Shown: piece by piece, positions 1 to 40,620 of the stretch | Layout: every line of letters begins with the position of its first letter | Numbering within the stretch: the stretch's first letter is position 1 | Assembly (NCBI GenBank): GCA_018303285.1 | Contig: JAGVYL010000002.1 | Location: 6,483-47,102 of the forward strand | Source: Candidatus Woesearchaeota archaeon | GTDB lineage: Archaea > Nanobdellota > Nanobdellia > Woesearchaeales > GW2011-AR9 | Length of the DNA stretch: 40,620 bases | Direction: 5' to 3' | Translations under genes and position numbers: made by a program | Notes under the pieces: model-generated | The model's input: only the letters and a program-made list of their open reading frames with translations | Told to the model about the DNA's origin: nothing | Databases searched by the model: none

Positions 1-58
1 TGCGATGTTCGGGTTTATCTTCCACAATCAATATCTTCAACTTTCGTGTTTCCATTTT
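1..58 (-). CDS. Response regulator receiver-domain protein, N-terminal fragment (runs off window)
   Basis: Reverse complement reads METRKLKILIVEDKPEHR, a CheY-like beta1 followed by an acidic pocket; SD-like GGGAT upstream of ATG. Below ORF-track length cutoff. Confidence 0.6.
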
Positions 59-117
59 TTATCCCTCATTTTGTTTTGCTTTTTTGTTACGTCTTCAATC
101 ATTTTTCTTTCCTTCGT

Positions 118-666
118 TTAGATTTTGCCTGCAATAGAGAAGTCACTCCCCTTAGAGATACAAGTTACACTCTTAGCTCCCAGCCCATACTTAAATCGCA
201 CCATTAGCAAAGCAATAGTCTGTTCACAACCTTCGCATTCCCATACTTTTGGAAATTCGTATGAAAGTTTCTCGTGTTTCAGTTTTACTGCCCGATCAAT
301 CGCATAATCAAGTCCAGAACTCCTACCCGGCTCAAATAAAACTATATCTTTGCCTTCTAATGCAGAGGCTCCTTCTCTTTCAAAATACTTCTCAAAACAT
401 TCTCCGAACTCACCTGAACACCCTAAGCAACCAGCTTTCGCTGCAAAGTAAATTGTACCTTTCTCTTCTAGTACCGACAGTCCATGCATTTCAACTCTAC
501 TTTTAGCTTCGCTTATCTTTGCTTCCAATTCCCCCACGGTATATACCATCTTTGGGCTCACCCAAAAAGCTCTGGATCCGCTTTTAGCTTCGCTCATATA
601 TGCCTCAAATCTTACCACTGGTTCTGCAATTAGACACTCTCCTTCAGCAATAACTCTTTCATACAA
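118..666 (-). CDS. Hypothetical protein with Cys motifs (CLGCSGEFGEC; CEGCEQT)
   Basis: Long ORF; TTG start in track; an ATGGGAAAAA start in a different frame lies just upstream. Confidence 0.6.
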   Translation of the reverse strand: MYERVIAEGECLIAEPVVRFEAYMSEAKSGSRAFWVSPKMVYTVGELEAKISEAKSRVEMHGLSVLEEKGTIYFAAKAGCLGCSGEFGECFEKYFEREGASALEGKDIVLFEPGRSSGLDYAIDRAVKLKHEKLSYEFPKVWECEGCEQTIALLMVRFKYGLGAKSVTCISKGSDFSIAGKI

Positions 667-710
667 TCCTTTTTCCCATTTTTTATCCCTCCATTTTTTT
701 TATTTTGTTT

Positions 711-1514
711 TTACAGTCGCTTGTGCTTAACATATTCATCGCATAGGCCGTCCATTCCCAACTCTAACTGAATCATCAATGCTTCAGTAGCACTTTCGCA
801 CATTCCATCAGCAACTCTTGTAAGGATCTCCCCCGACCACACCGGTTTTATTCCCGTTATTTCTTGCAGTTCTTTGATGTAGCCAGAATACTTCAAAAAC
901 TTTCTCCTCACTTCAGCCCTCGCCTCAAATGTAGATTCCATACCCTTTTCTAGAATGGCAACATATGCTTTTCTGACCATTTCCTCATCGGGCTCAAAGC
1001 CACTTAATTCTTTAATCGTTTTTACATAGTCCACAAATGCCCAAGGATGTTTTAATGCTGCTTCCAAATAACCTTTTTTAATACAGGATTCAGATGGTGC
1101 CTCTAATGCACTTTCTAACGATTTATACGTTGCAATTGCTTCTTCACGTCTTTCTGAACAGTGCCTTGCTATTGCTGCGTCTCTACGACTTAGTTCATCA
1201 CTTGTCGAATATATGATTCCCTTCCACACTTGTTCATAAGCTGTTGAAATAACTTCCTGTGGGACACACGGCTCAATTTCAGTAATAGATTCTAGTTCTG
1301 CAATCAAATGCGGACCAAATCTAGCAGCTAAACGATAGAACTTCTGAATTACTTCTTCTTTTGGAGTAATTCCTGCAATCTCTTTTCTAACTCTGATATC
1401 TTCAATAAATTTTCCAAGTGGTAGATGCACACCGGAGTATTCTTCTGTTCTCATTACCAAAGAGCCCATCTCTTCCGCTTCTCTTGCTAATACCTCTAAA
1501 GTTGTTTTTCCCAT
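711..1514 (-). CDS. Hypothetical alpha-helical repeat protein
   Basis: ATG with GGAGGGAT SD-like leader; about four degenerate repeats of form (E)xTGIxPxxExIxxAY. Confidence 0.7.
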   Translation of the reverse strand: MGKTTLEVLAREAEEMGSLVMRTEEYSGVHLPLGKFIEDIRVRKEIAGITPKEEVIQKFYRLAARFGPHLIAELESITEIEPCVPQEVISTAYEQVWKGIIYSTSDELSRRDAAIARHCSERREEAIATYKSLESALEAPSESCIKKGYLEAALKHPWAFVDYVKTIKELSGFEPDEEMVRKAYVAILEKGMESTFEARAEVRRKFLKYSGYIKELQEITGIKPVWSGEILTRVADGMCESATEALMIQLELGMDGLCDEYVKHKRL

Positions 1515-1591
1515 TTTTTCATCCCTCCATTTTTTGTTTTTTGTTTCTATTCATTTGTTATGTCTTAGTAGTAACGTAGCTACTATTTAAA

Positions 1592-1620
1592 CACTTGTAG
1601 TAATAATTATTACGAAAGTG
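1592..1620. promoter_or_regulatory. Palindromic operator candidate upstream of the 1514 gene
   Basis: CACTT-GTA-GTAATAATTATTAC-GA-AAGTG: 14-bp perfect palindrome (1600-1613) with matching outer arms, next to a TATA-like box (1582-1591). Confidence 0.45.
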
Positions 1621-1704
1621 CCACTAAACAGTGTATATCCCAAATAGAAACTATCTTCTATTGTTAATAGAAACATTTAAATAGTTCCGTTCTTTTGCCA
1701 GCTT

Positions 1705-2913
1705 ATGCTCACCAAAGAAACTTTAAAAGAAGTAATCCTTTCCCAAAGGGCTTATTTAGACCGGGCAGATTTAGGCACTTTGCGTCAGAAAGAGATAACC
1801 ATCGGGGGTTCTTTTGCAATATTAATTACTGGTATAAGAAGATGTGGAAAAAGCACTTTCCTCAATCAAGTGCTAAAAAAACAGAAAAAAGGATATTACC
1901 TTAACTTGGAAGATCCTCGGCTGGAAGGGTTTGAGTTGTCAGATTTTAATAAAGTAGAAACTATCTTAAATGAGATCTACGGGGTGGGGGGAGTTTACTT
2001 TTTTGATGAGATTCAGAATATTGAAAAGTGGGAGAAATTTGTAAGATATCTTATTGATAAAAAAGAAAAAGTAGTTATTACCGGTTCAAATGCCTCTCTC
2101 CTAAGTCGGGAGCTAGGCACCAAACTAACCGGAAGGCATTTACAACTAGAGCTGTTCCCTTTCTCTTATCAGGAGTTCTTAGACTTAAAGAAGAAAAGCC
2201 CGTCCGTAGATTCTTTTGAAGAATACTTTAATCTGGGTGGATTCCCGGAATATCTAAAAAAAGAAGATCCAGCCATCCTTCATGAACTGCTCTCGGATGT
2301 GGTGATGAAAGATATTGCCATTAGGTTTGGCATAAAGAACACCAATATGCTTAACAAAATTGTGATTTATCTCATTAGCAATGCGGGGAAAGAATTTTCG
2401 TATAATTCTATCAAAAATATGCTGGAAATTAAGTCGGTTCAGAGTGTTATTGATTATGTTTCCTATCTTGAAAACACCTATCTAATATTCACAATTCCCC
2501 GATTTAGCTATTCTTATAAGCAGCAGCAGGTCAATCCTAAAAAAGTGTATTCCATAGACAACGGCTTTTCTAGCAGCAATTCGGCATCTTTCTCCCAAGA
2601 CAAAGGGAAAATGCTGGAGAATATGGCTTTTTTAGGGCTGCGAAGAAGATTCAGAGATATATTTTACTTCCAAGATAAAGTAGAATGTGACTTTGTTATA
2701 AAAGAAAAAGAGAAAATAACTAAAGCCATTCAGGTATGTTTTGATTTTAATGAAGAGACTAAAGGCCGCGAGATTAAAGGATTGCTCACTGCTTTAAAAT
2801 ATTTTAATCTTAAAGAAGGGCTTATCTTGACGTATAATCAAGAAGATGAATTCCTGCTAGAAGGGAAGAAAGTAATAATTCAACCAGTTTGGAAATGGTT
2901 ACTTGAAGAGTAA
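1705..2913 (+). CDS. AAA ATPase with DUF4143-like C-terminal domain
   Basis: Walker A GIRRCGKST, Walker B VYFFDEIQNI, VITGSNASLLS sensor, ECDFVIKEKEKITKAIQV C-terminal nuclease-like motif. Confidence 0.9.
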   Translation: MLTKETLKEVILSQRAYLDRADLGTLRQKEITIGGSFAILITGIRRCGKSTFLNQVLKKQKKGYYLNLEDPRLEGFELSDFNKVETILNEIYGVGGVYFFDEIQNIEKWEKFVRYLIDKKEKVVITGSNASLLSRELGTKLTGRHLQLELFPFSYQEFLDLKKKSPSVDSFEEYFNLGGFPEYLKKEDPAILHELLSDVVMKDIAIRFGIKNTNMLNKIVIYLISNAGKEFSYNSIKNMLEIKSVQSVIDYVSYLENTYLIFTIPRFSYSYKQQQVNPKKVYSIDNGFSSSNSASFSQDKGKMLENMAFLGLRRRFRDIFYFQDKVECDFVIKEKEKITKAIQVCFDFNEETKGREIKGLLTALKYFNLKEGLILTYNQEDEFLLEGKKVIIQPVWKWLLEE

Positions 2914-2955
2914 CTTGAAAACGAAGTGACCCTAGCTGCTTGAAGAGAATTGAAT

Positions 2956-3693
2956 ATGGAAATTAAAGAAATATTGCTGGGATTAGGAATGACTCATAAC
3001 GAAGTCGAGGTATACCTAACCCTATTAAAATCAGGCTCCCTCTCTGTAAATGACATCGGAGAGAAATCCGGTCTGCACCGCCAAGTATGCTATGATGCTT
3101 TAGAACGCTTATTGGAAAAAGGCTTCGTGTCTTATGTCATTCAGAACAGTAAGAAGTATTTCCAGGCGTTAAACCCACAGAGGTTGTTAGCTTATCTGGA
3201 GCAGAAGAAAGAAGCAGTACAGCAAATTCTGCCCGAATTGCTTGGATTTACTTCCCTTCCTAAAGAAGAAACTGCCATAGAAGTAATAAAAGGGAAAAAC
3301 GTAATAAGAACCATACTCCAAGATGTGATAAACACCCTGAAAAAGAACAACGGGGAACTGTTAATGCTGGGAGTAGAAGAAAGCAAGTTTCTGGAAGAAG
3401 ATAAGATAGCCATCCAGCAATATCTGCGGGACTTGAAGCGATTCAATCTGAAAGAAAAGCTTCTGGCCAGCTCTAAAGCAAAGCTCTATTTTGAGGGAGA
3501 GCAGTCTGAATACCGGCTGATAGATGCTCAGTATTTTAATCCCAATCCACTTTATATCTACAACGGAAAAGTAGTGCAAGTTGTTTGGAGTAATCCCAAT
3601 TATGCGGTTATGATCAACAACCATGAGATTTACGACAGCTATAAAAAGCACTTTGAGATGCTTTGGGAAATGGCTAAACCGCTGAAAAGATGA
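2956..3693 (+). CDS. TrmB-family transcriptional regulator
   Basis: LGMTHNEVEVYLTLLKSGSLSVNDIGEKSGLHRQVCYDALERLLEKGFVSYV wHTH; C-terminal TrmB-like effector region. Confidence 0.85.
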   Translation: MEIKEILLGLGMTHNEVEVYLTLLKSGSLSVNDIGEKSGLHRQVCYDALERLLEKGFVSYVIQNSKKYFQALNPQRLLAYLEQKKEAVQQILPELLGFTSLPKEETAIEVIKGKNVIRTILQDVINTLKKNNGELLMLGVEESKFLEEDKIAIQQYLRDLKRFNLKEKLLASSKAKLYFEGEQSEYRLIDAQYFNPNPLYIYNGKVVQVVWSNPNYAVMINNHEIYDSYKKHFEMLWEMAKPLKR

Positions 3694-3801
3694 AAATTGT
3701 TCCGTTTAAAGCCTTATTGATGTTATTCCTAAAAAGTGCTAAAAGCATGGAAAGATTTATAAAGTACCGCCTTCTATAAGAGATAAATCAAGATAAACAA
3801 A

Positions 3802-4245
3802 ATGATTTCAACTAAAATTCGAAATGCCCTTTTGGTGGGCGGAATGTACTGTTTGATGGGCAGTGGTCTGGCCAAAGCTGACCAGAATGCTTCCCTGCCA
3901 AGCTTAGAGAAGATTATGTGTATTCTAAAAGTAGACAAGCCGTCTCAGGTAGTACAACTTCCAGGAGGTTATGTAACTACCCCCCGGGCAGCTGTTGAGT
4001 TAGATATCTTAGCTAATGTTATTTCTGGTTCGATTCAAATCACTCCCAAAGTTGTTAAAGATAAATATGGAGTCTTACGCGAAATTAAAGTTTTTAATGG
4101 TACTTATCAACCGGGAAATTATTTGGAAGAGAAAAAGACTCTTTTCCCTAAAGCGGATATAGATAGAAACCATATTCTTACTGAAGAAGAAGTGCTGAGA
4201 TTAGAAAAAGAGATGTATTCTTCTCGCAAAGTGCCTTCTCAATAG
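3802..4245 (+). CDS. Exported protein with EF-hand/dockerin-like calcium loop
   Basis: N-terminal signal peptide (ALLVGGMYCLMGSGLAKA); DIDRNHILTEEEV loop. Confidence 0.6.
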   Translation: MISTKIRNALLVGGMYCLMGSGLAKADQNASLPSLEKIMCILKVDKPSQVVQLPGGYVTTPRAAVELDILANVISGSIQITPKVVKDKYGVLREIKVFNGTYQPGNYLEEKKTLFPKADIDRNHILTEEEVLRLEKEMYSSRKVPSQ

Positions 4246-4248
4246 AGA

Positions 4249-5832
4249 TTACCATTTTCCTCCAATAACAACGTTAACTTTTCCAAAGTTATCCTCTTCA
4301 AAATTGGAGGGAGTTGAAAAAGAGAGAGAACTGCTGACTTTATCCCCCAAGGGAACGATTAATTTGTAAGACCCGTAATTATCTTTTTCTGGAGCATATT
4401 CTGCGGATAGGATACTTCCATCCTCCAGTTTAAATTTTGCAGAGTATTCTTGTTCTTGTTCTCCCCAGTATACTCCCAATGAAACTCCTTCCGAGATCCC
4501 TGCATAAGTATCAACTCTCCATGTCTTAAAAGTGGTAAGGGGCTGCATAGTGAAATATGCTTTTTTTTCCTCTTCTCTTTGATACTGAGTTGATAGAAAT
4601 ACTTGATTTCCGTTATGTACCACTACGGACTTTACAGTTTCCCCTTCATAAAGAGAATATTCTTTAGCCGCAATTTTGTCTAATGCCATTCCCGCTAAAG
4701 CTGCACCAGCAAATGAACCTATTTTTTTAGGAGCATATCTTGTTTGCAGTTCAGTTTCCAAATCATCCCAAGAAACCAGCCAACTTGGTTTACAGGCCCC
4801 TCCTTCGCAAAATTTTTCCTTTTCTGATGGAAGAATCAATGGTTTAAATGGTTCTGACTTTGTAGGAGACGGGGACTTTGGTGTTTTTTGTTCCTCGGGA
4901 ACTACTTTTTTCGATTTTTGTTCGGGAGGAATCAGGGAAAGTGTAGAAAAAGAACTAGTTTTATCTCCTGCTGATTTTAGTATACCACTTATCTCTCCAC
5001 TAAATGACTTAACAATTTTGCTTTCTATAAGTGCTAAACCAGAGGATTCTCCGGAAGGAAATTCTAATGGATTAAAAGAACGGATGTACGCGATATTCTG
5101 CATATCTATCTTTCCAGTTTTGTAGTTAAGATTAAATTTTCCTTTTGAGTCCGCTTCATTCAACCCTTCAAACCCCACTCCCAGATAAACATACTCCGGA
5201 GTTTCTTTTTTTAACGGATCAGGATCCCAAGTCTTGACAGAAGCCAAATAGATTGCTCTGGCTGTGGCGATTCCTTCAACTGTGATTCCTTCTTCTCCCA
5301 AAGTGACTTTCGTTCCTTCAAAAAGAGATTCTACTTCAGTAAGATGAAAATCGCGCATTCTTGCCCCGTTGGATAAAATGAATTCATTAGCATTTCTGAT
5401 TTCTATCGGACCTTGTGCTTCGCTCAAGTCAAAAAAATTATCCTCAAAAGAAAATCCTTGATCAGAACTTCCTTTCCAAATAGAAAATCCTCCGCCCCCC
5501 AAAGCTTTGATAATTGTTCCTTTAAGATTTTTATCTTTAAGATTTAAAGTTATTCCGTTAGTAATTTCACCATTAGAGTAGATGGTATGACCTTGACTTA
5601 GATCTAGGTTCATCAAATCAGGATGCATCTTTTTGATGGCTTGTTGAGCCAGAGGATATTGACTAAGATCTCCTGCTAATTCTAGATTATCGCCTTCCAT
5701 CCATTGATCTATATTTAATGCAAGAAAATCAATTTTATTTTCTGGTGGCGCAAGAAGTGTTTCCGTCTCTGCTGCCAAAGTTCCATAAGTTATGATAAAG
5801 AAAACAAATAGATAAAAATTTATTTTTCTCAT
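4249..5832 (-). CDS. Large exported protein, cassette gene B1
   Basis: Signal peptide; beta-rich protein; ATGA overlap with upstream pilin-like gene; C-terminal end VNVVIGGKW. Confidence 0.7.
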   Translation of the reverse strand: MRKINFYLFVFFIITYGTLAAETETLLAPPENKIDFLALNIDQWMEGDNLELAGDLSQYPLAQQAIKKMHPDLMNLDLSQGHTIYSNGEITNGITLNLKDKNLKGTIIKALGGGGFSIWKGSSDQGFSFEDNFFDLSEAQGPIEIRNANEFILSNGARMRDFHLTEVESLFEGTKVTLGEEGITVEGIATARAIYLASVKTWDPDPLKKETPEYVYLGVGFEGLNEADSKGKFNLNYKTGKIDMQNIAYIRSFNPLEFPSGESSGLALIESKIVKSFSGEISGILKSAGDKTSSFSTLSLIPPEQKSKKVVPEEQKTPKSPSPTKSEPFKPLILPSEKEKFCEGGACKPSWLVSWDDLETELQTRYAPKKIGSFAGAALAGMALDKIAAKEYSLYEGETVKSVVVHNGNQVFLSTQYQREEEKKAYFTMQPLTTFKTWRVDTYAGISEGVSLGVYWGEQEQEYSAKFKLEDGSILSAEYAPEKDNYGSYKLIVPLGDKVSSSLSFSTPSNFEEDNFGKVNVVIGGKW

Positions 5833-6644
5833 TTTTGTTCCTCAACGGCATTTATTTTAGCAGCGAATAAAAATCTTATTGGTTGAGACTCTATCTTTGA
5901 TTGATTGTCTGTAATTAAAAAGAGGTAAGTATCCTTATTAAACAAGGCAGCATCAATAAAATATCCTTCATGTAACAAAGCTAGGGGGTCTATGAAAAAA
6001 GGATGTTCTTGAATCTGAAGAGTAAGATTTTGTACAAAAAGAGAGAGTTCTTTTAATTTAATCTTATGGTTAATTTCGAAGAAAGCTACTTCTCTCTCGG
6101 ATGTACCTTGGATTATTTTTATTGGCCAATTAACCTGGAATAAAACTGTTTGTTCTCCGATTTTAGCGGTAGTTTCCAATTTTCCTATTTGCACATTTGT
6201 TAGATATGCTATGTTTTTATTTAGTCCATTCCCATTTAAAACAGAATAATTCTTGATACCTGCTCCTGTTGCACAAGAGGGCAGATGTTCCTCAATCATT
6301 TCAGCGAGATACTCTTCCATCTCTTCGGTTGAAGGGGTGGTATCCGCTCCTAAATAATGACCATAATTAGCATTAAACATCTCGCCTTCAAAGTAAGGAA
6401 AAAAAATAGTATCCCTGCCGCCGAAATAACCAAGATTCAATAAGGCTTTCCCGCTAACTTTTTTTAAACATTTATCTAGTGTCATCTTTATTTTCTCTGA
6501 TTCTGCATTTAAATAAATAGTATCTTCGACTTCGTTCTGATGTTTAAACCTGGTTCCAATCAAAGATAAAATTAATACTAGTGTGAGAACTATCACCCCC
6601 CCAATAATTATAAACATCGTCACCTGCCCTCGTTTCTTGGTCAT
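5829..6644 (-). CDS. Pilin-like membrane-anchored protein, cassette gene A1
   Basis: MTKKRGQVTMFIIIGGVIVLTLVLILSL class III-like signal; CLKK and GYFGG motifs shared with A2/A3. Confidence 0.7.
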   Translation of the reverse strand: MTKKRGQVTMFIIIGGVIVLTLVLILSLIGTRFKHQNEVEDTIYLNAESEKIKMTLDKCLKKVSGKALLNLGYFGGRDTIFFPYFEGEMFNANYGHYLGADTTPSTEEMEEYLAEMIEEHLPSCATGAGIKNYSVLNGNGLNKNIAYLTNVQIGKLETTAKIGEQTVLFQVNWPIKIIQGTSEREVAFFEINHKIKLKELSLFVQNLTLQIQEHPFFIDPLALLHEGYFIDAALFNKDTYLFLITDNQSKIESQPIRFLFAAKINAVEEQK

Positions 6645-6794
6645 ATAAAGCAGGAAAGAAAAGTAGTATTTAAAGATAATCCTGCAGATTAGTAAAAAAT
6701 ATGTAATCGGTCTATAATTCTCAGTTTACTCTGATGGATGTGTGAGGTGAAAAAGTTGCTTCTTCGAACGGGGAAAAAGCGACTAACTAATCAA

Positions 6795-7181
6795 TCATCT
6801 TAGAACTGCTTTAATTTTATGTGTAAAAAGTTCCGCTTGATATTTCTTAAACAATATCTCAATCTTTTCTTTAATTGGTTTTTCTACAGTAGAATCTATC
6901 TCAAAAAACCAAACACTGCTTTTATCTAAATTTGCCCCAAAAATCCTCCGTGAAAAACTATACCATTTTCGTTGATGGTGTATAAATATGTCCGTAAAAT
7001 CCATTTCAGTATGGTCACGAGTTTCGTGATATACTCTATTGCCTCCCAGTTCAACTTTTCCCTCAGCAAACAAAGGGGTGATCTCTTTGGCAATTTTTTC
7101 CATAATTGAAGCTACTGCCACTCCGGGGGCTCTTTTATGTTTATCCATCCCTCCTAACATGTTAATTAGTTTTGCGGTCAT
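6795..7181 (-). CDS. Hypothetical protein
   Basis: ORF with plausible codon use; no recognised domain. Confidence 0.5.
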   Translation of the reverse strand: MTAKLINMLGGMDKHKRAPGVAVASIMEKIAKEITPLFAEGKVELGGNRVYHETRDHTEMDFTDIFIHHQRKWYSFSRRIFGANLDKSSVWFFEIDSTVEKPIKEKIEILFKKYQAELFTHKIKAVLR

Positions 7182-7286
7182 GTTCTTTTAATGAGGATTT
7201 TTTCTTTTATAAACTTTGTGTGCTTTCGATTAAGTCTCTACTAAACGTCATCTTTAAATATTAGTTCTTTTTCTCTGTTTTTAGAG

Positions 7287-7685
7287 GTGATTATTATGTT
7301 GAAATGTGAATTATGTTGGTCGGATAAAGTGGTCAAAAAAGGGATGAGGCATAATGCTTCAGGATCGAAACAAAAATTTTTCTGTCACGATTGTAAAAAG
7401 TGGTATGTACATGATGATGGGTTTAAACGGATGAGAATCAAACCAGAACATATCGTGCGTGCTCTGCACGAATATGGAGATGGAGCATCACTTAAAAAAG
7501 TGAGAGAACATCTCAAACAGCATGATAATGTTCAAGTTACTCTATGGGCAATACGAAAATGGATAGTAAAGTATGCTCATCTCCTAAAAAAAACGAGCAG
7601 AAACTCGGTACTCCAACGATTAAGGGGCGTATCCACTTCGATGAAAAATATACCCGTGTCAGAGACCATTGGGAATATAGGCTAA
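7287..7685 (+). CDS. Transposase ORF A: zinc finger plus HTH
   Basis: CELC...CHDC zinc-binding motif followed by HTH; ends after overlap with ORF B. Confidence 0.8.
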   Translation: MIIMLKCELCWSDKVVKKGMRHNASGSKQKFFCHDCKKWYVHDDGFKRMRIKPEHIVRALHEYGDGASLKKVREHLKQHDNVQVTLWAIRKWIVKYAHLLKKTSRNSVLQRLRGVSTSMKNIPVSETIGNIG

Positions 7686-8224
7686 CTGCAATTGATAGTA
7701 AAACAAAAATGGTTCTTGCTGAAATTGTCGTTGTAGAGAGAACACTAAAAGCATGCGTTGCATTTCTCAAACAAATTAAAGATTGGTGCTACAAACAGAT
7801 GCTAGAGAAGTACAGAGAAGAAATGAAGAAACCTGTCAGTAAAAGAAAATTGATTATTTTTGTTTCAGATAAATTTGGAAATTATACATCTGCATGGAAA
7901 AAATTGTTTAATAGGATCACCAAATTGCGATTTGGAGTTCCAATCGCCTGTAAAAAATTTGGATTGAAACATAACAACAATAGTGTCGAACGGCACAATC
8001 GAGAACTGAATAGAAGATTTGATGCCCTCAATGTTTTTCAAACGCACGAGGGAGCACAAGTAACCTCAACAATGTCCAAGATATTGCATAATTATGTCAA
8101 TCCTCATAGTATGCTTCATGGAAAAACGCCTGCAGAGAAAGCAGAACTTATTTTGCCATTGGGAACAAATAAGTTGCTGGGAATGATAGAATTAGCTAGA
8201 AAAGCGGAGATGACGACAAGTTGA
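7544..8224 (+). CDS. Transposase ORF B: DDE catalytic domain
   Basis: FDEKY...VSDKFGNY...VERHNRELNRRF motifs; continues ORF A in the -1 frame. Confidence 0.8.
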   Translation: MGNTKMDSKVCSSPKKNEQKLGTPTIKGRIHFDEKYTRVRDHWEYRLTAIDSKTKMVLAEIVVVERTLKACVAFLKQIKDWCYKQMLEKYREEMKKPVSKRKLIIFVSDKFGNYTSAWKKLFNRITKLRFGVPIACKKFGLKHNNNSVERHNRELNRRFDALNVFQTHEGAQVTSTMSKILHNYVNPHSMLHGKTPAEKAELILPLGTNKLLGMIELARKAEMTTS

Positions 8225-8240
8225 CTTAATCCTCCCTCCA

Positions 8241-8414
8241 GTATGTGCATAGCATCTTCAAAACCCTAGATGAATATATCAATTGCCCTGCGTTCCCGCA
8301 GGGAGCATCCTGTTGCAGCAGCAACATTGAGAGACCCGCAGGTCGAACTTACCTCGCAACGGGCTCGCTCCTACAAATTGATTGGGTTTTGACTTTAGGA
8401 TGCTATGCACATAC
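8241..8414. mobile_element. MITE-like element
   Basis: 16-bp perfect TIRs GTATGTGCATAGCATC / GATGCTATGCACATAC; flanked by direct 8-bp TCCCTCCA at 8233-8240 and 8415-8422; no ORF. Confidence 0.8.
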
Positions 8415-8436
8415 TCCCTCCAAACTGCCTAAACAA

Positions 8437-9591
8437 TCAATCCAGAGCTTTCCCCAGAATCTTATTGGCAACATACATTCCATAAATATATGAATCTTCC
8501 ATCCCACAAATATTATTATCTCCAATAAGAAACAGCTTCTCTCCTTGAATAAAGTCAATAATATTGCTTCCACCGATATGAAAAGCAGGATTCCAAAATA
8601 TATGCTTAATTATTTTATGGTTGAAGAAATATTTACCAAAATCTGGTTTTGCTTCTGTGGTATAAAACAAATAAGAGTTATCTTTCTGGTGGGCAATCGC
8701 CAACATTCTATTTTGATCCTCAAATAAGTCCTCTTCTCCTTTATTCCAATCTGGCTTAATTCTGCCGGATAGATGAAACATATGAGCTTTTGCTGTTTTT
8801 CTCAAATGAGTTTTTAACTTCAGCAGCTTCTTGGATATCTGCGGCGGTGTAGCAACAACCAAATACTCGCAGAAATAACTCTTCTGTTTTTTTGTGAGCA
8901 CTTCATATCTGTTATGGTCATGGTCATATTGAATCTTTTCAACCGCGTCTCTTACCCATTTATCTTTGATTGATTTCAGCACTTCATCTTTCTTAAATTT
9001 AAATTCATAAATCGGAACTATCAGCGGTAAAGAAAAATGCAAGAAAGTAAAAGCGTTAAGATTTTTCAGAGGAGTGAAAGTGGTTCCATGCAGCACTTCA
9101 GCGAGATAATCATAGACAATCTCTTTGATTTTATTTTTTTCAATAAATGATTCAGCATCGGAATTATATAAGTCCCAGAGATAAGAGTCATTTTTCAGGC
9201 AAGTTACCTGTGAGCCATATACTGATTTCTGTTTAAAGAGCTCATAATGCTTTTTGAATTTTCGCAGGATTAGAACCAATCTTATTAATTGAGCCAAATG
9301 TGTAAACAACTTCCTATCAAGTATATTGTAAGAATGGTTTGACTTACGAAACATTAATTTGGAAGGGCTTATTCTTCTGCCTTTGTTCACCCAAGAAGCA
9401 ACATTATGATAAATGCTCATAACATAATAGGCTCCATATTGAACCATCCCATTTTCTGAACTTATAATCCTCCCTCCGATATCTGGACTAATTATCCTGA
9501 ATTCAGAGCTGTTCTCGGATAATTTATGTGCGCATCCTATCCCGGATATTCCTGCACCGATGATAAGTGTTTTATAGATCTTCGGAGCCAT
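8437..9591 (-). CDS. FAD-dependent amine oxidase / protoporphyrinogen oxidase-like protein
   Basis: N-terminal KTLIIGAGISGIGCAHKL Rossmann motif; GGRI motif; C-terminal KLFLIGDNN FAD motif. Confidence 0.75.
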   Translation of the reverse strand: MAPKIYKTLIIGAGISGIGCAHKLSENSSEFRIISPDIGGRIISSENGMVQYGAYYVMSIYHNVASWVNKGRRISPSKLMFRKSNHSYNILDRKLFTHLAQLIRLVLILRKFKKHYELFKQKSVYGSQVTCLKNDSYLWDLYNSDAESFIEKNKIKEIVYDYLAEVLHGTTFTPLKNLNAFTFLHFSLPLIVPIYEFKFKKDEVLKSIKDKWVRDAVEKIQYDHDHNRYEVLTKKQKSYFCEYLVVATPPQISKKLLKLKTHLRKTAKAHMFHLSGRIKPDWNKGEEDLFEDQNRMLAIAHQKDNSYLFYTTEAKPDFGKYFFNHKIIKHIFWNPAFHIGGSNIIDFIQGEKLFLIGDNNICGMEDSYIYGMYVANKILGKALD

Positions 9592-9635
9592 ACATCTCCT
9601 ACACTTTTAAGAAGATTATAAATTTATCTGCGTCT

Positions 9636-9758
9636 CGTATGTATTAAGTCTCTTCGGGACAGGGGGTTCAAAATTGAGCGAATAGAATCTGCCTTCTGAC
9701 TGACTGTTTAAGTCGGGCAGGCCTATTCCGCCTCCCTGTCCCCGACTTAATACATACG
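9636..9758. repeat. Long imperfect inverted repeat in divergent intergenic region
   Basis: CGTATGTATTAAGTC at 9636-9650 and its reverse complement at 9744-9758; pairing extends inward (GGGACAGGG/CCCTGTCCC; GCGAATAG/CTATTCCGC). Confidence 0.75.
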
Positions 9759-9798
9759 CAAGAAATATCTAAAAATAGGAAGGAAGTGAAAGCTAAAA

Positions 9799-10563
9799 AT
9801 GACCCGTCAACCCGTCGTCGCTGGAATGTTTTATCCCAAGAATCCTGATGAGTTAAAACAGATGCTCAGCTCTTTCCTGGAACAAGCAGAAGAGATTAAA
9901 CTGAAAGAAAAACTGCGGGCTTTAATCGTTCCTCATGCCGGATACATCTATTCTGGAATCGTGGCAGCACAAGGGTATAAACTCTTAACCAAGAACCAGT
10001 TCCAGAAAGTAATTTTGCTTGGTCCTTCACATTATGTGGCTTTCTATGACGCGGCTATCGCGGATGAAGATTTCTTAACTCCATTAGGGAAAGTAAAAGT
10101 GGGAGAAATCAATAACTGGATTAAAGAAGGATTGGTGGAAGTATCTTCTGAAGCACATACTAAAGAGCACAGCCTGGAAGTGCAGCTGCCGTTCCTGCAG
10201 GAAACGTTAGGAGATAGGTTTGAATTATATGCTTTAGTATTAGGAACGGTTAATGAAGCTAAATTAGCTAAATTTATTTCCGAGAAATTGGACGAGGACA
10301 CTATTGTGGTGGTCAGCTCTGATTTAAGCCATTACCTGCCCTATAATAAAGCCGTTCTAAAAGATAACCAAACCCTCAACAACATTCTGAAAGGCGATGC
10401 GGCTAATTTAGATGCCTGTGGCAGAATTCCCATTAAAGTATTGATGCATTTAGCTGAACTGAAAGGCTGGAAGCCCAAATTATTGGACTATCGCAATTCT
10501 GGTGATACGGCTGGGGATAAAGGAACGGTGGTGGGGTATGCGAGTATGGCGTGGGTGGAATAA
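9799..10563 (+). CDS. MEMO family protein (AmmeMemoRadiSam system protein B)
   Basis: RQPVVAGMFYPKNPDEL, VPHAGYIYSG, LGPSHY, HSLEVQLPFLQ, SSDLSHY motifs. Confidence 0.93.
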   Translation: MTRQPVVAGMFYPKNPDELKQMLSSFLEQAEEIKLKEKLRALIVPHAGYIYSGIVAAQGYKLLTKNQFQKVILLGPSHYVAFYDAAIADEDFLTPLGKVKVGEINNWIKEGLVEVSSEAHTKEHSLEVQLPFLQETLGDRFELYALVLGTVNEAKLAKFISEKLDEDTIVVVSSDLSHYLPYNKAVLKDNQTLNNILKGDAANLDACGRIPIKVLMHLAELKGWKPKLLDYRNSGDTAGDKGTVVGYASMAWVE

Positions 10564-10650
10564 AATCTACGGAATACTTTCCGCTGCCTAAGCTGTCCTT
10601 TCCAACATAATCGCAAACCCAACTGGCTCGGTAGGCTCCACAACCGGAGG
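10562..10650 (-). pseudogene. Duplicated fragment of the small lipoprotein gene at 14874-15209
   Basis: Ungapped 89-bp match to 14898-14986 with six mismatches by eye; reverse strand reads SGCGAYRASWVCDYVGKDSLGSGKYSVDF. Confidence 0.85.
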
Positions 10651-10733
10651 CGATCCAAGCTTCGTCGCTCTTGTAATAGTGGTTAACCTAGATGGCACTA
10701 GTTTTATATACTTTGTTTTTCTTTACCAGAAAT

Positions 10734-11501
10734 ATGTTTAAAAGAGGTCAGATAACAGTTTTTATTATAATCGGGATAGTGGTGTTATTCATAATGGTAG
10801 CTCTCTTATCAACCTACTCTACTATTTCTCTGAAAAAGACTACTGTCTCTGAAGAGGGAGTGTTGGATGCAAGTAATATTGCCGGCCCGATAAAAAGTTA
10901 TGTGGAGTCTTGTTTGGAAAAAACTACCCAAGAGGCTATTTTTGAAAATGGGCTTAAAGGGGGTTATTTTCAGCTTCCCGAAAGATCTACTACTGAATAC
11001 TTAGATAATCTTCCTTATTATGTTTCTCTTGGAGAAAGTTTAATCCCAAACCAAGAAACTTTAGAACAAGAAATACAGAACTATACAAATTACTTTCTCT
11101 ACCGGTGCTTGAAATTTGACTCTTTTAAACAAGAAGGATATAATATAAGTTACGTTGCTCCACAGACAAAAATTATTATTAAGCCCAAAAAAATTATGGT
11201 CACTTTGGATATGCTTGTAGAAATCCAGAGAGATGCTTTTATCACTCAAATATCTAAGTTTGTAGTAGTGATTCCCAATGACCAGCTTTATGCTGATTTC
11301 CAGAGCGTAATAAACGTGCTCAATGAAAGCCAAAGAGGCATGTTTTGTCTTAGTTGCATAGCCACAGAAGGGAAAAAAAACAATCTCACTTTTGTTATCA
11401 ATTCTTTAGGTAACAACACCCACATAATCCGGGTTGTAGACAATGATTATGTCTTTTATTTAGAGCCTTATATCTTAAATTTTGTGGTTAACTATGGTTA
11501 A
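10734..11501 (+). CDS. Pilin-like membrane-anchored protein, cassette gene A2
   Basis: MFKRGQITVFIIIGIVVLF class III-like signal; PIKSYVESCLEKTTQEAIFENGLKGGYF motif shared with A3. Confidence 0.8.
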   Translation: MFKRGQITVFIIIGIVVLFIMVALLSTYSTISLKKTTVSEEGVLDASNIAGPIKSYVESCLEKTTQEAIFENGLKGGYFQLPERSTTEYLDNLPYYVSLGESLIPNQETLEQEIQNYTNYFLYRCLKFDSFKQEGYNISYVAPQTKIIIKPKKIMVTLDMLVEIQRDAFITQISKFVVVIPNDQLYADFQSVINVLNESQRGMFCLSCIATEGKKNNLTFVINSLGNNTHIIRVVDNDYVFYLEPYILNFVVNYG

Positions 11502-14088
11502 AAACAGTTGGGTTTGGCTAGCAGTATTTTTGTGTTTAGTTGCAACACTCTCAGCTTTAGATGCCCCTACTTCAAATGATCTTAATGCATTTAATCCGAA
11601 TAATCCCTCCGTTTTCGACTACACTAATGGAGATTATTCTACTATTACTGATTGGAGCAAAGCGGATTGGAACCAAGTAAGATGGGAGAACATTCCTTGG
11701 GGGACTACAAGCTCTAATTCGAAATTTTGGGAGAGCATTCCTATAGATAAAGTTCCCGATATTCCTGAAGACAAAATAAACTATATGTTATTAGGAGAGA
11801 ATCAGAGAAAAGCACTTACTACTAACCAAATTGCGGTTAACTTAGATAAGATTGAGAATCTTGCCACGGATGTTAATCCAGATAATGCTCGGGAAGCAGT
11901 ACTTCAGAAGGCAGGCATATTGGTGGAAAGCTTTGGACAAGGAACTCGGGTGGAACAAGGAATGTTGAAATCAACTACTGGAAAAAAAGACCGGCTGGAT
12001 TTAGGAAAAGTCTCTTCAGAGGGGAAATACTCTCTTAAATCGGGATGGATTGTTACGGTCACAGAAGAGGGGGAAATTTTAGTAAGCAAAAAAAGCCGAC
12101 CAATGGAAGGAAGTTCCCTAGAGGAGGACGTTCCGGTAGAAGAAAAAGATTTTTCGCCCCAAGATTCTTTTACTCTTGAGAGAGTGGATGTTCAACTGTC
12201 TAACGGAAGGGTTGTTCGCCAGGCGAGGCAGCTTAGTTACAAAGAGGAAGAATATTATGTGCCTGAAGGGAAAGAAGCTTATGTTGACTTTTATAAAATT
12301 GGTTTATCTGCTAATGAAGGGGATGAATTAGATCGGTATCTTCTTGAAGACGAAATTAAAGAAGGAAAGATACAGCCCATTACAGTTTATTTTGATGGGA
12401 AAGAACACTCGGGAGATTATGTTTCTTTAGGAGAAAAAGAAGTTTCTTTAGGAAGCACCAACAAAGAAGAAGTAAGGTTAGCACCGCAGCCGGGGAATGA
12501 ATTCTTTTTGATGATAAAAAGAGTCTATGAAAAAGATGATGAAGAGAAATTGATACCAAATCGTTTCACTTTGGTCCCTGATGAGCGAGACACCCTAGAG
12601 ATTACAGTTAAACCTGGAGCCAGCATACTAATAACAAATCGCAAAGAGGACAATTTAATTCCATTAGTACAGAGTACCATTAGTGGTAGTGGTAGTGTAG
12701 AAATAGTAACTGGTCCCGGTAGCAAGATAGAAGACATCACCAAAGGGGCATCATATGATTTGAAATCTGCGGCTTGGGGAGATGTTAGTTTGATGAACGG
12801 AAACAGCGTTCCTTTAGAATTTATTCCAACTGATAGAAAATCAAGAATATTAATTACTTCTTCTAATCGCCTGGCAGCAATAGACTATGATGATGTTAGC
12901 CGCTTTTACGCAACTACCGCTGCTGGACTTAAAGTAACAAACAATCTAGATTTTAACTTGATAAAAACCGAAGACGATGTGGCAGTAAGATTCCCAAATT
13001 TAGAGTTTGCAAGAAAAAATATCTGGACCGGGGAGACAAATCCAAAGAATTATCCCGTAATCAGCCCAAATCTCGCTCAGCTGACTATAGAATGGCTGGA
13101 AAAAAATCCGAAAGTTGGCATTTTAAAAGGGGTATTTTTTGCGGATACTTATAATGCGGCTAATATTAATGATCCCAACAAACCGGGTTATATAATAATT
13201 GGAGATAAGATTTCTGAAGAAGAGAACTTAAAGATGACCGGCGTACGAGAGATGAAAACGGTCTTCGAAGTACTAAACCACGAAATGAACCACATGCAAG
13301 ATACTTACGTTAAAGTAGAAGAGAATAAATTGAATGGAAAAGAGAATCCCACTTTAAATGAAGTTTATAAAGAACTCTATGAGGACTTTGGAAAACAACT
13401 TACACTGGAGAAAGGGTTCCAACTATTCTTGAGTGAACCTTCACCACCGATAACACTAGGCAACCTTAAAACTAGAAGAGAAGACATTGCTACTGTTCTG
13501 AAAGCATTGGTTGATGATAATGTTGATAATGTCAAGAACGCAGCGAATGCGCTTCAGATTACAGAAGAAAAATTTCGAAAAGAGATTATGGAAAATCCGA
13601 TTATTAGTCGTGTCGCAAAAAAAATACTTACCACAGAAGGATTAGAAGTGAATGGAAAAATAGTATTACTTGAGTTTAATGAGAATTATGACAAAGCTAC
13701 TCCTGAAGAAAAGAGTAGTGTTGCTGCTGCTTTTGTGAGTGAAAAGCTACCTGCTTTATCCTTCCTGAAGATTGATGATACTAACCTCCAGTCAGCAGTA
13801 AGAGAAATAATTCCTTTAAAAGAGGGAGAATACGCACTTCACGCCTATCTATTCGAAGAAGGTAGATCATACGCCGAAATGGGAACTGTACCTTTAGAAA
13901 TTCCACCTAATCGGGTAGCGATGTCTATCGCCAGCGGCAATGAATTTCTACGTAAAGCCACCCAAGTTGCTTACGATGTTGGTAAGATAGATCAATTAGA
14001 ATACCAACAACGAATGGGCTTTTATTGTGATGTTTTTCCTCAAAATTGTGGTAAGTGTATTGTTTACAAGCGCACTTGCAAGCCATAA
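11494..14088 (+). CDS. Large exported putative zinc metalloprotease, cassette gene B2
   Basis: Signal peptide; HEMNH (HExxH); homologous to 25011-27401 (YEKDDEEKLIPNRFTLVPDERDTLEITV; NLAQLTIEWL); C-terminal Cys motif CDVFPQNCGKCIVYKRTCKP. Confidence 0.8.
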   Translation: MVKNSWVWLAVFLCLVATLSALDAPTSNDLNAFNPNNPSVFDYTNGDYSTITDWSKADWNQVRWENIPWGTTSSNSKFWESIPIDKVPDIPEDKINYMLLGENQRKALTTNQIAVNLDKIENLATDVNPDNAREAVLQKAGILVESFGQGTRVEQGMLKSTTGKKDRLDLGKVSSEGKYSLKSGWIVTVTEEGEILVSKKSRPMEGSSLEEDVPVEEKDFSPQDSFTLERVDVQLSNGRVVRQARQLSYKEEEYYVPEGKEAYVDFYKIGLSANEGDELDRYLLEDEIKEGKIQPITVYFDGKEHSGDYVSLGEKEVSLGSTNKEEVRLAPQPGNEFFLMIKRVYEKDDEEKLIPNRFTLVPDERDTLEITVKPGASILITNRKEDNLIPLVQSTISGSGSVEIVTGPGSKIEDITKGASYDLKSAAWGDVSLMNGNSVPLEFIPTDRKSRILITSSNRLAAIDYDDVSRFYATTAAGLKVTNNLDFNLIKTEDDVAVRFPNLEFARKNIWTGETNPKNYPVISPNLAQLTIEWLEKNPKVGILKGVFFADTYNAANINDPNKPGYIIIGDKISEEENLKMTGVREMKTVFEVLNHEMNHMQDTYVKVEENKLNGKENPTLNEVYKELYEDFGKQLTLEKGFQLFLSEPSPPITLGNLKTRREDIATVLKALVDDNVDNVKNAANALQITEEKFRKEIMENPIISRVAKKILTTEGLEVNGKIVLLEFNENYDKATPEEKSSVAAAFVSEKLPALSFLKIDDTNLQSAVREIIPLKEGEYALHAYLFEEGRSYAEMGTVPLEIPPNRVAMSIASGNEFLRKATQVAYDVGKIDQLEYQQRMGFYCDVFPQNCGKCIVYKRTCKP

Positions 14089-14135
14089 TCTTCTAAGCTA
14101 ATAGCCGTAGCAAATGGTAAAGATTTCTTTCCGAC

Positions 14136-14846
14136 TTAAAAGATATTCTCTAAATCTTGCATACAAGTTGGACAAAAAGTACCATAAATCACTTTCTCCT
14201 CCTGGCCAAGAACACGGCCTAAAAAGTCAGCCTTCTGCTGCACAAAAGAAGTATGGCTTTGCATTACGCATTCATTAACACAATGTCTTCCAGCAGGAGT
14301 ATACTTTACATTTTCTATTCGTTCATTTGGGATTAAGCCTAAAATATGGCCCATTTCATGCATAGCTAAACTTCGAATATTTTGGCAGGCATCTTTTTTT
14401 TCTCCATGTCTAGAAGCATAAGTTGAGATTACCGCCGCTTCTCCCGATGCAGCCAGGCCATTCAAAAAAATAGTTTCCCCATTGACTTCAATATAAATTT
14501 CCTCGTGATGCACCAAGATTTCATAAGGCTTTTTTTTCCAGCTGTGATGGCTTCCTTTGTCTCGTGGTGCTCTTTCACTTAATGCAGAAAGAAGCGCTGA
14601 AGCGTTGAGCAAACCTTTTCTTTCACTAGCAATTCTTCCTTGTTCAATATACCAATCAACACTCTGATGAGGTTTTAAAGAACCATCTGCATTTTTGTGC
14701 TCTTCCGTTTTCCAATCATACAAATTAACCAAACCATTACTCCCTGCCGCGGTTAGCATAAGAACACTGTAAATACCATCCATCACCGCTTTTCTTTCTA
14801 ATTCATAAATCCCTTCCTGGTCCATGATACGAACAGGTTTAATCAT
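14136..14846 (-). CDS. Archaemetzincin-like zinc protease
   Basis: AMHEMGHILGL ... GRHCVNECVMQSH ... FCPTC: archaemetzincin-type HExxHxxG, C-x3/4-C-x-M and CxxC with an insertion. Confidence 0.75.
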   Translation of the reverse strand: MIKPVRIMDQEGIYELERKAVMDGIYSVLMLTAAGSNGLVNLYDWKTEEHKNADGSLKPHQSVDWYIEQGRIASERKGLLNASALLSALSERAPRDKGSHHSWKKKPYEILVHHEEIYIEVNGETIFLNGLAASGEAAVISTYASRHGEKKDACQNIRSLAMHEMGHILGLIPNERIENVKYTPAGRHCVNECVMQSHTSFVQQKADFLGRVLGQEEKVIYGTFCPTCMQDLENIF

Positions 14847-14873
14847 TTTTAACTTTCCTCGGTTTAATCTGTC

Positions 14874-15209
14874 TCATTCTTCCATCTTTTCGTAATCAAA
14901 ATCTACGGAATACTTCCCGCCGCCTAAGCTGTCCTTTCCGATATAGTCGCAAACCCAACTGGCTCGGTAGGCTCCACAGCCGGAGGCTGCCCATATCTCA
15001 TTTCGGTGTTCTACAATTTCATAAAGATCCTTATCTAATCGGTTCAGTTCCGGGCTGCCATCATAATACTTGGACTTCCACTCGCAGGTGTTTCCAAATG
15101 CATCTTCTAACTTTTCCACTTTAGCCATGCATTCTTTTAGCTTTGCATCCTGGCATCCGCTAGTTAAACCCATTAGTACAGTTGCAATGGAGATTATTGA
15201 TTTGTTCAT
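14874..15209 (-). CDS. Small Cys-rich putative lipoprotein
   Basis: Lipobox-like LTSGC; overlaps the upstream gene by ATGA. Confidence 0.65.
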   Translation of the reverse strand: MNKSIISIATVLMGLTSGCQDAKLKECMAKVEKLEDAFGNTCEWKSKYYDGSPELNRLDKDLYEIVEHRNEIWAASGCGAYRASWVCDYIGKDSLGGGKYSVDFDYEKMEE

Positions 15210-16786
15210 TTTTGTTCCAAGTCGCCTGGCTCTTTAGGGAAATGATACTTTTTGGTCAAATCTATCACTTCATCAAATGCTGATGCCATTAGTCCTTTGA
15301 ATTTATTTTCCCTTTGGGGCGGAGTGAACGTTTCCCTGCCTCTATCTGCCATGTTATAACTTCTTCCTAGATACACTTCATCCGGGGAGACATACCAAAA
15401 CATTCCCGCTATCATCTCTTCACTAGGGGCATAAGTTCTTCGATGTGTGGCAAGCGCGATATCTCTTGCAATATTATCATCACCTGCGCCAGTCAAGCAT
15501 GAAGCCAAGACTATAGTTGCATCATCAGCCAAAATTTGGTCTAATGGTCCCAGCCATTCACCCATGGTATCTTTTGAGATAAAATATGCATCATCACCAT
15601 AACCATCTACAAGCATGAGGTTCTGCAGGCCATGCAGATGGAAAGTTATATTTCCTGCCGTGATGCCTCTTCCGCGCAAATATGTCAAAATCTCGCCTAA
15701 TTTTTTGTCTTTTCCTGGTTGAATTGCAATAGGCGCATAATCTTTTAATTCACGGAGTGCATAATCATCGTTTGTTTCTGGCTCTATCATCATTCCATTA
15801 ATCTCAGGCTCCCGAGTTAGAACATAAATTGCCGCCGGCTTTTCTTTGGGGTGCTCGATAGTGTGGATGGTGCGTTCCAATAATTCCGTAGAGAACCACC
15901 CGAATTGTATAATCCCTAAATTATAATAAAGTAATGCCGGATTGCTTACGGTTTCAATCCTCTCAAAATTTTGTTTTTCCACTAGATTGGAAATTTCCGG
16001 TGCAGGAACACTTTGGAACCCTTTGCTTTCTAATGCTGATAAGCGATAAGAAATATTAACCATATCGGATGAATCTGATAATAATCCTATCAGTGCTATA
16101 TATACATCTATTCCATTGGTTTTGCCGATCATTTTCTTTAGCTTAGGAACATATTTTTCAGGCACTTCACCCAGACATAAGGCTAACACTTCCTCAGGAT
16201 GTTTTTTTAAGAAATTCCAAGCATACTTTTCGTTATCTTTTGAGAATAATCTCTGAAAATAATCTAAATTGTGCTTGATTTTAGCTGGGGATACTTCTGT
16301 TAATCTCTTTTTTAAATGCTCATAATTTTGTACAACATAATCGATATCTATTCTGAAAGCTAAACCGGAAGCTAGACTGAGGGAATCACTAATTTGTCTG
16401 GATACCTGGTTTAGGTCCGCTGTAAATTCTGAATCACTGCATACTTTAACATATTTTCTTGCTAGGTATCTTGACAAGTCCCGAGATTCATATTCGGATC
16501 TTTTCTCATTGGCCACATATTCTTCTACAGATTTTAGTTTCAATTCAAGTGTGGTGCTTTTACAATTTTCTCTGGCTTTAGCTTCAGCTGCTTCAAAAGA
16601 GCTTATGGCTGCATCAGCAGCGTCGGTAGAAGTATCCTTTTCAGTGGATTGTACATTCGGATTATCAGGCGGCGTTTGGGCATGTGCATAATTTGGCCCT
16701 GATGCTAGTATAGTGCCCATTATTCCCAGCCCAATAACTGGCTTAACTAAAGCTCGGGTTATTTTTTCAAGTGTGTTTTTTGTCAT
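15206..16786 (-). CDS. Exported protein with clan CD (CHAT/DUF4347-like) domain
   Basis: Sec signal ending AHA; NITFHLHGLQNLML followed by ATIVLASCLTGAGDDNIARDIA: His-Gly and SC-x-TG dyad layout. Confidence 0.65.
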   Translation of the reverse strand: MTKNTLEKITRALVKPVIGLGIMGTILASGPNYAHAQTPPDNPNVQSTEKDTSTDAADAAISSFEAAEAKARENCKSTTLELKLKSVEEYVANEKRSEYESRDLSRYLARKYVKVCSDSEFTADLNQVSRQISDSLSLASGLAFRIDIDYVVQNYEHLKKRLTEVSPAKIKHNLDYFQRLFSKDNEKYAWNFLKKHPEEVLALCLGEVPEKYVPKLKKMIGKTNGIDVYIALIGLLSDSSDMVNISYRLSALESKGFQSVPAPEISNLVEKQNFERIETVSNPALLYYNLGIIQFGWFSTELLERTIHTIEHPKEKPAAIYVLTREPEINGMMIEPETNDDYALRELKDYAPIAIQPGKDKKLGEILTYLRGRGITAGNITFHLHGLQNLMLVDGYGDDAYFISKDTMGEWLGPLDQILADDATIVLASCLTGAGDDNIARDIALATHRRTYAPSEEMIAGMFWYVSPDEVYLGRSYNMADRGRETFTPPQRENKFKGLMASAFDEVIDLTKKYHFPKEPGDLEQK

Positions 16787-18003
16787 TTTACCTCTTCTCG
16801 TAACTGTTGTCTATATCGTTCAACCAGTGGAGCTAAAATTTTTTGTCTCTTATACTCCAACTGCTCTAAATTCTGTAGCACGGGCTCGTTCAAGCGTAAT
16901 CTCATGGGGGCAGTAGTGATTGGCCCCCTATAACCGTCAACCAAAGAATCAATTACGGCGGCAAACTGTTCTTCCATCTGAGAATCATGATATAAATTAA
17001 ATGTAGTTTGCGCTCCGAGAGCTAATCCAGATGAAATATTTCCATAAATAATAAGCAGGTCAACATAAGATACAAGTGCCCGGTCTATTCTCTCGGCCAG
17101 AGCAGGGGAGATTTCTTCATTATTTTGGGAGGTTATATTGTCAACCATTGAAGAAAGTAAATCCATATACTCTTTTTTTGTTTGTTGATAGCGAGTTAGG
17201 TCAAATAGTTTTCCTCGAGCTAGAGGATTATCGATTGGTTCTACTTTTGGACAGGCGGGGGATATTTTAGATGATTGGTGATAAATTATCTTTGCTTCTT
17301 CTTTGGCACATTCTCCGGCATCAACAGAAGTTTTAACTATCTTTGCAGCGGCGGTATATTTTTCTTTAGTACAGTTAGGAAACATTTTTTTGTAGGCATC
17401 ACGCGTGGCTTTAACTGCGTCTGAATTAAAATCTACCCCTAACTCTTGCAAAATAGCAGTAAATTCTCGGTCATATTTATCTAAAGCTAAGAACTCTTTA
17501 CAAAGCGACAAGTCATGGATCTGCTCTCCAACCTGACTAAAGATTTCTGCAGTTTTCTCCATCTTAATTTGTAATTGGCGAAAGCTTTCTGCATCAGGCA
17601 TCTGTAACCTTTCATCAATTGCTTCAGCTAATTTTTCTTTTGATTCTTTTGAAAGACTTGGATAGATATGATGCCCTAATTCATGTTCTAAAGAATCAGT
17701 CTGACACCGGGTATAATCTAGAGTGCAACGGATAATAATCTTATTTGGCAGGTAACTACAAGTTAAGATGGAGTTAGTAGTTTCTAATTCCACTGTCAAT
17801 TCTGATTGTTCAATCTCTTCAGCAATCACGGGAGAAAAATCTTCTGCCCTTCTTTCAAGATCTGCCTGTGCTTTTAATCGATTCTCCTCTTCTATTGTTG
17901 GTTGGACTATTTTGGGTGTGTCTGGTTTAACAGCTACTTCTGAAAGATTACATCCAGCAACTGCTGTGACAATCAAAGAAGATATGATCTTGGGTAGGCT
18001 CAT
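16783..18003 (-). CDS. Putative HExxH metalloprotease lipoprotein
   Basis: Lipobox-like AVAGC; DSLEHELGHHIYPSLSKE. Confidence 0.7.
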   Translation of the reverse strand: MSLPKIISSLIVTAVAGCNLSEVAVKPDTPKIVQPTIEEENRLKAQADLERRAEDFSPVIAEEIEQSELTVELETTNSILTCSYLPNKIIIRCTLDYTRCQTDSLEHELGHHIYPSLSKESKEKLAEAIDERLQMPDAESFRQLQIKMEKTAEIFSQVGEQIHDLSLCKEFLALDKYDREFTAILQELGVDFNSDAVKATRDAYKKMFPNCTKEKYTAAAKIVKTSVDAGECAKEEAKIIYHQSSKISPACPKVEPIDNPLARGKLFDLTRYQQTKKEYMDLLSSMVDNITSQNNEEISPALAERIDRALVSYVDLLIIYGNISSGLALGAQTTFNLYHDSQMEEQFAAVIDSLVDGYRGPITTAPMRLRLNEPVLQNLEQLEYKRQKILAPLVERYRQQLREEVK

Positions 18004-18021
18004 TTAGTTTTCTCCGCTTTT

Positions 18022-18894
18022 TTATTTCTCTTTAGGATTTATCATTTCTTCCATTTCCAAATATTTTACTGGTGGATTTGTTATTAAGTCCACATCAGTT
18101 CCTTCTTTAAGTCCAATCCAAGCCGGAAAATCACATCTACGGTCTTCCTTCCTTTGAAAAGACATAGACTTCGCACGATAAGTGTTAAAGACAACAGAGA
18201 AATTCTTTCCGGCAGTAGCCTGAGAAAGGAAATATCCCAACGGATTTCCACAACCTATCTCTGTACGACATTCACCTGTGCTTCTTGGAGAACATTTTTT
18301 AGATGAAGGTTGTTCTATCGCATGCCATGCACCAAAAAAGAGAATTACTTTTGATTCGGGATTATCTGAAAAAACTTTCTTCTCCAGATTGTGGTAGATT
18401 TGAGCATCTCGATTAACTACTTTTCCTTCTATTTCATCTGGTCCGTCATGACAATCATGAGAATCAATAGCGTACACTTTAATCCCTGCTTCTTTTGCTT
18501 TATGTAAAAAGTAGAGGAACCCTTTACGCATACTATAAGTTTCTTTAGAGAACTGCTCATCGCTGATCTCCCCTTCTAAAAAGCGGTCTAATATTGGTTG
18601 GCTGTGATAGTCTAATTCTACTCCTAAGTTATTGTACCCTCTCGTTTTCAGTTTTGCCAGCAAATCACCTGCAAAATAATCATCTGCATCAACATCATGA
18701 AATTCACCTAAAATAAGGGTTTGGCTTTGTTCAGCTTGTTTGAGAATAGTTTCCTCTAAATCTGGCGTTTGCTCATTTTTTTTAAGAACAATTATTTGTG
18801 AAGGGCTAAGACTAGTCATCTCTAAGTTAGAAGTAGCGCATCCGGCTAACGCAAGAGCTAGACTTGCTCCTGCAATTAAATGTTTTAGACTCAT
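18022..18894 (-). CDS. ChaN-like lipoprotein
   Basis: Lipobox LALAGC; LILGEFHDVDADDYFAGDLL ... GVELDYH ... FFGAWHAIEQ. Confidence 0.7.
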   Translation of the reverse strand: MSLKHLIAGASLALALAGCATSNLEMTSLSPSQIIVLKKNEQTPDLEETILKQAEQSQTLILGEFHDVDADDYFAGDLLAKLKTRGYNNLGVELDYHSQPILDRFLEGEISDEQFSKETYSMRKGFLYFLHKAKEAGIKVYAIDSHDCHDGPDEIEGKVVNRDAQIYHNLEKKVFSDNPESKVILFFGAWHAIEQPSSKKCSPRSTGECRTEIGCGNPLGYFLSQATAGKNFSVVFNTYRAKSMSFQRKEDRRCDFPAWIGLKEGTDVDLITNPPVKYLEMEEMINPKEK

Positions 18895-19448
18895 TTTCTC
18901 TTCTCCGTTTTTTCATAATTACATTTTATTTTTGGATTAGAAGAAGTTGCTGTAGCTTGATAAGCAGTCAAATCTTCTAAAGTAATATATCCATCATTAT
19001 TGAGATCATCTGCAGGAGATAAGTAACAATCACCATTGACATCTGCAGGAATAAAGTTATCTTTAATTGTTCCTGCGACCAAATATGCAATCATAGATGG
19101 AGATAATTCACCTTTTCTGACCTTATCGCAATCGCTGTTCCACAATATGTATTCCATTATTAGAGATTTAGCATATTCTAACGAGCCAAGCCGGCCATCT
19201 TTTGGATCAGCTTTTTCACTCGAGCAGGGAGATTGCCAGCCATCATATCTTTGAATTGTTTTTGCTAATTCGGTGAAGCAAGTTAAGTCCTTTTCCATCA
19301 ACTCTACAGAAGATGAAGATGAACAAGTGGCTTTGTCTGCTAAAGTAGTCTTAGAATAAGCAGGAGCATCTGCCAAAGCAGGCGAACTAGTTAACCCTAA
19401 ATAAAATGCTGCCAGTCCAGTTATGATTGCCGTTTTTATGTTTACCAT
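18891..19448 (-). CDS. Exported dockerin/EF-hand-like protein
   Basis: Signal peptide (SPALADA); DVNGDCYLSPADDLNNDGYITLEDLTAY. Confidence 0.7.
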   Translation of the reverse strand: MVNIKTAIITGLAAFYLGLTSSPALADAPAYSKTTLADKATCSSSSSVELMEKDLTCFTELAKTIQRYDGWQSPCSSEKADPKDGRLGSLEYAKSLIMEYILWNSDCDKVRKGELSPSMIAYLVAGTIKDNFIPADVNGDCYLSPADDLNNDGYITLEDLTAYQATATSSNPKIKCNYEKTEKRK

Positions 19449-19581
19449 TTTGTGTTATCTCTTTATTTTTTAAGTTATCCTCATTCTGTGCTTAAAATCT
19501 CTCTAGTTTATAAACTTTTTGTTATTTTTATCACTTTAGAGTAGTCTCCAAACAAAGAGGACTGAATCTGTCATTTTTCTC

Positions 19582-21129
19582 TCATTCCAGCACTTCCATC
19601 ATGTGTCCCAGCAGCTTGTACGTTTTTACTCTTATAGATTCCTGCGTTTTCCATCCTGCTCTGTACCATAACACATGTTTTGACAATTTACTTCCTACTT
19701 TTCCGCGAGGGTCATCATCTAACCTCAACGTTTTAGTAGTAGGCAAGCCTTGATAGACATCTAATGCTGCATGAACTGTTCCGTCCAACATCCTTTGCGT
19801 AAGCGCCATCTGATCTACCGCGTTGCCGTCACTAGTGTTGATGAAGTATGTTCCTGCTCGCATCAGTCCAATCCTCTCTGCAGAGATAAGCCCTTCTGCT
19901 TTATGCGCTTTCACGTTTACAGAGACAATATCACTTGTTTCTAACAAAGTGTCTAGCTCTATATATTCATAGTCTACCGCTTTCTTTGTCGGACCAGCAT
20001 ATTGAACTTTCATACCTAAAGCAGCTCCAATTTGTGCTACTCTCCCGCCAATTCTACCCAATCCTACTATTCCCAACTTTTTACCTCTCAATGTTTCATC
20101 GTAATGGGAAAGGCTTTGGACATCAATCGCTTTATCTTTTTTGATAAGTTGAATCTTTCGTTTTACTGTTTCACTTACTTTATTAGAATCATATACAATA
20201 GTTTCGTGAGTGGCTAAGTACTTGTAAAATTCTGCACTACTTTCATCAATAGTTACTACTCTGTCCACTTTTATCTTAAAGCCCTCAGCCAAAACGGATT
20301 CCAAGTAATCTAAGCTCGTTTGTTCACCCAGTATTCCCACACGTTTCCCTTCCAGCAATTGTTCAGGCAGGATTTCATCTAAAGTCTTATCGTTAAAGCC
20401 GCCATAATGTTCCTGCGATCTTCCCAACTTATGAAATTGGTGTGAAAACTTGCCTCTGCGAGTACTTCTCTCGTTGAGGTGTGATTTTCTGTAGCGAGTA
20501 AACAAGCTGCTAAGAACGCCAATGGCAATATCCTCATCAGTCTCTGCTTTTTTATCTGTCTTTTTGGTTCTCTCAATTAATTTTACTAAGCCATCAAACT
20601 CTAGTTCTGATACTGCATCCGTCCCGTAATCCTGAACGCAGTTTGTATATATCCTTGCTTTACGTGTTTTCTCTACATCTAAGCGATGTTCAAATTCATG
20701 GGTCCAAGTGATAATGGCTTTAGTTTGACCATCCTCTACTAATTTATCTAAAACCGTCCCAGGGATGTTCGTCCAGCAGGTAAGCACACAATCAGCTCCT
20801 TTCACTCTGTTGTACAAGCACTGTGCAGAAACATCTTCTCTTAGTCCGGCTTCAGTCCAACATTGTGCTGTTTTTAATCTCTCATGCAATTCTGGAGTAA
20901 TTCCTTCAAAACTCTCCGGCAAACTAGACGGCCAGATAATTATGTTCGCATCAGTTGGAATCTCATAACTTTCTGGAACCACCCACTGCTTACTCGCCTC
21001 ATCATAAGTCATAGGGACTCGTTCAATTTTAGGCTTCTCAACTAACTGTTTAAGTACGGCTTCGTGCTCAGGATAGAAGATTATTGTATCCAAAGCCACT
21101 ACTTTTTTGAATTTTTGTACCGTTTTCAT
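19582..21129 (-). CDS. D-isomer-specific 2-hydroxyacid dehydrogenase-like protein, long form
   Basis: GKKLGIVGLGRIGGRVAQIGAALGMKVQYAG NAD-binding motif; MRAGTYFINTSDGNAVDQ; long atypical N-terminal half. Confidence 0.85.
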   Translation of the reverse strand: MKTVQKFKKVVALDTIIFYPEHEAVLKQLVEKPKIERVPMTYDEASKQWVVPESYEIPTDANIIIWPSSLPESFEGITPELHERLKTAQCWTEAGLREDVSAQCLYNRVKGADCVLTCWTNIPGTVLDKLVEDGQTKAIITWTHEFEHRLDVEKTRKARIYTNCVQDYGTDAVSELEFDGLVKLIERTKKTDKKAETDEDIAIGVLSSLFTRYRKSHLNERSTRRGKFSHQFHKLGRSQEHYGGFNDKTLDEILPEQLLEGKRVGILGEQTSLDYLESVLAEGFKIKVDRVVTIDESSAEFYKYLATHETIVYDSNKVSETVKRKIQLIKKDKAIDVQSLSHYDETLRGKKLGIVGLGRIGGRVAQIGAALGMKVQYAGPTKKAVDYEYIELDTLLETSDIVSVNVKAHKAEGLISAERIGLMRAGTYFINTSDGNAVDQMALTQRMLDGTVHAALDVYQGLPTTKTLRLDDDPRGKVGSKLSKHVLWYRAGWKTQESIRVKTYKLLGHMMEVLE

Positions 21130-21166
21130 GTGATTGCCTCCGTGTTTTAATCTTTGTTTATCACTA

Positions 21167-21194
21167 TAAAGTAAACACAGAGGTTACTACTTTA
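21167..21194. promoter_or_regulatory. Inverted-repeat operator candidate between dehydrogenase and TrmB genes
   Basis: TAAAGTA (21167-21173) and TACTTTA (21188-21194) in the divergent promoter region. Confidence 0.4.
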
Positions 21195-21254
21195 ATATTT
21201 GTTGTCTTATTGATAAAACGACAAGTTTAAAAAGTCCAAGATTATTCTCTCATA

Positions 21255-22403
21255 ATGGACATAAAAATCATCAGTGATAATTTTGATCTTACTAAAACCG
21301 AAGTAAACATCTATCTCTCGCTTCTTGAGCTAGGTGAAGCTACCGCAGCAGAGATTGCCTTAAAGAACGGCCTAAACCGAACCTTTACTTACGATCGAAT
21401 TGACAAACTATTAAAGAAGGGCTTGGCAAGCTATTACATCAAAGATGATAAAAAATACTTTAAGCCTGCTGATCCTTCCCAACTCATTGCTCTATTGAAA
21501 GAACATCAAGAAGAGATTCTGTCTAAGCTTAAGAAAAGAGAACAACAAGTTCAAGAGCTAATCCCCACACTGCAAAAATTTCAGAAGCCTAAAGAAAAAG
21601 TGCCATTGGTAGAGTTGTACTCCACCAAGAAAGGCATTAAAACTGTGCTTAATATCGCTTTGCGGGATAAAAACGAACTTTATATTCATGGGTCAATCGA
21701 TAAATTCGGTGAAACCATGGAGCATTATTATGAAATCTGGAATAAGCAGCGAGCAGAAGCAAACATAAACACTAAAGTCTTAACTGCAGATACCATTCAA
21801 TTAGACCGTGCCGAAACTGATTTTCTTGCCTCGGAAGAAAACGGGAATTCTACCACGTTCATCTTTGGGAATAATGTGGTCATTGTCTTATGGAGCCAGT
21901 TTCCCGTAGCCATTAGAATGCAAAGTGCAGAACTAGCTAAGAGCATGATTAAATCCTTTTTTACCTTATGGAATCGAGAAGTGAAGATTTATAGCGGAGT
22001 ACAGGGAATACAACGAGCTTATTGGGAATTAATATCTGGCAAAGCTAAAACTTATCGAGGTTACGGCTATTCCAAGCAGCTGGCCAACATTTACACCACT
22101 GAATTCAGTAATGCCTGGCATGTAGAGCGATTGAAAAATGGTATCGATAATAAGATAATTTCGTTTGACGATACCGCTTCCAGAGAATATTTTGGACCAA
22201 GAACAAAGAAGATCGGCTTATTTGAAGTTAGATTCTTAGACAAAGATTTGCAAGGCCCCGTGTGCGTAACTTTCTCGGAAAACTTAGTGGTTACATTTAT
22301 TTATACGGAAAAAGAATTAAAAGTAATCTTAAACAAAAACAAAGAAAGCATCGCTGCGTATAAAAGACATTTTGAATATCTTTGGAAAAGGGCGAAAAAG
22401 TAA
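21255..22403 (+). CDS. TrmB-family transcriptional regulator, two effector-like domains
   Basis: LTKTEVNIYLSLLELGEATAAEIALKNGLNRTFTYDRIDKLLKKGLASYYIKDDKKYFKPADP; two repeats of a KGIxx...YIHG/YRGYGYSKQ ... LWxRxxK region. Confidence 0.88.
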   Translation: MDIKIISDNFDLTKTEVNIYLSLLELGEATAAEIALKNGLNRTFTYDRIDKLLKKGLASYYIKDDKKYFKPADPSQLIALLKEHQEEILSKLKKREQQVQELIPTLQKFQKPKEKVPLVELYSTKKGIKTVLNIALRDKNELYIHGSIDKFGETMEHYYEIWNKQRAEANINTKVLTADTIQLDRAETDFLASEENGNSTTFIFGNNVVIVLWSQFPVAIRMQSAELAKSMIKSFFTLWNREVKIYSGVQGIQRAYWELISGKAKTYRGYGYSKQLANIYTTEFSNAWHVERLKNGIDNKIISFDDTASREYFGPRTKKIGLFEVRFLDKDLQGPVCVTFSENLVVTFIYTEKELKVILNKNKESIAAYKRHFEYLWKRAKK

Positions 22404-22536
22404 TACTATTTATTGATAATGCTCTATTCTTTTAACTATTAAACATATAATACGTTTAATCATTTACTTTCTCACTTTCGTGGATTTGTAGAGGTGTGCA
22501 AAAGAAGAGAAAAACGTTTCTTCTGCTCCACCTGAT

Positions 22537-23553
<1,017 letters not shown>

Positions 23554-23644
23554 TTATACTGACCGGAAAGGCGGCAGGTTTTAAAAAGGTATTTGTGATT
23601 TCATTTCCACAAAAGTTATAAATGGAAAAATAATCTTTTGAAAC

Positions 23645-23848
23645 ATGCTGGAAAAAATGGTGGAGAATGAAAAATTTTGTTTAGATACTAAAGCAAAACA
23701 GACTACGATCTCTCACGAAGGATGGCAGTACAAAGGGATGCTTAAACAACATTATTATGACACTGAGAAAAGAATCGAAGGGATTATATGTTATGATTGC
23801 ATGTATGTTCCAGCATTAGACCGATATGCATGGACTAAACGGCCTTAA
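23645..23848 (+). CDS. Small hypothetical protein
   Basis: Short ORF in gap between genes with own start; CLDTK, CYDCMYVP. Confidence 0.4.
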   Translation: MLEKMVENEKFCLDTKAKQTTISHEGWQYKGMLKQHYYDTEKRIEGIICYDCMYVPALDRYAWTKRP

Positions 23849-23866
23849 AAACATTGAGTTATTCTT

Positions 23867-24008
23867 GTTTTTTTATTTTAGCAATGAAAAAACTATCGTC
23901 ACTCACTCTATTCGTGCTGGAAGTTTCTTTATCTTGGCGATAAAAAAACTATCGTCACTCATTCTATTCTTGCCGGAAGTTTTTTTATTTTAGCAATAAA
24001 AAAACCTT
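23867..24008. repeat. 56-bp tandem repeat, about 2.5 copies, at the 3' end of the methyltransferase gene
   Basis: Units start at 23867, 23923 and 23979 (GTTTYTTTATYTTRGCRATRAAAAAACTATCGTCACTCAYTCTATTCKTGCYGGAA). Confidence 0.9.
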
Positions 24009-24921
24009 CCGTATCATTGTCCTGCGGCCAAATACGCAAGCACTTTTTTATTTCTGGAGAATATGTTTCTTTTTCAAACTGTAGAACGGCCGGACTGTGC
24101 TTTAAACCGTGCAGTTTTATTTCTTCCAATCTGGCTGCAGGATATTTCTCCAAAAGCCAATTGATTACTCCTTCATCTTCTTCCGGCTCTAAAGTGCAGG
24201 TAGAATAAACCAGCTCTCCGCCTTCTTTAAGATTGTTGAAAGCTGTTTCCAAAAGCTTTCTTTGCTGAGAAGCCAACCGTTTGGCCGCTTGAGGATTCCA
24301 CCAGTTAAGAATGCGGGGAGATTTCATAATTGTTCCTGTACCTGTACAGGGGGCGTCCAAAAGAATCTTATCGAACTGTATGGTCTTAAAACCATAGCCA
24401 GTCATATTTGTAACTACCACATTGAGAATGCCGCTTCTCTGAAGATTAATTCCCAAGGATTTGATTCTTTCTCCGCTCAGCTCATTGGCAATGATAATTC
24501 CTTTGTTCTGCATCATGGCGGCCATCTGAGTTGTTTTACTCCCTGGAGCAGCACACATATCCAAAACAATCTCTCCTGGTTTCGGCTGAAGAACAATAGG
24601 GGGAATCATGGATGAAGCATCTTGGACGTAGAAATAGCCAAGATGATGCTCAAGCAGATTACCGATGTCTCGGCGTTCTTCTCTCTTATGGCTGATCCAG
24701 AATCCTTCCTTACACCAAGGAATAGGCTGAAGAGACCAGTTTTTTTCTATGCGGTTTTTTAATTCAGAAGCAGATATTTTGAGAGTGTTAGCACGGATAG
24801 AACGGCGAAGAAAAGAGAGAGAAGCTTGTTTGAATGTTTCCCAATCAGTTAATTGAGAGTATCTCTCGATAAACTTTTCTTTGAAAACGTATTTGCCGGC
24901 ATTGGGGAAGGGGGGAAGCAT
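23959..24921 (-). CDS. Nop2/Sun (NSUN/RsmB-type) RNA m5C methyltransferase
   Basis: VLDMCAAPGSKTTQMA, DKILLDAPCTGTGTIMKSP, LVYSTCTLEPEEDEGVI. Confidence 0.95.
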   Translation of the reverse strand: MLPPFPNAGKYVFKEKFIERYSQLTDWETFKQASLSFLRRSIRANTLKISASELKNRIEKNWSLQPIPWCKEGFWISHKREERRDIGNLLEHHLGYFYVQDASSMIPPIVLQPKPGEIVLDMCAAPGSKTTQMAAMMQNKGIIIANELSGERIKSLGINLQRSGILNVVVTNMTGYGFKTIQFDKILLDAPCTGTGTIMKSPRILNWWNPQAAKRLASQQRKLLETAFNNLKEGGELVYSTCTLEPEEDEGVINWLLEKYPAARLEEIKLHGLKHSPAVLQFEKETYSPEIKKCLRIWPQDNDTEGFFIAKIKKLPARIE

Positions 24922-24972
24922 TTAGAAAGAAAACGAGGAGTTCTTTTTATATTATTTTGAAAAAATAAAGAA

Positions 24973-25016
24973 CTTATTTATTCGGTATTTATTCGATATT
25001 TATTCGGTATTTATTC
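24973..25016. repeat. 11-bp tandem repeat, about 4 copies
   Basis: TATTTATTCGG/A repeated across the stop codon of the 25011-27401 gene. Confidence 0.85.
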
Positions 25017-27401
25017 TGCTTTACAAGTTAGTTTATATTTCAGGCACGGTCCACACGGGTTTTTACTGCAATATGAACCATCTTTGCCGCCCATAATTTG
25101 ATAGTACCTTTCTTCGGCTTGCTGCCAAAGCCAGTCTGGAGGGTCAGTGCTTATCACTAAATCGTATTCTAACTGGGCACAAGATAAACATTTTTTGGCT
25201 TCAGGAATTGGCAACTCGCTGTATACAGAAAATATTTCTTCATAATTTCCTCCGTAAGCCCTAAATGCATACGGATAAAAACCAGTTTCTTCCCGTATGA
25301 AATGCGTATACCTGTTTCTTAAATCCTCTGCCCCCTCAATTTTTTCCTCGGTCCAATAATCCAGATTAGCGCCAATCTTTTGGATGTAGTCCGCTCTGAG
25401 GGGGGAATCCTTACTTTCTAGCATAAGAGATTTTAAATGTTCTCCGTTTGCTACACCTTTTCCCAGGTCTTGTGCTTTTCTTGCTAATTCTTCTACTTCT
25501 TCGACCATTATTTCAAAATCTTCAGAAGAACTAACATATATCTCATCCGCAAGATTAACCGCTATCGTGTTTTCTTTCATTTCAATACCTCTCGATTTAA
25601 GGATAGCTTTAAGGTGTTTATCTCCTAATTCCATAATCTGACTATTTAATTCTTTTTCAGTTATTTCTTCGGATTCAAATCTTTCTAAAAGCAATCCTTC
25701 TTCAACAAGATATTCTGGTGAATCTTTAAGATGTACCTCGGAAGCTTCTTTAGAAATTATATACCCCTTCAGAATGTGTTTAAACTCATGATCTAATGTT
25801 CCTAAAGGCGTGGTCCCAGTTCTGATTGCAGGATTAAAAGAAATAGTGGAACCGTCCATCATTCTTTCTCCTACGGATAAGGTTAACAAAGTGCCTCCGG
25901 CATTTAACTGAGTGCCAAAGTACACTTGAGAGATGTATTTGTTCAGGCTGGTTTTTCCTTTTAGCCATTGGTCTGTAGTTTGGGCTAGATTAGCTGTAAT
26001 CTCTTGGTATTCTGGAGGAGTAGGATTGCCATACCCTTTTTTAAGATACTCTTCTATACTTTCTGGTGTAGCCATTCCGATAGAAAAATCTATTTGGGGG
26101 TGTTTCACCCGCAGATCATCCATAGTTTTCATCATATTCGATTCAATAAAATCAGAAACCTCCAGCCCCAGACTATTTCCCCCTATAGGTTTATCGTTTC
26201 TTAACAAAAGATATCTATTTGAAGAGCTTGTTCTAAGAAGGTCTGCGAAATTATTTGAGATCAATTCCATAGCAACACTATTCCGTTGGTCTATCGGGCC
26301 GGCCTTTCCTTCGAATGGCTTGGAAGGAATCATAGTCAGTTTTCCTTCCTGGACGTTTATTCCCATTCGGCCATTTTCTAAACTTGTTTTTCCGCCTCCG
26401 TTCTGATGCCTTAATAAAGGAGTTTTTTCCGCTTCGGCACGAGAAATAACCTCTAAATTATCTCCCCCCAAAACAGTTATAGACAGCGTATCTCTCTCAT
26501 CAGGCACCCAGGTAAACTTATCTTTAATCAGCTTTCCATCTTCATCTTTCTCGTACTGCCGTTTTACCATATTGAACAGAAGATTTCCCGGTAGAGGATC
26601 GATTTTAACCGTTCCGTCTTTAGTCGTTCTGATATCTAATCCTGCATCAGAGATAGCTATATAATTACCTTCTGGTTTGATTAAAGGATTAAAATGAATA
26701 TCTATCGGATTGGTCTCTGCGAGAATCTCGTAAAAATCTATTCTTGCCGTATTCCCTAGTTTCACATAGCTTTGACCATTTCTAAAACTAAGCGATTTAA
26801 CGGACAGAACAGAGCCATCTTTTCCAATGTATGCTGTTTCCTCCTGTATGGTAAAACTATCTTCAAAAGAAATGCTGCTTTCTTGAATTTCCTTGAGACC
26901 GAGATGATTTATCTCTCCGTTTTCATCTATTTCTACTTCCCAGCCTTCCTTTCCGGCAAAGACTAAACTCTCCTCTTCTCCAAAAGTAGCTCTAAGAATA
27001 CCGTGGACGATTTTAGCGCTCTGGCCTAAGCTTTTAACCTTGATTTGGGTTACTTTTTCGATCGCCTCTCTGGCGCGCTCTTCGTTTACATCAATCGCTA
27101 AATTGTTAATTTTTTCTAGATTAAGAACGATTTGTTCTGTGGTCGTAGCCAAACGTTGATCCACGTTAAGTTGATTGTAGTTTAGTTTATCTGCGGGGAC
27201 ATCGGGAATTCTGGAGGGGGGAATTTTACTCCAGATTGCATTACCCCAATCGATAGAAGAATAATCGCCGGTTTGATAATTGAACTGCTCTGGTGCATCT
27301 TTGTTCCAAGGACAATCAATATCTTCTGGACAAGCGGCAAAAGAGATAGGAAGAACTAACAAGATAACTAGTATGAATAGATTAAGTTTATTCTTTTTCA
27401 T
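25011..27401 (-). CDS. Large exported putative zinc metalloprotease, cassette gene B3
   Basis: Signal peptide; HEFKH (HExxH); paralog of 11494-14088; C-terminal CSKNPCGPCLKYKLTCKAE. Confidence 0.8.
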   Translation of the reverse strand: MKKNKLNLFILVILLVLPISFAACPEDIDCPWNKDAPEQFNYQTGDYSSIDWGNAIWSKIPPSRIPDVPADKLNYNQLNVDQRLATTTEQIVLNLEKINNLAIDVNEERAREAIEKVTQIKVKSLGQSAKIVHGILRATFGEEESLVFAGKEGWEVEIDENGEINHLGLKEIQESSISFEDSFTIQEETAYIGKDGSVLSVKSLSFRNGQSYVKLGNTARIDFYEILAETNPIDIHFNPLIKPEGNYIAISDAGLDIRTTKDGTVKIDPLPGNLLFNMVKRQYEKDEDGKLIKDKFTWVPDERDTLSITVLGGDNLEVISRAEAEKTPLLRHQNGGGKTSLENGRMGINVQEGKLTMIPSKPFEGKAGPIDQRNSVAMELISNNFADLLRTSSSNRYLLLRNDKPIGGNSLGLEVSDFIESNMMKTMDDLRVKHPQIDFSIGMATPESIEEYLKKGYGNPTPPEYQEITANLAQTTDQWLKGKTSLNKYISQVYFGTQLNAGGTLLTLSVGERMMDGSTISFNPAIRTGTTPLGTLDHEFKHILKGYIISKEASEVHLKDSPEYLVEEGLLLERFESEEITEKELNSQIMELGDKHLKAILKSRGIEMKENTIAVNLADEIYVSSSEDFEIMVEEVEELARKAQDLGKGVANGEHLKSLMLESKDSPLRADYIQKIGANLDYWTEEKIEGAEDLRNRYTHFIREETGFYPYAFRAYGGNYEEIFSVYSELPIPEAKKCLSCAQLEYDLVISTDPPDWLWQQAEERYYQIMGGKDGSYCSKNPCGPCLKYKLTCKAE

Positions 27402-28146
27402 TATAACGCACCGCAAATCTCAAATGATATTTTTCCCCTTCGTGAAGATACTCGCTTTGTTCTATATCAAACAGATAGGTGTCATTACTAACAGAAAGAA
27501 GATTAACGAAAAGACCATTTTGGGAAGCTAATTCTGAAAAACAGCTTAAACAGACTTCTTCGTCTTTTTGGGATTGAACAATCTGCTTGGCCGTCTGAAA
27601 GGCAGAGTACATCTTTTTAGATGAGATTTCCGTAACAAAGGAAGAAATCTCTTTGACTTGATTATTTTTGGTGATAGTTGCCAGAAGATTGGTGTTCAGA
27701 ATTATTTTTTGCGTAGTTAAGATGACCTGAGAAGAAGGTTTAGAAAAATTAATGTTATAATCGGAATCTTTGGAGAAATCAGTTACGCATAAGCCAACTA
27801 ATGAATCAACGTATTTAGATAATTGCTGGGCGAGGATTTCATCTGTAGGAAAAATGTTTTCTTTTCCATTAAGATAGTAGGGGACATTTTCTGTTGATTC
27901 TAATGTTGATTTTTCCGATAGAATGAAGTAACCGCCCCGCCGGCTGTTCTCAAAGACGGCATCTTCCAGAGTTTTCTTTAGGCAAGATTGAATATATTCT
28001 TGAATTGGACCAGTGTTTAAAACGTTTGGCTCCGGCTTCTCTTTAAAGGAAAAAAAGAAAAACGCGGCAAGGATAAGAAAAAGGAAAATACCAAAAATAA
28101 TAAAAATAGTAATTTGCCCCGTTTTAGCCATATGCTCGTTAAACAA
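27388..28146 (-). CDS. Pilin-like membrane-anchored protein, cassette gene A3
   Basis: MAKTGQITIFIIFGIFLFLIL class III-like signal; PIQEYIQSCLKKTLEDAVFENSRRGGYF; overlaps the next gene. Confidence 0.8.
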   Translation of the reverse strand: MFNEHMAKTGQITIFIIFGIFLFLILAAFFFFSFKEKPEPNVLNTGPIQEYIQSCLKKTLEDAVFENSRRGGYFILSEKSTLESTENVPYYLNGKENIFPTDEILAQQLSKYVDSLVGLCVTDFSKDSDYNINFSKPSSQVILTTQKIILNTNLLATITKNNQVKEISSFVTEISSKKMYSAFQTAKQIVQSQKDEEVCLSCFSELASQNGLFVNLLSVSNDTYLFDIEQSEYLHEGEKYHLRFAVRYNEKE

Positions 28147-28164
28147 CGGATTACAATTAAAAAT

Positions 28165-28703
28165 CTATCTATTTTTTACAGTAGTTTTTGCTCCGGTCAG
28201 ATCCACAATTTGCGATGGGCGGCCGCGCTTCTCTCCTTCATAAATGATAAAATCCAAGCCACGCTTGATATCAGGATGGAGATTTTCATGGGAAGTCATA
28301 AACGGCTCGCCAGTGCGGTTGGCGGAGGTGGTAATAATTGGAGTATTTACTGCCGAAACAAAATCCTGCATCCAATGGCTGGGAATTCTTACACCGAGTG
28401 TATTCTTATCTAGATGGACACTTTTGGCCACGCAACTTTTGTTTTTCATTTTCAAAATTAAAGTGTAAGGGCCGGGCAGTTTACCTAACCATTCTTCTGC
28501 TTTTTTATCCACTACACAATTCTCTCTAATCCAATCGACAGAAGGAGCCCATACAGAGAAAGGCTTATCGCTTTGGCCTTTTAGTTCTCTGACTTTCTTT
28601 ACTGCTTTTTCGTCTTTAGCATTACATCCCAAACCGTAGATAGTATCGCTAGGATGTCGGCAATCTGAGGAGCAGCTAATTCCAATTCATGCTTATTTAA
28701 CAT
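28165..28703 (-). pseudogene. YrdC/Sua5-family threonylcarbamoyl-AMP synthase, apparently disrupted near the N-terminus
   Basis: PSDTIYGLGCNAKDEKAV...GPYTLILK...LGVRIPSH...IITTSANRTGEP; no in-frame start upstream, and the remaining 5' coding (MLNKHELELAAPQIADIL) is in another frame. Confidence 0.7.
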
Positions 28704-28831
28704 ATCCACATAAATCACCCCAGTACCCAGCGCAAAACCACTGTTTATAAGTATTACGTATATACCTCATATTTACCTAAGAATAAATGTAAATAGTGCT
28801 AAATACAGGTTATATTGTATAGAGAAACGGA

Positions 28832-29711
28832 TTATTTTCTGTCTTCAATCTGCTTCTTTTTCTTTTCTTCTGCTAAATGCAGATAATTTTTATCTGATAC
28901 AATAGGTTTACCTATCTTCTGCTCTAGTTCTGTTCGAGTGTGTTTAGCAATATCGCCGCCTTCTTTGGCAGTGCTTACTAATTCTGGAATTCCTTTTGCT
29001 AATCTTTCTAAACAAGAAACTTCTGTTGCAACAATGCCGGAAGGAATTGTGAAGGGCATTACTTTTTTGCTTCCGATGTTCCCAATCGGTCATATGGTCT
29101 CTGAGGTTTTGATTTGACTTACTCAGTCCTTTGAATTGTTTGTATTCTCCAACCGTCTTGCCAAATGTCGCTTTAGAGATTTCAGTAGTAAGAATAGCAA
29201 AATCTTTCTCATTCTCAGCGCCCCTGTTTTTCCACTCATCTGTTAATTCTTGTCGAATAGCTATTCCTCGCAGTCTTTTTTCTATCCATGCAGGAGGATA
29301 ACCTTTCATTTCATAATATCCCTTAACTCGGTTTTGAGCCAGTTCAGGGTTTTCTATTTCTTGGATGCGTTCATGGCCTACTTTAGCTAACCATAATTTG
29401 AATGGCTCTGCTTTTGGAGAAGTTACAGATTGGATAATTCTAAGCAAAGTTTCAGTATTAGCACAGTCAGTTTCGTAATATTTGCCATCTGGGGAAGGTA
29501 ATTTCAGGTGTACGATTTTTTCGTACAACTCGAATCCTTCTTCTTTCAGTCTTATCTTAAGATCCGACCAATACCTGCGAGGAATAGAACTTTCAGTTAA
29601 TACTGCAATGATGTCAACGATAGAAAAAAACCACTGACCTTCGTGCAAAATCCGTCTGATGGTTCTATCTTGAAATACTATTAATCCATTCTTAGTCTCT
29701 TTTTCTACCAT
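28832..29711 (-). pseudogene. Bro-N / DinD-like (phage antirepressor-type) protein, frameshifted
   Basis: VFQDRTIRRILHEGQWFFSIVDIIAVLT..., NLRDHMTDWE; C-terminal part ATEVSCLERLAKG...EGGDIAKHTRTELEQKIGKPIVSDKNYL is in the +1 frame, near an A6 run. Confidence 0.8.
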
Positions 29712-29755
29712 CCTGAACCTTAAAATAACTTTCGTTTAAATATTTTCTTAAAACG

Positions 29756-29971
29756 CTAACGAACCAGGCGTAATGGGGAAAGTTCCATGCTAGAAGAGAT
29801 TCTTTCAACAATGTCATTTGGTAAGATTCCTTGAGTAACATTGATCATCTGCTTTTCAAAAGCTTTACGAAAACTTTTTGGATGGAGGTCGAGGGAGATA
29901 TCTAACGGCAAACAACGAACGATTTTATGACCAAAGTCTGGATGGAATCTTTTCATATATCTCACCTCCAA
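29756..29971 (-). CDS. Small hypothetical protein
   Basis: SD GGAGGTGA several nt upstream of an ATG (MKRFHPDFGHKIVRCLPLDISLDLH). Confidence 0.5.
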   Translation of the reverse strand: MEVRYMKRFHPDFGHKIVRCLPLDISLDLHPKSFRKAFEKQMINVTQGILPNDIVERISSSMELSPLRLVR

Positions 29972-30079
29972 AGGGAAATATGGTTTTATTAATTTTTTAT
30001 TTAGTAGTTTGTAGCGGGTGGGGGGAAAAGAGGAAACCCACCCTGCAAACCACGAACAAATATTAATGGGGGGCTGGGC

Positions 30080-30196
30080 TTTATATATCCCGCGAGGGAG
30101 GTTGACCAGTGGCTAGTGGCTTGTTTTCAATATGGAAATAATAAAAACTAATATGATTAACTACTCTAACGGCGAGGCGTATTTTCGCGTTATGGG
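30080..30196. repeat. Copy 1 of ~110-bp dispersed noncoding repeat
   Basis: Shares exact 17-mer CCAGTGGCTAGTGGCTT (30106-30122) plus flanking similarity with 35851-35960. Confidence 0.8.
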
Positions 30197-30457
30197 CCGA
30201 GCAACGACAAAAGTTTCCCGAATAAATTTATAAAAAATCGGTAATTTTTGACAATTCCACATAACAAGTGTTATGTTTAATTTTTTCTCCGCTCTATGAG
30301 TAAACCGAAAATGCCTGTCATTGATACCTACACCTATACGGAAAAGACGGAATTGCTTCGCAACTTTCTATAACAAGGTATAAGTGTAATTTTTACTTAC
30401 TAAACGACGAGAGGGGAAGTTCCGTAACGACTTAGAATTAATATAAAGTTATAGGAA

Positions 30458-30727
30458 TTAATCGGAATATCTTCGATATATGAACAAAGCGATAATTATC
30501 AAGCCGATGAGTCCAGCAATACCAGAGACAAGAAAGTAACCATTTGTTAGAATACTTAATGATTTCTTTCCTTGTTCTAAAGTATTATTGGCATATTCAT
30601 TTTCGCCTAGAGGACTTTCCTGTAACTCATTAAGTAACGAAAATAGAAAAACTATTATCAAGATAAATACTATCATACTTACTATTCCTTTAAAATCTAG
30701 AAGTTTTTCTAACATGAGATCATCCAA
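30458..30727 (-). CDS. Small membrane protein (2 TM)
   Basis: Two hydrophobic spans; 8-nt overlap with the upstream gene. Confidence 0.55.
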   Translation of the reverse strand: MDDLMLEKLLDFKGIVSMIVFILIIVFLFSLLNELQESPLGENEYANNTLEQGKKSLSILTNGYFLVSGIAGLIGLIIIALFIYRRYSD

Positions 30728-31076
30728 TAGGTAATACGCTATTCATTTTAGCATTCATTAAAGTAAAGTATAAAATAATAATACAAAAAATCATAGCTAA
30801 TGATAAGTAAAAACTCCAATTAATTAATTTTTCATCATCTTTTTTAATTCCCATAAATGAAAGGATCAAAGAAGCTACTCCAAATAATATTAAAAGTGTC
30901 ATTAATATAGTAAAAACCATTATATTTTTAATTATAACATTCTGAAGAAACAGATTAAAAACGCCAACAGCGATACCTAAGAATATGAGTGTGCCGGTAT
31001 AAACTAATTTGGCGGCTTCAATACTCCAATTTTTAGGATTATTGGCCAAGCTTGACCTCTGTTTCTTTTTCATCAA
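30720..31076 (-). CDS. Small multi-TM membrane protein
   Basis: About three hydrophobic spans; 38-nt overlap with the upstream gene. Confidence 0.6.
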   Translation of the reverse strand: MMKKKQRSSLANNPKNWSIEAAKLVYTGTLIFLGIAVGVFNLFLQNVIIKNIMVFTILMTLLILFGVASLILSFMGIKKDDEKLINWSFYLSLAMIFCIIILYFTLMNAKMNSVLPIG

Positions 31077-31488
31077 CTTTTATCCAATTTGAATTCTTAA
31101 AATCATATATTTCGGCTTTAATTAACCAACTACCTTCCTGCACCGGCGGCTTTTCTGGTATAACAATTGAATGTTCTCCAACCCCAACATTTATTCGTTC
31201 TTCAAGTGAAATTGGTTTAAAGATAGGTAGAATCCAATGTGCTTCCACTTTCAATGCGTATTTTCCTTCCGCACCTTTCTGTTCAAACAATTGTATATAT
31301 GGCACTTTAACTGTTTGAATATTTAAGTAGTCAATTTTTGGATTGTTATCTGAGTCCAGTTTTATACCTATATGAACTTCTTGTCTTTCTTGAGTTGGAA
31401 CAATAAATAAAAATATTGCAATAATAAATATTAGTATAATCACCCCAGAACCAATTGCTACATTTCCTTTTTTAGACTTGAATTTCAT
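31039..31488 (-). CDS. Membrane-anchored protein with extracellular beta-rich domain
   Basis: Single N-terminal TM (GVIILIFIIAIFLFIV); starts 1 nt after the MTase stop. Confidence 0.6.
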   Translation of the reverse strand: MKFKSKKGNVAIGSGVIILIFIIAIFLFIVPTQERQEVHIGIKLDSDNNPKIDYLNIQTVKVPYIQLFEQKGAEGKYALKVEAHWILPIFKPISLEERINVGVGEHSIVIPEKPPVQEGSWLIKAEIYDFKNSNWIKVDEKETEVKLGQ

Positions 31489-31489
31489 T

Positions 31490-32290
31490 TTACTTCACAA
31501 TATTAATTTCAACATCTTCCCCGATTTTTTTCTGCACTGGTCTTAATCTCTTCTCAATAATCTTAAGATATTTCTCCTCTCGGTCTATACCAATAGAATT
31601 TCTTCCCATTGCTAAAGCAACCGCAGAAGTAGTTCCAGAACCAACAAATGGGTCTAAAACTGTTTCTCCGGGCTTAGTACAAGCTAATATTATTCTTCTC
31701 AGTAACTCCTCTGGCTTCTGTGTGGGATGTTCACCCGCCCATTTCTCTTTCTTTGATGTGAGAGGGATACTCCAGACATTTCTCGTTTGCTTACCTTTTG
31801 GGTTGATATCATCCCATATTTTATTTTTGGTGTCTTCATAATTAAATGTCCATTTCATCCCATTTCCATTTTTAGAAGCCCAAATAAGATGCTCAGCACT
31901 TTCTGTAAAAAATCTACAAGTAATATTCGGTTGGGCATTGGGTTTAAACCAGACCACATGATTATTTACTTTTAGATCCGTAAAGTTCTGAATAATATAA
32001 CCCAGTTGATAGATATTATGAAAAGAACCACAAACCCACAAGCTACCACCATGCTTCAAAACACGAGTACATTCTTTAATCCATTTAGCATTAAATTGAA
32101 AAAATTCATCTTTAGTAAAAATATCCCAGCCTTCCTGCATGGTAACGTGCTTACTATACTTCCATCCCAATCCTTTTTTCTTAGACATATTGTAAGGCGG
32201 ATCAGCGAAAACTAAATCCACGCTTTCGTCAGGAATGCCCTTTAATTTTTCTAAAGCGTCTCCAATTATGATTTTATGCGTAGTTTTCAT
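31490..32290 (-). CDS. DNA adenine (N6) / N4-type amino-methyltransferase, DPPY first, FxGxG last
   Basis: LVFADPPYNMSKKKG ... EHPTQKPEELLRRIILACTKPGETVLDPFVGSGTTSAVALAMGR. Confidence 0.93.
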   Translation of the reverse strand: MKTTHKIIIGDALEKLKGIPDESVDLVFADPPYNMSKKKGLGWKYSKHVTMQEGWDIFTKDEFFQFNAKWIKECTRVLKHGGSLWVCGSFHNIYQLGYIIQNFTDLKVNNHVVWFKPNAQPNITCRFFTESAEHLIWASKNGNGMKWTFNYEDTKNKIWDDINPKGKQTRNVWSIPLTSKKEKWAGEHPTQKPEELLRRIILACTKPGETVLDPFVGSGTTSAVALAMGRNSIGIDREEKYLKIIEKRLRPVQKKIGEDVEINIVK

Positions 32291-32427
32291 TTACCGTTAC
32301 CTTCAACCCATTCTTTCATAAGTGTGTTTATCTTTGTTGAAACTTTCATATCATTATTTTCACAACAATCTTTAAATTTATCCAGAACTTCTTTATCAAC
32401 CGTGATATTAAGCGGAACTTTTCCCAT
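32287..32427 (-). CDS. Ribbon-helix-helix (CopG-like) small protein, 46 aa (absent from supplied ORF track)
   Basis: MGKVPLNITVDKEVLDKFKDCCENNDMKVSTKINTLMKEWVEGNGK; SD GAGGGGGT; TGA overlaps the MTase ATG. Confidence 0.75.
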   Translation of the reverse strand: MGKVPLNITVDKEVLDKFKDCCENNDMKVSTKINTLMKEWVEGNGK

Positions 32428-32507
32428 TTTACCCCCTCTTTACTAATATTGATTAATAAATAGTAATATACATAACTCTTTTATAAAGTTTTCTAATCTC
32501 CATTCAT

Positions 32508-33044
32508 ATGGTTCTGGAATGGAAGCCCAAAAAGAAAGATAAAGTACAAGCGTTTAAAGAATTCTCTCTACAAGACGGAGCAGTTATTGGCGTGTTTCAG
32601 GGTTCTAAAGGGAAAAATCCAGACTTAGATATTGTTGTAAAGTACAAAGATAAATTCACTAAGAGGGTGGTTAGGACACCAAAACATATCCATTGGGTAA
32701 TAGACTTACTTATCAAGAAAGAACATGACCAAGAACTAACTTTAGAATTCATAAATTACTTATTTTCTATGTATGATAAAATTCAACCATTCAAAAATAA
32801 AGCGGAACAGCAAAAATGTGAGTTAAAATTTACAAGTCCAGAAAAATTGAAAAAATATGCTCCATTAAATAAATTTGGAGAGCATTCTGTAGAATTTATT
32901 GGCCATATTATTGAGCTTCTAAGCATTGAGGAAAAAACAGGATTTGAGGGAGCATTCATGTTTAAGAATGTCCTTCAAGCACTAAAAGAAGAAAAAGACA
33001 TTTTCTCGATCGTATCTACCGCAACGCATAACGGAAGACTCTAA
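32508..33044 (+). CDS. Hypothetical protein, divergent from the MTase operon (candidate restriction partner)
   Basis: Complete ORF adjacent to MTase; NPDLDIVVKYKDK is a weak PD-(D/E)xK-like string. Confidence 0.55.
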   Translation: MVLEWKPKKKDKVQAFKEFSLQDGAVIGVFQGSKGKNPDLDIVVKYKDKFTKRVVRTPKHIHWVIDLLIKKEHDQELTLEFINYLFSMYDKIQPFKNKAEQQKCELKFTSPEKLKKYAPLNKFGEHSVEFIGHIIELLSIEEKTGFEGAFMFKNVLQALKEEKDIFSIVSTATHNGRL

Positions 33045-33259
33045 GCGGAACTCCCCCTCTACGAACCTAAACTTAACTTTAAGTAAAAACTCCGGTATCA
33101 ATGGCATTTTCGGCGGAGAAAAAACTCTGTGCTTCTCATAGCGATTGCGATGCTCGGGGAGACATAAAGTCTCCCAAACATAACATCGTTATGTGCAATT
33201 TCTTCTTGGCCGCTCCCACTCATCCAAATCCTTTTAAATCTCCACCGTTTCCTTCTTCT

Positions 33260-33691
33260 ATGGCCGCTCATCGACTCCTGCTGCAACGAGTGAAGAAGCA
33301 TCTCCGTTCTGCAGAGTTAAGAAAAGGAGAAACTGTTTCAGTAGAAAGCAAGTTCTCTGCGGCCTTGCTGAGGAAATGTCTTAATGCCCTGCCGCTAGAA
33401 ATCCAGACTAAAGGAAACGGAAAAAAGCTGGCCGAAGCCACTCTAGATGATGAGATTTACACTTTTCTGGAATCTTTTTTGTTTAAAAGATACCAACCTA
33501 AAAAGAAAGCTGCCTTTTCCCTGCTGGCTCCGTTGACTGATGAAGAAGCAGTTAGATTGGCCCATTTTTTTGGATTTACCTTTAAACCAAAGCAAAAGAA
33601 TAAAAAGCTGAAAGTATTCCTTGAGAAATTAGGCGGAGAAGAACTGAAATTCCGTCTGCACAAGAGCATTAAGGAAGTAGAATCATTATAG
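33260..33691 (+). CDS. Hypothetical protein
   Basis: Internal ATG (MAAHRLLLQRVKKHLRS) preceded by TTTTAAAT promoter-like sequence; upstream part of track ORF not convincing. Confidence 0.5.
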   Translation: MAAHRLLLQRVKKHLRSAELRKGETVSVESKFSAALLRKCLNALPLEIQTKGNGKKLAEATLDDEIYTFLESFLFKRYQPKKKAAFSLLAPLTDEEAVRLAHFFGFTFKPKQKNKKLKVFLEKLGGEELKFRLHKSIKEVESL

Positions 33692-33722
33692 ATCATAGCA
33701 AATAAAAAAGACGGTGAACTGG

Positions 33723-34736
33723 ATGAAAATTGCTTTTTTTGAGATAGAAAGATGGGAAGAGCCAATTCTCAAGGAGCAGCTGAAAGGCCATGAGCTTTTT
33801 TTCTCTGCTAAACCATTGGGAAAAAGCGACTTAAAGAAAATAAAAGACTTTGATATTCTCTCGGTTTTTATCTATTCTTATTTAAAGAAGGAGATGCTCA
33901 GCTCGTTCACAAAATTAAAACTGATTACTACTCGAAGCACTGGTTTTGATCATATCGATGTGGAAGAATGCAAAAAACGAAAGATTGCTGTGGCTAATGT
34001 ACCAACCTATGGAGAGAATACTGTAGCCGAGCATACTTTTGCTCTGCTCTTGGCTCTCAGCCGCAAGATTGTAGAAAGCGTGGGCAGAACCCGCAGAGGC
34101 AACTTTGACTTAGAAGGATTAAGGGGTTTTGATCTTAAGGGCAAGACCTTAGGAGTAGTAGGCTGCGGAAATATCGGCAGACATGTAGTGCGAATCGCTA
34201 AAGGCTTTGAAATGAAAGTTCTAGTCTTCGATGTCAAGCCAGACACTGCTTTTGCCAAACTGCACGGCTTCAGATATGTGCCTCTGAATACTTTGCTGGC
34301 TGAGTCGGATATTGTTACCCTGCACGTTCCTTTAAATTCGCATACTTTTCACCTGCTTAATGCCAAGAACATGAAACTCTTGAAGAAAGGGGCTCTGCTG
34401 ATAAATACTGCTCGAGGAGGACTGATTGAAACCGATGCTTTGGTCCAAGCCTTAAAGAAAAAACATCTGACCAGAGTAGCTTTAGATGTGCTGGAAGAAG
34501 AATGTGAAATCCGGGAGGAACGTCAATTGCTCAGCAGCCACTTTAAACAACATACGGCTAATAAATGCGATATTCAAGTGGCTTTAGAGAACCATATTCT
34601 CCTTGCCCAGGATAATGTGATTGTCACGCCTCACAATGCATTTAACAGCAATGAAGCCTTGATGAGGATTTTGGAAACGGATTTAGCTAATATTCATGGT
34701 TTCCTAAAGAAAGGCAAAATCAATCTAGTGAATTAG
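33723..34736 (+). CDS. D-lactate dehydrogenase-like 2-hydroxyacid dehydrogenase
   Basis: TTRSTGFDHIDVE, GKTLGVVGCGNIGRHVVRIAKGF, INTARGGLIETDALVQAL, VTPHNAFNS. Confidence 0.93.
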   Translation: MKIAFFEIERWEEPILKEQLKGHELFFSAKPLGKSDLKKIKDFDILSVFIYSYLKKEMLSSFTKLKLITTRSTGFDHIDVEECKKRKIAVANVPTYGENTVAEHTFALLLALSRKIVESVGRTRRGNFDLEGLRGFDLKGKTLGVVGCGNIGRHVVRIAKGFEMKVLVFDVKPDTAFAKLHGFRYVPLNTLLAESDIVTLHVPLNSHTFHLLNAKNMKLLKKGALLINTARGGLIETDALVQALKKKHLTRVALDVLEEECEIREERQLLSSHFKQHTANKCDIQVALENHILLAQDNVIVTPHNAFNSNEALMRILETDLANIHGFLKKGKINLVN

Positions 34737-34759
34737 TTAACTTTATATATTTCCTTTGT

Positions 34760-35506
34760 TTGACTAGAAAAATGGTGAAAAAAAGAGCGGTGAAAGGAAA
34801 TGAAAAGAAGTGTACTCATTGTCACTCTCGTCTTTCCTGGCTTGTTTGGGGGATTGTAGCTATCCTAGTTGTTCTGGTTTTAATCTGGCTGCTAAATTTG
34901 CCCTCCGCCGGATTGTCCGGCAATGCAGCTTTGCAGACTGTTGCTTATATGCCTAAAGATAGCACTTTAAATTTTGAAGTGAAAATAGATGGATTAAAAG
35001 AAATGACTGTAACTTTCTCTGAAACTGTTAAAGATGCAGTCATCAAAGTTGATGAAATAAGCAAACCATCTTGGGAATTTGAGGGAGCTTTCTTGTCTGG
35101 ATTTAAAGTGGAATCTGCAGATGCGGATAAGATTAGTAATGTTAAATTTTTGCTGAAGATAAACGAAGAAGATTTTAAGCCCGTGGGATTAAAATTTGGA
35201 GAAGTGACTTTTTATAACGCAAACGGAGAGATGGAGTGGAAACTGATTAAAAAAGATGGCAGTTATCGATATTATGAAGCGGAAAGTACAGAATTAGGGG
35301 AGTTCATGATTGGCCGAGCAGCGATAGAAGCTATGCCCAAAACTCCAGAAGAAACAATCACTCCTGGGCCAGAAGTTTCTGAGGAAAAGCCGGTGGAAGA
35401 AAAAATAGCAAAAGAACAGCCAGTTGAGACCGCTCAACCTGTACAGGTCAAGAAGAAAAACTTCATCGGTCGAGCTTGGGCCGGAATAGCTAAGCTGTTT
35501 AGTTAA
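34760..35506 (+). CDS. Membrane-anchored protein with PGF-pre-PGF-like domain
   Basis: CTHCH N-terminus, TM span, ADKISNVKFLLKINEEDFKPVGLKFGEVTFYNANGEMEWKLIKKDGSYRYYEAESTELGEFMIG. Confidence 0.6.
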   Translation: MTRKMVKKRAVKGNEKKCTHCHSRLSWLVWGIVAILVVLVLIWLLNLPSAGLSGNAALQTVAYMPKDSTLNFEVKIDGLKEMTVTFSETVKDAVIKVDEISKPSWEFEGAFLSGFKVESADADKISNVKFLLKINEEDFKPVGLKFGEVTFYNANGEMEWKLIKKDGSYRYYEAESTELGEFMIGRAAIEAMPKTPEETITPGPEVSEEKPVEEKIAKEQPVETAQPVQVKKKNFIGRAWAGIAKLFS

Positions 35507-35592
35507 GTTGTTTTCTCTTTTTGTTTTCTGGTTCGACGAGATAATTGGTGGGAGAAGTAATTGATGGTATTATCCTAAAAACTCATGCAGTA

Positions 35593-35829
35593 TTAACAAA
35601 CACAATTTATCTTTTGCGCCCCGCCGAATGTATCGACTAAAAGGGTATGTATAATCTGTACCCACCCTTGAGCCAATGGTTCGTCCCTCTGCCTCATTTT
35701 ATTGATATATTGTTTAGAATCTGTAAGAACAAAGACAATATCTTCTATAACAAACCACCATTCATTTCCATGCCAAGTTTTTCTTATTCGCTTGCCTTCA
35801 AAAACGGCTAAGGCTTGATTTTGCTCCAT
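35593..35829 (-). pseudogene. Truncated Bro-N domain protein
   Basis: VFEGKRIRKTWHGNEWWFVIEDIVFVLTDSKQ...FGGAQKINCVC-stop; ends where full-length relatives read INCANTE. Confidence 0.7.
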
Positions 35830-35850
35830 TTTTAATGTATGAATACTTGA

Positions 35851-35960
35851 AGTTTATAAATCTCCCGCAGGGAGTTAGCCAGTGGCTAGTGGCTTATTTA
35901 GAGTATTGAAATGATACTATTAACTACTTCTATGAGGGGGCGGATTTTGGCGTTATTGGG
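35851..35960. repeat. Copy 2 of ~110-bp dispersed noncoding repeat
   Basis: Exact 17-mer CCAGTGGCTAGTGGCTT at 35879-35895; also ATTAACTACT and GGCGTTAT-type similarity. Confidence 0.8.
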
Positions 35961-35989
35961 GCTATTCAATCAAAGCTTTTTCGAACAGA

Positions 35990-36385
35990 GTGTAACAAAA
36001 CTCGCCTGCTCGGAGCTATCGTCACTGCTGTGCCGGAACCTTTTTGTATAACTCAAAGGTATCGAAACTACGATTTCGGAACCATCCTCGTAAAACTCGG
36101 AGGTATCCCCGACCTAAACGCTAAAAAATCATGGATTTTTGGCGTCCCGGAAATATAGAGTATTTCCGTGAGGTCGGGGCTTTACGCTCCTCGCCTATCG
36201 GCGAGTTTTGGAACACGACATTGCACGCTAAAGCGCGGGGCTTTAAACCCAGCAATGTCTTTGTAAAAAAAAATGCGAACTATCCCCGCTCTAAAGAGCG
36301 GGGCTTTTCCATTCGCATTTTTGAAACCTTAACAGCCTTCATCTCCACACTGAAGTGTGGAGCTTTCGGCTTAGTTAAGGTAAGA
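35990..36385. other. Array of nested GC-rich hairpins (possible structured RNA or REP/IS200-IS605-end-like array)
   Basis: Four modules with perfect or near-perfect stems: CCCCGACCT/AGGTCGGGG, ACATTGC/GCAATGT, AAATGCGAA/TTCGCATTT, ACCTTAAC/GTTAAGGT, and GGGGCTTT/GGAGCTTT after each inner stem. Confidence 0.75.
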
Positions 36386-36521
36386 ACTTATGTATGCCAT
36401 GTTGCACCTCTTTTTATTGACGATAAAACCATATTTTATAGACGAGAAGAAGTATTTAAAACTTATGAATTGTGGGACAGTCTGAAGTGTTACGCGGAAT
36501 TTTAAATAATTCATTTACTCT

Positions 36522-36947
36522 TCAAATATCCACAATCACTCTGGCCGTCCATCCGGCCTTCTCTTTCTTCACCTCAAAGAGATGCAGGGTAATGGCCTTG
36601 ACATCATTGCGGAACTCCTGAGTTTTCATGTTGAGCTTATCTCCTTTCAGCTCGGCCTGCAGAGAAAAATTTCCTTTCGCTTCTTCTACCTTTACTTTAA
36701 ACGCGGAGAAAACCAGCTGCTCTGCATCCTTAAGATAAAGCAGTTCTGAAAGGAAATCAAAGAGAAGCATCTCTACCTTAACATTTTGCAGCTTAACTAT
36801 TTTAGCAGTTTTCGGCTTGACGTCTTTTGTCTTGACCATAGATTCAGAGACTGCTAATGCCGCATTCTCAAACAATTCATTCAGACTTTTGCCATAGGCT
36901 TCAAACATAATGTCCGCGGTGTGCTCTAAGAATCTGAATTTGGCCAT
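36522..36947 (-). CDS. Archease
   Basis: MAKFRFLEHTADIMFEAYGKSLNELFENAALAVSE ... LLFDFLSELLYL ... VKAITLHLFEV. Confidence 0.95.
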   Translation of the reverse strand: MAKFRFLEHTADIMFEAYGKSLNELFENAALAVSESMVKTKDVKPKTAKIVKLQNVKVEMLLFDFLSELLYLKDAEQLVFSAFKVKVEEAKGNFSLQAELKGDKLNMKTQEFRNDVKAITLHLFEVKKEKAGWTARVIVDI

Positions 36948-36948
36948 T

Positions 36949-37479
36949 TTAATTGTCTCCCTGTACAATCAAACTTAGTTTAGCTACAAAATGGGTAGCA
37001 TTTTCAAATATTTCTTCCAATCGGCGTTCAGTGTATGTTTTTATTGCCGTATATCTGGCAATATGACTTTCGGTTTTAGCATCTTCAAAGTATTTTACAT
37101 ACTCATCTTCAAATATTTTGTATGCTTGGTTAAGAAGTTCCAAATCTTCTTTTTCCATTGCATCTGGTACAAGTAAATGACCTAAAGCAATCTGGGCTGC
37201 ATCGTGATCTTTAACTTCGTAACCCTTGTATAAAATAGCTGCTTTAGCCGCATAGAGCATAGAATAATACGAGATAGTAATAGCCCAATAATTCCAGTGA
37301 AGTTTCTGCGGCTGAGATTTACTGGGGTTTATATCCTTATGAAATTTAGCAATTTGCAAACTATTTTCTCCTTTCTGAAGAAAAAGTTTTATCTTGAACG
37401 GATTATCTGAAGGTACTATCCTGCCTGAACGCAAGAACTCTTTAAATTGTGTTTGATATACCGCTCGATTAAATTCCAT
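36949..37479 (-). CDS. HEPN-domain protein
   Basis: NYWAITISYYSMLYAAKAAILYKGYEVKDHDAAQIALGHLL; overlaps the MNT gene. Confidence 0.75.
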   Translation of the reverse strand: MEFNRAVYQTQFKEFLRSGRIVPSDNPFKIKLFLQKGENSLQIAKFHKDINPSKSQPQKLHWNYWAITISYYSMLYAAKAAILYKGYEVKDHDAAQIALGHLLVPDAMEKEDLELLNQAYKIFEDEYVKYFEDAKTESHIARYTAIKTYTERRLEEIFENATHFVAKLSLIVQGDN

Positions 37480-38041
37480 TTAACACCATTTCCCAAAAAT
37501 GCTCCGGATTATTTAAGATTATATGATTTTTTAAAACCTGTTTGCCTACATTCTCTTCTTTTTCTTTAAGCATCAGTTTAAACTCTTTTTCTGTAATAAA
37601 AAGGGGATTAATCTTTTTTTTAAAGAGCAGTTCATATTTGGAGAAAGAAAGACTCTTTTCTCCTTTTTTGTTAATAATCATCAAATCTATGTCACTTTGT
37701 TCAGTTTCTTTCCTCCGGGCGTAACTTCCGAACAAAACCACCACCTCTTTAGTATTTATCTCAGCAGCTATCTTTTTTATTAAAGGATTAATCTGGGTGA
37801 ATTCTTTCTTTTCTTCATCGGAAGAGATAGCTAGATAGGATTTAATAAGGGGGTGGGCGTAGTTTAGCTGGATAGTTTTTGCTTTGCCTACCTGTTGGAT
37901 AATCAATAAACTATGCATCTCCTTAAGCATCCGATAAAAAGTAGCGTAGGGTATTTTTAACAATAGACTTAATTGATGCATGGTATAGCTTCCGGTTAAA
38001 TTTTTGCCTAAGAAAACAATTAGTTTCTGTTTATTATCCAT
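37469..38041 (-). CDS. wHTH plus MNT-family minimal nucleotidyltransferase
   Basis: HTH TMHQLSLLLKIPYATFYRMLKEM; VVVLFGSYARRKETEQSDIDLMII. Confidence 0.88.
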   Translation of the reverse strand: MDNKQKLIVFLGKNLTGSYTMHQLSLLLKIPYATFYRMLKEMHSLLIIQQVGKAKTIQLNYAHPLIKSYLAISSDEEKKEFTQINPLIKKIAAEINTKEVVVLFGSYARRKETEQSDIDLMIINKKGEKSLSFSKYELLFKKKINPLFITEKEFKLMLKEKEENVGKQVLKNHIILNNPEHFWEMVLNGI

Positions 38042-38112
38042 TTTTAGATAACATTATCCGTATTTGATATATAAACTTTACGGTTGAATTGATGCCATCA
38101 AGGAAAAACATA

Positions 38113-39864
38113 TTATTCCAAAACTGCTTTAATCCTTCTTATCCCCGCAGCTACTGCTTCTTCTTTTGTAATCTTGAACTTTCCCAGCTCAGAAGTATTC
38201 TGGACATGCGGCCCCATGCAAATCTCTTTAGAATAATCACCTATAGAATAGACTGAAACTTTCTCAGGATATTTGGCTCCGAATTCAGCTTGAGCCCCGC
38301 TTTTCAAAGCCTGGTGTAACGGCATTTCCTCTCGTTTGATATTCAGTTTCAGTTTAATTATTTGATTAACTTCTGTTTCTACTTTTTTAATCTCTTCGTC
38401 AGTTAACTTATGATCAAAATTAAAGTCAAAGCGTAAACGTTCAGCAGTGATGTTGCTGCCTCGTTGTTTAATATCTTTTTTTAACACTTTACGCAACGCT
38501 TCGTTTAAAATATGAGTTGCAGTATGCAATTTAGTCGTCTCAGCAGAAGCATCGCTCAATCCGCCTTTGAATTTCTGTTCCGCTCCGACACGAGACAGTT
38601 CTTGATGGTGCTCAAACTCTTTTTTGAATCCAACTGCATCTACTTTAATGTTCTTCTCCGCCGCTAATTCCTGCGTCATCTCTAATGGAAAGCCATAACT
38701 TTGGAATAATAAGAAAGCTTCCTTTCCAGAAATAATTTTACTCTGAGCAGCTATTTTATCGAACTCTTTCAATCCCTGTTCTAACGTATAATTAAATTTA
38801 TGTTCCTCTTTCTCTAACTCAGATAAGATTTTAACATAATTCTGATGTAGTTCCGGATAAGAAGATTTATACTCTTTAACTACGATTTCGGCGATTTGCA
38901 CCGTGAAACATCCGCCGATTTCAATCAACTTCCCCAGCCGAATCGCTTTACGAATTAATCGCCTAAGCACATATCCCTGATCTACATTGGATGGAACAAT
39001 CCCACTCTGGTCTCCGAGCAAGAATACTGCGGCTCGAAGATGGTCAGCGATGATGCGCATGTTTTTCTTTTCCGAAGCATACGTTTTCTTACTAAGCTCT
39101 TCTATTTTTTTAATCGACGGCAAGAACAAATCTGTTTCGTACGCACTTTGTTCTCCAGTAAGAGCAGCTAATGTTCGTTCATAACCCATGCCCGTATCTA
39201 CATTTTTCTGTTTCAATGGTTCTAAAGTTTCGTCTTCCTTGCGATTATAAATCATAAATACATTATTCCAGATTTCCACCCAGTTATTATCATTTGCATC
39301 GAATACTTTAGGCGCTTTGCTTTTTGACTTCCAATAGAAAATTTCTGTAGATGGACCGCATGGCCCTTTCTCTCCTGCGCTCCAAAAGTTATCTTTGCCT
39401 AAATAAGCAATCCTATCTTTAGATACACCTAAACTTCTCCAAATCTCAGCAGATTCTTCATCTTTGGGCACGACTTTATCTCCTTGATATACTGTAAATG
39501 CCAATTTGTCTATTGGCAGGTTCAGCCATTTTTTATCGGTTAAGAATTCAAAGCTCCATGTAATAGATTCTTTCTTGAAGTAATCCCCTAAAGACCAATT
39601 TCCCAGCATCTGAAAGAAAGTATGATGAGTGTCATCTCCGATATTCTCGAAATCTACTGTACGTAAACATTTTTGGACATTAGTCAAGCGTTTTCCCTGC
39701 GGATGCTTTTGTCCAATTAGGAATGGAACTAACGGCTGCATTCCTGCGGTGTTGAATAGGACTGAAGAATCATTAACCGGGATTAAAGAAGCGGAAGGGA
39801 TGAGCTTATGGCCGTGCTGCTTGAAAAAGTCTAAGTACTTCTTTTTTAGCTCTTTGGCTTTCAT
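38113..39864 (-). CDS. alaS: Alanyl-tRNA synthetase, short form
   Basis: FFKQHGHKLIPSASLIP, NTAGMQPLVPFL, EKGPCGPSTEIFYW, LHTATHILNEALRKVL, CMGPHVQNTSELG; 583 aa, ends after editing domain. Confidence 0.95.
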   Translation of the reverse strand: MKAKELKKKYLDFFKQHGHKLIPSASLIPVNDSSVLFNTAGMQPLVPFLIGQKHPQGKRLTNVQKCLRTVDFENIGDDTHHTFFQMLGNWSLGDYFKKESITWSFEFLTDKKWLNLPIDKLAFTVYQGDKVVPKDEESAEIWRSLGVSKDRIAYLGKDNFWSAGEKGPCGPSTEIFYWKSKSKAPKVFDANDNNWVEIWNNVFMIYNRKEDETLEPLKQKNVDTGMGYERTLAALTGEQSAYETDLFLPSIKKIEELSKKTYASEKKNMRIIADHLRAAVFLLGDQSGIVPSNVDQGYVLRRLIRKAIRLGKLIEIGGCFTVQIAEIVVKEYKSSYPELHQNYVKILSELEKEEHKFNYTLEQGLKEFDKIAAQSKIISGKEAFLLFQSYGFPLEMTQELAAEKNIKVDAVGFKKEFEHHQELSRVGAEQKFKGGLSDASAETTKLHTATHILNEALRKVLKKDIKQRGSNITAERLRFDFNFDHKLTDEEIKKVETEVNQIIKLKLNIKREEMPLHQALKSGAQAEFGAKYPEKVSVYSIGDYSKEICMGPHVQNTSELGKFKITKEEAVAAGIRRIKAVLE

Positions 39865-39914
39865 AGAGGAATATTTTACTGGTGGTATATAAATATTTCA
39901 GTCAAAAAAGAGAG

Positions 39915-40620
39915 TTAAAATTCCGTCAAACTTTTCTGTTTTTTCTTTAGGGGAATGGAAGTTGCTTCTTTCTTTTGGGGTTCTTTTGTTTGGTCAGCAT
40001 TCTCAAATATCGGTTTTCCATAAACTCCATCATAACCGGGCTTTATTTCAACCTGGCGGTTTCTGCTCTTGATAATCGCTTCGGCCAGCTTAGGATGGAC
40101 TACTTTGGCCAATTCTGTGCCAGAAAGGCTCAGTAAGATATTGTTCTCGCTGCCGCCGAGCTGAATCAGCTTGTCGTAATTCTCCTGTGTTGTTTTGGAA
40201 CCGACAGAAGTTTGGTAAACTCCAGCAATGATCTCCTGCAAGGGAATCAAACTTTTGAAAGGAATTGCATTTTTCTTGACAAAGCCGAGCGGCCGATCAG
40301 CCAGCTGCTCTACTCTATAAGCTACTCCTAAAGTCAGCTGCTTGCGGCAGACCGGACAGATGCGGTCATGTTTTCCCGTTTCTTCCGGGGAGAAAACAAT
40401 ATTGCAAGAACGATGGCCGTCAAAGTGATACTTGCCATAAGCGGGATCAGTTTCAATCGTTTGGATGATGCGATTTTTACCAAAGCCATGTTCTAATCCG
40501 TTGTCTCTAATAGCTTGAAGGATATTTTGGTATGTTAACTTTTCTAATTCAAAGATGGTTGCTTCCCGGCCTAAGCGGTACGGCCAAAACGAATGGCTGT
40601 CAGAAAAAGAAACTAAATTA
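39915..40620 (-). CDS. EndoQ-like PHP-domain nuclease, C-terminal part (runs off window)
   Basis: Reverse strand open frame LVSFSDSHSFWPYRLGREATIFELEKLTYQNILQAI...TIETDPAYGKYHFDGHRSCNIVFSPEETGK...CPVCRKQLTLGVAYRVEQLADRP. Confidence 0.8.
   Translation of the reverse strand, partial: NLVSFSDSHSFWPYRLGREATIFELEKLTYQNILQAIRDNGLEHGFGKNRIIQTIETDPAYGKYHFDGHRSCNIVFSPEETGKHDRICPVCRKQLTLGVAYRVEQLADRPLGFVKKNAIPFKSLIPLQEIIAGVYQTSVGSKTTQENYDKLIQLGGSENNILLSLSGTELAKVVHPKLAEAIIKSRNRQVEIKPGYDGVYGKPIFENADQTKEPQKKEATSIPLKKKQKSLTEF

Follow-up and report, generated by a model that had tools for sequence, protein, structure and literature searches.

CHAT and DUF4347-type proteins are clan CD folds, and in the corresponding Pfam models, as in that of the caspases (PF14252 for DUF4347, PF12770 for CHAT and PF00656 for the caspases), a hydrophobic strand leads into a His-Gly pair and, about 40-50 residues later, another leads into Ser-Cys. 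Among proteins with CHAT- and DUF4347-like folds, as among archaemetzincins, some have no demonstrated proteolytic activity. The HExxH zincins combine a zinc-binding helix with a downstream glutamate, and the ChaN/Tiki haem-binding uptake superfamily (PF04187) is recognized by its GxxH, E and GxxH residues. In the archaemetzincins (M54), such as AfAmzA, the consensus HEXXHXXGXXHC places the third histidine two residues after the glycine (PMC3427221). Proteins resembling each of these groups are encoded together in the woesearchaeotal operon described here; our literature search found no paper on such an operon or on the function of DUF4347.

The operon lies in a window of 40,620 nt from Candidatus Woesearchaeota archaeon (GCA_018303285.1, contig JAGVYL010000002.1), to which all coordinates refer. 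It comprises six minus-strand ORFs (14136-19448), transcribed from ORF6 to ORF1, and its layout is as given in the preliminary description: ATGA overlaps join ORF6 to ORF5 (18891-18894), ORF4 to ORF3 (16783-16786) and ORF3 to ORF2 (15206-15209), and the remaining junctions, claimed to be 18-27 nt apart, measure 18 nt (ORF5-ORF4) and 27 nt (ORF2-ORF1). The genes are genuine and under constraint: ORF4, ORF3 and ORF2 have dN/dS values of 0.18-0.22 against their orthologues in a sister genus (genome G039) and both of their ATGA overlaps are preserved there. A promoter element, AAGTGATAAAAATAACAAAAAGTTTATAAACTA (19504..19536, minus strand), composed of an upstream motif and a TATA box, stands about 60 nt before ORF6. 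Together with the tight junctions and the three overlaps, this single promoter implies joint expression, and we infer that the six genes are co-transcribed.

The N-termini of five of the six proteins are hydrophobic, with a mean hydropathy over 12 residues of 2.0-2.3, and inspection shows lipoboxes in ORF5 (LAGC), ORF4 (VAGC) and ORF2 (TSGC), in agreement with the five signal peptides or lipoboxes first reported. ORF1, at 1.68, lacks an evident signal peptide and is apparently cytosolic. The label of an exported-protein operon is therefore apt for five of the products and not for the operon as a whole.

ORF3 (15206..16786, minus strand) is a protein of 526 aa with a signal peptide, a helical N-terminal half and a C-terminal clan-CD/DUF4347-like domain containing H385 and C430. 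The C-terminal half belongs to a sparse DPANN family present in 24 of 371 surveyed genomes, and an export-like N-terminus was found in 19 of 26. In an alignment of 29 family sequences, His385, Gly386 and Cys430 are the sole invariant columns, so that the clan CD pattern, a His-Gly and a Cys following a hydrophobic strand, is present and conserved; MAFFT aligned the His-Gly of ORF3 in this 29-sequence set and placed it a few residues off in small sets. DUF4347 is matched by 11 of the 29 sequences (best E 9.1e-7) and CHAT or C14 weakly by a few, with nearly all matches to clan CD Pfam models scoring under the Pfam cut-off. ORF3 itself matched no Pfam family, the caspase model PF00656 had no match in its own genome, and PDB sequence searches with ORF3 and with the family gave no meaningful match. 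Profile-profile comparison with hhalign joined ORF3 to the family at 98%, with a further value of 84% and a negative control at 0.05%. Within ORF3, the clan-CD-like half is the more constrained (dN/dS 0.10-0.14, versus 0.26-0.36 for the N-terminal half, against the sister genus), a pattern that, like the three invariant residues, a catalytic site would be expected to show.

At the level of sequence, the His/Cys dyad, the family matches and the profile comparison give good support to the clan-CD-like identification first proposed for ORF3. AlphaFold2 models built from 3-sequence alignments were of unusably low confidence, with mean pLDDT of 31.8 for the full length and 30.4 for the C-terminal half. 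A clan CD fold and catalysis by it are therefore predicted features of ORF3. ORF3 has the His-Gly and Ser-Cys arrangement of DUF4347, CHAT and caspase proteins and differs from them in being archaeal, exported and fused to an unrelated helical N-terminal half, and its family appears to be an unannotated, mostly exported, clan-CD-like one.

ORF4 (16783..18003, minus strand; 406 aa) is a putative zincin-type metalloprotease in which the VAGC lipobox is accompanied by HELGHH and a downstream E345-Q-F; H107, E108, H111 and E345, the candidate third zinc ligand, are invariant in four homologues. Unlike known HExxH zincins, it matched no Pfam family, had no meaningful PDB match and, in this survey, has homologues confined to four genomes of one family, among them a 90% identical orthologue in the sister genus. 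ORF5 (18022..18894, minus strand; 290 aa) is a ChaN/Tiki-family lipoprotein, matching PF04187 at E 1.7e-9 (38.4 bits against a gathering score of 27.7). Its GxxH...E...GxxH residues are invariant with three distant homologues, and the N-terminal Cys is found in all; a PDB sequence search returned nothing meaningful. It differs from the described superfamily in being an archaeal lipoprotein within an exported-protein operon. ORF2 (14874..15209, minus strand; 111 aa) is a small Cys-rich lipoprotein with a 76-78% identical orthologue in the sister genus and weak homologues in two further genomes (G035 and G011).

ORF6 (18891..19448, minus strand; 185 aa) combines a signal peptide (ALA|D) with a C-terminal double Ca-binding dockerin/EF-hand-like repeat. 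Of the original dockerin/EF-hand assignment, the EF-hand-like repeat remains, with a best match below threshold (E 0.0028, 17.5 bits against a Pfam cut-off of 25.4) and no dockerin model among the Pfam matches listed. Cohesin-dockerin anchoring via ORF6 was ruled out, as the cohesin model PF00963 had no match in the genome (G000, 94% complete) and was positive in a control genome.

ORF1 (14136..14846, minus strand; 236 aa) is a divergent metzincin with the signature HEMGHILG-x17-HCVNECVM...CPTC. NCBIfam archmetzin matched it at E 3.8e-4, and a search of its family profile against solved structures found PDB 2x7m (1.6e-6) and also 3zvs, which confirms the archaemetzincin-like identification proposed at the outset. 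The elements of AfAmzA (HEXXHXXG, HC, C-x3-C-x-M and CXXC) are all present, and the zinc residues HEXXHXXG, HC, Cx3C, M and CXXC are invariant in five homologues. ORF1 differs in an insertion before the third zinc ligand and in a longer stretch before CXXC. As 17 residues separate G170 from the third zinc-binding H188, instead of the two of the M54 consensus, we class it as archaemetzincin-like only. In one of the five homologues, L035, the stretch from HC to the second Cys is longer by one residue.

The promoter has the archaeal TATA-type form AGTGATAAAA-N10/11-TTTATAAA and, besides this operon, precedes another cluster of exported-protein genes in this genome as well as clusters in the sister genus and in G021. 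Across about 744 kb of retrieved sequence (overlaps counted) the motif has just four distinct sites, with zero chance occurrences expected in the window. Every site precedes an exported-protein cluster or the operon holding the ORF1 homologue, and the clusters behind the motif are, on this pattern, probably switched on together.

These clusters hold common genes in different orders, and the complete six-gene set was not found elsewhere in the survey. What recurs is ORF4-ORF3-ORF2, which keeps its order in the sister genus and appears to be the stable core. There, the trio is preceded by an EF-hand lipoprotein resembling those of the second cluster in G000, and a 99-nt exact contig-end overlap, joining its contig to one with the shared promoter, suggests that it too sits behind this promoter. 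Recent horizontal transfer of the trio is not needed to account for its similarity between the two genomes, whose AlaRS are 89% identical and whose ORF4, ORF3 and ORF2 are 90, 80 and 76% identical. The second cluster contains an ORF6 paralogue (86% protein and 90% DNA identity), and a decayed second copy of ORF2 lies at 10562..10651 (minus strand), 93% identical to the ORF2 3' part in a self-comparison of the window, with a protein match of 83% over 36 aa. Relatives of ORF5 and ORF6 are located elsewhere, and most ORF3-family members are not adjacent to proteases. A viral origin was rejected, as neither ORF1, ORF3, ORF4 and ORF6 nor the promoter motif has relatives in viral_contigs; ORF3 has none in plasmids.

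We consider it probable, though well short of certain, that this is a co-transcribed operon, one of a promoter-linked and gene-shuffling set, through which an uncultured, small-genome DPANN archaeon sends several putative hydrolases across its cytoplasmic membrane. Transcription would begin at the TATA promoter with its upstream element. ORF3, as a clan-CD cysteine-peptidase-like protein, and the Ca-binding-repeat protein ORF6 would be secreted, ORF4 (zincin-type), ORF5 (ChaN/Tiki-type) and ORF2 would be held as lipoproteins outside the membrane, and ORF1 would remain in the cytosol. Genes have been exchanged and duplicated between the promoter-linked clusters. Proteolysis, its target and its purpose are predictions here, the likeliest role being to digest or process proteins located on the cell surface or outside it. 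Speaking against this reading are the low-confidence models of ORF3, its own failure to match a Pfam family, the solitary position of its close orthologue in another Woesearchaeote, the family members that mostly lie away from proteases, the absence of a cohesin and the existence of related folds and archaemetzincins with no demonstrated proteolysis. Alternatively, the exported genes may be co-directional but functionally unrelated, brought together by chance as a hypervariable lipoprotein cluster underwent repeated duplications and insertions, with only ORF4, ORF3 and ORF2 cooperating. The restriction of conservation to the trio would fit, as would the solitary relatives of ORF5, the close ORF3 orthologue that stands alone in another Woesearchaeote (L046) and the repeats and remnants indicative of frequent rearrangement. 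We nevertheless regard this reading as doubtful, since the compact junctions, the three ATGA overlaps and the single promoter imply joint expression and homologues of ORF1 and ORF4 occur again in one region of G021, in a cluster without ORF3.

Somewhat less likely still is that the clan-CD-like domain is non-catalytic or self-processing and the operon mainly an adhesion or surface-coat set. Related clusters are indeed dominated by small lipoproteins and Ca-binding repeats, and proteolysis by the operon proteins is putative, but the exclusive invariance of H385, G386 and C430 across 29 diverse sequences and the strongest constraint on the half that carries them argue for an active site. The same His/Cys motif could mark ORF3 as a caspase/CHAT-like executioner, a regulated death or immune effector in a defense or cell-suicide module, and CHAT proteases do act in prokaryotic defense, an example being Csx29 (PMC10028731). 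We find this very improbable for a protein with a signal peptide whose four neighbors also carry export signals, with no sensor or defense gene recognised adjacent and PADLOC matching none of the six operon proteins.

The cell-surface proteolytic module initially proposed is thus plausible, as one variant of a shuffled set in which only the trio recurs and not as a fixed six-part system. That relatives keep the promoter and reshuffle the genes suggests a versatile surface toolkit, which may serve in feeding on other cells or in interactions with them. More tentatively, the clusters may form a promoter-linked regulon within a single DPANN family, whose core enzymes (a clan-CD-like protease, zincins and ChaN/Tiki proteins) are combined with lipoproteins interchanged by recombination for contacting or exploiting other cells; we offer this as a speculative possibility. 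How DPANN archaea acquire nutrients or act on other cells is, to our knowledge, poorly understood. The analysis delineates an unannotated, mostly exported family of putative clan-CD-like proteins, present in a small minority of the surveyed genomes, and an archaemetzincin-like variant whose zinc-binding loop is altered. The promoter marks a set of genes for exported proteins, putative proteases whose catalytic residues can be predicted, and these offer concrete starting points for tests of DPANN feeding and interaction.

The six genes ORF6 to ORF1 lie on the minus strand of the window (19448 to 14136, in order of transcription), overlapping by ATGA at three junctions and separated by short gaps at the other two, exactly the layout first described. 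Hydrophobic N-termini are present in ORF2 to ORF6, and lipoboxes were recognized by inspection in ORF2, ORF4 and ORF5. The claim that five of the six proteins carry signal peptides or lipoboxes holds, the exception being ORF1, whose N-terminus, when examined, had no evident export signal. The source genome comprises 0.99 Mb in 50 contigs, and the closest named relatives found were the archaeal MAG DeMMO3_35 and Candidatus Woesearchaeota RIFCSPHIGHO2_02_FULL_33_21, which makes the source a DPANN archaeon and probably a member of the Woesearchaeota. A 3429-base contig of DeMMO3_35 (L045) is the same as contig C4 of the sister-genus genome G039, the identity having been checked over 200 bases. 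In G039, orthologues of ORF4, ORF3 and ORF2 are consecutive, with overlaps identical to those in the window, and dN/dS values of 0.18-0.22 indicate that these three are functional genes. Neighbourhood conservation, proposed as a check in the preliminary description, extends to this trio, while the complete six-gene set had no second occurrence among the genomes surveyed.

Several of the products can be placed in families. ORF5, first described as a ChaN-like lipoprotein, belongs to PF04187 (ChaN/Tiki), scoring over the Pfam cut-off, and shares its GxxH, Glu and GxxH residues with three lipoprotein-like homologues. ORF1 was correctly described as archaemetzincin-like, matching in NCBIfam and in a profile search of solved structures. 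Every zinc-binding residue is kept in its family, but inserted sequence separates HEXXHXXG from the third His: ORF1 has 17 residues at this position and the published consensus two (PMC3427221). The double calcium-binding repeat of the supposed dockerin/EF-hand protein ORF6 is present, but it scores under Pfam cut-offs, and a search of the genome for a cohesin found none. ORF4 matched no named family, although its HExxH motif and E345 are invariant across four homologues. ORF2 is a small lipoprotein with a few relatives.

ORF3, described earlier as clan CD-like, has by itself no match in Pfam, NCBIfam or PADLOC, and the only close orthologues recovered are those of G039 (80%) and another Woesearchaeote (L046, about 70%). 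Our first survey gave two remote matches, in G051 and G075, with an HG...SC.TG region in common, and the G075 protein weakly matched CHAT and DUF4347. When 371 genomes of the phylum were searched with a profile of this region, 24 had related domains, and H385, G386 and C430 are the sole invariant columns when 29 of the proteins are aligned. In profile-profile comparisons, the three ORF3 orthologues scored 98% with the other 26 family proteins, 84% with nine of the more distant ones and 0.05% with the unrelated ORF4. Because the profile used to collect the family included ORF3, the independent evidence is the match of 11 of the 29 proteins to DUF4347 (best E 9.1e-7), those listed individually being under the curated cut-off. 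AlphaFold2 gave no usable model from three sequences, so it is from these sequence comparisons that we infer a clan-CD-type fold for ORF3. Constraint is stronger over its clan-CD-like half than over the helical N-terminal half, and export-like N-termini occur in 19 of 26 family members, compared with 30% of 164 background ORFs. Most other family genes have ordinary neighbourhoods, unlike a tandem trio in G051 (contig C106; L047, L071 and L076) encoding membrane-anchored proteins. Elsewhere, a Cys-rich protein (L097, G109:C108) combines features of ORF3 and ORF6 in a single chain: a DUF4347 domain that scores over the Pfam cut-off, and a dockerin-like repeat at the C-terminus.

A second cluster lies immediately left of the window (L029, about 2.2-5.8 kb of the same contig), where an ORF6 paralogue (86%) is flanked by EF-hand-like lipoproteins and an exported protein. 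Its span (2185-5799) includes lipoproteins with Tat-type (RRGFLG) signals and tandem EF-hand-like lipoproteins, and internal repeats show recent duplication. Over a stretch of about 100 nt, the sequence ahead of ORF6 aligns with that ahead of this cluster's first gene, and the two share the promoter motif TACTnnnnAGTGATAAAA-N10/11-TTTATAAA. This block also precedes the second cluster's counterpart in G039 and, in the relative G021, the operon with the ORF1 homologue. A cluster in G021 has homologues of ORF1 (38%), ORF4 (35%) and the EF-hand-like lipoprotein (49%), without an ORF3 homologue. The motif occurs once in the window (zero expected) and at four distinct sites, all of them ahead of such clusters or operons, in 744 kb of fetched sequence (overlaps counted), which was picked for holding such genes and is not a fair genome-wide test. 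In G039, the end of an EF-hand-like lipoprotein gene of the second-cluster type precedes the ORF4-ORF3-ORF2 trio, and an exact 99-nt end shared with the contig bearing the start of that gene fits adjacency of the two in the assembly graph. A 90-bp minus-strand fragment at 10562-10651, 93% identical to ORF2 and abutting the stop codon of a MEMO-like gene, is the remnant of a lost ORF2 copy. Over its last 200 nt (16776-16975), ORF4 shares 80% DNA identity with G021 (L028, 12604-12803), against only about 35% for the whole protein, reflecting either recombination or strong local constraint.

The window also holds two paralogous pairs (10692-14088, plus strand; 25011-28146, minus strand), in each of which a gene for a pilin-like membrane protein comes before one for a large exported protein (868 and 801 aa) with a zinc-protease-like HExxH-type motif. 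A similar pair in G313 (L078, 3764-7154; L079, 3227-6675) has a clan-CD-like domain in place of this motif, suggesting that C-terminal enzyme domains are exchanged. Two 45-bp elements (670-713 and 1505-1549; 91% identical) lie upstream of two adjacent left-end genes, an 83-bp, partly overlapping direct repeat (23867-24005; 86%) adjoins the gene at 23959-24921, and an IS-like transposase (7287-8224, plus strand) is apparently split across two overlapping frames. At another surveyed locus (L033, 6989-11260, minus strand), an Lhr-type helicase ORF contains an apparent intein ending ...VGNIITHN-C.

The best-supported reading is of an exporting operon with a stable ORF4-ORF3-ORF2 core, one of several clusters linked by their promoter and with genes that appear to be reshuffled between relatives. 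The operon would deliver several putative hydrolases and lipoproteins across the membrane. A role in cell death or defence is unlikely in view of the signal peptides and the lack of defence matches in PADLOC. The proposed cell-surface proteolytic module is plausible, though as a variable set of genes and not as a fixed group of six. Judged by the families that its proteins resemble and by their conserved, predicted catalytic residues, the operon's most likely activity is extracytoplasmic proteolysis, which may serve nutrient scavenging, surface maturation or action on neighbouring cells, roles equally compatible with the data.
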